64,000 bases of DNA, taken from NCBI GenBank assembly GCA_964036195.1, contig OZ038455.1:12975855-13039854 (forward strand). The letters are read 5' to 3'. The notes beneath the pieces were generated by a model. The model did not search any database. It was given only the letters and a program-made list of their open reading frames with translations, and was not told the DNA's origin. Position numbers and translations under genes: made by a program. The stretch is from Sphaerolaimus hirsutus (Eukaryota; Nematoda; Chromadorea; Monhysterida; Sphaerolaimidae). Below are positions 1 through 64,000 of this stretch, one piece after another (the first letter of the stretch is position 1; every line of letters begins with the position of its first letter).

Positions 1-729
1 CATTTCTCAATATCACGCTATCAAAAATTTTTTTAACACCATTGCGATCACAAATATCAGTACGGATCAGAAGCAGCACACGAGCAAATCGAATCGATTC
101 CATATTTTCAATCACAACGGCGCACGTGCACTGAACGTTTACGTCGGCGTTCGAACGTTTCTACACGCGGAACTACCGTAAAAACGCGAATCTACAGAAC
201 ACAACGCTTTTGAACGGTAATAATTCGGCTCGGATTTAAGATTACAAATTTCCAAAAAGTTATCCTAATAATCAAGAATCTTTAAGATGCAATTCAGCGA
301 TCGCAGAATCAAAAACGTTCGAACGCTTATAAGTATCAGTGTATATGCCGTACGAAACAATCAACCACCAGCAACGATCGGAACAAAAAATATTTTTATA
401 TTAGTTTTTCAAATTCCAGGTTTATTGAATTTTGATTTTTACAGCTGCTGAGGTAGCACCAAACCCAAACTCAAACATACTCAAACAGAATCAAAATTGG
501 GCTATGTACAACAAAATGGAAAGAAATAAGAGTGCGGTGGACCCCAAGCACCCTGTATCTATATGGGTGAAGAGTCTTCATTATTCTGCACGGTAGTGTA
601 TTTCCATTTTTAAATCGTTCAAACTCTATTCAAAATTAGGTATTAAAATATAAATAGTTTCTACATTAAAACTCCCCATCGTTGCCGATCAATCGATCGA
701 TCACCAGCAACAACAAAACGCAAAAGACC
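1..729. other. Region 3' of the SPR-like gene
   Basis: Contains a degraded copy of the palindromic MITE family of 28664-28937 (about 115-330, with GTTCGAACG). An AATAAA-type signal on the minus strand lies near 420, about 790 bases past the stop, but I cannot tie it to the gene. Confidence 0.4.
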
Positions 730-1205
730 CTGTGCCAGTGCACATGTAAACTCATTGCACATGTAGACCCACTGCACATGCAAAATTACCCACTACTGTG
801 TATGTGTATAAATACAGCAATGCGAAGTGTTACTTGTCTTGTCAGTTGTCTTGCATTGTCACACTGTCAATTGTTGCTCAATTGTAAAGTGAAATTGCGG
901 GTGTGCATTAGTGCTCAGAAATGACCGGGCTTGTGCAGTTTTTTTGGTCAACTAATGTAAACTCGCACAATTGCTTCACAATTGAGCAACAATTGACAAT
1001 TCAACAATGGGATAATGAGAGGTAATCTACATGATTTGGCCGACATTGATTCAAAAATGTCAAAAGGCCCAGATACTGCACAGCTGCAACACATGATCTA
1101 CCTACCCACTACACATGTATACCTCCATACATGTGTAGTGGGTAAATTTACATGTTCCCCGTGTCTACACGTGCAGTTGGTGTACATGTGTAATAGTCCC
1201 CAGCC
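730..1205. repeat. Inverted repeat with CACATGTA units, 3' of the SPR-like gene
   Basis: GTGCACATGTAAACTC and similar units in the left half, mirrored by ACATGTGTAGTGGGTAAA and CACAATTGAGCAACAATTGAC in the right half. Similar CAGTGCACATTTAAACCC units recur at 25930-26340. Confidence 0.6.
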
Positions 1206-1214
1206 ACACATCAG

Positions 1215-1494
1215 TTACAAATTCGTCGTCACACTACCCCCTCTCAACCTACGCCTGCCCCACGCCTTGCCGCCGCCCGTGGCGCCTTCCCGCGGCTCCT
1301 GGTCTGGCGGCAGGGCGACGGCACTCTTGCGCCGTTTCTTGCGCTGCGCCGCCGCCGCACCGCCGACTGCCGCCGGCGGTTCGCAGCAGCAGCACAGCGA
1401 CGCGAAGAGTTTGCGCAGAGCGACGCGAAATTGGGCGGACATGCCGCACAGGATGACGAATTTGAGCGGGTAGGTGGCCACGATGAATAGGTTC
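1215..1494 (-). CDS. SPR-like GPCR exon 11 (TM7 and C-tail, stop)
   Basis: It encodes NLFIVATYPLKFVILCGMS, then AQFRVALRKLF and a CCCC cluster. A basic, alanine/glycine-rich tail of about 55 residues ends GGSVTTNL and TAA at 1217-1215. The acceptor is GCCGTCCAG. The YPxxF...CGMSxQFR ending is the strongest family marker in the gene. Confidence 0.95.
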
Positions 1495-4400
1495 CTGGAC
1501 GGCGGTATGAGTGGAGTTGTGTATTAATTTGAATTGGGTGATGAAGCATTGGGTGAGCAGTGGGAATTCATATGTTGGAAAGATGAGTTGACAAAATAAA
1601 TCATAAACGAAAGGATTGTCAGTTGTCGCATTGGAATGGCAACATTTACTGTGTAGAGTATCGAAAAATATATGAAAAGTCTGGTAAAAGTACAATCAAC
1701 TATAGGGTTCAAACGATATGACTTTTCGATATCGATATTCGATATTCGATATTTTTTTCTGAAACTCGATATTCGATATCGATACGATATGGAACCTCGA
1801 TATCGATATTCGATATTCGATATTGAAAAATGGTCGATATTCGATATTTCGATATTTTCGATATTCGATATTGCGATTTGCTTTTGGTATAGCAAGGCAT
1901 ATTTCAAGTGGCATATTGTATTTTCATGTGGTTGCACACATGGTTAATCATCTCTTTACTGAAATGTGAATGTTACATGTGATTTAAAAAGGTTTACATC
2001 AGTCAAAAGTAGAACATGGAAGAAAAACATGATGAACCAAAGTGTATCAGACAAATAACAATTGGTAGATATTACAGTTCATACTTATAACCTAATTGCT
2101 TAATGGCATGTTGCAAAAAATAGCATATCAGCATTTTCTAGCTCCAAATTTAGCACTCCAACAAAAATAACATTATAAATACTGTACTTTTACTCATCAG
2201 ATACAATACTATAAGCAAATCAGATCAATCATAAATATGTCAAAATGAAAATGATAACTTAATTTAGGGACACAATACAGGTTCGATATATCGAAAAAAT
2301 GGTCGATATTCGATATCGATATTCGATATTTTTTCAAAATTTTCGATATCGATATTCGATATTCGATATGAAAAAATGGTCGATATCCGATATTCGATAT
2401 TCGATACGATATATCGTTTGAACCCTAATCAACTACATGATTTTCACTATTATGTTCAAATAAAACTTTTTACAAAAAATGAATATTTGCATGTGCAGAT
2501 AGAAATTTTTATGCCAGTTGGAATTTTGGTTTGCAGAAAATTTTATGTGAATCAAAATTCTACTTTCACCCAGAAATCGAAACTTAAATGCAAATCGAAA
2601 TCATCATCTACAAATTAATTTCTTTTGTGTGAGTTATTTCCAAATTTTTACACGAACCAGAAAACAAAACCTTAAAGTTTTCCCCCAAAACACACCTAAA
2701 AATAATAGTGACATTAGCCGTGTGGAACATGGTCGCATTCTTGCAGCTATCGCAGAACTGCGGCAGCGCGAACATTACGATGAGCGCGCAGGCGACTAGT
2801 TCAGTGGCGGTGAACACGGCTATGACGGCGATCAGCATCCTGGGGGCAGTCTCAGACCCTGTAAAAGACCCTGTAAAACGTAAAAGACACTGTAACGTGT
2901 CGAATGTCATGTATTTAAAAGACTATGTTCCATGTGTGTCCAAATTTTATTGTATATTATTATATTTGTATACGATACAAGATTTGGATACTCTTAGGGT
3001 TGGAAAAAATCTATTTTTTTAAACTACCTTGATTTTAAAAAAATAATTGATTTTTTAAATTAAAATCAGATTTTTTTAAAAATCGTCCAAAATGGGGGTA
3101 TAGAGAAAAAATTATGTATGTTAAGTGTCAGACAATATATTGTTATCTATTGTGGTCATATTATGACTGTGGAGTCATGGAATGGCATTATAAGCACTGA
3201 TTTCTTTCAAAAATATCCATTTTACGTTGACTTATTACGTATATCGCCTTTTGTCGAACGTTCGTGACTTCAAGTGAAGTTCAGCATGGAATAGTGCTTA
3301 AATAAGGTTGTAACTGTAAGAGAAGGCTAATACATTGACAGTGATGTTACACACTGTAGAATTATGTGGGAGCACATCGGTTTGATATTATATACTACAC
3401 TAGCATATCACGTCTTATTATTACATGGTAACATGAATAAATGGAAGACTTTACACTAAAAATGCCCCAAAACCCATGAAAACATCACAAATGATAATAT
3501 GTATGAGAAATTGCGCACTTCCGCGCAAAAAATGCAAAATACCTAGTGTAAGTCTACCAGAAATTTTGCCTGTTGATTTTTTCAAATTAAAATCAGTTTC
3601 CACCCTTTGATAAAAAAAAATCAGATTCAAAAAATCAAGTGCCAACCCTAATACTCATGACACTTTACAGGGTCTTTTACATGATGCCTGACACTTTACA
3701 GAGTTTTTTACATAACACATGACATTTTACAGCATCTTTTACACTTTACAGGATCTTTTACAGTGTTTGGAACTGGCACCTGGTGGCGGCCACGGCCGAA
3801 CTGTGCCCACTGGAGTGCGACCGGTCCAGCGTGCGCTGCCCGCTTGGAGTGCTCAAAGATACCTGGCCGGTGGGCGGGGCTTGATTGCGTTGCGTTTATA
3901 GTACGCAGTGCGGTTTGGAATTTTGCCAAGATTTGCGCGCTCGTTTTTGTGCAGCAAATGTAGAGTTTATTGGGAATTTCCACTTATTAATAGAGATTTC
4001 GTGCCAATATTCGCTCAAATTGACGGAGTTTAGCACTGAGCTTCAACGGCAAGATCTATATATAAACACCTTCCCGGTCACGTCCGGCACCCTATTTTTG
4101 ATCTTACTTGTGACTAGGGTTCAAACGGGATTGACTTTTCGGGATCGGGATCGGGATCGGGATTCACTTTTTGAGATTTCGGGATCGGGATCGGGATCGG
4201 GATTGGGGTTTCGGGATCGGGATCGGGATCGGGATTGGTTTTTTGAGATTTCGGGATCGGGATCGGGATCGGGATTGGCCGGGATTGGGGTCACGGGATC
4301 GGGATCGGGATTGGGATAGGCATTTTTCCGGGATCGGGATTGGGTTCTAGGGATAGAGATTTTGGCCATTTTTCTGGCATTCACAGTTGTTCATAAAGGT

Positions 4401-7400
4401 CTCAAAACACTGTTGGATGCCAGAAAAGTGGCATAAAATTGACGCTGGGGGTTTGCATCCACTTTTTTGCATGCAAAAACGTCATTATTTCACTTTTTAT
4501 AATTCCCACTAATTTTTCCGGGATCGGGATCCCGGACTTGGGAGTTTCTCGGGATCGGGATCGGGATTTGAAAACTTTCGGGATCGGGATCGGGATCGGG
4601 ATTGGTATTTTTGAGATTTCGGGATCGGGATCGGGATCGGGATTGGGGTTTCGGGATCGGGATCGGGATCGGGACTGGTAAATCCCGGAATTTCACGGGA
4701 TCCGGGATCGGGATCGGGATCCCGTTTGAACCCTACTTGTGACACCCTATTTCCAGTTCTGGGGCGCGCCAGAAGCTGAAACTTGGGGGAGATATTGGCA
4801 CAACCCCCCTCTACTTTGCATGAATTTGGGGGTCGCGGCGACCCCTCTGAGGGTGGGTCGCCCTCAGTGCAAAAATTTTTCTTGGCTTTTTTGGTGTCCC
4901 ACAGCAGGTCCGGCAGCCGCTGATTTCTGAGCTGTGGGAGGGCCATAAATCTAAAATTTTGGGGATGTGTTACCAACACCACTCCCCTACTATACACTAC
5001 TTAATAATGTGAGATAAATGTGAAAAAGTTCTAAAAAATTCTCTTATTCTCTAAAAAAACACCACTCCCCAATAGATGGATGGCAAAAAATTTACTTTTT
5101 GGAACTTTTTTATTAGACACTTGCAGAGCTGGTTTACGATACTTTAAAGGGAACAGTTTGATGTTTAAAGTTATGTAGAGAACCATACCTCTAAAATGTA
5201 TGCATTGCAAAATTTACTTGGGGGAATTTCAAAGTGTAAATTTTGTAAATTTTTGTTCCTGCAATGATGTCATTATGATGTCACAAAATTCGCCCTAAGT
5301 AAATTTTGTAATGCAGGCATTTTAGAGGTATGGTTCTTTACAAAACTTTTAACATCAAACCGTTCCCTTTAAAGTATCGTAAACCATCTCTTCAAGTAAT
5401 AAAAAAGTTCTAAAAAATGAATTTTTTGTCATCCATCTATTGGGGAGTGGTGTTTTTTAGAGAGTAAGCGAATTTTTAGAAATTTTTCACATTTCTCTCA
5501 CATTATTGAATAGTGTATAGTAGGGGAGTGGTGTAGGTAACACATCTTCAAAATTTTAGATTTATACCCCTCCCACAGCTCAGAAATCAGCAGGTGCCGG
5601 ACCTTCTGTGGGACACCAAAAAAGCCAAAAAATTTTTGCACTTATGGCGACCCACCCTGAGAGGGGTCGCCGCGACCCCCCAAATTCATGCGAAGTAGAG
5701 GGGGGTTGCGCCAATATCTCCCCCAAGTTTCAGCCTCTGGGGTGCCCTAGAACTGGGGAGAGGATGTAAGAAGTAAAATCAAAAAATGGGTGCCGGACGT
5801 GACGGGAAGGTGTTTATGAGTTTTCACTGCTAAAATAACAATGGAAAAAGGCAGCTCAACTGACAGTCCTGCCAACTTCGCGGCCCTTTTCATCGGCGCA
5901 CATTGAATTCGCATCAGTCAGCTGCAAACTAGCGGCGTCATTGATTGCTATCGCGCCGCCAACAGACAAACTGGCGCTGGCGGTAGTAGAAGTACTTCGC
6001 TTGCCAGCATAACTGCCCGGCCCCGCCCCCGTGGGTGACAAATTGCAATTAGGGGAAGTCCCAATCCCTGTCAAGTGTAAAGTAAAGTGTCAAATGTAAA
6101 GTAAAGTGTCAATAGTGTACCCAAATATCATTTTTCGTATCCAAATCTTATGTATTTGTATCCAAATGTTATGTCGAAAAATAAGATTTGGATACACAAT
6201 CAGGGACGTATCCAGGATTTTTGAGCGGGGGGGGCTGCTTGTTTACGGCGGCCGGCGAGGGGGGGGGGCTCAGCCCCCCCCCCCCTAAAATTTTCGCTAA
6301 ATAGTGGCGGAATGGCGCTATGGCGCTGGCGCCATTAGTAGGCGCCACGCCATGGCGCTATTGGCGTTGGCGTCAGCGCCATGGAACGCTGTATATGTAT
6401 GTAAATATACATACAAAACAGCAAAAAGCACAACATTGAGTGTATTTACAACGATTTGCGGCCACATGGAGCAAATCAGATGATAATACCTTTATGTATG
6501 GTGAAGAATGCGCGCTTGCGCGCAAAATTTTTTACGCTGACGTTGAAAAAGTCGCATTTTCCGGTCACTTTCTGGTCTCGCCCCGGGAGGGGGGGGGCTG
6601 CAGCCCCCCCCGCCCCCCCCCTGGATACGGCCCTGTACACAATTGACACTTTACATTTGTATTTACATATGACACTTATCATGACAATTGACATTTGACA
6701 ATGCATTTGATTTGACATTTGACACGTTGCATGACATTTGACATTTGACTTTGCATTTGACTTCACATCTGACACTTTACTTTACACTTTACAGGGCTTG
6801 GGACTGCCACCAGTAGTGTTATGCGGAGGCAGAGTGTTCAGCTGGGTGGGCGGAGCCAGCCCGTTGTTGTGCTGCTGCACCTCTATGGAGGGTAAGTCGC
6901 GCATTGACGGGCACGGTGTAGATGCTATTAGGAATTTATCTGCTGAAGGGTCTTGAGGCGGCTCGTACACGCGGCGGGCTGCGTTGCGAGGGGGGGGGGG
7001 GGGGTGGGGTGGGCATGGATATCGATTAAGTCCCCTCGAAAAACTCCCCCTGTTAGCCGACTGAGAAAAAATCTCCCCCCCCCTCGAAAAACTGCGCTAT
7101 TTGATGGGTGGGAATAACACCTATAAATAAAAACCTTTATAGGTATGTGTGTGTTCTATAAAATAATGTATCCTTTTCCAGCCTATGTTCACTAGCATTG
7201 ATTTCATTGCATGAATAATGGCACTTGCATGAATCATGGAGTAACTTGCAGGCGTGTGCACTTATTTAACCCAATTCACACAATATATTGATCATACATT
7301 TTACCTCGTTATAGCTCCTCTCGATTAACTCCCCAGTCAAAAAAGTCCGACAAAAAATATCTCGTCCGGGCATTATTCGAGGATATACGGTAGTCGCAAA

Positions 7401-10400
7401 AACTTTCCACTCACCGCCCTGTGTCCTGGCTCTCCTTTGCCGCCAGCGTTTCTCGTGCATCCTCACAGTGCCGGCGAGTCTCCACGTGAAGTAGACGAGC
7501 AGGCCGCACGGCACCACGTGCATCAGACTGGCTCTGGGGGCAGTCCCAGACCCTGTAAAATGCCCTGTAAAATGTCAAATGTCATGCAAAGTGTCAAAAG
7601 TCATGTAAAATGTCCTGCAAAATGGCAACTCTGTTGCCATTTTGCAGGACATTTTCCATGACTTTTGACACTTTGCAGGACTTTTTCAATGACTTTTGAC
7701 ACTTTGAATGACATTAGACATATCACAGGACATTTTACAGTGTCTGGGATTGGCACCTGGTCCAAAAGAGCCCGTTCCACACGATGTCCTTGCCAAGTGT
7801 GGCTACCCAGGCGGCGTGCTGCCAGACGCACGCGTGTTCCAACTTGGCCACGGCGGGCGACAGGTAGGGCAGCGACCACGGAGGCACTGCGAGGTGGGGT
7901 GGAGGAGGTTTGAGTAGTTGCGAGTAGTGCTACGAAGATGGTAATTTTTGGGAGATATAATCGAATAAAAAAATCTCTCGGAAATAAAATATTATAGAAT
8001 CTCTCTTGGAAAACCCCGAAAAATACAAATACCTATAATCTTTTTGAGAGCTCTTTTTGATTATTTAAAAAATCTCATAAAATCTCTGATATAGAAAATA
8101 TAACTCAACCTATCTGACAAATTCTGGAAAAATAAAAAAATTCTTATACTTTCTAATATAAATTTCCTAGCGATTTTTGCAACGCTATTTGCAAGTGCGA
8201 CTGCGAGCTTTGAAACTTTATCAATTTTCGCATTTTGGTATATTTGACATGTCAAAACTGATGTGCCGGAAAGGCCTATGCTCAAATAAAACAAGCCAAA
8301 CAACAGCCAAATCAAACCGACCATCCACAAGGAAATAACTAGAATCTAGCATGCCGGGCAGCTCGTACAGCACGCAAACAACGCACACGATGGCCAACGT
8401 GATGCTGGTGGCTTTAGCACTGCATAATCGGGCGACTTTGGTGAACTTGCAGATGTAGATGTAACGTTGCGCTGCTAGGAACACCTGTGGTGGGTTCGCG
8501 TTACATCGAGCGTATCGCTTAAATATGTATGAGGCCTCTTAAACATTATATACTTCTAGAAGTCGATAACTCCAAAATTGCGAAAATTGTGTTATTATAA
8601 ACGTGGAAACGAGGTCTACCCAAATAGTAATCTTTTCGCACTCGTTTCACATATCAAAAATTTTTTTCAATGCACTCGTCCCATTCTAAAGTTTGTGATA
8701 AGTCAATGTGGGACATCGAACATGTTATAAAAGTCGATTAGTGGATTAATTGCTCATAGGTCAAATTTATTGGACTTAAGTACACATATTCAATAAACTT
8801 CGTCCTATGCTTTTTTTCTTCCTGTATCAATGCATTTTGTACATGTATGTTGAAAGCAGAGTTGCGAAAGTGTATTTACACTTAGGTACCCGAAATAAAC
8901 TGGTGGTACATATAAATGGAAAATTGACTACATAAATTTTCGAAATATTCTCATGTGCAAACGATCAGCCCAATCTCGCTAAAATTTTGTGTTAATATGG
9001 GGCCAACATTTATTCACATTGTCCCCAAATGGCACCCCCCAGCACCCCTCTGGTCAGCCGTGACAGCCTTCTATATATTTTTTACGATTTTTTTTGTAGC
9101 AAATATAATTGGAAAATTTCGGAATCCCACACAGAATATTGCTGCGGGAAAGCTCGCTGCCATTTTTTGGCATGCTGCCAACACAAGCAATGGATACACT
9201 TGTGCTGGCAGTTTTTTGATGAAAAAAATCACAAATGGCTTGCTCAGAGCCGCACATAGGTTGCAGGGGTTATTTTGGGTTAGGGGTATTTTGACCACCT
9301 GCTGTTACCCCACTGCTGCTGCCCCACAAAAATCCATCCCAAATTGCAGATATCAGCCACCTCATAACATTCAAACATATTGAGAACTTTATAACTGCAA
9401 ACATTTTGATTGTGATTGCAAAAACCACAAATTTACACTTTCTGGGAATGACCTCTTCATCTGTCTGGTCCATTTACACAAAATACAGGACACATTGCCA
9501 GTTGGTCCCTGGTATATGTTTAACAGATAATTGTTTTCTGAATTCAATCGGCACCAGCATTTAATTATTTGCATCCAGATGCTGCAGAGGCTGGTCACGC
9601 TTTTATGGAAATGCTGTCTTAGAACAGTGGTATTTTCACTGATGGCCATAAATGCAGACTTTGTGCAACAATGTGGTGCAGGACCAGTCACATGTTGCTC
9701 ATGACACTTAGGAAGCCAGTCCTGGCCACCATGTGCTGTATGATAAGCCTGGGGCTGTGTAAGACACATTAGTTCCAATATGTTTTGTTCAAAAATTTTT
9801 TCAGGTTTGACCTTCAGCAAAATTTTGGTGGGGATTGTGTGGGTTGTGAGGGGGTGGAAAAGTTGCAGGAAGTTACCATCTCATATGTCAAGAAGAACCA
9901 GTGGCCTAAACCATCCCCAACCAATTTTATAAATAAATCAAATTTCGGCCTGAGCAAAAATTTGTATGGATTTTCCATTTATATTTGCCAGAATAAAAAC
10001 ACAACAAAAAATATTTGAGGAGGTGCCCTCTTGGGTATATATAGTAGATACTTGGGGGCACCCTCACACAAGATGACAGCCTGACAGCTTGCATGTGGGC
10101 TTTTTAAAACATGGTTTTGTCCGGGTAAATGGGTATTTATATTTACCCTTACACTTACACTTTCAAAAAAAACCCCAGTACACTTTTTTACACTTTCCTG
10201 GGCAAAATACCCGGATACAGAAAGTGTATTTTTTTCTTTCAGATGGCCCTGTTCTAAGCATTTGAGGAAGCATAAAACAGGGTCATGTACAAAAAATAAC
10301 TGCACAGTGCACACATGCAGTTATGCATTGAATGTAGAAAATATGGCAAATGTACAAACGTGCACCAGCTCCAACCTTTCATCAGTACTCATGGTATTCT

Positions 10401-12412
10401 ACAGTTTCATCATACTTTGTAAAAAGGACAAGATCAATGGAAATTCACCTGCTGGACACTGGCTTTTGCATTGACATTATTGCTTTATGTCCATTCTTGT
10501 ATTTTATTTAAACAGTGTGTATCACATTGCTTAATCAGTAAAAAATCAACACTGAAAATGTGCCATTTGCCCCACACACGCTAGGTGACATCGACACCTA
10601 ATGTCAACTGGTTCCGTTCCTAATTCAAAGATTGCATTTGGACGTCGTTCGTTCACTCGTCAGCAAGCTTTGAATCGGGATCGGCACCAGTTGACATTTG
10701 GTGTTGATGTCAACTAGCGTGTGTGGGCCCATCATCACGCAACTTCATACCACTAAATTTGTTACAGTCTGAAACGGCTGTTCATACAGCAGTAAAATGT
10801 GAAATAATGCATGAAAATGATAAATAAATTGATTTCTGATGCTCAACAGTGAGAGCTCTTTCTAAAATTTTTTTTTACACTTACACTTTTTTTTACACTT
10901 TCCTAGGTATTTTAAAAATACCTTACGCTTACAGTATCCATACTCAAAATTTGGAAAGTGTATTTACACTTACACTTTCCAAAAATACCGGTATTTTAAC
11001 AACTCTAGTCGAAAGCAGTGTCAAAAAAACTGACACTTTAAAAAACAAAGCGCCAGGGCTTCTAACCGTGAACCAAATGGCCATATTATGAAACACGGAG
11101 GGCAGCGATTGCGAAAATACTCGATGCCAAGGGCACCAGAACTGCCCAATGTCCGTGTCGGTGTGGTGCGACAAGCCGAAAGTGTAGTATGTAATGAACC
11201 AGGGAAGACTGCTCGCACCTGAAAGGAGTAGGTACCTTTGGTGGTATTTACTGTGTGTGTACTTGTGATGAGAAAGCGTTGGAGAAATGGCCGTAATCGG
11301 AGCGAGAAAAAGATGTCAGATGTCAAAATTGAATATAACAGTAATTTATAAGCGTCTAAAGACATAGGTATTTAAATACTATGTATACTACCTTATATAA
11401 TATAATATAAGTATATAGACACTATGTATACTACCTAATATAATATTTATTTACAATTCATTCATTGTTTTTCACATGCGTTCTGTCTTCTCATTAAAAC
11501 CTAAACACTCAATTCGGGTGGGTTCACTTTAACCTGTGGTTATTTCGAGATATGTCAATTCAAGGGCCGGAAATTTATTCGAGGAAATACGGTACATGTT
11601 TGCAAAAACAAAATTATTACATCCGACTGGATGGGCTTAAACAAGACTCATAAATACAAGTAGTTTTGTAATTGGCAAAGTAAAGTGCATGCAACCCTGG
11701 CAAGGCAATTTTCCGACGAATCAAAAAGCCGTTCCCTTTCAAAAGCCCACCCAGTTTAACAAACCAGTGAAAAACTCGGCTAGCGACATGGCCAAAAGCA
11801 CCGCATTTGTGCATGTTCTCATTTCCTTTCTAGTCAGCACGGCGACAATGAGTAAATTGGTGGCGGTAGCGAGCGCGAGCATAGCCGGCACGAAATAGCC
11901 ATAGATCGGTTCCGCGTAGACTCTCGGCTGGGTGGCGCTGATGTTTACCAGACTGTAGCGTAAAAGTCTGAGCAGTTGCATTCTGCGCACGAGAATGTCG
12001 GGCGCGGCGCTCGACGCGGCCATCGAGCTGGGGGGCAATTCCAGACCCTGTGAAATGCCATGTAAAATGTCAAATGTCATGCAAAGTGTCAAAGTCATGT
12101 AAAATGTACAATATCATGCACAGTGTCAAAGTAATGTGAAATGCCCTGAAAAATGTCAAAAGTCATGTAAAATGCCCTGTAAAATGACAACCGTTTTGCC
12201 ATTTTGCAGGTCATTTCACATGACTTTTGACACTTTGCACGACATTTGACATTTTGCAGGGCATTTAACAGGGTCTGGGACTGGCACCTGTACAGCGGCT
12301 CGGTGCCGTTCGCGTCGGCGACGTCCGCGTGCACGGGCATTTCGGGGCTGGTGGCCAGCGTGTCGCCCGGCCACGATGGTAAATGAGAGTATTCTGTGCC
12401 GTTGGTGAACAT
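1215..12412 (-). CDS. SPR-like: SPR-type (sex peptide / myoinhibitory peptide receptor-like) GPCR, 11 exons
   Basis: Predicted seven-helix class A neuropeptide receptor of the plasma membrane. Exons in order are 12288-12412, 11765-12027, 11067-11218, 8322-8484, 7757-7886, 7415-7533, 6811-6978, 5865-6067, 3780-3862, 2696-2839 and 1215-1494. They total 1830 bases, and all ten junction phases agree. The N-terminus has three N-glycosylation sequons (N4, N35, N70). TM1 starts near YGYFVP (84-89), followed by MRTCTNAVLLAMS. QRY at 186-188 replaces DRY, as in SPR. Cysteines 158 and 254 fit the TM3-ECL2 disulfide. TM5 has HVVPC, TM6 has MLIAVIAVF and TM7 ends TYPLKF...CGMSAQFR, close to the YPINF...YCGMSRQFR I recall for insect SPR. 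A CCCC tail (551-554) is a likely palmitoylation site. Loop 3 is about 160 residues, far longer than usual. The start ATG is chosen by frame; a 5' exon further upstream is possible because an acceptor-like site lies at 12431. Confidence 0.9.
1703..2427. mobile_element. hAT-like MITE, CGATATT array (in SPR intron 10)
   Basis: TIR TAGGGTTCAAACGATAT with its complement at the far end, flanked by a perfect 8-bp duplication ATCAACTA (1695-1702, 2428-2435). Arrays of ATTCGATATCGAT lie at both ends, with an array-free middle (about 1880-2280). Confidence 0.9.
2696..2839 (-). CDS. SPR-like GPCR exon 10 (TM6, loop 3, start of TM7)
   Basis: The acceptor CTGCCCCCAG is the right end of an introner. The exon encodes RMLIAVIAVFTATELVACAL, then FCDSCKNATMFHTANVTII. 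It ends in phase 2 at TTTAG/GTGTGT. Confidence 0.9.
2840..3779 (-). mobile_element. Introner 4: intron 9, interrupted by another transposon
   Basis: Donor GTGCCAGTTCCAAACACTG and acceptor GAGACTGCCCCCAG mark the two ends. Arms carry repeated TTTACAGGGTCTTTTACA units. A separate TAGGGTTGG element (2995-3650) has inserted near the middle. The flanks keep CCAGGT (donor side) and CCAGGA (acceptor side), consistent with a 6-bp target duplication. Confidence 0.86.
2995..3650. mobile_element. TAGGGTTGG-family element inside introner 4
   Basis: It starts TAGGGTTGGAAAAAATC and ends CAAGTGCCAACCCTA. Both flanks share ATACTC, an imperfect target duplication. The ends are A/T-rich arrays around AAAATCAGATTTTTT, with a conserved middle also seen in the copies at 44739-45436, 45442-46854 and 58806-62857 (a TGAAAACAACCACCAATG-like stretch followed by CGCGCAAA). 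Confidence 0.75.
3780..3862 (-). CDS. SPR-like GPCR exon 9 (third intracellular loop, part 3)
   Basis: It encodes VSLSTPSGQRTLDRSHSSGH, then SSAVAAT, with several potential phosphorylation serines. The acceptor is CACCGGCCAG. It ends in phase 2 at CACCAG/GTGCCAGTTCC, an introner end. This is the only frame that joins to TM6. Confidence 0.75.
4073..5816. mobile_element. Long hairpin element AAACACCTTCCCGG (SPR intron 8)
   Basis: Inverted ends read AAACACCTTCCCGGTCACG and CGTGACGGGAAGGTGTTT. Most of the interior from 4740 to 5760 is also near-perfectly self-complementary (for example 4820-4860 against 5640-5690). It contains the hAT-like insertion 4115-4735. A related copy lies at 20628-22303. 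Confidence 0.8.
4115..4735. mobile_element. hAT-like MITE, GGGATC array
   Basis: TIR TAGGGTTCAAACGGGAT, perfect 8-bp duplication CTTGTGAC (4107-4114, 4736-4743). Two GGGATC arrays flank a unique core (about 4340-4515). It sits inside the hairpin element 4073-5816. Confidence 0.93.
5865..6067 (-). CDS. SPR-like GPCR exon 8 (third intracellular loop, part 2)
   Basis: It encodes GIGTSPNCNLSPTG, then KRSTSTTASASLSVGG and CADEKGREVGRT. It is low complexity but open and in phase on both sides. The acceptor ACAG/GG lies inside the introner arm, so the first residues (GIGTSP) appear to be encoded by the transposon end. The donor is ACT/GTCAGT. If this donor were skipped, a stop would follow after two codons. 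Confidence 0.7.
6068..6810 (-). mobile_element. Introner 3: intron 7, interrupted by another transposon
   Basis: Minus-strand start GTGGCAGTCCCAAGCCCTG and arrays of AAAGTCAAATGTCAAATG match the introner family. The other arm ends ACAGGGATTGGGACTTCCCC. Here the used acceptor is the AG inside ACAGGG, so part of the arm is exonic. A CAGGG-type hAT-like element (6201-6635) is inserted within it. Confidence 0.82.
6201..6635. mobile_element. hAT-like MITE, CAGGGACGTATCCAGG family
   Basis: It starts CAGGGACGTATCCAGG and ends CCTGGATACGGCCCTG, with perfect 8-bp duplication TACACAAT (6193-6200, 6636-6643). The interior has G- and C-runs and a TGGCGCTATGGCGC-like palindromic array (6303-6385). Confidence 0.88.
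6811..6978 (-). CDS. SPR-like GPCR exon 7 (third intracellular loop, part 1)
   Basis: A polypyrimidine run (the G-run at 6991-7004 on the plus strand) precedes acceptor AACGCAG. The exon encodes RRVYEPPQDPSADKFLIAS and PTQLNTLPPHNTT, hydrophilic and disordered in appearance. Phases agree on both sides. It ends in an introner donor, ACTG/GTGGCAGTCCC. Confidence 0.8.
6990..7395. repeat. Relic of CCGTATT/CTCGAATAA repeat in SPR intron 6
   Basis: A G/C-homopolymer stretch (6991-7010), TCCCCCCCCCTCGAAAAAC motifs, and one end matching ATTATTCGAGGATATACGG (7372-7390). Only one recognisable TIR remains. Confidence 0.5.
7415..7533 (-). CDS. SPR-like GPCR exon 6 (TM5)
   Basis: It encodes RASLMHVVPCGLLVYFTW, then RLAGTVRMHEKRWRQRR, a textbook TM5 with HVxPC followed by a basic start of loop 3. 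The acceptor CTGCCCCCAG belongs to an introner. The donor GGCG/GTGAGT is consensus. Confidence 0.92.
7534..7756 (-). mobile_element. Introner 2: intron 5 of the SPR-like gene
   Basis: The cleanest copy, 223 bp from donor GTGCCAATCCC to acceptor CTGCCCCCAG. The centre GCAAAATGGCAAC-TCT-GTTGCCATTTTGC (7617-7645) is a perfect hairpin tip. Each arm repeats a unit like ATGTCAAAAGTCATG. It lies exactly between TM5 and loop-2 codons in phase 2. Confidence 0.92.
7757..7886 (-). CDS. SPR-like GPCR exon 5 (extracellular loop 2)
   Basis: This exon encodes PPWSLPYLSPAVAKLEHACV and ends at NGLFWT. It carries the conserved loop-2 cysteine. The acceptor is CACCTCGCAG. It ends in phase 2 at ACCAG/GTGCCAATCCC, the left end of the 223-bp introner. 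Confidence 0.88.
8322..8484 (-). CDS. SPR-like GPCR exon 4 (end TM3, TM4)
   Basis: It encodes VFLAAQRYIYICKFTKVARLC, so the DRY box reads QRY, then the TM4 stretch ITLAIVCVVCVLYELPG and LDSSYF. The acceptor is CCACCACAG. The donor GATG/GTCGGT is weak but is the one that keeps phase with exon 5. Confidence 0.88.
8990..10130. repeat. Interspersed repeat, copy 1 of 3
   Basis: It shares several blocks with 30460-31720 and 33290-33880: the CCATTTATATTTGCCAG motif, a TATATATAGTA block next to TTGGGGGCACCCTCAC, and GCTTGCATGTGGG. On the minus strand it encodes TAHGGQDWLPKCHEQH (about 9700-9760), similar to translations of the other copies. No complete protein is recognisable. Confidence 0.6.
10569..10729. 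mobile_element. Short MITE with GTTGACATC/CACACACGCTAG ends
   Basis: Inverted ends CCCACACACGCTAGGTGACA and its counterpart at 10710-10729. Related ends occur at 53458-53578 and as a single end near 58485-58510, so it is a dispersed family. Confidence 0.7.
11067..11218 (-). CDS. SPR-like GPCR exon 3 (end TM2, loop, TM3)
   Basis: The acceptor is TACTCCTTTCAG. It encodes ASSLPWFITYYTFGL, then FWCPWHRVFSQSLPSVFHN and AIWFT. This matches the SPR pattern of PAPWYFYMYT followed by the TM3 cysteine and the FHxxxIW stretch. It ends in phase 0 at ACG/GTTAGA. Confidence 0.92.
11765..12027 (-). CDS. SPR-like GPCR exon 2 (TM1, loop 1, start of TM2)
   Basis: This exon starts after a CCCCCCAG acceptor inside an introner end and reads through YGYFVPAMLALATATN (TM1), LTRKEMRTCTNAVLLAMS and LAEFFT (TM2). 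It ends in phase 1 at ACTG/GTTTGT. The MRTxTN motif after TM1 is a hallmark of the SPR/myosuppressin-receptor group. Confidence 0.93.
12028..12287 (-). mobile_element. Introner 1: intron 1 of the SPR-like gene
   Basis: The whole 260-bp intron is an inverted-repeat element. Read on the minus strand it starts GTGCCAGTCCCAGACCCTG and ends CAGGGTCTGGAATTGCCCCC then CAG. Between them are arrays of TGTAAAATGTCAAATGTCAT-like units, mirrored around a centre near 12190. Donor and acceptor are at the element boundaries. There is no other intron sequence. Confidence 0.88.
12288..12412 (-). CDS. SPR-like GPCR exon 1 (extracellular N-terminus)
   Basis: It encodes MFTNGTEYSHLPSW and on to NGTEPLY, an extracellular tail with two N-glycosylation sequons. 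ATG at 12412-12410 has A at -3. It ends in phase 2 at a CAG/GTGCCAG donor, which is the end of an introner. In-frame codons run upstream to a CGCAG acceptor-like site at 12431, so the exon may be longer or preceded by a 5' exon. Confidence 0.75.
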
Positions 12413-12430
12413 GGTCCACGCGCAGTCACG

Positions 12431-13652
12431 CTGCGAATGTGGGAAAATATTGCATGCGATTTTTGAGAGGTTGATATTTTTATCAAATGTTGTTGCGAAT
12501 GTAGAAAACGCGAATGTGTTTCCAATGCAATTTAAGCAGACAAATGTTTAGATTGCGAAAATGCATTCACGAAAACACCGAAATTGAGCGCAGAAACTCA
12601 TTGAGTTGTTTTACACAGGAACACAGAAACTCGCAAATTTTGAAAAACTCGAAACTGAAATGAGTTTTTTTTGAGAACACGAAATACAGAAAATACAGAA
12701 AAGTTTGTTTTGTAGAGTTTTTTCATCAAATCAATTGAAGGACTATGACTACAGTTGTACTAAAACATACGATATGTGCATAAGGCATGCATGTATGTAC
12801 ATATAATATGTTCTTAATGTATCCAAATTTTATGATGGAATATTTGTCCAACCAAACATAAAAAATTAAAAGATGGCATCTAACTCTCCTGCTGGTTTTG
12901 ACTCTACAGGGGTTGGAATTGCCCCCTGGTGACCATGATGATTTTTGCAGACATTTTCACTAATGTGAGCAGCTTACCAGCTTGTGCAACCCCAGAAAAG
13001 GCATAGGCATATATAGGCTTTTTCAAGGTTAAAAAGGCAGAAAGGGGAAAAAATCGCTAATAATCAGTTAAAAGTAGCCAAAAGTAGGTATAATATGGCT
13101 GAAAATAGGGATATAACGTTGTTTATAGCCGGAAAGCACGATTTTGAAGGTGAACAACTATAAAAAGGTGCGAAAATTAGTGATTATGAGCGAAAATTGG
13201 GGCAAAATTTCTCAAAAACGACTCCAGATAGATAGATAGCTGAGCGATTAAGGGGAGGGGGGTCTTTGGGGGTAGTAGCCAAAAATTTTGCCTCGGGATA
13301 GATAGATAGCTGAGCGGCCTCCGGGATAGATATTTATATAGCTGAGCGGCCTCCGGGATAGATAGATAGCTGGCCGATTTGGGCCCTAGGAGACCCCTGC
13401 TTTTGGGACAGGTAAGTAGTTCAGATACCCTGAAGGCTTCAATGGATAGGTACATGTTCAACTATAGTTGCAGTTCAAATCAATTTCGTAATCTCCCATA
13501 CAGTGCACTACAATCCATCAAAGAATTTTGGAGTACTTCATAAATTGTAATTTGTGCGACATTTTGTTTATGCTGATGTTGTGGTGCAGATATGCTCATT
13601 GTGGAAATTTTTGAGGAGTTTTTGACACTTGAAAATATATGCACATCTTAAG
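12431..13652. other. Gene-free stretch 5' of the SPR-like gene
   Basis: It holds the possible promoter/5' UTR side of the receptor gene, the solo introner end at 12904 and a truncated GATAGATAGCTGAGCG repeat (about 13225-13400). No TATA box or exon could be supported. Confidence 0.5.
12904..12930 (+). mobile_element. Solo introner end (relic)
   Basis: CTACAGGGGTTGGAATTGCC followed by CCCTGG resembles the acceptor-side end of the SPR introners. No partner end was found nearby, so it is probably a remnant. Confidence 0.4.
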
Positions 13653-14438
13653 TAGGGTTCAAACGGGACCGCGGTCCCGGTACATGGTTCGGCAAAAAGT
13701 CGGGACTGGGGCGGTCCCGGTCCCGGTCCCAGTCCCGACACCCCAGTCCCGGTCCTGGTCCCGACAATTGAAAAAGGCCAGTCCCGGTCCCGGTCCCGAC
13801 CACCCAGTCCCGGTCCCGGTCCCGGTCCCGGAATTTTTCAGCGGTCCCGATAAGAAACATTGACCGGACTGGATCCAAATTTTGCCTTTTATATACTTGT
13901 AAAATTCGAAAAAATATGCGCCAGTCGGCGCATTCTCATTCCGTCAACGAATTTTTGACGTTTTTTTTTGTGAGTTCCAAACATTCTCATTCATGTTCGA
14001 CATCAGAGAAGGCTGAAAAATTTATTTTCCTTCAGAAAGCACTGCGCCAGCTTATGTATCAATACTAACTGTCATAATTTTCGTGCATTACGTCCTTTTT
14101 TGTGACTCAATTGAATTTTGTGACTTTTATTATATTTTTGATGACAATTTTGATTGAATGAAGTGTGAAAATCGTATGAAACTTCTGAAAATAAGCATTC
14201 AAATGGTTATTGGTCCCGATAGGGCTCAAAAGGGGGCTGTGGTCCTGGTACCTGGTTCGGCAAATCCTGGTCCCGGTCCGTATGCCCCAGTCCCGGTCCC
14301 GGTCCCGGTCCCGACAATTGAAAAATGCCAGTCCCGGTCCCGGTCCCGGTCCCGACCACCTAGTCCCGGTCCCGGTCCCGATAAGAAAAATTTCTGGTCC
14401 CGGTCCCGGTCCGAAAAACTGGTCCCGTTTGAACCCTA
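13653..14438. mobile_element. hAT-like MITE, GGTCCC array
   Basis: TIR TAGGGTTCAAACGGGACC and CCCGTTTGAACCCTA, with duplication ATCTTAAG/ATGTTAAG (7 of 8). Two GTCCCG arrays (about 13660-13870 and 14215-14435) flank a unique core. The TIR is the one found on the GGGATC elements; the array differs. Confidence 0.88.
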
Positions 14439-16390
14439 ATGTTAAGTGGGGTCAAAACATGCTCAAAACCAATATTTGATAAGAAAACTGCTGTTTTCAC
14501 ATTGAAATGCTGTAATAGAAACTTTTTTGAAATGCTGTAATAGAAACTTTCTTGAAACTCAAGTTTTTACAAGAACACATAAATAAAAACAGAGTTACTC
14601 AAGTTTTTTTGTTGTGAAAAACTTGAAACATAGGTATTCATTTTTGAAAAACTCAAAACACAAAGAGTTTTTTTCCCTGGAAAACATACCCATCATTGAA
14701 CGCATTGCACAATTTCAACGATGGTTGGATTTAATTTCGTTTATTACATCGAAAAAACATTTTTACCGACCACTCGAGTTTCGCATGCCAGGCTTGTTCA
14801 AAGTACTGAACGTAAATATGAAGTATTTAATTTTTACTCACCACTGAGTACAGAAAACGGAAAATTTTTACTTTTACTGATAAGTAAACGTGAGAAATTG
14901 CTTTTTTCCGGCTACAGAAAACGTAAAAGTGAGTATTCGTTAGAAATGTTGACACAATTTTTACTCTAAATCACTAATTTTTATACTTTGTGCTCATTTT
15001 CACCCTCCAATTATCTAGTTCTCCTACTTTTTTGCCAAATTTCAGCTGTTCTTGACTATATATGTGCTAACATACATACAAATTTGTACTATTTTTCCTT
15101 ATTTTTAGCTTTTTCTTCCTTTTTTTCTTTCTGCGCCTTGAAAAAGCTGACATAAAAACCTATACGAAATACGTTTTCTGTACTCGGGTGCTTCAAACAA
15201 GTACGCGTGAAGTCGAGTACCGGTACTTTCTTTCATAAGAAACACTTTCATTTACACAGTACTCGAGTATATGTATTTTTCGAGTAAACGAGTATTTAGT
15301 AAATCAGAGTAAATGTAAATACCCATTATCAACTCTGGTCTGATCAGGCGCCCGGGTTATTTAATAATTGAATGAGCTGGCATCATCGATAAAAATTTAA
15401 GGTTTGAGTCTGATATTTTTAAGTTAAACATGATGATGGCTAGCGGCCACTCGCGTTTCATTCGACAAAATGCGATATGCGGACTTTGACAGTTCATAAA
15501 GCTGGCCCTGTGATGCTTAATTTTTGTGCAAATCCAATTAACGTGCATTCGGATCAACATGAACGGGTTTGACTGATGAGTCACGCTCTCCTCTCAAAGT
15601 TCGTCTCACTCTGACAGTGTGCAATGTTTCTTTCTAACACTTTTGAGTTCTATATCGAGTCACTGAAGATAATCACTGATTACTGACGATATTACTGATA
15701 CTAAGGCATAATTAGTGAAGATATGTCATCATCTGTCAGCGAATACTTATTCTGCTTTTAATTTTGTTTACAATTTCTCACTTCGCAGCATAAATGAGAA
15801 TAGACATGAGAAAACACTAAGCAGAAACACCGCGGGGGCGAACTCAATGGGAAATTTGATATGATCGAGAGCAAAATGACTAGTGATGGAAAAGCACCAG
15901 AAAAAAGGGCGTCATTCACCAATTGAAAACAGGCATGGCATTTGGAAACAGGGCGCCAGGCGCCGAGGGCGACACAGAAAAAAAGGCGCCATTCAGAGAC
16001 AAGGGGACACGGAAATAGGGCGCGCGCCATCGAAGCAAAATAGTGCTGGGTGTCAAAGGCCAAAAAAGAAAGATGTGTAATCATTCCTCATTTATTTTTT
16101 ATGTGATTATTTACTGTGAAAAATGTGATTATTTACTGCGAAACACAGTGAGCATGGTTCACTGTTCATTCACTACCCTCACTTTCATGCTGCATGACCA
16201 ATGACAAGACAATGAGCAAAGACTAGCCCTGAAAGAAATAAAGTCATATTCATCTATTTACTGGTCTGACTGAACTCTTTAAAAAGAGTGTTACCATTTT
16301 TTAGTGATATAGAGATGTGAACACTCGTACACCAAATAAAAAAAATAGTGAGAAGAAGGTAATACACTACCATGCTGAATAGTTGAGATG
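14439..16390. other. Gene-free repeat stretch
   Basis: It contains a truncated CAGAGTTG-family copy (about 14796-15335, ending TATCAACTCTGG) with TTTACTC/GTAAA arrays, and a GGCGCC-array fragment (15883-16060). I see no supportable exon. Confidence 0.5.
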
Positions 16391-16394
16391 GCTC

Positions 16395-17215
16395 CGCACC
16401 TGTATGCACAAACGCCCGGCGCGCACAAACGCCTGGCACGCACAAAATGAAAGTCCGGTACGCACAAACGCCGGGGTCATATGTGCGGGTGGGGCTTGTA
16501 TGCTGGCTGGCTCCTAGGTTCAATCAAACGGGATTGACTTTTTGGGATCGGAATTGGGATTGGCTTTTGAGATTTCGGGATCGGGATTGACCTTTCAGGA
16601 TCGGGATCGGGATTGGCTTTTGAGATTTCGGGATCGGGATTGACATTTCAGGATCGGGATTGGGCTTGGGATTGGCAATTTTCGGGATTGGGATTGTAAA
16701 ACATTCTCATACTGAAGGATTTTGTCTACTTAACTGCAAAAATGGGCTTAAAACACTTTAAAAAAAGTTTTTCATTTGACTTTTCAATCTTTTTACCACT
16801 TTTGGCGCTTTTTTCGAGTAATAAAATGAAAAGTCATGTGACAAACAAATACTTTATTTCAAAATTAAGCAATCATTATGCCGGCAGTTCGCGGCTGGTA
16901 ATTAAAAAAATTGCGGCCAGCGCCAAATTCCCCCAAATGCCATGACGCCAGAGTTTTTTTGGAAGCATCCAGGTGCTCATGTATGGGGGGCAAACACAAA
17001 GTGGGGGGGGGGGCGTGTGAAAATCCCCTGCCCGGTACGCACAAATGACTGGTACGCACAAATGACCGGTACGCACAGAGCATCAGATTTGTGTGTTCGG
17101 GGCATTTGTGTGTTTTTGTTTGTGCGCGCCGGGCGTTTGTGCGCGCCGGGCGTTTGTGCACGCCGGGCGTTTGTGCGCGCCGGGCGTTTGTGCGTAGGAG
17201 GCCTCGCCCGTTGAG
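16395..17215. repeat. CACAAACGCC tandem arrays in inverted halves
   Basis: Left half 16405-16480 repeats CGCACAAACGCC-type units. The right half (17030-17195) carries the complement, including four 18-bp units GCGCGCCGGGCGTTTGTG (17123-17194). Between lies a degraded GGGATC-array fragment (16524-16700). Confidence 0.75.
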
Positions 17216-17559
17216 ATTATTCATCCATAGAGAAACAGGAGACTGAAGATCAACCACACTTGTATTGCTTCCCATTTTTGTACCTTTGCACAATTTTTAT
17301 GATGTTCAAGTATGTTGGGGTTTAGGGATTTGGCTACAACCACAAAAATTCCCTACAAATAATCCCCCAGTCCAGAGATAAAGGGTCTCCATAGAAACAC
17401 ATGCATTTTACTTGCATTTTTGAAACACACATACTTTAGCAGTTGAAACTTTCATCATCTTTCTATATCAAATACTTGCATATTATATATTTACAGTGAG
17501 GCCAACTTTTCTTCCCAGTAGAGCAAATCCAAAATTCAAAATAATAAATGACGGCATAC

Positions 17560-17690
17560 AATTGGGCGCCGTTCGGAAAAAGGGCGCCAGGCGCCAAGAG
17601 CGCTAAAGAAAAAAGGGCACCAAGCGTCATGGCGCGGCCCCTTCGGCGCCTTGAAATGGCGCCAGTACGATATGGCGCCATCCCATCACT
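17560..17690. repeat. GGCGCC palindrome array
   Basis: Clustered TGGCGCCA/GGCGCC motifs, as also seen at 15950-16030, 28490-28560, 37197-37250 and 56285-56420. The ends resemble GATGGCGCCATATCG but a full TIR pair is not clear. Confidence 0.55.
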
Positions 17691-18335
17691 GAATATGACT
17701 CCACGGCGAAGCGGCATCATAGCTTCATTTTGTAGGTAAGTGCACAAATACGTCATCAGTGTATTTGTGTACTTCCGTCGGACATACACACAACTTCAAA
17801 CAAACGCGGGATGTTGTGCCGCGCGGCAAGCTAGTTCGGTGAGATGCAACAGGCGCTGCGGCCCCCAAGGGCCGGACCCCAAACTATAAATTAAACTTTC
17901 CCGTTCAGTTCCAATCAGATGGATAGCGCTGAAATATGAGGATTGAAGTATGGGATAAAAATACAAGATAAATACGTTGTGGAAGGTCGCGAGGGCACCC
18001 TGATAAAAACCCATAGTTTGCATCTGGGTGGTGAAACGTAAACAATAACTTTAAGAAAAAAAGAAAAAGGAATCGGTGCACAGAAGCAATGACAAAAAAC
18101 ACTTTCACTTTCCGAAAATAACCCCGCTACCCTGCATTTCTCTGACATTTTCTGTGCGCTTGTCGCCATCGCAAAAACAGGGCGTGCAGTAAGTAACACG
18201 GGAAATGGGAAAGTGGCCGCGCTCGAGTGATTGTGATTGAGAAATTGTCTTTTCGGGTACTTCGGATATGGCAGGTGGACATTGGCAAGTTGACGCCATA
18301 AAATGTGTCTGCGAGTAGAAGCGAGGCGTACTTTG

Positions 18336-19490
18336 GGGTTTGGGGTCGGGGCAACTTTTTTTGTTTTCTCGAATAATCCCCTAGTCCCGAGATAAGGGGG
18401 GTCCATAAACATGGTCATTATACATGGCCGAACCGGTCGATCGACTTTGAAGGTTATTAACTCGGCCATTTCTGGGCCGATTTGCACCGTTCAACACTTA
18501 AAATGATCGGCACTACCTGTAGATTCCATTTTGTAGGTCGTATTAGTGATGTCTAAATTCCGTATGCCGATTTTACCCGGTTTTTCAACACAAAAAAAAT
18601 AAATTTTCTGAACATGCTATCATATACACTAGACAACGAGGATTCATATAAAACAAATATGAGTTTAATATCTATTTCCAATCAAAAGTTATGGAGCTTC
18701 AAACATTTCCCTCCTATCCACATAAATAACTGCATAAAGAAAATTCAAAACTCCATATTTCGACCATTTCTTAACCAATTTTAACCGATGATATCTTAAA
18801 ATGATCAGAATAACATGGAGATATCGTTTTTATTCACAGTTTATTTGTGTTTTTATTCACAGTTTATTCATTATGATAATTTCATGCAAGAGTTCGCATT
18901 ATTTTAATGTATGGAAAATATAATGGAATATACAGATGATATGAAAATAAAAATGAAATCTCCATGTCATTCTGATCATTTTAACTGTTCATTGGGTAAA
19001 ATCGGCTGAGAAATGGTCGAGATATGAAGTTTTGAATTTGTATGCATCGTTCTGTATGTGGTTGGTTATTTATGTGGATAGGAGGGAAATGTATGAAGCG
19101 CCATAACTTTTGATTGGAAAGAGATATTAAACTCATTTTTGTTTTATATGAATCCTCGTTGTCTAATGTATATGATAGCATGTTCAGAAAATTTATTTTT
19201 TTTTGTGTTGAAAAACCGGTAAAATCGGCATACGGAATTTAGACATTACTAACACGACCTACAAAATGGAATCTACAGGCCGTGCCGATCATTTTAAGTG
19301 TTATGGCCGAGTCATTAACCTTCAAATGGCCGGAGATCAGAAATGGCCGAATTATTAACCTTCAAAGTCGATCGACCGGATCGGCCATGTAAAAATGACC
19401 ATGTTTTTATAGACCCCCCTTATCTCTGGACTGGGGGATTATTCGAGAAAACAAAAATTTTTCGGTCGTTGCCCTGACCCCAAACCCCAA
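18336..19490. mobile_element. Long hairpin element, TTGGGGTTTGGGGTC ends
   Basis: It begins TTGGGGTTTGGGGTCGGGGC and ends with the complement CCCTGACCCCAAACCCCAA. Arms of about 500 bp are near mirror images (CCGGTCGATCGACTTTGAAG near 18431, its complement near 19360). A one-ended partial copy lies at about 42515-42760. Confidence 0.8.
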
Positions 19491-20109
19491 CATACTTGAA
19501 GGGCATCAAAATCGGCGAATGTACGACAGAATGTGATGACATCAAAGTTTGGTGACCGATCCCCCCCCCCCCTAAAATGTCACCCTCGATTTATGCTATG
19601 TGTGCAACTCACCCAAAAAATGCTCTACACGGGTTTTAGTTAGGACAGGAGTCGACTTCACACACGCTTGATGCAATAATGCAAAATTCAGGTTTTATTA
19701 TTGAAAAATATACACCGTCAGCATTTAGTGATGATTATGATGGACATCATTTAGGCAAATATATACCGTATTACCTCCAATAGTAGGTATTAGGGATGAA
19801 AACCTTTTTTTTCAACCACGTATTTAAAAAATAACGTTTTTAAACCTTTCAAAAATGTACTACATATTTACACTGTATTACACACTAGCATGCAAAAATG
19901 AAGCCTAATGTTTGTGGTGTGTCAGGGCAGGGGTGAAGCGTCAACGCTAAAAATGCCACAAAACAAATGAAAACAACCACCAATAGTATGTGAATTGCAC
20001 ACTCACACACAAAAGATTTGCCCGCGGTATAAAAAATTTGTTTCAAGGATGCAGTAAAAAAAATCGTTTTTTAAATGTCTAAAAACAACTGCCATCCACC
20101 TACTATTAA

Positions 20110-20390
20110 AGGGTATACTCGGCGGACCGCAAAGTATGCGCCCAAAATTATTTATATCGTGGTCGATAACGCGCGAGCTGGATACTTATGTATGCACTTT
20201 CGCAAAATAAAAAAAATATTTAAAAAAAGACAAAAGCGGAGTCGCGTACAAATGAGGAATGTTTTTCCCCGAAATGATTTTTCTTTTTTTGCTGGAATTA
20301 TTTTATTTTATTAATGATGATGTCATGATGGAGTGTTTCCTTCAGAAAAGTGCATAGCATGCGGTCAGCCGAGTATACCTATTATTAGAG
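20110..20390. mobile_element. Short MITE, TATACTCGGCGGACCGC ends
   Basis: It starts GTATACTCGGCGGACCGC and ends GCGGTCAGCCGAGTATACC. The same ends occur near 48547, 49575 and 50010 around a GT92 exon. Confidence 0.65.
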
Positions 20391-20627
20391 GCATGCACAG
20401 GCACACTATTGTTTTTCTTCCATTCAGCTGTTGCCATCTTGGCAATGAAAAGAACAGTGATATATATTTGTCATAATATAAACATTATTTAGTAATTTTT
20501 AGTAAGTAGGTGGGCAACTATGTGTGGCAGTATATAAGCAGTAGTGAATAAGTACATAAGAGCTAATGCATATTCTAGCTTCAGTTTAAGTAGATAACTA
20601 CCATATGATGTATTTATATTTATCTAA

Positions 20628-22303
20628 ACACCTTCCTGGTCAGGTCCGGCACCCTATTTTTGATTTCACTTTTGGGCCCTAACTCCCGCTGTAGGGGAAG
20701 TAGACAGCTGAAAATGCGTGGGTATATAGTTAAAACCCCGCTCTATACTGCATCAACGGGGGAGGCCACAGCGACTCAATACAGGTTGGGTTGCCATATG
20801 CAAGTTTTTTTTGGCTTTTTCAGTGTCCCACACAGGTCTGGCACCCACTTGATTCCAGCTGTGGGGGTACTTGAGGGCTGCAATTTGGGGGAAGTGTGGA
20901 CAGAACCCACCCCTACTATAACCCAGCAGGGCGGCCTCTGGCAACTCACTACAATACCACTCGCTGCATTTCAATTTCGTTTTGTTTCTCTCAATAATCA
21001 AATTTCCCATGCACTTTTGTAGCAGAAAAATGGTTAGTTCAACATTTATTAACGTTTTTGTGGGATAATTTTCACTATTTGAATTTTTTAATAAATGCTA
21101 TTGTTCCAATCCAGATCCTGTGGCCACAATTCTAATCCCTATCCCCAACCCATCAGTCTCAATTCCAATCCCCATCACAACCCCATGGCCACAATTCTGA
21201 TCCTGATCCATAGCCCATGGCCACAATTCCGATCCTGATCCCTAGCCCATGGCCACAATTCCCATCCAAATATGGAAGAAAACCTTCATGTTTCAACTCC
21301 AGTTGATGTGTATTTTTTTTGGCTAGGAACTGAGGAACTTTGTGGTACACCCACCACCCTCACAAAAGTGTCACACAAAAATTGACTTTTAGTAACTTTT
21401 TTGCTAGATACTTGAAAAGTTTATTTATGGTGACTTGTAGGGGAGGCTTCAAGGTTTAATGTTGTGTAAACAACATAACCTCTCAAACACCTCGTTTACC
21501 AAATTTACTTGGGGTACATTTAATGACAACATAATGACGTCATCGTGGGAACAAAATGTGGCAAAAACATAACTTTCAAATTTGCCCAAAGTAAATTTGA
21601 CAAGGGAAGCATTTTAGAGGGTATGTTTTTTACACAAAATTAAACATGTAACCATCTCCTGTAAGTCACCATAAATCAACTTTTCAGGTCTCTGACAAAA
21701 AAGTTGTTAAAGTTAATTTTTTTGTGTGACATGTTAAGGAGCAGTGCGGGTGTACCACACCGCACTGGTCTGGAAAAATCGCTAAAAATGGATAGATAGC
21801 TGAGCGATTTGGAGACCCTGATGCATACCAATTGATCCTCCAAAAAATTCACTTCATGGGTGTTGTTTGAACTTTTTTAAACACAAATGGTTGCCGGACC
21901 GGAACTGGAACATTCTATTTTATTGAACGAAATTGGCCGGTACTGTAGTGAGTCGCCAAAGGTCGCCCTGCTGAGGTATAGTAGGGTTGGGTGTTATCTA
22001 CACTCGCCCAAAACTTCAGCTGTCTACCATCCCCACAGTTGGAGGTACAGCATCCGCAGTGTCAAAAAATCAAGCGGGTGCCGGATCTGTGCGGGACACT
22101 GAAAAAGCCAAAAAAACTTTGCATATTTATGCAGCGACCCACCCTGTAGTGAATCGCCGTGGCCTCCCCCATTGCTGCGACGTATAGGGGGGTTACAGGT
22201 ATATACACACGCGTTTTCATCTTCCTACTCCACCCACAGTGAAAGTTCGGGCACCCGAAGTGACATCAAAAACAGGGTGCCGGACCTGACCCGGAAGGTG
22301 TTT
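20628..22303. mobile_element. Long hairpin element AAACACCTTCC, copy 2
   Basis: Ends CTAAACACCTTCCTGGTC and GACCCGGAAGGTGTTTA. Interior arms mirror each other and share blocks with 4073-5816 (GTGTCCCACACAGGTC..., the TTTTTTGGCTTTTTCAGTG block). A CCCATGGCCACAATTCCGAT tandem (21120-21265) lies inside. Confidence 0.78.
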
Positions 22304-22432
22304 ACAAGTTTAACACATGTATGGTTGAATCAGACAAACACAGATCACTGTGGGGCTTGGGCTGAAATGAACTGAAGTCTCAAACCAAGCCAACTACTCC
22401 AGCTCTCAAACACAAGAGAAAGCAGCCACAAC

Positions 22433-22978
22433 TAGGGTTCAAACGGGATTGACTTTTCGGGATCGGGATCGGGATTCACTTTTTGAGATTTCGGGATCGG
22501 GATCGGGATTGGGGTTTCGGGATCGGGATTGGTTTTTTGAGATTTCGGGATCGGGATTGGCCGGGATTGGGGTCACGGGATCGGGATCGGGATTGGGATT
22601 GGCATTTTTCCGGGATCGGGATTGGGTTCTAGGGATAGAGATTTTGGCCATTTTTCTGCCATTCACAGTTGTTCATAAAGGTCTCATACACTGTTGGATG
22701 CCAGAAAAGTGGCATAAAATTGACACTGGGGGTTTGCATCCACTTTTTTGCATGCAAAAACGTCATTATTTCACGTTTTATAATTTCACTAATTTTTCCG
22801 GGATCGGGATCCCGGACTTGGGAGTTTCTCGGGATCGGGATTTGAAAATTTTCGGGATCGGGATTGGTATTTTTAGATTTCGGGATCGGGATGGGGGTTT
22901 CGGGATCGGGATCGGGACTGGTAAATCCCGGATTTTCACGGGATCCGGGATCGGGATCGGGATCCCGTTTGAACCCTA
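22433..22978. mobile_element. hAT-like MITE, GGGATC array (short-array copy)
   Basis: Same TIR and core as 4115-4735 with perfect 8-bp duplication GCCACAAC (22425-22432, 22979-22986). Its GGGATC arrays hold fewer units, so copies differ mainly in array length. Confidence 0.93.
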
Positions 22979-23169
22979 GCCACAACACAACACAACATTC
23001 ATCCAACTAGCCAACCTGACTTTCATAAACTAGCTAGGGAGGAAAATACCCACCACTGACCACACAATCACAAACATCAACATTGAACCAACAGTGGACA
23101 ACAAAGCAATTCATTTCAAATTGGAATGTGACAAAATGGTAAACTAGGCCAAATACAAAATGACCAGGT

Positions 23170-23373
23170 GCCAGTTCAGCAAATTGAGAAGCGAGAAGTG
23201 GAATGGCAAATGAGAAGTGGACTGAGAAGAAAATTGGCAAAAGCGAAGTAAAAAATAAAAATAAAAGTAATTTCATTTCGCTTTTGCCAATTTCCTTCTC
23301 AATTCACTTCTCACTTCCCATTTCACGTCGCATTTGCCATTTTACTTTTAACTTCTCAATTTGTGAAACTGGC
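23170..23373 (+). mobile_element. Introner relative (GAAGTG-array type), diverged
   Basis: It starts after CCAGGT with GCCAGTTCAGCAAATTGAG and ends CTCAATTTGTGAAACTGGC. The interior is a mirrored array of GAGAAGTGGAATGGCAAA-like units. The right flank no longer shows the duplication. No exon is recognised around it. Confidence 0.65.
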
Positions 23374-23852
23374 CTATGAAATAGGTATAAATAGGATTGG
23401 CATGTTTGACCAATTTTTTGTGCATTTCTTCTAGGCATGCTGCCAACTGTGCCTATTATTGGATGTTTACCTATTTATGTTGATCGGAGCAGACCGATAT
23501 TCTAATAAACGACTGCCGTCAACTAAATTTTCATTTGGACATCGGGAAACGAGCTATCGTAAAAGAGTCAGTATTCATTTATTGATAAATGCAGAGGAAT
23601 ATTAGCATTATGAAACACGATCTGACATGTCTGCTGATGTACTCTAATGTGATTAATATTACCGTATTTCCTCGAAATACACCGATGGGGGTCTCTTATT
23701 TCGCTAGCAGCATAGTATAAACTGTTTTCGTCAAGTACAAAAAATGTGACATGAGGTGAAAAATGATACTGGAACTGATTTCTCAAGTTCATTTTGACCA
23801 GGTGAAAGGTCATATAAAGATGCATAATTTCTAGAATTTTCCTTGTTTGAAA

Positions 23853-24367
23853 CAGAGTTGGTCATATTACTGATCAATTTCAAAGTATATTAATATGTAA
23901 AATACTTTTTTCACTCACCCTTGAGTACAGAAAATGTAAAATACCCGTACTCATGAGTACATGGGAGTAAAATACTATTTTTCCAGGAAAATGTAAAATC
24001 GAGTACTTTACCCCAGGAAAATGTAAAAGTGACTACTTTTCTTCATGGAATATGTAAAAGTGGGTACTTTTTTCGTGGAAAATGTAAAAGCTACTACTTA
24101 TTACACGTGAGAGCGATTTTTATTTACATTGCAAGAGATAACAGATGTCATTTTTAATGATTAGGTATTTAGTATTTGTTATGGGAAAATGATATGATTT
24201 CTTCAAGTTTCTTTATTTTAGAAACAAAAAATACATTTTCTGTACATTTGTACTTTTCAATAGTACAGGTAAGTACAGGTACTTAAAAAAGTATATGTAT
24301 ATGTATTTACCCAGTATTCGAGTAGATGTATTTTTCAAGTAAATGTAAATACATCTTTACAACTGTG
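23853..24367. mobile_element. CAGAGTTG-family element with GTA arrays
   Basis: CAGAGTTGG start and CTTTACAACTGTG end, perfect 8-bp duplication GTTTGAAA (23845-23852, 24368-24375). The interior repeats GAAAATGTAAAAGTGACTAC-like units. Confidence 0.85.
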
Positions 24368-24375
24368 GTTTGAAA

Positions 24376-25930
24376 CATGTTCACTGTTCAGAAATTCAAA
24401 TGTTACATTCATGAATTTGAGTTTACACTATCTTTTTAACAAATAATTTCCTTTGAACTAAGTGAATACATGTTAAGATATTAAACTAGGGGGAGGGGGT
24501 ATTTCGAGGAAATATGGTAAATCACATAAACCCAACTGCGGACAGACACGACTGATTGACAATGATAACATTGCAACATTTTCTGAACATACATTTTACC
24601 GATGTTGCCAACTAAAATTGTACAAACACTTTTGTTCCAATCACTCGTGTCTACTTACAATTAGGCCAATCACACTGTACTCTGTAGTAAATAACCCTAA
24701 AATGTGCACCCCTACATGTTACGCAATGTTCTAAAAGAATTGGTCTGATCTCAGTCAGTTATTTCCCGGAATCAAGCCTCGACTAAAAATGTTAGGTAAA
24801 TTGCCACCTGAACGGCAGCAGTCGAATGCTGGCTGTCAACATTCACATTTTCACTGCTATTGACTTTAAATGCCGCTGAACGGCAGTAATTTGACATTTG
24901 CACGCAGTTGGGAGTCACTGAAAGCGATGTTTTAAAGGTACTGATGGCTAAGCATCGACGGCGAAAATTAAGCATTTTACGGTAGTTGTTTCCCTGCAGC
25001 CGAAGTTAATCAACGTTTATTAAAAACGCAGAATACACAAAGATGAAACGTAAATAAAAAGTTTTTAATTATCACTTTTCTTCACAATGGGGTAGTGGAC
25101 AATATCCATATGAATAATAAAAAAGAATCTGGCCGTAGGTTACTGTTTTCATGTGTCGTAAGTAATAAGTATGCTAGTTCCGGTATGCAACGACACAACA
25201 TAACTACAAATAAAACTTCAATAGCTGCTGGTGTGTTCATGCAGATAAAATGCGAGCCTAAAGACAACATAAACTTTGTCGAAAACAAGCTTGGTTGAAA
25301 TAGCAGGCCAGTTGATGCCAGGCGGCATGAAACTTCACATTATTCCAGTTAGCAGCACCTTAACGGGCACAGTAAAAGCACTGCCACACTTCTGTGTGTG
25401 CATTTCCGGACTGCCATTTGGACGCGTTTAGACATTATTGAGCATATTCAAAGCTAAACATGACAACTTTCAAATCAGTACTGTTTGGCGGATTTTATTA
25501 CACTGCAAACACTAAAATGGACATTTGAAACTGACCAAAATCGCACAACTTTATGGCAAAGTTCAACTGGTTGGGTACAACTTTCTCTGAACAAGATAAG
25601 CTCAGTGAACTAACTTAATAATTGTAACTTAATAGTTCACAAGGAGAAGCGGTATAAATAACAATCATCAAATTCGTTTCATCCTGTAAAAACCAAAAAT
25701 ATCATCTCTGCATGCCTGCAATACACTTTTACAAAACTTAAAAGAACTTAAAATTTATCTGATATGTTCCCTGGCAATAAAATTACATATGCTTTTAAGT
25801 CTTTGTTGGTAAACAAGTTCAAAATACTTTTCAATCTACATTTGTGCATACTTCATTTTTGAAAATTTGGTAACTCTGACAGCTATGCTGTTCAATCATG
25901 AAAATGGAAGGTTGGAAATTTATACCAAAA
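24376..25930. other. Gene-free stretch
   Basis: AT-rich sequence with a few short open frames that show no family features and no convincing splice context. Nothing supportable seen. Confidence 0.5.
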
Positions 25931-26698
25931 CCCAGTGCACATTTAAACCCAGTGCACATCTTAACCCGGTGATCAAGGGGCAAGTACATATCCAGGATTT
26001 TTGAAGGGGTGGCTGTTTGTTTAACCAGCCCTGTGAATGGGGGAGAGCTCAGCGCTCAGCCCCCTCCTGAAATTGTACCTACATGGTGACGGAATGGTGT
26101 CATGGTTGCTGCCGCCATTGGTGTTGGTGCCAAAGATCGCTGATATGTATGTTTATATAAGTACACATAGAGTGACAGGCATGCCATTCATTTGTATTTT
26201 ATAAAGAATTGACAGTACAAGTAAACTTAATTGGGAAAATTTACTTATAATATATCAGTGTGATGGAAAAATGTTGGAAAACGGGCCTACAGGTGCACCC
26301 TGTTTACATGTGCACCGGGTCTACATGTGCACCGGCACAGGGGCAAAATTTATGTCATATTTTATTATTAAAGGAACGCGTGGAACGCTAAGTAAATATA
26401 TTGAGTGTTATTTTTAGCGCGGAAATATCAAAACGCTACCTAGCAGCTAGGCACCCTGTCTCGTATTTGATCGATGTGCCTTCCGTTAAAGGGGTAAAAA
26501 TAAAGTGACTGGTGAGCCGTGAAACCTGCCGCTGGTCCATTGACCAACATCCCTTTCAGAAACAAATTTCCTTTAGAGACTTGAAAAAACAGGAGACCAG
26601 ACTCAAAGGGGGTGGTCTTCACTTGAAAATGACAGTTATTTGGTATGTATGATTCCACATTGGTCAGTCAAACATGCGATATCTCACGTTTGTACTTA

Positions 26699-27065
26699 CC
26701 GTATTACCTCGAATTATCCCCCCCTTTAATAAACCCCCCTCAAAATACCCCCCCTAAAATTGAGTGTAACGTGAACGTACATGACAAATACCGCAGTTTG
26801 TGATCTGTACAATGCAGAACACACGTTAAAACTGATGATTAAGTGACGTTAGGGAAGGGTTTTTGTGTATATACAGTAATATATGCCTATAAACACATAT
26901 AAATCTATGTGATTGTTCGATTTTTCTACGTCTGCGTATGGGGAATTTCCGATAATTTCTGGCGAAATAATAGACCCCCCTCGAATAAACCCCCCCTCGG
27001 ATTATCCCCCTCAAATTTTGCTGGCGAAATAATAAACGCCCTGGGGGTATTTCGAGGTAATACGG
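26699..27065. mobile_element. TA-duplicating MITE, CCGTATTACCTCGAAT ends
   Basis: Ends CCGTATTACCTCGAATTATC and its complement, flanked by TA on both sides. The interior repeats AATAAACCCCCCTCGAA-type units, the same array theme. Confidence 0.8.
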
Positions 27066-27357
27066 TATGTTAATTTGCCCATAGCTCACTACATATCATA
27101 TTGTATTTAAGAGTGCGTTATGGCGAACGTTTATTATATTTAATCATCCGTGCAACAACAACTGCCGGTCAATTAATTATACTCTTTATTATCGAGTTTC
27201 AGTTATGCAAGTCTTCATGCATTGCACATTATAATTTCCAATTCCTTATTATGAATATAGGTATTTTTTAGGTACCTATGTGTTCTTGACTTTCAAAATG
27301 TTCAGAAGTAAAAAGTGAAAATAATCAACTGCAGACCAGATGTTTTCATATTATCTC

Positions 27358-27680
27358 AAATAAACAGGGTGCACGCCAGGTCCGCCACCCAAATTCTGAG
27401 TCGGTGCCGGACGCCATATCTCCAGTTGTAGTGGGGGGATTTATTCGAAATTTTGAGGGCATATACTCGAAACCCACCCACTACTATATACGGGCTGGGG
27501 AAGGTCGGCGACCCACACTCAGGTGGGTCGCCGACCTTCCCCAGCCCGTGTATAGTAGTGGGTGGGTTTCGAGTATATGCCCACAAAATTTCGAATAAAT
27601 CCCCCCACTACAACTGGAGAAATGGCGTCTGGCACCGACTCAGAATTTGGGTGGCGGACCTGGCGTGCACCCTGTTTATT
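27358..27680. mobile_element. Perfect hairpin element, AATAAACAGGGTGCACGCC ends
   Basis: About 320 bp, almost wholly self-complementary around 27515. Ends AATAAACAGGGTGCACGCC and GGCGTGCACCCTGTTTATT. A block inside (GTGGGTCGCCGACC) makes the tip. Confidence 0.82.
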
Positions 27681-28663
27681 ATCCAATTTACCTATCGCCC
27701 ATCCATATTGCTGTAAGCATACATGGTGTTCAAGTGTATATGCATGTATTTATTTAATAATCAATGTTCTGAAGACTTTTTTGCCATAGCATGAATCGAA
27801 GGAAGGTGAGCAGAGAAAAACTTAGTAAGTGCACCTAAAAATCACATGGACCAGAGCATAGCTGGTTGCATATTTGTGTTTACCGCAGCTAGATTCCTAT
27901 ACGCATGGAATGCAATTGCGAAGCCGCTGCATAATCATTGCAAGGCTACCGCATGCAGTATATATGACAATCTGTCCCGCCTAATAGAAACGTGAAAAAC
28001 GCCAGAATAACTGACCGTATTTCCTCGAAATAAATATACGGAGTTTACTATTTCACCAGCAAATTTTGAGCGACGTTAATACAATGGTGTTTATTCGAGG
28101 GGGTTCATTTTTTCGCCGGAGTAAGCCACAGTACTATATCACTCATCATTCACGCTAGCATGCAGACATAGAAGTTTTGACACTAATGTGTCACAAAACT
28201 GATGAAAACAAACTATCGTCAATTTGTACACAAGTTATGGATACATCCCAGTGGTGTCAATCTCATTGTGGGGGCATATTTGAAGATTTGCAGTTTATGT
28301 GGAATAAAAACAATGAACATTAAATGCAATGCCAGTAAAAATACAAAACTACCTGGGCTAAATACTGTAAAAAAATATCACTCAGCATATGAGGCACTTG
28401 AACACGACAACGCTCGTCACCAGCAAATAAATCTTTTCATATTACTTTAATTTATGAACATCATTTGAAAATAGATAAACTCTCATCGCGGCATCTTGAC
28501 GCCATCCAAAAAATGGCGCCCGGACGTTGAAATTGGCGCCAGTGAAAAATAGCGCCATACAAAACCAGCACGGTACAAAAGATAAATAATCTCATTACAC
28601 TTATGAAGTACCGGATAGACAAAGGGAAAACTACATGAACAGGGACTGCATTCACAAACATTC

Positions 28664-28937
28664 TTTAAACTGATTGCCGCACCGCACACTGAAATTTTGC
28701 GTTCAGCGTTCGAACGTTTTTGCACGCTGAACTACAAATTCTGAAATCAAAATCTCAAGAACCTAACATTTTTGAAGCGTAAAACAATTCGGAATTAGCA
28801 ATATTCGCGTAATTGGCATGCGAGCCGCATTTTTACGCTTCAAAAACGCATTGTTCAGTAGATTTTGATTTCAGCGTTTGTAGTTCAGCGAGCAAAAACG
28901 TTCGAACGCTGAACGCAAAATTTCAGTGTGCGGTGCG
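28664..28937. mobile_element. Palindromic MITE, CACCGCACACTGAAATTTTG ends
   Basis: Arms from CCGCACCGCACACTGAAATT to CAGTGTGCGGTGCGCC mirror over about 130 bp each, including GTTCGAACG. A degraded relative lies at about 115-330 (GCGTTCGAACGTTTCTACACG), and the element at 58999-62530 has related ends. Confidence 0.78.
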
Positions 28938-28960
28938 CCATAGACTATTACCTATTATAG

Positions 28961-29324
28961 CCGTATTACCTCGAATTACCCCCCCCCCCTCAAAATGGGC
29001 TGGGAAAAAAATACTCCCCGCCCCGAAATACCCCCCCCGGAATGATGTACATCATGTATGCAATGTACATGGTGTATTTATTTCTGCTAATTTTTATTGC
29101 AGCTACACATAGACCAGTTTGTGTAGCTAAATCTATGTTTTTATGTCCAAATATATCCTGTTTGGACACATTTATTACCTGTTTTGGCTACGAAAATGCC
29201 TACTTTTTACTACGATCCTTACGAAAATTTCTGACGAAATAATAAACCCCCCTCAAATAAGCCCCCCCTCAAATTTCGCTGGCGAAATAATAAACCCCCA
29301 TGGGGGTATTTCGAGGTAATACGG
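28961..29324. mobile_element. TA-type MITE, CCGTATTACCTCG ends
   Basis: CCGTATTACCTCGAATTACC at the left and TTCGAGGTAATACGG then TA at the right. The interior shares blocks with 54687-55103. Confidence 0.75.
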
Positions 29325-29694
29325 TATAATGTCGGAGAAGAATGGTAACGGCCCGGTGTTTTCTAAATATTAAAAGCGATTTTTACAAAATCAAACCGAT
29401 TTGGATAAATAGCGAATAAAGTGCGGCGAGTGTACAGTACACAGAGTAGTATTTCGATAACATCCGCCCCTTGGAACTGTCCTAGGTAACGCGCGGGCCA
29501 CCCTTAACGCGGGGCGCATATTTATAACGATGCAAGCTGACACGGGATGGAAAAAGGCACATGTCTTCAAATTTCGCTAAAAATTATCTGAGTGAATCAA
29601 AACAGCAATTAGTGAATGGAGTCTATAATTCGGATATTAGATATCAGAATAAAGTAAATATATGACTGGTCCAAAATTATACAGCGTGGTTGTT

Positions 29695-29910
29695 TCGCAG
29701 GGGTCTCCTAGATTTTGACCCTCGGGGAGTTGGATAGATAGCAAATCGCTCCTCCGGAGGGACAGATAGCTGAAAAAAATGGTGGGGGGTATTGCGGGGG
29801 TTGCGGGGGTTCGATATATAGGCTTTTTCAAGGTGTAGAAAGAAGAAAGTGGAGAAAAATTGCTAGGGTTATTCCCCCAAGCCCCCCCCACCCCATTGGA
29901 GACCCCTGGT
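29695..29910. repeat. CAGGGGTCTC repeat, GATAGATAGC family
   Basis: CAGGGGTCTCCTAGATTTTG to GGAGACCCCTG with short GGATAGATAGC units. No matching target duplication. It preserves the uninterrupted sequence TCGATATATAGGCTTTTTC (29811-29829) that a TA element interrupts in the copy at 39650-40540. Confidence 0.65.
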
Positions 29911-30459
29911 GCTGTGTGGCGGTTTATTCAGGGGTTTTGACCCTCCTGGAGCTGGATAGATAGCAAATCGTTTGTCAGAATTTTCATGAAAGTCAATCAC
30001 CAATTTAATGCCTTACTGTATTGATACATGAACAATTATTTTCAACACTACCCAGTCATATTCACACAAAACCATTCAGCTATGTTGAATTCGTATAAAA
30101 CTATTCATATTTATACAATGAATCAGCCCAGTCCGGGCACAGCTTTGCTTGTTTTTTTTACGTGTAGGTTCTGTCACTTTTGAATGTATACCCACAAGAT
30201 GCAGTTTTAATCATTTATATGCTCACTATAATTGCAAAGGGGGTGGGTATTCAGTGGGTTGGGGTTAATTCGATGATATACGATATTTTAAAGTGACTTG
30301 AGGGTTAAAGCAGCAGAAAAGGGAAGCTTTCAAATGCGTACGTTTTCAGTAATACTTTATACTTCAGAAGCATGTGAATTCATACACTAAAACCGGCGTA
30401 TATATTGCATACATGAATTAGCTTAGCTACTTAAACTGGTGGAAAATATGAACGGGAAA

Positions 30460-31720
30460 ATCACTTAATTGTATTTTACAAATCCCACATGCAAGCTGTT
30501 AGGCTTTCGTCTTGTGTGAGGGTGCCCCCAAGTATTTACTATATATACCCTATGGGACACCCCCCTCAGGCCACCCTTGATGCAGAAAAAATTTTTTTCA
30601 TGTTTTTTTTCTGGCAAATATAAATGGAACTTCCATACGAATTTTTGTTCCTGATGAAACAAAAATTATTGATAAATTTTTTTCTGGACATTTGAGACCA
30701 AAAAGTTTTTTTGACATTGGTAGATTGTAATCATGTGCAACTTTTCTACCCAGTCAGAACCCCCGGAAGCCCCACACAATGGTGGCGTTGTTGATCAAAC
30801 ATGAATTTTTTTTTGGAGAAAAACGTAGGTTTGAAAAAGTGAACAATCCACTATCCCAAGCTATTCATGGAGCACATGGGGGCCAGAATTGGCTTGTTTG
30901 GTGTCAGGGGCAACATATGGCTGCTCCTGGGCTCCATTTTTGCATTCAAGTATTTTTTATAGCCAATGATAAAAATGGCCCTGCGTAGAGGGGGCACTCG
31001 CCTGACAGCGTGTCTGGCGCCTGCAGTGTCTTGACGCAAATGACAAAATACTTGTGCCCATCCAATGTGGACACTAATTATTTGATAAAAACCTATAGGG
31101 GCCAATTTGCAATGTGCCCTGTATCTAGTGTGACTGGGATAAACAAATGAAGAGGTCATGCCCAGAAAATTGAAAATCACAGTTTTTCAATCACAACTAG
31201 AATTTTGATAATCACAAAGTTTAAAATCATTGTTGTCATGTTTTTGTGGTCCATGCCTGCTTTCTGGGGGCAAGTTTTGTGGGTGTGAGTGGACCAGGGG
31301 CCAAATTATACTCCCAACTTACCAGCAGTCAAAATATGGCTGTGGGAAAGCTATAAGTAATTGTTTGTTTTTTTGAAAAGGACCCAACACAAGTGCATTC
31401 ATTGCTTGTGTTGGCAGCACACAAAAAAATCGGCTGTGCACTTTACTGCAGCTGTATTTTGTGTGTTTTTGAAAATTCCCATTTATATTTGCCAGGGAAA
31501 AAATTGGAAAAAAACATTCATCAATCTGTAGCAGCAGAACAGGGGGGTGCCAGGGGGTGCCACTTGGCATATATGTAGGCAAATGTTGTGGGCAGCCCCA
31601 CATCAAATGGCAGCCATATTGGGCTGCACGTTTCCCTGTGAGATAGTTATGAAAAATGAGGTACCTGATTTCCCATTTATATTTGCCACCAGTTTACATG
31701 GGTAGTTTGCAGAAAATAAG
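30460..31720. repeat. Interspersed repeat, copy 2 of 3
   Basis: It has the same blocks as 8990-10130 in mixed order, including GAGGGTGCCCCCAAGTATTT and GGCAAATATAAATGG. The plus-strand frame at 30855-30960 reads HGAHGGQNWLVWCQGQHM, similar to the other copies. Confidence 0.6.
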
Positions 31721-31960
31721 CACAACATACATGCCAAACAATGTATGAAAACAAGCAGGTAAGAGATATGGTGAATAAAACAAATAGGTACCTATACGGA
31801 TTCCAATAGCCGCTGTGAAAAAGTTTTTGCATGTAATTATGCAAATTCTTTTACCACTTCTTCCAATAAATTATACGGCACGAAATATTTAGTGTCGGCA
31901 AAACTACTATGCAGGTAGCCCAGTAGCGTGCTTCACTTGTTAGGTAAGGTACCTAATTTA

Positions 31961-32376
31961 CCGTATTTCCTCTAATAGAAGAGTGCCAAAAAATGACGAA
32001 AAAAGAATTGCACTGCCATTATATTTTTTTCGTCATTTTTTTTACCTGCCGTTCTATTGGAGACTTTTCGGGTGATATTTTTTCCACCAATTTTTTACTC
32101 ATCTTTCATTTGAACATATTATTTATCAGTTCATTTTTAATGAAAAGTGAGCGATATTTTAAACCAGAGCACCTATTTGAGATTTAAGATCAATTTGAAG
32201 GCTCAAAAAGTTCTCACCATCCATTCGTTATTTTCTATTCCAACAGAATTTCTACATGCTGTTCAATTGGAAGGTGCCGTTTTATTTTTCTGTCAGTGCA
32301 AAAATGTGCCAAAACCTGCTGTTTTCTTGGAGGTAGCCTTTTATTGAAGTATGCCGTTCTATTAGAAAAAATATGG
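31961..32376. mobile_element. CCGTATTTCCTCTAATAGAAG MITE
   Basis: It starts CCGTATTTCCTCTAATAGAA and ends CGTTCTATTAGAAAAAATAT. A 97-bp deletion-like relative is at 63697-63793. The interior repeats GCCGTTCTATTGGA-type units. Confidence 0.65.
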
Positions 32377-33289
32377 TGTGCATTTTTGCACCTTCGTTCA
32401 AACACCAATGCAATGGAGTTAAACAAAGGGTCCACTCGAAACTCAGTGAGCCAGCATTGCAAAAATGCATGATGAATTAACAAATATGCACAAAACACCA
32501 TTGCTGGAACATTTGCATCTAACTGCCACTAGGTACTTTTACCACGTTTATCGCACATAATTAAATATAAATATCTTGTTTCCTTAAGCTGTAAACGACG
32601 CAAGTGATAGATTGGTCGTTGTGCAGCGCTTTTAACCATTTTAATGATGGATTGATAATTGGGATAAACAATTCGTTCAGTCAGACGATTGCGTCGCCAA
32701 CCCACAGCTAAGGGTGCCAGCCAAAGAAAAGAGGTGCCAGAAAAAGGGGGAATTATTCAAGGGGGGTTATTTTTCCTCACTCGTGTTACAGCGGGAGGGG
32801 GGTTATTCAAGAGCGGGAATTATTCAAGCAAATACGGTAGTTAAAATTTTGATTACGACAAAAGTGAACGACTGGCAACCGGACAAAACAAGCAAAGTTG
32901 GAAGGGTTGAAAAATACCGATATGCATATGAATATATTTATCTAAGTAAACACAAAGGGATCGAAAAACGTGGATCACATGCAAATGTGACACTGGGCAG
33001 TGCTATGCTCTAGTGCATGGAATTTTGGCCCTTTATATTGACTGGAACAGAAATAGGTATTCATAGGTATTCACAGTTCATGATGAGAAAGTATCGAAAA
33101 TTCTGAAAAAAATATGTTTTTCAATAACTTTATTTATTCTGCAAATTTATGTGCGACGCGCTGACTGTGCGCAGGGCACGTAAATAAGACAGAAATTTCA
33201 GACTCCGTTCTATACCCCACAACAGAGGTGTTAAAATATGTCCACTTACCTACTTTGGAAGACGTAAATGTAAACGTAATACCCAACGT

Positions 33290-33754
33290 TTCAGGCGTCG
33301 GACACGCTGTCACACATATTTTCGCTGGCATTTTCACTGGGGGCCATAAAAACATACTTAGTGCAAAACCGTGGCCCAAGACCAGCCATTTGTAGCAAAT
33401 GGCACTGAGGAAGGCAATTCTGGTCACCATGTGCTGCATAAAGGTCCTGGGACAATAGATGAAACAGTTTTTCCAACCTATGTTTTGATCAAATTTTTTT
33501 TAAACTTTGATCAACAATGCCATCATTGTGTGCGGCTTCTGGGGGCCGAGGGGGTAGAAAAGTTGCACAAACTTACAATCTACAAATGTCAAAAAAAACT
33601 TTTTGGTCTCAAATGTCCGGAAAAAAATGTATCAAAAACTTTAATTTCATCGGGAACAAAAATTTGTATTGATTTCCCATTTATATTTTCCAGAAAAAAA
33701 GTGAAAAATTTAATTTCAGCACAAATGAAGGGCTGAGGGAGGTGCCCCCGTGGG

Positions 33755-33785
<31 letters not shown>

Positions 33786-33880
33786 AACACTTGGGGGCAC
33801 CCTCACGCAAAATTACAGCCTGACAGCTTGCACGTGGGATTTTTAAAACATAGTTTAAAAAAATCCCATTTAAATTTTCC
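33290..33880. repeat. Interspersed repeat, copy 3 of 3, with a TA microsatellite
   Basis: It shares the TTGGGGGCACCCTCACGC block and CCCATTTATATTTTCCAG. Minus-strand translation gives YAAHGDQNCLPQCHLLQ. A (TA)n run occupies 33757-33782. Confidence 0.6.
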
Positions 33881-34333
33881 ACCGGTCTATTTCGATGATA
33901 TAAAACCTGTTCAAACGTAACACAGTGGTTGTTTTTTACATGTGTTCTGCATTATACAGATCAAAAACCGCAGCTTTTTCATTTACGTTCTCTTTACACT
34001 TTATTTGGGGGGGGGGGGGGTCATAAATTCATTTTGAGGGGGGTATTTCGAGGGGGAACTTTCGAGGGGAGGGGGTATTTCGAGGGGAGGGGGTATTTCG
34101 AGGAAATACGGTACGTAGGAAAACATAAAATAAAGCGTAAAAATTGACGAAGACGTAAAAATTGTTGATGTACTGCTACAAGACTGTACTGCTGCACAGC
34201 AATCTAAATACCGTATCCCATCAGAGAGAATGCTGAAGCCAAAATTCAACGTTTTATCATCAAACTCAATACAACGGTTGACTCAATAAAACGGTTGAGT
34301 TCTACCAATGAAAACCACCACCATTAGTAATGT

Positions 34334-34814
34334 ACGACATTTCCTCGAAAAAAACCCCTCACGAAATACCTCCCCCCCTCAAAATGGGCACTATGAATTT
34401 ATTAGCCCCGCCTCGAAATACCCCCACCCCAAAATTGAGTGTAAAGAGAACGTAAATGACAAAAGCTGCGGTTTGTGATCGTGTAATGCAGAACACACGT
34501 TAAAAACAATGTCTGTGATACGTAAGAACAGGGTATTTTATGTATAATACTATCTACATACGTAGATAAGTCTATAGACTCTACATAAGTCTATAGACTA
34601 TCTACATAAGTCTATAGACTCTTATAAATACGTGGTGCTTTTTGTTGCATTTTTCTACGTCTGTGTACGTTACAAATAACAAATAAGTAATGGAAGTTCA
34701 AAAAATTTCTGGCAAAATAATAAGCCCCCTTCGAAATACCCCCCCCCTCAAAATTCTCACTCTGAAACAATCACCCTCCGGGAGGGGGGGGGGGGGTATT
34801 TCGAGGAAATACGG
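34334..34814. mobile_element. CCGTATT-family element with TATAGAC tandem
   Basis: The right end TTTCGAGGAAATACGG then TA is intact; the left is degraded. It includes a tandem of CTACATAAGTCTATAGACT units (34557-34622). Confidence 0.6.
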
Positions 34815-35339
34815 TAATATGAAATTGCATGCTTGCGCGCAAAAATTGCTAAATATCTATTGCATAAGTACTAAAATGTTGGCTGATGTTTAAAAAATGT
34901 TAATCGGCCATCCCTAATTACTACACTAACGTAAATATCATGGTTGATATTACACACTATCATGGAAAAATGGAAGGTTTTACAACTAAAAATGCCACAA
35001 AAGCAATGAAAACAACCACCAATGATAAATTTGTATGTCAAATTGCGCGCTTGTGCCAAAACATTCGAAAATAAATAATAATGAATAAGTACTAAAATTT
35101 TTGCTGTAGTAAAATAAATGGTTTCGATGCTTGTTAAAATGAATGATTGTTAAAAACGTGTTAAAACCTATTATGCTACATATATGGTAATATAATGAAT
35201 GTTGTTGTGTTTTTTAAGTCGCATGAAAATATGACCAGAAAGCAGAAATTAAAGAAATAATTAGTTATAACATACGACATAGATAAACCAATCAATGAGA
35301 TCGATAATTTGGAAGCACGTTGATTCATGATGGAAGCTC

Positions 35340-35740
35340 TTCTGGAAGACGATAATATTCGTCTGTTGGGAAAAATTTTTGCCGTTTCCGGACCGTTTCC
35401 CATGGGATTGTCATGGACGAGCGTAGTGAAATTCAGGTATGCACTTTTACCTCGAAATCGATTACCTATATAAAAGTGAATGATACAGGCTTCCAACTAA
35501 ATGTTTCCAACTGATTTTACATAGAAATTTCACTGAAAAATCGATATCTCCGGAAACAATGGACCACGCATGTTGAGTTTTGGTCACAATTACGAGATGG
35601 ATTAGCAGTACTTTGTCCACTTTTATGCAAAATTACATGTTTGAATTTTACGTGAAGCGGTAATACCTGTTGATATCCATGGGAGACAATTTGGAAACGG
35701 CAAAAACTTTATCAACAGACCAATAGGTAGGCAGTAAATT
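35340..35740. repeat. Inverted repeat, arms 35349-35410 and 35672-35735
   Basis: The left arm (CAACAG-type sequence read on the minus strand, GGAAACGGCAAAAA) reappears inverted at 35690-35720. The plus strand of the left arm carries an exon-like open frame that I reject as a gene. Confidence 0.6.
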
Positions 35741-36009
35741 TTCTACATATGAAGTGAAGGTGTTAAATTCAATGCTTTTGAAGTGAGAGTCGCCAGTTAC
35801 AGTGTTGCCAGTTATAGCTAAACATAAAACTTTAATTGTCTCATATTACCCATTCAAACTGTAGACACTGCAATTGAAATCAGTCTGCCATTCTTTCAAG
35901 CATACATACGCTGTGCGCATGCGCTCCGTGTGAGCGCGGAAAAATGCGTGAAACCCTTTGTGCAGCTGTGCGAGAGTTCAGAAACCGTTTAGTGCAATCG
36001 CCATTGAAC

Positions 36010-36509
36010 CAGAGTTGTTATAAATACTGAACTTTTTCCAAAGTATATGTATTTATATGTAAAATACTTTTTACTCACCCCCGAATACAGAAAATGTAAA
36101 ATACTTTTTTATCTTTACTCAATGAGTACATGTATTAATTGCCTTTTTTCATGAAAATGTAAAATTGAGTACTTTTTACCTCCGAAAATGTAAAAATAGG
36201 TACTTTTCTTCAAAAAATATGTAAAAGAGGGTACTTTTATCATGGAAAATGTAAAAGCTACTACTTTCACATGTGAGAGTGATTTTTACACTGGAAGACA
36301 TAATAGATCTCATTTTTGAGTGATTATTTTGAATTTTTTGGAAAAATGGTATGATTTGTTCAAGGTTTTCTTATTTTACAAACAAAAAATTGCGATTTTA
36401 ACAACAAAAAATACATTTTCTATACACGTGTACTTTTCAAAAGTACATGTGAGTAAATTATGCATTCACAAAGTACTCGAGTAAATGTAAATACATTTTA
36501 ACAACTGTG
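36010..36509. mobile_element. CAGAGTTG-family element
   Basis: CAGAGTTGTTATAAATACTG start and ATTTTAACAACTGTG end, flanked by CATTGAAC/CATTGGAA (6 of 8). The interior repeats ATGTAAAA-GTACTTTT units. Confidence 0.75.
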
Positions 36510-36918
36510 CATTGGAAACCCCCCCCCCCTAAAAAAACAACAACACAAAAACAACCGCAGCAACAACCACAGACAACCAAATGAACAAGCACCGATAACA
36601 TACTTTCAAGGATAAATCAAAATCAAACCTTAGAACACAGAAAACACAAACAGTGAAATTGACAAAACCTGACCCAAGTAGTCAAACAAGTCTACCTGTG
36701 CCCAGGCGGCCCCTCCCACCCGCCAAGTGTGCCATAAGCACCCAACATGGCATTTAACGGGCGCTATTCATACTCATTTCAAGCGAGGGCGATCGGGCGG
36801 GTTCGAGACAGTGTGCTGAGGTAATTGCCGCCGCATGCAACCGGACCACGGCTGCGGCAGTTTGGCGCTTCATGCATTTGTTGGCATGTAAATAGATACT
36901 TAAATATGAACTATATAT

Positions 36919-37370
36919 CAAGGACGTATCCAGGGGGGCGGGGGGCTGCAGCCCCCCCCCCCCTCGTTCCCGGGTGAGACCGGAAAATTTCGAGGAAAAT
37001 GCAGTTTCCGGTGCGAATTTCCAAGTTATTGTGTAAAAATTTTGCGCAAGAGCGCGCATTTTTCCGCCGTACGGCATTATAAATATAATTATTTATCTGA
37101 AAATCAGCATGTTTACACGCAAATCACTGTAAAATACTTTGAATTTTATGCCTATCTCTTTATATGTATGTATATTACGTACACATTAGCTATTTTTGGC
37201 GCCAACGCCAACGCCAATGGCGCCAACCAATGGCGCCAGCGCCATGGCACCATTTAGTCACTATTTAGGTCAAAAATTTAGGGAGGGGGGGGGGGCTGAG
37301 CCCCCCGTCCCGTTCGCCGGCGTCCGTAGACAAGCGGCCACCCCGCTTCAAAATCCTGGATACATCCCTG
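36919..37370. mobile_element. hAT-like MITE, CAGGGACGTATCCAGG family, copy 2
   Basis: It runs from CAAGGACGTATCCAGG to CCTGGATACATCCCTG with duplication CTATATAT/CTACATAT (7 of 8). It shares the GGCGCCAACGCCAA array and G-runs with 6201-6635. Single-ended fragments lie at 25985 and 50043. Confidence 0.82.
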
Positions 37371-37887
37371 CTACATATTTATGGCTCAAATAATGGCACA
37401 GTAGGGTTGCATAATGATATAGTATGGATGACGAGTCGAATCATTTACGTGGCTTAAGAAATGAGACAGGTACCTTGGCTTATATCCAATCGAACTGCCC
37501 ACGCGCCCATCAGCACAATACTATAGTAGTTGATTGACTTAGTACAATATTTGCACCGTGCCAAACTGTGGTCCCATCAAAATTGATGCGCCATGATGCG
37601 TTTTTTGGAAAAGGAGTATTAAACACGAATTTTGAATAAAAAACTTGAAAAAATGAATTTTTCGGGGAAGTTTTATTTGTCGTAATGCCCTAGCTCCACC
37701 CTGAGCTGAACCTGATTGGAGTGAATGAGATTTCCCACCAACGTATGTATCATGAGAAAATTTATCAGATTGGATCGCATTGCTTTAGTTTCGAGCTATT
37801 TGAAATTGGAAACCAAATGCACGTGTCCGAGTGCCCCGAGTAATTGATGCTGTGCCGTGCAAATCGACCAGGATCGTATTCGTGGAG

Positions 37888-38318
37888 CAGAGTTGTTATA
37901 AGTACTGAACGTTTTTGCAAAGTAAACGTAAACGTAAAGAATTTGATATTTACTCACCCCAGAGTACAGAAAACTTAAAGTACTTTTTTTCACTTTTTTT
38001 GCTGCAGAAAGGTGACTAAACGTTATATTAAGGATATTTTTCCATTTTGTGCCCAGGAAGACGTAAATATGAGCAAAAGTGAAAGCGAGAGCCGTCGCTT
38101 TCCCTACCCATCGCAACTTCCATAATTTCCGCCGCCATTTTTACAGCCGTTTCAATTCGTTTGAGTGGCGTTTACTTTTTATGCACCGGAAATTTTTTAA
38201 CAATTACGTTTGATGTACTCGCGTACTTTTTGAAAGTACGCGAGTAAGTGAGTACCGGTATTTTTTTCGGGAGGAAACGTATCTATCGGGAAAACGTAAA
38301 GACGTTTTAACAACTATA
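37888..38318. mobile_element. CAGAGTTG-family element, perfect duplication
   Basis: CAGAGTTGTTATAAGTACTG to CGTTTTAACAACTATA, flanked by TCGTGGAG on both sides (37880-37887, 38319-38326). Confidence 0.85.
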
Positions 38319-38494
38319 TCGTGGAGGTGGAGGGCACATTGCGTATTTGGAGGCTGTATTTGTAAAGTAGACGCGACCGTAGTCCGTAACAATGATTGAG
38401 CATGTGACTTTAGCCCCTTTAACAAAAAAGGGGACATGTGTTAATTTGAGATAAAGCAATTGTGTTAGTATTTACTTTTGCCACTGTGATTGAA

Positions 38495-38917
38495 CTACCA
38501 CGGGAACCGAAAAACTCCATGAGAAAACTGAGTTATTTGGTGGAGGCCATACTTGATTTTCATAGATATGTCCGGTAGATGATATAAAATCTGTACCTTA
38601 AAATGATCTGCATAGTACCCAGTGAATAAAACTACAAAACCGGTTCTACAAAACCGCCTTTTAAAATAAGCTGAAAGGAAAAGGTTGGTAGTATTTACAA
38701 ATGGTTGAATTTTTTCTTCAAAAAGCTGAAAATTTCCAATCAAATATGAAGAAACAACTACACGAAACAATGACGTGGCAATGTTCACATCATTCCCAAA
38801 ACACGTGAATTGTGGTGACAAAAAATTCACATGAAAATCGCCAAAGTCAGGGGCACCCATTTCCGTTGAAAACCGAAAACTCATCACACTGAACAAAATG
38901 AAACAGATTATTTCCAT
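38495..38917 (-). CDS. Possible small secreted orphan protein (140 aa)
   Basis: A single open frame starting MEIICFILFSVMSFRFS, which would serve as a signal peptide, then a beta-strand-like sequence with few charges, two cysteines and one NTT sequon, ending FSHGVFRFPW. It lies between two CAGAGTTG elements and is not part of a repeat I could recognise. Length and composition are unusual for chance in AT-rich DNA, but no family is recognised and there is no promoter evidence. Confidence 0.3.
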   Translation of the reverse strand: MEIICFILFSVMSFRFSTEMGAPDFGDFHVNFLSPQFTCFGNDVNIATSLFRVVVSSYLIGNFQLFEEKIQPFVNTTNLFLSAYFKRRFCRTGFVVLFTGYYADHFKVQILYHLPDISMKIKYGLHQITQFSHGVFRFPW

Positions 38918-38966
38918 TAGGCTGGGACAAAATGAGACATGCGAAAAGCAGCTGAAAATTAAACTT

Positions 38967-39459
38967 CAGAGTTGTTCAAAATACTGAACTTTTTTTCAAA
39001 GTATATGTATATGTAAATTAATTTTATTGTACTCAACCCTGATCCCGGAGTACAGAATAGTTAAAACCGTTTTACCCGTACTCATGAGTACATGTGAGTA
39101 AAATACGTTTTGCTTAGTAAAATGTAAAATCGAGTATCTTTCCCGCTGGAAAATGTAAAAGCTACTACTTTTTACATGTGAGAGCAAATTTTATACTGGA
39201 AGACATAACGAATGTCGTTTTTTAATCATTATTCAGTATATTTATAAGAAAATGATATGACTTCATAAGGGTTTCTTTATTTTTGCAACAAAAAATGTGA
39301 TTCGAAATTTCCAAAATACATTTTCTGTACACGTGTACTTTTCAAAAGTAAGCGTACAGGTGAGTAGAAATACTTTTTGAAAGTATATGTTAATGAATTT
39401 ACCCAGTACTCGGGTTGATGTATTTTTCGATTAAATGTAAATACATTTTAACAACTGTG
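38967..39459. mobile_element. CAGAGTTG-family element
   Basis: CAGAGTTGTTCAAAATACTG start and TTTTAACAACTGTG end. The flanks agree only partly (TTAAACTT/TTGAACGT). Array units are GTAAAATGTAAAATCGAGTA-like. Confidence 0.7.
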
Positions 39460-39649
39460 TTGAACGTTACCGAAGTGTTGAGAGGAAAACTAAAACTGAA
39501 GGTTCAAGTGAATAGAGGTTCCCGACAGTCAATATTGCGAAACACTCCAGATTTCTGCATACTATACATGAAACAATAGCAAAAGCGCGAGCATTTAATG
39601 CATTTCTCATCAAACGTATCTGTCAGAGACAGGAAGTAACTACCTACAC

Positions 39650-40540
39650 CAGGGGATCTTGAATTTTGACCATGCGAGTGGTTGGATAGATAGCAAATCG
39701 CTCCTCTGGAGGGATAGATAGCTGAAAAATTTTCTGGGGGGGGGGGTTGTGGTGGTTCGATATATACCGTATTACCTCGAATAAACCCCCCCTCGAAATA
39801 CCCCCCCTAAAATTCGGCTGAGGAAATAATAAACCCCCCCTCGAAATACCCCCCCTAAGATTGAGTGTAAAGAGAACGTACATGACGAATACCGCAGTTT
39901 GTGATGTGTACAATGCACAACACACGTTAAAACTGATGATTAAGTGATGTTAGGGAAGGGTTTATGTGTTTATGCAGTTATATATGCCTAAAAACACATA
40001 TACATCTATGTAATTGTTTGATTTTTCTACGTCTGCGTATGGGGAATTTCCGAAAATTTCTGGCGAAATAATAGACCCCCCCTCGAATAATCCCCCCCTC
40101 AAATTTTGCTTGCGAAATAATAAACCCCCTGGGGGTATTTCGAGGTAATACGGTAGGCTTTTTCGGGGCATAGAAGGAAGAAAAGGGAGAAAAATCACTA
40201 AAAGTATGTGTAAACTGGCTCAAAATGGGTATACAAGAGCATATAGTACTAAATATAGCTGAAAATAGGCAAATAGGAACCAGAAGCATGATTTTGGAAG
40301 TGAAAATCTATAAAAAGGTATGAAAAATAGCGAAAATTTTGAGTGAAAATTGGGGTATAGTTTCGCAAAAATTGCTCCAGATCGGTAGATAGCTGGGCGA
40401 TTTGGGGGGGGGGGGGTTAGGGGGTAGTAGCCCAAAATTTTGCCTCCAGGATAGATAGATATGAGCGGCCTCCGGGATAGATGGATAGCTGGGCGGTTTT
40501 GTGGGGGTTAACCACCCCCCCCCCCCATTCGAGACCCCTG
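39650..40540. mobile_element. CAGGGG hAT-like element (GATAGATAGC) with a nested TA element
   Basis: CAGGGGATC start, GAGACCCCTG end, perfect 8-bp duplication ACCTACAC (39642-39649, 40541-40548). It contains the TA element 39767-40153. Confidence 0.88.
39767..40153. mobile_element. TA-duplicating MITE with an empty-site control in the window
   Basis: CCGTATTACCTCGAATAAAC to TTCGAGGTAATACGG, flanked by TA. Removing the element and one TA restores CGATATATAGGCTTTTTC, the sequence of the related copy at 29812-29829. Confidence 0.9.
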
Positions 40541-41073
40541 ACCTACACATTACTCAGTTTTTATATATAAAAACTTGAGAAAACGCAGCTTTGAATGTAT
40601 TTGAGTTTATCAGACATACCGTATTTCCTCGAAATACCCCCCGGGGGTGATTGTTTCAGAGTAAGGATTTTGAGAGGGGGGGGGGTAAACGAGGAGAGTA
40701 TTTCGAGGGGGGGCTTAATATTTCGCCAGAATTTTTTTGAACTTCCAGTACTAATTTGTCATTTGAAACGTACAATGCAACAATAACTGCCATGTATAAG
40801 AGTTATTCAAGTATGTAGATGGCATCAACCCTGCTCTAACGTAACGAGTCATTGTTTTTAACGTGTGTTTTTCGTTGCCCGGATCACAAACCGCATCAAT
40901 TGTCATTAACGTTCCCTTTACTCAATTTGGGGGGCATTTCGAGGGGGGTGGCTAATAAATTCATAGTGGCCATTTTGAGGGGGTATTCCGAGGCGGGGGT
41001 ATTTCGCAGGTGACAACTACGGTAGTGTGTATATGTAGGCGCAGAGGGTAAGTGTTTGGCAAATTTTAGATTA

Positions 41074-42235
41074 CCGTATTTCCTCGAAATACCCCCAGGG
41101 GGTTAATTTTTTCAGTGGAAATTTTGAGGGGGGGCCTTTTCGAGAGGGGGGTTATTATTTCGCCAGAAATTTTTGAGACGGATCGTAGTAAAGAATGCTC
41201 TATTTCGTACCCCAAACTGGTAATAAACGCAGCGAACGAGGTTATACTTGGAGGTATCAACGTGTATCGCTACACGAACCAGACTGTGTACCAGCGATGC
41301 AAATTGGTCCCAATTTATACATCATGTATATCGTATACATGATGTACCAGAGTTGCGAAAGTGTATTTACACTTACCCGAAATACCCGGGTAAATGGGTA
41401 TTTATATTTACACTTACACTTACACTTTCAAAAAATACCCATACACTTTTTTTACACTTTCCTGTGCAAAATACCCGGGTACAGAAAGTGTATTTTTTTC
41501 TTTCAGATGGCCCTGTTTTATGCTTTTGAGAAAGCATAAAATAGGGTCATGTACAAAAAATGCATTGAATATAGAAAATATGGCAAATGTACAAACTAGC
41601 CTTTGATCTACAACCTTTGATCAGTACTCATGGTATTCTACAGTTTCATCATACTTTTGTAAAAAGGACAAGATCAATGGAAATTCACCAGCTGGACACA
41701 AAGTCAACTGGCTTTTGCATTGACATTTGCTGCATGTCCATTCTTGCATTTAAACAGTGTGTATCGCATCGCTTAATCAGTAAAACATCAACACGAAAAA
41801 ACTGCCATTTTTAGGGAACTTCATACCACTACAGTATTTGTTACAGTCTGAAATGTTTCATAAAAGGCTGTAAAATGCGAAATAATGCATGAAAATGATA
41901 AATAAATTGATCTAAATGTGAGTACAGCGGTGTTTTCTAATGCTGAACAGTGAGAGCTCTTTCTAAAAAAAATTTTTACACTTACACTTTTTTACACTTT
42001 CCTAGGTATTTTTAAAATACCTTACACTTTTGGTATCCACACTAAAAATTTGGAAGGTGTATTTACACTTACACTTACACTTTCCAAAAATACCGGTATT
42101 TTAACAACTCTGTGACGTACCTTCTTCCAGACGGGGGGTATTTCGAGGGGGGTTATTTTTTCCCCAGCTCGAAAACACCTGGGGGTGTTTCGAGGGTGGG
42201 GGTAAATTCAAGGGGGGTATTTCGAGTAAATACGG
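41074..42235. mobile_element. CCGTATT-family element split by a CAGAGTTG element
   Basis: Left end TACCGTATTTCCTCGAAAT, right end TTTCGAGTAAATACGGTA. The central part (41348-42112) is a separate insertion. Confidence 0.65.
41348..42112. mobile_element. CAGAGTTG-family element
   Basis: CAGAGTTGCGAAAGTGTATT to TTTTAACAACTCTG, duplication TGATGTAC/TGACGTAC (7 of 8). Long shared blocks with the 8857-11007 copy, for example AAAATATGGCAAATGTACAA. Confidence 0.82.
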
Positions 42236-42281
42236 TATCTCTGGAAAGATGGGAATACAAAAAACATGTTTAAATACCTGG

Positions 42282-42494
42282 GGCCAGTTCCGCAAAATGA
42301 GAAGTGAGAAGTGAAATGGCATAGGCGAAGTAAAAGCGCAAATGCGAAGTGAAACGGTAAGCGAATTGGCAAAAGCAAAGTAAAAAAATAAAAAGTAATT
42401 TCTCTTCACTTTCGCCATTTCACTTGCCAATTCACTTGCCGTTTCACTTCGCCTTTGCCATTTCACTTCTCACTTCTCATTTTGCAGAACTGGC
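42282..42494 (-). mobile_element. Introner relative outside known genes, with intact CCAGGT duplication
   Basis: The ends are the same as in the SPR introners: minus-strand GCCAGTTCTGCAAAATGAG and its complement ending GAACTGGC. The interior array is different, with repeated GAAGTGAAATGGC-type units. Flanking ACCTGG on the plus strand (42276-42281 and 42495-42500), that is CCAGGT on the minus strand, is duplicated. GT of one copy and AG of the other would make a donor and acceptor. It sits in a copy of the repeat seen near 18530, not in an exon. Confidence 0.75.
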
Positions 42495-42999
42495 ACCTGG
42501 TCACATACGGCATAACAAATTTAGACACCACTAATCGGACCTAAAAATGGACTCTACAGATCGTCCTAATCATTTAAAGCGTTGAATGGTCCAAATCGGC
42601 CCAGAAATGGCCGAGTTATTGAGCTTCAATCAATTGGCCAGATTTGCCATGTAAAATGCATGTGTTTTTATCGAGCCCGTTTATCTCGGAACAGGGGGGT
42701 TATTTGGAGAAAAATTTGATATTGGTAGTAGCCCCAACCTAGACATATGTACTGGTACAACATCAAAATTTGGTAAGGTATCTATCCCGGAGGCCGCTCA
42801 GCTATCTATCTATCCATAGGCAAATTGTTTGGTTATCTATCCCCCAAATCGCTCAGCTATCCATTCATGTGGAGCAAATTTTGAGCGATTTTTCCCAAAC
42901 TTTCAACCAAAATCGCTAGTTTTTGTAGCATAATATTTTGCAAATATTCACCTTCAAAATCGTCATTTTCGGCTACCGTATTACCTCGAATTAACCTCC

Positions 43000-43749
43000 C
43001 TTGAATTATACCCCCCTCGAAATATTTACCTCCTAGAATTTTGCTGAGGAAATAATAAATCGAAACTTAGAATTTGTCGACTTTTAGAATTAAACGTCTC
43101 AAATGATGTCTGACAAAAGGTCCGTTTTTTTATTCGGCTTTATCTTATTTGCCTAATTGAAAAATTGATCGATATATCGATAAAATGGCTAACGAAATTC
43201 GAGATGGAATCTATTTACTGGCAAGACCAACCATACACAACCAGTGAGAAATCGACGCGTGTAATCAACCGTTTTCTACCAAACATTGTATGCATATTTA
43301 CAAACAAAGTGTCATGCATTCATTTAAAGTTTACATCCAAGATCTGATGAATAAGTACATACACAGCAGTCATGCGTGCGGTAGATTTGCTAATGAAATC
43401 GATTTTCCCTTCCATCGACATTTACACACAGAGCGCACGGCGGAGTATTCGCAACAGAAGATTCCATCAACGAAATTGCATTTAGTTATGCAAATTGTCG
43501 GTAATATCAGTGCCGAATCATGACATAAATAATTGAAACTGGAAATGATGTGCATGAAGCAGCTATCATTTAATTCGTGACAGAAATAAATGTGTGAGCA
43601 GCCAATGAGACGACACAAAGAGCCCCCCAAAATGATCCACTATCACACACCAGTCAAACCAAAATGAGGAAACATGGAAAATTAGAGAATTCCCTTTAAC
43701 TGCTAGCTACTCCAGAGTAATTACTAATTACTCAGCTACAATCTCTAAA
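43000..43749. other. Region 5' of the GT92 gene
   Basis: AT-rich, mostly non-repetitive sequence just upstream of the predicted start codon; it should hold the promoter and 5' UTR. No TATA box or other motif is clear enough to call. Confidence 0.4.
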
Positions 43750-43899
43750 ATGTCGTTATTTCATCTAGATTCCAGCAATTCATCAGTTAGCCTAGTAATA
43801 ATTTGTATATTATGCGCGTGCGCCCTGTACATTGCCAACAGTGACCTCACGTTGCTCAGAGACAATGTCATGGTTGAAATACGGCACGACGATTCTAAG
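43750..43899 (+). CDS. GT92 exon 1 (signal anchor)
   Basis: ATG with A at -3 (AAAATGT). It encodes MSLFHLDSSNSSVSLVIICI and on to VEIRHDDSK, an N-in membrane anchor. Donor AAG/GTAGGC, phase 0. The assignment to this gene is by phase, position and the type II topology expected of the family. Confidence 0.72.
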
Positions 43900-46800
43900 G
43901 TAGGCGTTTGACGCTTAGAACAACATTTTTTAAGACTGTGTGGTGCTTGGGCCATTGGAATTGGCCAAAGACATTGGCCATCAGTTAGGGTTCAAACGGG
44001 ATTGACTTTTCGGGATCGGGATCGGGATCGGGATTCACTTTTTGAGATTTCGGGATCGGGATCGGGATCGGGATTGGGGTTTCGGGATCGGGATCGGGAT
44101 CGGGATTGGTTTTTTGAGATTTCGGGATCGGGATCGGGATCGGGATTGGCCGGGATTGGGGTCACGGGATCGGGATCGGGATTGGGATAGGCATTTTTCC
44201 GGGATCGGGATTGGGTTCTAGGGATAGAGATTTTGGCCATTTTTCTGGCATTCACAGTTGTTCATAAAGGTTTCAAAACACTGTTGGATGCCAGAAAAGT
44301 GGCATAAAATTGACGCTGGGGGATTGCATCCACTTTTTTGCATGCAAAAACGTCATTATTTCACTTTTTATAATTTCCACTAATTTTTCCGGGATCGGGA
44401 TCCCGGACTTGGGAGTTTCTCGGGATCGGGATCGGGATTTGAAAACTTTCGGGATCGGGATCGGGATCGGGATTGGTATTTTTGAGATTTCGGGATCGGG
44501 ATCGGGATCGGGATTGGGGTTTCGGGATCGGGATCGGGATCGGGACTGGTAAATCCCGGAATTTCACGGGATCCGGGATCGGGATCGGGATCCCGTTTGA
44601 ACCCTACCATCAGTGCTACGGTTCAAACGGGACCACGGTCCCGGTAGATGGTTCGGCGAAATTCCCAGACTGGGGTCGTACCGGACCGGTCCCTATACCG
44701 CAGTCACAGTCCCGGTCCCGGAATTGTATAGTGGTTAGTAGGGTTGGAAAAAAAACGTTTTTTTTAACTCGATGTTTTTTTAAAAAAAACAACGTTTTTT
44801 TATATAATAAAAAACGTTGTTTAAAAAAAACAACGTTTTTTTTAAAAGCTCCCAGATATGACCTAGTGTCAACATATATAGCTATATCAGACAGTGGCAA
44901 TACTCCGTGATGTTCAATATGACCATATAATGGCTGTGGAGCCATGGGATAGCATTATAAGTGGTGATTTGTGTCAAAAATATCCATTTTTTGTCGGCAT
45001 GTTTGTATATCGCCTTACAGTCGATTGTTCAGTGACTTCAGGTGAAGTTTGGAACGGAATAGTGATCAAACAAGGTTATAAAAGGAGATGGTTACTTTGG
45101 GAGTGAAGTTACACACTGTGGAGGTACATGGAAGCACATTACCTCAATATTATATAATACAGCAACATATGACGGCTTATTCACCTATGGTAGCACATAG
45201 AAATCGATGCTTTGATACTAAAAATGCCACAAAACCAATGAAAACAACCACCAATGTCAATTTGTGTGTGAAATTGCGCGCTTGCGCGCAAAAATTTTGC
45301 AAAATACCTAGTGCTTAGTACTAAAAATTTTGGCCGATGTTTAAAAAAAACAAACATTTCGGACGTCATGTTTTTTTATAAAAAACAACGTTTTTTTAAA
45401 TAAAAAACGTTTAAAAAAAAAAATCGGCCAACCCTAGTGGTTAGGGTTGGAAAAAAACGTTTTTTTTAACTCAATGTTTTTTATAAAAAAAACGTTTTTT
45501 TTTAAGCTCCCAGATATAACCTTGTGTCAACATATATAGGTATATCAGACAGTGGCAATACCCTGTGATGTTATGTATGACCATATAATGGCTGTTGAGC
45601 CATGGGATAGCATTATATAAGTGGTGATTTGTGTCAAAAATATCCATTTTTCATCGACATTCATCGCCTTATAGTCGAATGTTCGTGACTTCAGGTGAAG
45701 TTTGGCATAATGGAATAGTGATGAAACAAGGTTATAAAAGAAGGTTGTTACTTTGGGAGTGAAGTTACACACTGTGGATAGGGTGGCAGACGGTACGGCC
45801 TTGCGGTAAACCGTACGGTACAGTAAATTTCCCATTTTGCGGTAAACGGTACGGTACGGTAAATCTTCAATTTTGCGGTAAACGGTACGGTACAGTAAAT
45901 CTGAAAAGTGCGGTACGCGGTACGGTACGGTACGGTAAATTTCCAATGTCAGAAATGTATCAATGCGGAACTATGTAGGGGCTTATTTATTGTGTAGAAG
46001 GAAGAAATGGAGAAAAAGTTGCAAAAAGTGGGTGAAAAATTGCAGTAGCTGAAAATAGTTGAAAATGAGTATATGACCATACATCAAACCTATCATTGCA
46101 ACAAAAAAGCTCAGAATAGAAAGTAAATACATTGAGGGTGATGTTTCACACCTTGAGAGCGTCTTGAAGCGCATGGCTTGATTTTATAAAGCACATTATA
46201 CTAATCATGAATTATAGCAATTATGCATGCAGAAATGGAAGGGCTTCAAACAGGAAAATAATGTTGTGAAAGTTGCGCGCTTGCGCGCAAATTTTTTTCA
46301 GAAAATCACATTAATTTGCATCAATAAATTGACATATTTAAGGTCAATCTGAGAAAAATTTACTGCATTTTCGGCGGTAAATGAGTGCGGTACGCGGTAC
46401 GGTACGGTAAATTTTGGAAAATGCGGTACGCGGTACGGTACGGTAAATTTCTAAAAGTGCGGTAAACGGTACGGTACGGTTCCCAAAAATGCGGTACGGT
46501 ACGGTACGGTACGGTAAATTCTGCCACCCTAACTGTGGAGGTACATGGAAGCACATTACCTCAATATTATATACTACGGCGACATATGACGGCTTATTAA
46601 CCCATGGTAGCACATATAAATGGATACTTTGATACTAAAAATGACACAAAACCAATGAAAACAACCACCAATGTCAATTTGGGTGCGAAATTGCGCGCTA
46701 GCGCGCAAAAATTTTGCAAAATACCTAGTGCTTAGTACAAAAAATTTTGGTCGATGTTTAAAAAAAACAAAAACATTTCGGACATCATTTTTAAAACAAA

Positions 46801-49800
46801 CAAACAACGTTTTTAAATAAATAAAAACGTGAAAAAAAACATCGGCCAAACCTAATAGTGGTCCCGATAAGGGATGAAAACAAGTCTTTTTCAATGACCT
46901 GGGTATGAATAAAGAACAATGGCTGGATATTATACACTACACTAACATATCACAGCCTATAATTACATGGTAGTTCTGGCCCAAATACATCAGTCCCGGT
47001 CCTGGTAGATAATGGTTCGGCAAAATTCCGGGACTGAAGCGGTACCGGTCCTGGTCTCGGTCCCGACCCCCCAGTCGCGGTCCCGGGCCCGATAAAAAAT
47101 ATGCCAGTCCCTGTCCCGATAAGAAAAATTTCTGGTCCCTGTCCCGGCCGGAAAAAGTGGTCCCGTTTGAACCTGAATCAGTGCTGCTTTGTCGGTTCGC
47201 CTGATTTTAAAGAACCCGATTCAAAGTGCCAAAGATCCGACTATTACTTATGTTAATCCGATAACATAAATATTTATCCTTCAGAATTCCTAACGACAAC
47301 CCTAACTGCAGGCAGAGAAAATGAAGAAAGCTAAAATCAACGTTCAAACTCCAGTGTATAAAATGGATCAGGGTCAACCTCATGACAACACGATCAGTTT
47401 GAAATCAAACGCAGACCCCTTGGAACCAGTGTGGGCTTATTTTGATCCCAGGTTACATCCGAACCTATTATTTCACCAGGAATTTTACGTCATACGCATT
47501 TCACTCACTTTTTGAGACATTTTACGCGGTGTGGTACTGCTAAAGACAGATCAGAAAAAACCCCTAAAAATTCCACTCCCCCCAAGCAGATTTAATCGGA
47601 TTACCATTCTTCTACTATCAATTTACGCGGAAGGCCAACCCGCTTACTGCCATTATCTGACTGCAAATGGCACCAAACTATCCGGAACGGCACCATTCAA
47701 AACCAAAGTGTCACCAGAATACATGTTGCACTGTGAAAATGGGGTTAACGCACCATTTGTCACGGTGACCAAGCTGGGAAGACTGGAGGGAAACACAGCG
47801 GCAAGGGATATGATTAGGGTTGGCAGGGTGCCAGGGTGGGGTGAGTGCAATTGCGTTTGAATGTAGGGTACAAACGGAATCCCCATCCCGAATCCCGGAA
47901 AATTTCGGGATTTAACAGTTCCAATGCCGATCCCGAAACCTCAATCCCGATCCCACGATCTCAAACAACCAATCACGATCCCGATAAGTCAATTCCGTTT
48001 GAAGTGAATGTCACTATGTGAATTGTTCTATTGGATGCCTGAATAAATTTTTTCGTATCTTTTCAGACAACAAACGGCGGCCCTTGGCAATCTGCCTGGC
48101 GCCAATTTTCGGTCACAACGTTCTTTGGCCCCTACTTTTGCAATTTGTATCAGCGCATCAGAGATTTGGAGCCTCCTATTTCTATTTCTATATACTCAAC
48201 GAATCAGACAACGCGACAACGGCACTTCTAGACCATTTTGTGGCCAATAAAATCGGGGAAATTATTTATTTACCTACAAAATTGAAGCACAACGCCCGTT
48301 GCATCAACGTGCACAGGTGCAGACACAACTTTCAAATAAATGATTGCGTTTTTAGAACGCTGAACAGGTGAGAGAAAATCAAATTTTACAAGTGGATTGA
48401 AAAATTTACCGAAAACTATATAAATAAATATAATGTGCGATCGCTAATGAGCAGATTTGAACTGGCGGCTGCAATCGATATTGACGATATGCTAGTCCCC
48501 GCTGACACAGGGAAAAACTGGCCACAAGTCATCAGGTAAATAAGTATACTCGGCGGACCGCATGCTATGCATTTACCTGAAGGAAACACATCATCATGAC
48601 GTCAACGCCAATGAAATAAAAATTGTTCCAAACAAAAATAAAAAAACCGCTTCAGGAAAAAACGATAACTTGCTGCCTTTTTCCGACTCCGCCTTTTTCT
48701 TTTTAAAATATTTATTTTTTGTGAACTGCGTACATGGGGACATCCGTTCCAAAAGTTCACAAGCGCCAAATCCAGAAAAATCGAGTTAGCGTTGGATTCG
48801 ACATCCACGTATAATTCTGCCCATTTTGGTAAAAAATCAGTGTTATAGTCCATTTCGTTCCCGAGATACAGTGGTACCGTTTTTCAGAAAAATCACAATT
48901 TTCATATCGAAAGTGCACATATTTATCCATCTCAGATCCCCTATGAAAAACAGAACTTTCATTTCGTTAGTGCACATATCCATGTCGGACCACCGGAGTT
49001 TCATTTCATAAGTGCACATATCCAAAAAATAGTTTCATTTCCAAAAGTGCACGCGTGCTCCGGATCGCTCGCGAAGAGCCGGCCGGATTTCCCATACAAA
49101 ATAAAGTTTCATTTCCAAATGTGCATACGTGAATTTCCAAATTTATTTTGCTCTATAAATCGGATACGGGTATAAATATAGATCTGAAAATTTAGGTTTG
49201 TGTACTTCTCGAAAAGTACTTCTCAGTGGTGTAATTGGTTTTGCCCTGCGATGCACCGTTAGGAAGTTATTTACATTTCATTTTCAAATTTACTCCTTAT
49301 TTTGGGTGGTTTACAAAATATGACATAACTCCCAAAATAATTACCAACCGACAAAATTGAGGGACACAAAAATTATAGACAAATGTCCGAGATATCTGAA
49401 AAGTGCAGGGCAAGCTTTGTCGCCCAAACATGGCGCTGCCGGGCCAGCGCCAAACTTTAAAATGCGATTTTGAAAAATCGAAAAATCTGGATGTTAACTT
49501 TTGGAATGAAAGTCCCCACATACGTATCCCGTTCGCGCGTTATCGACTGAGATATAAATAATTCTGGGCGCATACTTTACGGTCCGCCGAGTATTTAAAA
49601 CTAAAACGTCACAAGAAATCGACGAGTTGTGAAAACCGCCCACCCGCATTTAGGGAATCCGATCCAAATAAAAAGTATGGTGCATTCTGTCTGCGAAACA
49701 GATGGATTTGGGCTGGAATCACATACAGAGAAGATGAGATGTTCTCAACTGATAGGGATAATGGGACAAAACTTGGCATGATGCCAATGATGCAGTTTCA

Positions 49801-51228
49801 CAACACGACTGCCTATGCGCCACCAGGTTAGTGCATGTTGGTATACCGAAAAGTATGTGCAGAATCCTACCATAATTTAATGAATAAAATCTTGTGATAA
49901 ATTTTTGAAATAAATTATTCCATAGTATAAACGAATTATTATGGTGAAAAAAGTATAATTTTTGGTTCATTATTCACTTCGGTTATGGTAGGTTTCCATA
50001 CTAAGTGCGATGTCCGCCGAGTATACTTACTTATATGCGGTCAAGGACGTATCCAGAGGGGCCCGTTCCCGGGTGAGACCTGAAAAACTTTGAGAAAATG
50101 GAATGGAAAAAGTTAGAAGACAAATGGCAAGTGACAAGAAAGCTAAAACGTTTTGACTTTTGACTTATCATTTCATTCACACATACTTTTATCTCAAGCC
50201 TTGACCTCTCATTAACAAATGCATTTTTTAACTTATACACTCTCGGAATTAACACCCTGGCCCTTATCGTAAACACAAAAATGCCCGGTCAAACGAGCCA
50301 ATCCTGCCCAAACGCACGCAGGACACACATCCAAATGTCTAGTCAGACCGGAATCAGTGCTTCTTATGGGTGTGCACCGAGTATGGCGCATGGCCGAGCC
50401 CTACACCACTCTGTGGGCCCCCAAGACACTGGGTTCCGTTAGACATTACAGGAACACCACCAGCTGGCATGAAAAGTCGGTTGTTGTACTTACCAGAGTT
50501 GTTAAAAATACCTTAAGTGAACATACTGTCTGTATTTGCTGGAATAATTCCCCTGGGGAACTAATTTTCGTCAGACTTTTTGAGGGGGAACTATTCAAGA
50601 GGGAGGGGGGATTCTTTTTGGTCGGACTTATCGAGGCGGGGTGGGGGAGTGCTTTTAAAGAGGGGGACTTATTCAAGGGGGGATTATTATTTTGTCTAAA
50701 TTTTCAAGCATGTTTCTATCAACCCATTTCATGAAAGATGCTTTATTAACAACATAACATGCCATTTTTGTTCAACTTAAACACAACAAATCTACCATAT
50801 GCCTAAAGAGGGAATTATTTTTTCCTCATTCGTCTAATAGGAGGTATTATTCAAGCAAATACGATAAATGTACACACTTATTAGAGAAACAAACATATTT
50901 ACTCAGTACTAGAGTATAGGTACACTTTTCAAGTAACGTGAATTACAGGGCGAATTCGAGAAAACAAAGACGCAACTGTGGCATTTACTTGTATTTCTGG
51001 TTCTTTCACACCACCAAATGCCAATACTTTTTCCCTCGACATTTACATTTTACTGGCGCACGGCCAATCACAAACCAAATTAGAACAAAAACAACCCTCC
51101 CCTACACGAACAGACACAAAATGCAAGCAACGAACATGGGAAGCATGTCGAACACCTCCCTGCCGCAGTCGGTCGAGCGAGACATCGTCCTCCTGGCTGA
51201 CCACACGCTGCAACAGGTGCTCAATTAG
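43750..51228 (+). CDS. GT92 (DUF23) family glycosyltransferase, 8 exons
   Basis: Predicted type II Golgi-membrane glycosyltransferase. Exons 43750-43899, 47312-47451, 47590-47840, 48067-48367, 48455-48535, 49654-49826, 50322-50475 and 51114-51228 sum to 1365 bases (454 residues), all phases agreeing. A short cytoplasmic tail and signal anchor (about 13-29, VSLVIICILCACALYIA) are followed by AYFDPRFNRITILLLS, RRPLAICLAPIFG (184-196), NDCVFR (272-277), the metal-binding DxD-type IDIDD (288-292) and GVHRVW (382-387), in the order and spacing I recall for DUF23 proteins. Characterised nematode members add galactose to core fucose of N-glycans; the substrate here is unknown. The junction of the last two exons is the least certain. 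Confidence 0.86.
43986..44606. mobile_element. hAT-like MITE, GGGATC array (GT92 intron 1)
   Basis: Nearly identical to 4115-4735, with perfect 8-bp duplication CCATCAGT (43978-43985, 44607-44614). The two copies differ by only a few bases, so both are recent. Confidence 0.93.
44739..45436. mobile_element. TAGGGTTGG hAT-like element, AACGTTTT array
   Basis: TAGGGTTGGAAAAAAAACG to AATCGGCCAACCCTA, perfect 8-bp duplication GTGGTTAG (44731-44738, 45437-45444). Ends are arrays of TTTAAAAAAAACAACGTTTT. Confidence 0.88.
45442..46854. mobile_element. TAGGGTTGG hAT-like element, second copy, itself interrupted
   Basis: It starts within the duplicated target of its neighbour. TAGGGTTGGAAAAAAACG to ACATCGGCCAAACCTA, duplication CTAGTGGT/ATAGTGGT (7 of 8). 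It is interrupted by 45779-46531. Confidence 0.82.
45779..46531. mobile_element. hAT-like MITE, TAGGGTGGCAGA ends, CGGTACGGTA array
   Basis: TAGGGTGGCAGACGGTACGG to ATTCTGCCACCCTA, perfect 8-bp duplication ACTGTGGA (45771-45778, 46532-46539). Arrays of GCGGTACGGTACGGTAAA lie at both ends around a unique core. Confidence 0.92.
47312..47451 (+). CDS. GT92 exon 2
   Basis: Acceptor CTAACTGCAG. It encodes AEKMKKAKINVQTPVYKMDQ and on to PVWAYFDPR. Donor CCCAG/GTTACA, phase 2. The AYFDxR stretch begins the DUF23 region. Confidence 0.82.
47590..47840 (+). CDS. GT92 exon 3
   Basis: Acceptor CTCCCCCCAAGCAG. It encodes FNRITILLLSIYAEGQPAYC, then TANGTKLSG and VSPEYMLHCENGV. The donor TGGG/GTGAGT is consensus, phase 1. 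It includes the conserved cysteine of the domain's first strand pair. Confidence 0.88.
47864..48002. mobile_element. Small degraded TAGGG(T/A)CAAACGG element in GT92 intron 3
   Basis: TAGGGTACAAACGG to CCGTTTGAAG with AATCCCGATCCC units. The flanks agree at only 6 of 8 bases. It fills most of the 226-bp intron. Confidence 0.65.
48067..48367 (+). CDS. GT92 exon 4 (catalytic domain core)
   Basis: Acceptor TATCTTTTCAG. It encodes DNKRRPLAICLAPIFGHNVL, then QRFGASYFYFYILNES and INDCVFRTLN. This is the most family-typical exon. Donor AACAG/GTGAGA, phase 2. Confidence 0.93.
48455..48535 (+). CDS. GT92 exon 5 (DxD motif)
   Basis: It encodes RFELAAAIDIDDMLVPADTG then KNWPQVI. IDIDD corresponds to the DxDE metal site. 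The acceptor ATGAGCAG is weak, but the distance from NDCVFR to the DxD motif fits the family only with this start. Donor ATCAG/GTAAAT. Confidence 0.87.
48543..50030. repeat. TATACTCGGCGG element ends around GT92 exon 6
   Basis: Ends at 48545-48563 (AGTATACTCGGCGGACCGC), 49572-49590 and 50005-50025 (complement). The interior repeats CATTTCATAAGTGCACATAT units (48900-49130). It is unclear which two ends form one element. Confidence 0.6.
49654..49826 (+). CDS. GT92 exon 6
   Basis: Acceptor CCCGCATTTAG after a C-rich tract. It encodes ESDPNKKYGAFCLRNRWIWA then GMMPMMQFHNTTAYAPP. Donor CCAG/GTTAGT, phase 1. It lies between inverted copies of the TATACTCGGCGG element. Confidence 0.85.
50322..50475 (+). 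CDS. GT92 exon 7
   Basis: It encodes GHTSKCLVRPESVLLMGVHR then VWRMAEPYTTLWAPK and VRHYRNTTSWHE. KxxVRPE...MGVHxVW and HYR are typical of the domain's end. The acceptor is CGCACGCAG. The donor (GAAAA/GTCGG) is chosen only by phase and may be a few bases off. Confidence 0.8.
50505..50936. repeat. Degraded repeat in the last GT92 intron
   Basis: It starts near CAGAGTTGTTAAAAATACC and contains GGGGGACTTATTCAAG-type units, but no matching right end was found. Confidence 0.45.
51114..51228 (+). CDS. GT92 exon 8 (C-terminus, stop)
   Basis: It encodes HKMQATNMGSMSNTSLPQSV then ERDIVLLADHTLQQVLN and TAG at 51226-51228. Acceptor CCTACACGAACAG. GC content and codon use match the other exons. The frame is open further upstream, so the exon could start as early as 50949. 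Confidence 0.6.
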
Positions 51229-51342
51229 CTAATAGTGAAAGTGATTGGTGGGACGAACGAACCAGGGACGATATTAGAGATTTAAAAAACAACAACGCTG
51301 TTTTTTAAAAACGTGTGCGTGTAATGGCGGTGGTTCAATGTG

Positions 51343-51579
51343 CCTACACACACTAGTTTTCACCGTGACTTCGTGTGAAAACTGAAATTTGTTCAAAAGC
51401 AAATTAATGAACACGGTTGAATGATTTAATTTAGATTAAATTAGAATTTAAATTAGTGAAAGTTAAAGTTTGAAAATTTTCAAACTAAAACACATAGCAT
51501 ACGATAAGAGTAGGCTGAATGTCGCTATGTCGCCATTTCAGTTTTCACACGTGTCACGGTGAAAACTAGTGTGTGGGGC
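51343..51579. mobile_element. Palindromic MITE, CACACACTAGTTTTCACCGT ends
   Basis: The left end CACACTAGTTTTCACCGTGA and right end TCACGGTGAAAACTAGTGTG are perfect complements, with imperfectly mirrored arms between. It lies about 115 bp past the GT92 stop. Confidence 0.8.
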
Positions 51580-51620
51580 CAATGGGCGGGTCGAGTCTTG
51601 TCTGTGATGTTATTGGTGTA

Positions 51621-51913
51621 CGGTATTTCCTCGAAATACCCCCACCCCGGGGGTGATTGCTTCAGAGTGCGACTAGTGAGGGGGTATTTCGCGCGGGCGG
51701 GTGGGGGGGGGGCTATCATTTCGCCAGAAATTTTTTGAACTCCCAGTGCTCATTTGTCAAACCGCGGGTTTTATCATACACGTTCTCTTTACACTCTATG
51801 TGGGGAGGGGTATTTCGAGGGGGGGCTTATCAATTCATGGTGGCCATTTTGAGGGGGGCGTGGTATTTCCAACGGCGGTTTCGAGGGGGGGGGGTTGTTT
51901 CAACGAAATACGG
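51621..51913. mobile_element. CCGTATT-family element
   Basis: CGGTATTTCCTCGAAATACC to CAACGAAATACGG with TA on both sides. The interior is rich in GAGGGGGG runs. Confidence 0.65.
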
Positions 51914-51919
51914 TATTCG

Positions 51920-53450
51920 GATGTTCGCGAATGAGAGCAAATAAATGCAATTGGCGCCACGCACACTAGCGCACCACCAAAGGTTATGAAACCTATAAAT
52001 CTTTTTGAGAACACTTTTGTTTGCCAGAATGACGAGTCTATCAAGTCATCTACGGTTTACGGTGATCAAAAACATTCATTCCGGTAAACTCAAATGTGGT
52101 CAACACAGATTTAAGAGTTTCCATATTTCGACGGTGTAAATACTGGCGCGTGTAGGCCACATTAGGCGGTGGAAACACTAAACTTTCATTGTGCCAGTTA
52201 TCAAGGGTATTTACGTCATTCATCACATTCGAACACACTATTCATTTTCATTTATCAAAATCACTTAATTACTTAAAAAGTTATAATAACTAATTATGGC
52301 TAACAACTATGGTCAAATACTGCCGTAATGGTCAGGCAACAAACAATATCGAGGCAACGCACATTTCCCCAAACACATTTCTAAGGTATACCCGAAAACG
52401 ACACAAATATTTTCATAACCATAAAAATCTAATAATCGTTTCACTAAATGTACAGACCCGACATTTAACAAATGGGCTTTTTCCGTGAAGTGATTGCAGG
52501 CAGGTGTTTAAATATAATCTGTTGAAAATTGTAGCATTTTATTGAACTGTCCACAAAATGACAGCAAAAGCACGCAGCAAACTTCACGCAAAAGCACAGT
52601 GGAAAAATAGGGCGTAACGGTATTTTTGACAATGATAGGCATGCGGCGTTTGCGAAATCAAAAGGATTCAAACGGAAAAAATGAAACAGTGGCCAGTCTC
52701 ATTTCGTCAATTCGTGATGGCTACATCGATATCGCGTTACGATGAAGTTGACAAAGTTTTTAGCCGAAAATAACGTCTTTTCTTGGCACTGAGCCAACTT
52801 TTTCCTTTTAAATATTTTATTGAGCCACTGCGCAGATGGCGAAAAGCAGCGATATGCATGTTATGTTTTTATCCACGTTGTCATACTGCCAGTTTTTGTC
52901 GGACAGTAGGCAGTAGCGCCACCAAGCAACGGTTAGTAAGCACCAGACAAAATATTAAAAAGGGAAGAGTTGGGCCGCTGACAAATGAATAATTATTTTA
53001 ATTACAAATTTTTTAGGCTTCAAACTTAACTCTATCGTAACTGAATATCGACAAAGTTGAAACAGAAGTTTGTACGTGATCAGCCTTGCTCGCTGATCGA
53101 GAAAGGCGATATGCCCATTATGGACATTGAATTCTAAGTCGATAAGTCCAAAAATTGCCCATAGGGCAAATCTATGGAGGCTGGGAACAAAGATTTCATT
53201 GCTCCAGTTCATGGGAACAATTCATGGCAAGAAGTCGATAAGTCCACTTGTTTACTGGTCCATTTATGCTTGAGCTTTATCTCCATTTGGAGGGAATTGG
53301 AAATGTAAGTAAATAATTCGAAACGCGACTTTCTCAACATCGAATTTTTGGACTTATCGACTTTTTGAAGCAGTCGCCTCACATGTAATGTAAATATATC
53401 CTCGAATGAGCCCCCTAATGCATTTAGATCAGACGTGGGTTACTTCGAGG
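51920..53450. other. Gene-free stretch
   Basis: AT-rich DNA with AGTCGATAAGTCCA motifs repeated near 53130-53360 in both orientations. No exon supported. Confidence 0.45.
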
Positions 53451-53457
53451 GGAAATG

Positions 53458-53578
53458 TCAACTGGTTCCGATACCAATTCAAAGCTTGCTGACGAGCCAA
53501 CGAACGACGTTCAAAAGCAAACCTGGAATTGGGATCGGAACCACTTGACACTTGGTCTCGATGTCAACTAGTGTGTGG
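53458..53578. mobile_element. Short MITE, GTCAACTGGTTCCGAT family
   Basis: ATGTCAACTGGTTCCGATAC to its counterpart GATGTCAACTAGTGTGTGGG. It shares the CAAAGCTTGCTGACGAG block with 10569-10729, inverted. Confidence 0.65.
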
Positions 53579-54686
53579 GGAAAATTCAGGGGGTTAATTC
53601 GAAGACATTGGGTTTTTTAAATACATTTTATACATTACACACTACTTGGTATTTACCAAATCCCGCATTACCATACCATCACCTTTAAAAAAAGAAGTAA
53701 TTATTAACGCATTCGGTATATTTAACGAGGGGAATATGTATTTGTATAATTTATAATTACGTAAAACTCTGAGGCGTGAACAAATTGGGAATATATTTCT
53801 GAGGATAAACTATATAGGCTGAGCATCGATCGGAAAAATCTTTTAAAGATTATTTAGAACTTTGAGATTTTAGCCTAAATAACGCATCGCACGGTTGAAC
53901 AGTCGGGTAAAAAATTTATAAAGGGGGTTCAGTCGGGGCCACACCCCCTAGATATTTATCTATCTCGCAGAGAAGCCATTAGCGCGCCGTTTCCACGGTA
54001 GACTTTCCAGAAATTATGTAGAAAAGCTTGTATTTTTCATTTAAAAACTTAGCCATGCATTCATCTAATTTTTAGTTTCATCCATCTAATCAGGCCACTC
54101 AGAGCCGAAAAATCGTTTAACCCGATGTGAATGCTCTAAAAAACGTATCGACAAATGCCAGAAACCCTCAACACCAATATGAACAGAAATTCCAATCAAT
54201 AGGAAACACCGGACGTCACAAATGATTTTAAGAGTATGATTAGTATGTACAGATAAAAAGTTTGAAAACATCAGCGACACACCGCACACTCGAAAATTTG
54301 CAATACTAGGGATTTAGCGGTGTTTTTTTAACGTTTGAAAAAATACACAGGCATAGCAACCGTTTTTAAAAACCTCGGCCATAATTTTCAGTACTAAGCA
54401 CTATGTATTTTGCGATTTTCTGCGTGCTGAGCGTGCAACTTCACAGACAGTTTACCATTGGCGGTGGTTTCCATTTGTTTTGAGGCATTTTTAGTGTAAA
54501 AGCTTCCATTTATTCATGCTATTGTCGTAATAAGTTGTGATATATTAGTGGAGTATATAAAATCCAGCCAATGTACTCCCACACTGCCAATGCATTAGCC
54601 TTCACTTAATATTTACAACCCCATTGAGGCATTATTCCATGCCGAACTTCACTTTAAGACATGAACATTTAACAAAAGGCGATATA

Positions 54687-55103
54687 CCGTATTACCTCGA
54701 ATTATCCCCCCCTTGAATTAACCCTTCCTCAAAATGGGCTGGGGAAATAATAAACCCCCCTCGAAATACCCCCCCCCCCTTCGGAATGATGTACGTCATG
54801 TACATAATAAATACGTCATGTATGCAATGTACATGATGTATATTACTGTTAATTTGCATTGCAGCTACACATAGACTAGTTTGTGTAGCTATCTACGTTT
54901 TTATGTCTAAATATATCCTGTTTGGACACATTTATTACCTGTTTTGGGTATGCAAATGCCTACTATTTACTACGATCCTTACGAAAATTTCTGACGAAAT
55001 AATAAAAAAACCCCTCGAATAAACCCCCCCCTTGAATTAACCCCCCCTCAAATTTTGCTGGCGAAATAATAAACCCCCATGGGGGTATTTCGAGGTAATA
55101 CGG
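54687..55103. mobile_element. TA-duplicating MITE, CCGTATTACCTCGAATTATC ends
   Basis: Perfect TIRs and TA on both sides. Its core (ATGTACATGATGTATATTAC, TATATCCTGTTTGGACACAT) is also in 28961-29324, so the two are one subfamily. Confidence 0.83.
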
Positions 55104-55623
55104 TACCTATGTAACAAATCAGCAAGGCAGTTTTTACACTGTAGAAGTATGTGGGAGCACATTAGCTAGGTAGTATATATTACACTGATATCATAAGGCT
55201 TATTATTACACAATAGCATGAAAAAATGATATTTTTGTACTAAAAATGCCTCAAAAGTAAAACCAGTCAAAAACCAAGACTGGTAATGTGCGTGTGAAAT
55301 TGCGCGGACATCCTCTGAGACACCGGCCATCCCTCGTTTAATCAAATTTATATTGTCAAATTCTAGTGTGCTTTGCGTCAGTGAATGAAAAAAATGATCT
55401 GCGAATGGCAAGTAGCTTCTAAATGAAGTAGAAATCGGAAAGCTACCTATACATTTTCGTGGCCACCCGACGACTGCCCAAAATGGCCCATTAAAAAATA
55501 GTAATCAACAGCCGTCGAAAGTAGAGTAAAAGATCATGAGGCAAACATTTGTGAAGTATGCGTTTACTAAGACATCTGTTCGAGCCTAATTCAGCAATAG
55601 ATGTTTAAAACCACCGGATAACC

Positions 55624-56113
55624 CAGGGGTCTCCTAGGGGGGGGGGGGGGGCTGCCCCCCCCCCAAATCGGCCAGCTATATATATATCCCGGAGGCCGCT
55701 CAGCTATCTATCTATCCCGAGGCAAAATTTTTGGCTACTACCCCAAAAGACCCCCCCCCCAAATCGCTCAGCTATCTATCTATCTGGAGTGGTTTTTGAG
55801 AAATTTTGCCCCAATTTTCGCTCAAAATCACTAATGTTCGCACCTTTTTATAGTTTTTCACCTTCAAAATCGTGCTTTCCGGCTATATACATGATTATAC
55901 ACCTATTTTTAGCCATTTTATACCTACTTTTGGCTACTTTTAACTGATTATTAGCGATTTTTTCCCCTTTCTGCCTTCTTAACCTTGAAAAAGCCTATAT
56001 ATTGTGCCCCCGCCAGCCCCCCCCCAGAAAAATTTTCCAGCTATCTATCCCTCCGGAGGAGCGATTTGCTATCTATCCAGCCCCCGCGAGGGCCAAAATC
56101 CTGGAGACCCCTG
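55624..56113. mobile_element. CAGGGGTCTC hAT-like element (GATAGATAGC type)
   Basis: CAGGGGTCTCC to GGAGACCCCTG, duplication GGATAACC/GGATGACC (7 of 8). The interior runs GCTCAGCTATCTATCTATCC, then a conserved TTTCGCTCAAAATC core. Confidence 0.88.
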
Positions 56114-56229
56114 GGATGACCTGACAGCCAGGGTTCTATTGGGGGGGGGGGTTGTAACCCACCGGCCATCAAACGCTCCAGCTAACTATTTATTTATCCC
56201 AGGTAGGTTTGGAACGGGTGGTTCCGGGT

Positions 56230-56450
56230 GCCAATGATTGTGACCGTGATTTTTACCGAGACTAGTGACGGAAAAAGCACCAGGACTTTGGCGCCAAGTG
56301 CCAAAAGCGCCACGGCGCTCTCCCGTACCCCAGCGCCAAGCGCCAACGGCGCCACAGAGAAATGGCGCCAAGCGCCATGCCGGTTTCGCTTTGGCGCTAG
56401 CGCCAGCGCCAATGGCGCTTTTCCAACGCAACCGAGACCATGGTAAATGG
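56230..56450. repeat. GGCGCC palindrome array
   Basis: Dense TGGCGCCAAGCGCCA-type units between GTGACGGAAAAAGCACCAG and ACGCAACCGAGACCATGG. All six frames are open here because of the repeat, not because of coding. Confidence 0.6.
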
Positions 56451-56459
56451 TCCGGTTTC

Positions 56460-57900
56460 TGCCCTATATTTGACCCAATTCACCTAAAATCACTTTGGTA
56501 TATTTATACCTTTTTGCTTATTACCACCTTCAAAATCACTAGTTAATGTGTTTAATTGCCCAGTTTAAGCTATTTTTGAACCTATATGCCAATTTTTAGT
56601 AATTTTATCACTTTTCCTTATTTTACATGTTGAAAAACCCATTTTTTCAGACATTTACCCCTCTATATGCATTTAGAGCAATGTACTATTTATTTATCTA
56701 TCTGAACCACCACAAGGGTCAAAATCCACAATACTGCGATTTCCATCGTAACGACCTGACGGCATTATCTTTCAGGGACTCGTCAATCACCCGAATTTTG
56801 AATAGAAATAAAATAAAAGATAAAAATAATAGCAAAATATGTTTTATTGAACTACCAACGATGCCCATTATCCCCTACATAACCAAAAGACAGTTATCCA
56901 AGTAGGTTTTATAGCAAAAAATAATGTCACTACACATTTTGAAAGGCCCATTAGATTACTTGAACGGCCCCTCAATTTTCTTGCTATTATAAGTAAATAT
57001 CTGTAAATTTCCAAGGAAACCATGGGAACAGATCGTAGAGTTCCCAAGGAAAAACTATAATTTTTAATACGTTATAACTATGATACACCCGGTAAAAAGT
57101 AACACATGATCACATATATTTTGTATAAAAACATCTAAAAATAACATCAAAACGTATGATAATTTGACATGCCTGAAACAGGGGAAAATCCTCAACGCCA
57201 ATCGGGAATCTCGCTGAAAATGGAGGAGAAATTATATTTCCAATCGTAGGGGATAGACGGGCCGCCGATATGGAACAATCTGCGCCTCGCAATTTAGCAA
57301 TTATTTTAATGATCCCGATTTATTTTTTAAAAAAGCCGATTTTTTATTATAAAAATCACTGGTTTCAAAATTAGTCACATTTTTCGTTAAAATCGCCTCT
57401 GACGGGATATAGATGACCAAAAAGTCATATAAATTGATAGCCAGTGCACACTTATGCTTTCCGTGGTAATATAATTGATGTAGAGCTTTGGAAAAGCTTG
57501 GGAGTCAGTTATTTTCAATTTCAAAAGTAATTAATTTGTTATATTTGCTGTGTGCATTATATTTCATCGACTATTTGTAATTTATTTGACGGAAAATACA
57601 TGTTCTTACTGAGAACACACGGTTCCATTTGCATTTATGTTTGATATGAAAACGCAGAATTACTACATATGTATACTTCCCGCGATCATTTAAAGGCCTA
57701 CCTTACACGCTTGAAAGCACACAGAAAGTGATGCTACACCACCATGAAAAAGCAAATTGAATGCATAAAACTGAGCGCTGTGGCACGCAATTTTTTTTTG
57801 CATTTTACCTAATGAATGAATACCAAGCGATTTACAACAAAAAAACTAAAACAATCGCTGGGGCACGTCCACCATAATCACTAGCCCACCAAAAGCCCAA
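56460..57900. other. Gene-free stretch
   Basis: AT-rich, includes a diverged copy of the GATAGATAGC-element core (56460-56720). No exon supported up to the donor site of the next gene. Confidence 0.45.
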
Positions 57901-57905
57901 CTCAC

Positions 57906-58017
57906 TCGGACATGAAATTGACAGAACCGGTCGCCCGCAGTTCCGATCTAAGTACGGCGCCAATGTCGCACCACTGCGAATCCGCCGGCTGCTCGACGCT
58001 CACATCTGGCAAGCGGC
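57906..58017 (-). CDS. Unrecognised gene, exon D
   Basis: Acceptor CGTTCGCAG, consensus donor GA/GTGAGTTG. It encodes GRLPDVSVEQPADSQWCDIG then AVLRSELRATGSVNFMS. Strong splice signals on the minus strand support the strand of the whole gene. Confidence 0.6.
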
Positions 58018-61000
58018 CTGCGAACGATTCTCATAATTCGATAGAACCGATGCATTTTAAGCTGCAGATTTTTTTTAGCGAGGGGGTAGGGTTCAAACGG
58101 GGTCCCGATTCCGAATCCCGATAATTTCCGGGAGACGGCAGTTCCGATTCCGAAACGCCAATCCCGATCCCGAAAAACTTCCCTAATCTTAGGAAATATT
58201 AGGAAAAAAAGTGAACCGAAATATTAGTGTGCCTTTTAATGCCACTGCTCTTATTCAAGTGTGTCTGAAGACCTTTTTGTGAAAAATTACAGAAAAACCC
58301 TTTTTACCAGAACTTAGGACAAAATCCGGATACCGTGACCAGGATCCCGGGATAATCCAGATCCCGGTCCGAAAAATCCCGTTTGAACCTTACGAGGGGA
58401 GCGAAAAAACCCGCCCCATGGGCCATGACCGCGATGAAATTGACCGTTAAAATGGCTATGCTTGCCATGTTACGGTGGCATGTCGATGTCAACTAGCGTG
58501 TGTGGGCCCAATGTGCTTTTACGCCCAAAGGAAACATAAAATGAGCGGGCGAGCTAACCGTGGGGCGAGTGCGCGTCCACCCAGGCGGTGACGGGCGTGG
58601 CGGCGCGCTGTCTGCCCACCCTGTCGCCCTCGCCCAAGGTGAGCGCCGACAACGTCGGGTCGCTGTGCGTGTCCGTCACGGTGCGGCTGCTCGACGTGAG
58701 CGACGAAGACGACGTCGATAACAGCGCGGGCATTCGCGTGCACAGCGTGTCTGGTGCGTGGGGCATTCGTCAACAATATGCTTTTTTATTATTCACACGT
58801 TACATTAGGGTTGGCACATTTTTTTAATCAGATTTTTTTAAATCACGGGGCGGAAACTGATTTGAAAACTAATTGAAAAAATCAAAATGAAAAATTTCTG
58901 GTAGCCTTGCACTAGGTATTTTGCATTTTTTTGCGCGCAAGCGCGCAATTTTCAATACACATTACCATTGGTGGTGTTTTCATCGGTTTTGTGGCATTGG
59001 CGCTACGCACACTGAAGCCGAAATATTCGGCATACGCACGTTTTTGACAAATGCCGAATTAAATGCTGAATAGAAAAAAACTTGCTGAACTCAAATCGTC
59101 CGTACTCTTGAAAATTAGGCGGTTTGTCAATTCAGCATGTATTTCAGCATTCAAAAGATGCGTACACTTTTTCATGCGGAAACATTCAGCAATAGGATAA
59201 AATCTCAAATGCTGAAATGCAAAGATAAACGAGGATTGGTTTTTGAGATCTCGGGATCGGATCGGGATTGACCTTTTGGTATCGGGATCAGGATTGGTTT
59301 TTGAGATTTCGGGATCGGGATTGACCTTTCGGGATCGGGATTGGCATTTTTCGGGATCGGTAATGGCATTTTTGAAAACATTCTAATATACACGTTTTTT
59401 GCCAATGTTTTCACAAAACAGGCTCAAAAACACGTCTGGATGCCAGAAAAGAGGCATAAAGTGGACATTGGTTATAATTTATTAATGCAAAAAGGGCATT
59501 TAATGAGGTTGACCAAATTTTCTGGGATCGGGATCGGGATTGTATAAATTTTTTCTGGATCGGCATTGTGATTTTGAAAGTTTCTGGATCGGGATCGGGA
59601 TTGGCTTTTGAGATTTCGGGATCGGGATCAGGATTGAGGTTTCAGGATCGGGATCGGGACCACCAAATCCCGAAATGTTTTAGGATCGGGATCGGGATTC
59701 CGTTTCGACCCTAGTGCCAACCCTATCCAATATACATAATCACTATTGTCTATTGACCAAAGTTGATGCTGTACAGAGAATGTAACTAATTATATCTTGT
59801 CATAAAGTTGACATCAAAAATTGTCATCAATTATATCTTGTCACACACACTAGTCAGGGGTAGGAAAGGGGGGGTTCCCCCCCCCAAATCGCCCAGCTAT
59901 CTATCTATTCCAGAGGCCGCTCAGCTATCTATCTATCCCGGAGGCAAAATTTTGGGCTACTATCCCCTAAACCCCTCCCCCCAATCGGCCAGCTATCTAC
60001 CTATCTGGAGCGATTTTTGGGAAACTATACCCTAATTTTCGCTCAAAATCGCTATTTTCATACCTATATATAGATTTTCACCTCCAAAATCACTAGTTCG
60101 TGCATCTAACTGCCTATTTTGAGCTATTTTTAGTACTATATGTCCTTATATACCCATTTTTAGCCATTTTTCACCTACTTTCAGCAATTTTTCTCCTTTT
60201 CCTCCCTTCTATGCCTATATATTGAGCCCCCGCGAACCCCCCCCCCCAGAAAAATTTTCAGCTATCTATCCCTCCAGAGGAGTGATTTGCTATCTATCCA
60301 ACACCCAGGAGGGCCGAAAACTAGAATACCCCTGACACTAGTTGACATCAAAAATTGTGTCAACTAAATTTTCGATAATTATTGGTTTTACTTGGCAGCA
60401 GGGTTGGCAAAATCTCAGAAAAAAAATCAAATACAATTTTTATACAATTTTACTACAATTTTAGTAAAAAGAATTTCACAAAAACTAATCCTGGTCACAA
60501 AGAATAAAAAATAAAAATAAAATAATAATAAAATGGAAAATTGAAGAATAAAAAAATAAAATAAAAATGGAAAATTGAAGAAAAAATAAAAATAAAATAT
60601 AATTTATTTACAATTTTACTGCAGTTTCAGTAAAAATAATTTTACTAAAACCAACCCTGCTTGGCAGACGCTACAGTGTATGCACAACTTCATGTGTGCA
60701 GTGGCAAAAAGGATGAAAATTGGGGTTAAGGGTGACTTCTAGTGAAAATTATGGTCATCGTTTTCAAAAATACTTACTTTTACATTTTCCCATGGAAATA
60801 AAAGTAAAAAATTCTACTATACGTTTTCTGCACTCAGGAGTGACTAAAAATGAATATTTTACATTAACTTTGAAAACATTGATTACTTTCAACAATCTGG
60901 TTTGCAGGCATGCTTAGGGTGACAAATTTCCGTTTCCGTTTTCTGCAGGCAAATTTTTTCCATTTTCCATTCCGTTTTCCGGTAATTGAATTAATTTTTC

Positions 61001-63947
61001 CGTTTTCCGTTCCGTTTTCCGACTACAAAATTTTTTTCCATTTCCGTTCCTGTTTTTCTGGCTAATTATCCCTTTTCTGGCTAAATTTTCAGTTTTTCTG
61101 CCTTTTTCCGGCTGAATTTTCAGTTTTTCTGCCTTTTTCCTGTTTTCAGGCTCAATTTTCAGTTTTTCAGCCTCATATTCCCCTTTTCTGGCTCAATTGT
61201 CTGTTTTCTGTTTCAGCCAAACTGGTAAACATGCATGCAGGTTTTCAATTATGTGACTTTTTCCATTTTCCATCAAAATTTCAGCAATTTTTAGCATTTC
61301 CAGGAAATTTCCACAATTTTTTTTGTTTTCTGGCAAAATTTCATTTTTCCATTTCCAGTTTTCCGGCCTTGTTTTCCTTGTTGCTGAAATTTTATTTCCG
61401 TTTTCTGGCAAGTGCAAAAAAATTTCCGTTTCCATTTTCCATAACAAATTTTTTTTGACACCCTAGGCACGCGCTGTTCCAATGTTTATCATTACTATTC
61501 GCTCATGTATAGGGTTCAAATGGGATCCCGATCCCAGATCCCGTGAAATTCCGGGATTTACCAGTCCCGATCCCGATCCTGAAACCCCAATCCTGATCCC
61601 AATCCCGAAATCTCAAAAATACCAATCCCGATCCCGAAAGTTTTCAAATCCCGATCCCGATCCCGAGAAACTCCCAAGTCCGGGATCCCGATCCTGGAAA
61701 AATTAGTGGAAATTATAAAAAGTGAAATAATGACGTTTTTGCATGCAAAAAAGTGGATGCAAACCCCCAGCGTCAATTTTATGCCACTTTTCTGGCATCC
61801 AACAGTGTTTTGAGACCTTTATGAACAACTGTGAATGCCAGAAAAATGGCCAAAATTTCTATCCCTAGAACCCAATCCCGATCCCGGAAAAATGCCTATC
61901 CCAATCCCGATCCCGTGACCCCAATCCTGGCCAATCCCGATCCCGAAATCTCAAATTACCAATCCCGATCCCGATCCCGAAATCTCAAAAAGTGAATCCC
62001 GATCCCGATCCCGAAAAGTCAATCCCGTTTGAACCCTACTCATGTACACAGATTGCCCAAATTCCCAAAATGGTTCGTACGTTTTTTCTGTTTACACACT
62101 GTTGAACTGTGCTGAACTACAATATCTCAAGAATGAGCAGTTTTTAAAAAAAATTTATGGTCTTCATTTTTGAAGATCATGTTCATACATGTTCATAAAA
62201 AATGTTTCATGAAGATGTATGAAAAACTAGATGAGATCTGGATCATTTCACAGCAGTAGATTTTCTGCCAATTGCTGAACTGGTTTGCTGAAATGAAAGT
62301 GTCTGGATACAATTTTTTCACAAGATGCTGAAATGTTAAATTCAGCATATGACCAAAAATGCTGGAAAATCATCTAAATCCGTCCGAATTTGTCCGAATT
62401 CGTACGGTTGCTGAATGTCTGGACCCAAAAATGCTGGTCTAAAACCGTCCGAACAGCATTTTTTTAGTTCGGATTCGGCAGATGAAAACGTGCGTATGCC
62501 GAATATTTCGGCTTCAGTGTGCGTAGCGCCATTTTCAGTGTAAAAGATTGCATTTATTCATGCTACCGTGTAATAATAAGCCGTGTAGTAAATTATATCC
62601 AGCCAATGTGCTACTTCTACAGTATGTAGCATCACTGTCAATGTATGGAAATCACTGCTTATACTGCTATCCCATGACTCCACAGTCATAATATGCCCAC
62701 AATAGACATAGCAATACATTGTCTGACACTTAACATACACATATTTTTTCTCTATACCCCCATTTTGGGCGATTTTTAAAAAAATCTGATTTTAATTTAT
62801 AAAAATCAATTTTTTTTAAATCAAGGCGTTTTAAAAAATTGATTTTTTCCAACCCTACGTTACATACAAATATTCAAGCATTTGGGTTCTAAAAGTCGAT
62901 AAATCATGAAATTTTGAAAATTGAGCTTGGCACGGAAACGGCATCTAGAGGAGAAGCACATTTTTCACGATTTTCCATGTTTTTCAGTATCATTTGGCAC
63001 TTGTTAAAGTGCCCCATTTTAGCAAATTTAAACCAATAAGCAAAAATTTTGCAAAAATCTCCAACAAGAAGTCGATAACTCAATGCTGTATTCAGCAAAG
63101 TCAATAAGTGAACTTTTATAAGTAACAACCCACCGATCTCCAGTTCATTTTCATTCCTACACGCGGGCGCATTGGGCTCATAAACCCCAACCCCGGGGGG
63201 CAACTTAGAAGTCCTCCCGTTGGGCAAGTTGGCGTACGGTTGGTGCGCCTGGGTGAGCGTGATGTCGCACAGCCGGTGGCGCCACATTTGCCCCGCGCCG
63301 TTGCAGCACGGCTGCCGCTGGGCGCCGTTGGCTACGCACTCGCCGACGGGGCTGGACGCGCCCGCCTGGCCGCACTGCATGAACTCGCACACGCCGTTGT
63401 CCTCGTTCGTCTCGCTGATCAGTCTGCGGAGTTGGGGGTTGGTGAGAGTGCGGATTTGATGGCGGTTTTGGTTCGACTAGGGTTGGGAAGCCGACCCGAC
63501 CCGAAACCGAAACGTTTTTGGCAGCGAAAGCCGATAAACGTCAGTACATCAGTGGCGCACGATTGTCGAGAAATTTTTCGGTCTACAAATTTGACAATAC
63601 TTTTCTTATAGCTCGATTTCGATTGAAAAAGCGCTCTCCCCAATCTCAGCGCGGACATCACATTATACAAAAACGCCCGCAACGCCACTATTATATACCG
63701 TATTTCTTCTAATAGAAGAGCGCCGTTCTATTTTTCGTCAACTTCGTCATCTGCCGTTCTACAGGAGGTGCCGTTCTATTAGAAGAAATACGGTATTCAT
63801 AGTAACACGCACAGACCTATCGAGCACGTGTGTATCATAGGGGGCCTGCTGGCCACCAGTGGTGGTGCTGCAAGTGAACGTGTAGTCGCGCGGCGACGGC
63901 GCCGAGTAGCCCGAATGGCACGAACCCGACTGGCCCGATGAGTGCCG
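57906..63947 (-). CDS. Unrecognised gene, partial: four phase-compatible exons
   Basis: Exons 63817-63947, 63134-63423, 58559-58750 and 57906-58017 are GC-rich, have splice-like borders, and join with matching phases at all three junctions (241 residues). The translation has serine-rich parts and a cysteine cluster (CEFMQCG, GECVANG, PCCNGAG, RLCDITLT). I do not recognise a family. The 5' end lies past the window and no stop codon exon was found on the 3' side. It converges on the GT92 gene. Confidence 0.55.
58087..58392. mobile_element. TAGGGTTCAAACGGGG hAT-like MITE, degraded GATCCC array
   Basis: TAGGGTTCAAACGGGG to CCCGTTTGAACCTTA, duplication CGAGGGGG/CGAGGGGA (7 of 8). It lies in the intron between exons C and D. 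Confidence 0.82.
58559..58750 (-). CDS. Unrecognised gene, exon C (serine/threonine-rich)
   Basis: Acceptor CACGCACCAG. It encodes DTLCTRMPALLSTSSSSLTS, then TVTDTHSDPTLSALTLGEGD and TPVTAWVDAHSPH. The donor CACG/GTTAGC is weak. The opposite strand is also open with a plausible acceptor and a good donor, so strand rests on phase continuity with exons B and D. Confidence 0.45.
59230..59712. mobile_element. Diverged GGGATC-array element
   Basis: GGGATCGGGATTGACC units and a right end TTCCGTTTCGACCCTA. The left TIR is missing; the core resembles that of 4115-4735. Confidence 0.6.
59855..60334. mobile_element. CAGGGG hAT-like element (GATAGATAGC type)
   Basis: CAGGGGTAGG to AATACCCCTG, perfect 8-bp duplication ACACTAGT (59847-59854, 60335-60342). 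Confidence 0.88.
60399..60659. mobile_element. CAGGGTTGG hAT-like MITE
   Basis: CAGGGTTGGCAAAATCTCAG to TAAAACCAACCCTG, perfect 8-bp duplication CTTGGCAG (60391-60398, 60660-60667). The interior is an AAATAAAAATAAAA array. Confidence 0.88.
60915..61465. mobile_element. TAGGGTGACA element with TTTTCCG array
   Basis: TAGGGTGACAAATTTCCG to TTTTTTGACACCCTA, flanks GGCATGCT/GGCACGCG (6 of 8). The interior repeats TTTTCCGTTCCGTTTTCC and, further in, TTTTCTGGCTCAATT. Confidence 0.72.
61510..62038. mobile_element. hAT-like MITE, GGGATC array, opposite orientation
   Basis: TAGGGTTCAAATGGGATCCC to CCCGTTTGAACCCTA, perfect 8-bp duplication CTCATGTA (61502-61509, 62039-62046). Same core as 4115-4735, reversed, with shorter arrays. 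Confidence 0.93.
63134..63423 (-). CDS. Unrecognised gene, exon B (cysteine-rich)
   Basis: Acceptor AACTCCGCAG. It encodes LISETNEDNGVCEFMQCGQA, then GECVANGAQRQPCCNGAGQM, WRHRLCDITLTQ and on to CRNENELEI. Donor ATCG/GTGGGT, phase 1. Eight cysteines in 96 residues suggest a disulfide-bonded or metal-binding domain. Confidence 0.65.
63697..63793. mobile_element. 97-bp CCGTATTTCTTCTAATAG MITE
   Basis: CCGTATTTCTTCTAATAGAA and its exact complement, TA on both sides, with GCCGTTCTA units between. It lies in the intron between exons A and B. Confidence 0.82.
63817..63947 (-). CDS. Unrecognised gene, exon A
   Basis: Possible acceptor GCGCGCAG. It encodes RHSSGQSGSCHSGYSAPSPR, then DYTFTCSTTTGGQQAPYDT and HVLD. 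Donor GATAG/GTCTGT, phase 2. The acceptor is uncertain; the frame is open towards the window edge. Confidence 0.55.
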
Positions 63948-64000
63948 CTGCGCGCGTCGATTTCATTGTTGACATTGGATATATTCGAGCTTTTATAACG

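Follow-up and report, generated by a model that had tools for sequence, protein, structure and literature searches.

The birth of introns is a long-standing question. Introners have been recorded in 175 of 3,325 genomes, the animals among them belonging to two groups only in the accessible part of the survey (Gozashti et al., 2022, PMC9860276), and the same part describes both fungal introner-like families that have neither inverted repeats nor target duplications and a class of introners that carry one splice site of their own and obtain the other from the duplication, as in Chrysochromulina, where the 5' site is the element's own, the 3' site is co-opted and the duplication is 4 bp long. Remnants of PIF/Harbinger transposons are described in recently gained fungal introns (PMC8476143, in the sections available). 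NuwaI, a member of the PHIS superfamily, is reported in the available text of Han et al. (2015, PMC4482050) from 16 animal genomes, and from animals only, with CWG target duplications and ends that are usually GGG. Of 297 introns in Eurytemora affinis, 36 start at a GA or GG donor that follows an obligate exonic AG, and these introns are unique to this copepod (Robertson, 2017, PMC5714493).

The locus compared with these systems here is a class A GPCR gene on the minus strand at 1215–12430 of the window (the whole stretch of 64,000 nucleotides of Sphaerolaimus hirsutus DNA that was analyzed). Judging from the DNA itself, it is likely that introns 1, 5, 7 and 9 of this gene are introners, i.e., copies of a non-autonomous, hairpin-forming cut-and-paste DNA transposon that inserted into exons and would be removed by the spliceosome. 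The initial annotation had already read them as introners, and this reading stands as the best explanation in view of the flush ends, the related elements with the same terminal bases outside the gene and the 3-bp duplications; the in-frame joining of the exons on which it had also relied is by itself no proof of splicing, since the frame is regained whenever a transposon is taken out together with one copy of its target.

Exon boundaries were drawn manually, guided by open frames and splice signals, and the exons were joined by script, which gives 11 coding exons separated by 10 introns (introns 4 and 8 have hand-picked, tentative donors) and a single open frame of 583 codons plus a stop. In coding order, exons 1–4 lie at 12288–12430, 11765–12027, 11067–11218 and 8322–8484, exons 5–8 at 7757–7886, 7415–7533, 6811–6882 and 5865–6067, and exons 9–11 at 3780–3862, 2696–2839 and 1215–1494. 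The Pfam profile 7tm_1 matches residues 106–484 of the 583-residue product over profile positions 4–241 of 260 (E 8.7e-16), and 7TM_GPCR_Srw matches with an E of 5.3e-12, confirming the earlier statement that the exons join in frame to a recognizable GPCR, putatively of the sex-peptide-receptor (SPR-like) type. Class A GPCR matches in a search of solved structures were weak (10 sequences, best E 0.0019). On division of the protein at the intron 5 junction, its first part matches 7tm_1 over positions 4–122 with 35.9 bits and its second part over the next stretch, 161–241, with 22.3 bits, the latter being below the Pfam cut-off of 30.5. Introns 5, 7 and 9 interrupt the 7tm_1-matched region (at residues 284, 347 and 443) and intron 1 (residue 48) lies outside it, exon 1 being assigned from its open frame, its start codon and a GC3 of 0.83. 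Across the gene, GC3 is 0.54–0.86 in the exons vs. 31–46% GC in the introns. Scans of the window returned no Rfam match at gathering and no ARAGORN gene. GC-rich, exon-like open frames are also present at 58522–58785 (minus strand) and 62907–63608 and may belong to a second gene, with no Pfam match for the frame 62907–63476.

Introns 1 (12028–12287, 260 bp), 5 (7534–7756, 223 bp), 7 (6068–6810, 743 bp as modeled) and 9 (2840–3779, 940 bp), all on the minus strand, begin in coding order with GTGCCAGTCC, GTGCCAATCC, GTGGCAGTCC and GTGCCAGTTC, respectively, and their far ends are approximate reverse complements of these starts, the two arms of each being 86, 85, 86 and 77% identical over the first 60 nt or so. 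Introns 1, 5 and 9 end in CCCCAG and intron 7 in an inner ACAG; interior units of 12, 19 and 31 nt are common to all four, and an inverted-repeat search returned ungapped, tandemly built arms of 55–100 bp. The shared start with near-complementary ends, the three CCCCAG endings with an inner AG in the fourth, and the statement that the introns of 260 and 223 bp are made of the element only had all been noted in the initial annotation, and each holds under the exon/intron model used here. What it had called copies of a single transposon are indeed one family, but a family of diverged members: an alignment of introns 1 and 5 over 222 positions shows 85% identity, and the arms of intron 7 or 9 resemble those of another intron at 63–85%.

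Introns 1 and 5 are each a single hairpin element, flanked by CAG at 12288–12290 and 12028–12030 in intron 1, which we read as a target duplication with a one-base slip (there is an additional C within the right end), and by the CAG duplication at 7757–7759 and 7534–7536 in intron 5. The computed fold of each is virtually one hairpin, with −129.0 kcal/mol and a z of −13.2 for intron 1 and −138.4 kcal/mol and a z of −16.6 for intron 5 (0 of 200 shuffles as stable in either case). As RNA, these long, near-perfect hairpins could be substrates of Dicer or ADAR. The element of intron 9 has its CAG duplication at 3780–3782 and 2840–2842. The splice sites coincide with the element ends at both sides in introns 1, 5 and 9, and at the donor in intron 7.

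This coincidence has to be weighed against the possibility that the elements entered introns that already existed and came to agree with the splice sites only secondarily. That introns of this gene take up repeats is seen in introns 7 and 9, which hold other, later ones: nested in the element of intron 7 is a repeat at 6201–6635 with relatives at 36919–37370 and 25986–26122, and the element of intron 9 contains one or more at 2995–3652 with several relatives in the window, the best of them 90% alike at 62648–62857. However, in pre-existing introns the elements would have had to come to lie flush at both ends three times independently, introns 1 and 5 hold not a base beyond the element and its duplication, and the long inverted repeats at 4734–5775 (intron 8) and 10571–10727 (intron 3), in introns of the same gene, are not flush with splice sites. 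We consider later entry quite unlikely and favor insertion into exons. Since the hairpins of introns 7 and 9 are interrupted by repeats with relatives elsewhere in the window, these two introns probably grew after they had formed.

A paired-end scan of the window was run with a 12-nt end pattern, arms matching at no fewer than 18 of 30 positions and a spacing of 120–1500 bp, with 30 first-order Markov sequences as the control. At up to one mismatch it gave 5 pairs against a mean of 0.0 in the Markov sequences, comprising the four introns and the far end of intron 1 paired with a lone end at 12925; two mismatches gave 9 pairs against 0.17, and three gave 49 against 4.4, many of them from unrelated repeats. 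The two-mismatch pairs at 21156–22605 and 62526–62933 were dropped, their flanks being unmatched and their interiors other repeats. Arrays of GGGATCGGGATCGGGATT-type units occur on both strands at 4126–4728, 22463–22916, 43997–44545, 59232–59659 and 61561–62016 and are apparently parts of a recurring repeat, and long inverted repeats lie at 18493–19302 and 27359–27680, the arms of the latter being separated by 6 nt and 97% complementary over 158 bp.

The inventory of the window is four introns, two related elements and one lone end. The related elements, which we call family B, share only about 10 terminal bases with the introner elements and were found both by the end pattern and, without it, as inverted repeats. 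One of them, at 42281–42496 on the minus strand and outside the coding exons, has the same terminal 10 bases around a different interior, with CAG on both sides at 42497–42499 and 42278–42280; it would be competent for splicing when read on the minus strand and may be an intron of an unseen untranslated exon. The second, at 23168–23375 on the plus strand, has CAG on its left and ATG on its right, and its duplication is not intact. The lone end, of the GGGG type, lies at 12906–12925 on the minus strand just upstream of exon 1, flanked by CAG; its partner was not found, and it may be a truncated copy or a chance occurrence. Pattern scans of collections without animal genomes gave 1, 0 and 0 matches in viral contigs and 0 in genome contigs, and the lone 19-nt viral match (L001), with no second arm visible in the 1001 of 4061 bases read, is probably a chance occurrence.

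The thirteen element ends available for comparison comprise 8 in the four introns, 4 in the two related elements and the lone end at 12925. All six full-length elements have GTG at one end and GGG or AGG at the other, and over all thirteen, GGG is found at 6 of the 7 ends of one type while the remaining 6 are GTG. Directly outside these ends, CWG (CAG or CTG) is present at 10 of 13, or at 11 if intron 1 is counted with its one-base slip, with CWG making up 0.0255 of the trinucleotides of the window. The ends that miss it even then belong to intron 7 and to 23168–23375, whose right flanks (TTA, or CTA/TAG if shifted, and ATG, respectively) differ from their left flanks. CAG stands on both sides of four of the six full-length elements, i.e., introns 1 (with the slip), 5 and 9 and 42281–42496. 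Splicing by itself would favor AG on either side of an intron, so that CAG next to the four introns does not count as independent evidence and the informative flanks are those of the five ends outside these introns; 4 of these 5 are CWG, and there splicing cannot explain the flank. Duplications of 2, 4 and 8 bp were also checked by eye on the flanks, and CAG alone recurred. A search for inverted repeats between identical 3-bp flanks, run without an end pattern, returned 5 pairs, of which one (42281) has CWG. It showed no CWG enrichment, had too little power and, at its stringency, missed all four introns.

The same ends and flanks are relevant to a third mode of origin, the RNA-borne copying of introns by reverse splicing that has been proposed for fungal introner-like elements, which would also produce copies flush with splice sites and restore the mRNA exactly. 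In the part of the account available (PMC9860276), neither inverted repeats nor target duplications occur in the fungal families, while both are present here; furthermore, CAG borders both ends of the related element at 42281–42496, which lies outside the coding exons, and the element at 23168–23375 has a CAG flank with no acceptor AG. Copying through RNA is in our estimation most unlikely, and we infer transposition at the DNA level.

The element of intron 7 (6053–6810, minus strand) differs from the others in that it appears to have landed on CTG, which forms its left flank at 6811–6813, with the right copy read as CTA at 6050–6052. Its end has no terminal AG and lies 15 nt beyond the modeled acceptor, and these 15 nt and the 3 nt of the target copy, together 6050–6067, would be kept in exon 8 as the six codons G-I-G-T-S-P. 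A CTG/CTA duplication implies an empty site that reads in frame without a stop, relative to which the modeled exon has exactly 18 nt more; TAA was dropped as the duplication in favor of CTA, the TAA frame having two stops, which means that the choice was partly set by its outcome, and a multiple of three has a 1 in 3 chance. The kept sequence would be understood if insertion at CTG creates no terminal AG: splicing would then fall back on an AG further inside the end repeat, leaving 18 nt in frame in the exon. This is comparable with the 12 bp that Aureococcus introners add to the transcript according to the available part of PMC9860276.

All four copies within the gene are in the GT-AG (sense) orientation, for which our own arithmetic gives a chance of 1 in 16. 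The donor GTGCCA is weak beyond its GT. If intron 1, 5, 7 or 9 were retained, the reading frame would run into a stop 64, 7, 9 or 7 codons beyond the junction, respectively. The arms within each copy differ by 14–23%, yet the 583-codon frame is intact, and in a simulation of neutral decay (0.1 indels per substitution, 1000 copies per divergence level) 158, 48, 7 and 0 of 1000 frames were undamaged at 1, 2, 3 and 5% divergence. This age argument is soft, since the arms may have differed from each other before insertion, which makes the real age uncertain. It seems likely from the GT-AG ends, the stops on retention, the shared sense orientation, the GC3 contrast and the intact frame beside old-looking copies that the four introns are spliced.

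These observations also speak to the possibility that the gene is a decayed pseudogene with unspliced transposon insertions, its frame being restored trivially on their removal. In-frame rejoining is what any insertion with a target duplication would give. Against this stand the 583 stop-free codons with their exon GC3 well apart from the GC of the introns, the orientation of all four copies and the old appearance of copies that sit beside an undamaged frame, and we hold a decayed gene to be very unlikely.

The introners described in the accessible part of PMC9860276 resemble these introns in the similarity of copies up to both splice boundaries, the inverted ends, the target duplications and the restoration of the mRNA. 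The Chrysochromulina family has no inverted repeats in that account, whereas here they are present together with a 3-bp, CWG-specific duplication in an animal host. Amoebophrya introner elements are likewise hairpin introns with direct repeats of 3–5 nt overlapping the boundaries, but they belong to a dinoflagellate parasite and have inverted repeats of 8–20 nt, noncanonical splice sites and, in the sections available, no constant family ends (PMC7789003). With NuwaI, as described in the available text of PMC4482050, the element shares the CWG target duplication and an animal host. One of its ends is mostly GGG, as NuwaI ends usually are, and the other is GTG; its arms are long and built of short tandem units, and introns are not mentioned in that text. 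The inverted ends of NuwaI are 12–61 bp long, and the ungapped, tandemly built arms here measure 55–100 bp. Mobilization of NuwaI depends on a Nuwa-type DDE transposase together with a Myb/SANT partner. Kinship with NuwaI, one of the animal relatives of PIF/Harbinger, is on these features plausible and in our judgment somewhat better than an even guess, and it goes no further than plausible because a transposase was not found among the 10 ORFs of the window searched in Pfam. The Eurytemora introns are lineage-specific introns of receptor genes with an exonic AG before the donor, as a CAG-targeting element would leave it; the donors there are GA or GG as opposed to GT here, and no transposon is named in that work (PMC5714493). 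As a guess, GG-ended relatives of the element could give rise to introns of the Eurytemora type. The principle that one splice site is carried and the other comes from the duplication is known, while the family, the CWG route and the fit to NuwaI were not met with in the open-licence literature, where no paper linking NuwaI or CWG duplications to introners was found; this absence is weak, as subscription papers were mostly outside the scope of the search.

The proposed sequence of events, the order of which we infer, starts with insertion of the element into an exon at CAG with a 3-bp CWG target duplication, which would give the arrangement CAG-GTG...CCCC-CAG. The upstream target CAG would become the exon side of the donor and the GTG of the element would supply the donor GT, while the CCCC end would provide pyrimidines and the duplicated downstream CAG the acceptor AG. 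The initial annotation's description of the element as splice-ready is therefore apt for the donor GT and the run of C that it brings, and has to be amended for the acceptor AG, which is the duplicated target. Splicing of a copy at CAG would restore the old mRNA exactly; insertion in the reverse orientation or at a CTG target would yield no terminal AG, and the reverse orientation no GT either. Such an intron would be a hairpin of about 220–260 bp at birth and, as introns 7 and 9 suggest, later nested repeats would turn it into an ordinary longer intron.

A wider proposal, which we put forward tentatively and consider possible rather than probable, is that a CWG-targeting transposon akin to Harbinger became an animal intron factory through about one G-to-T change (GGG to GTG), the insertion itself making the AG for both splice sites. 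Unmutated, GG-ended relatives would then produce introns with GG directly after CAG, which could explain the GG donors of Eurytemora, and the letter of the target would decide between exact splicing (CAG) and the use of an inner acceptor (CTG). The accompanying prediction, that a CTG target leaves a copy unable to splice at its terminal acceptor, is matched once, by intron 7. If the proposal is real, it amounts to an unusually simple recipe for an intron, consisting of a preference for CAG targets and a single base in one end of a transposon, and the four introns of this receptor gene would show the stepwise conversion of a transposon into an intron.
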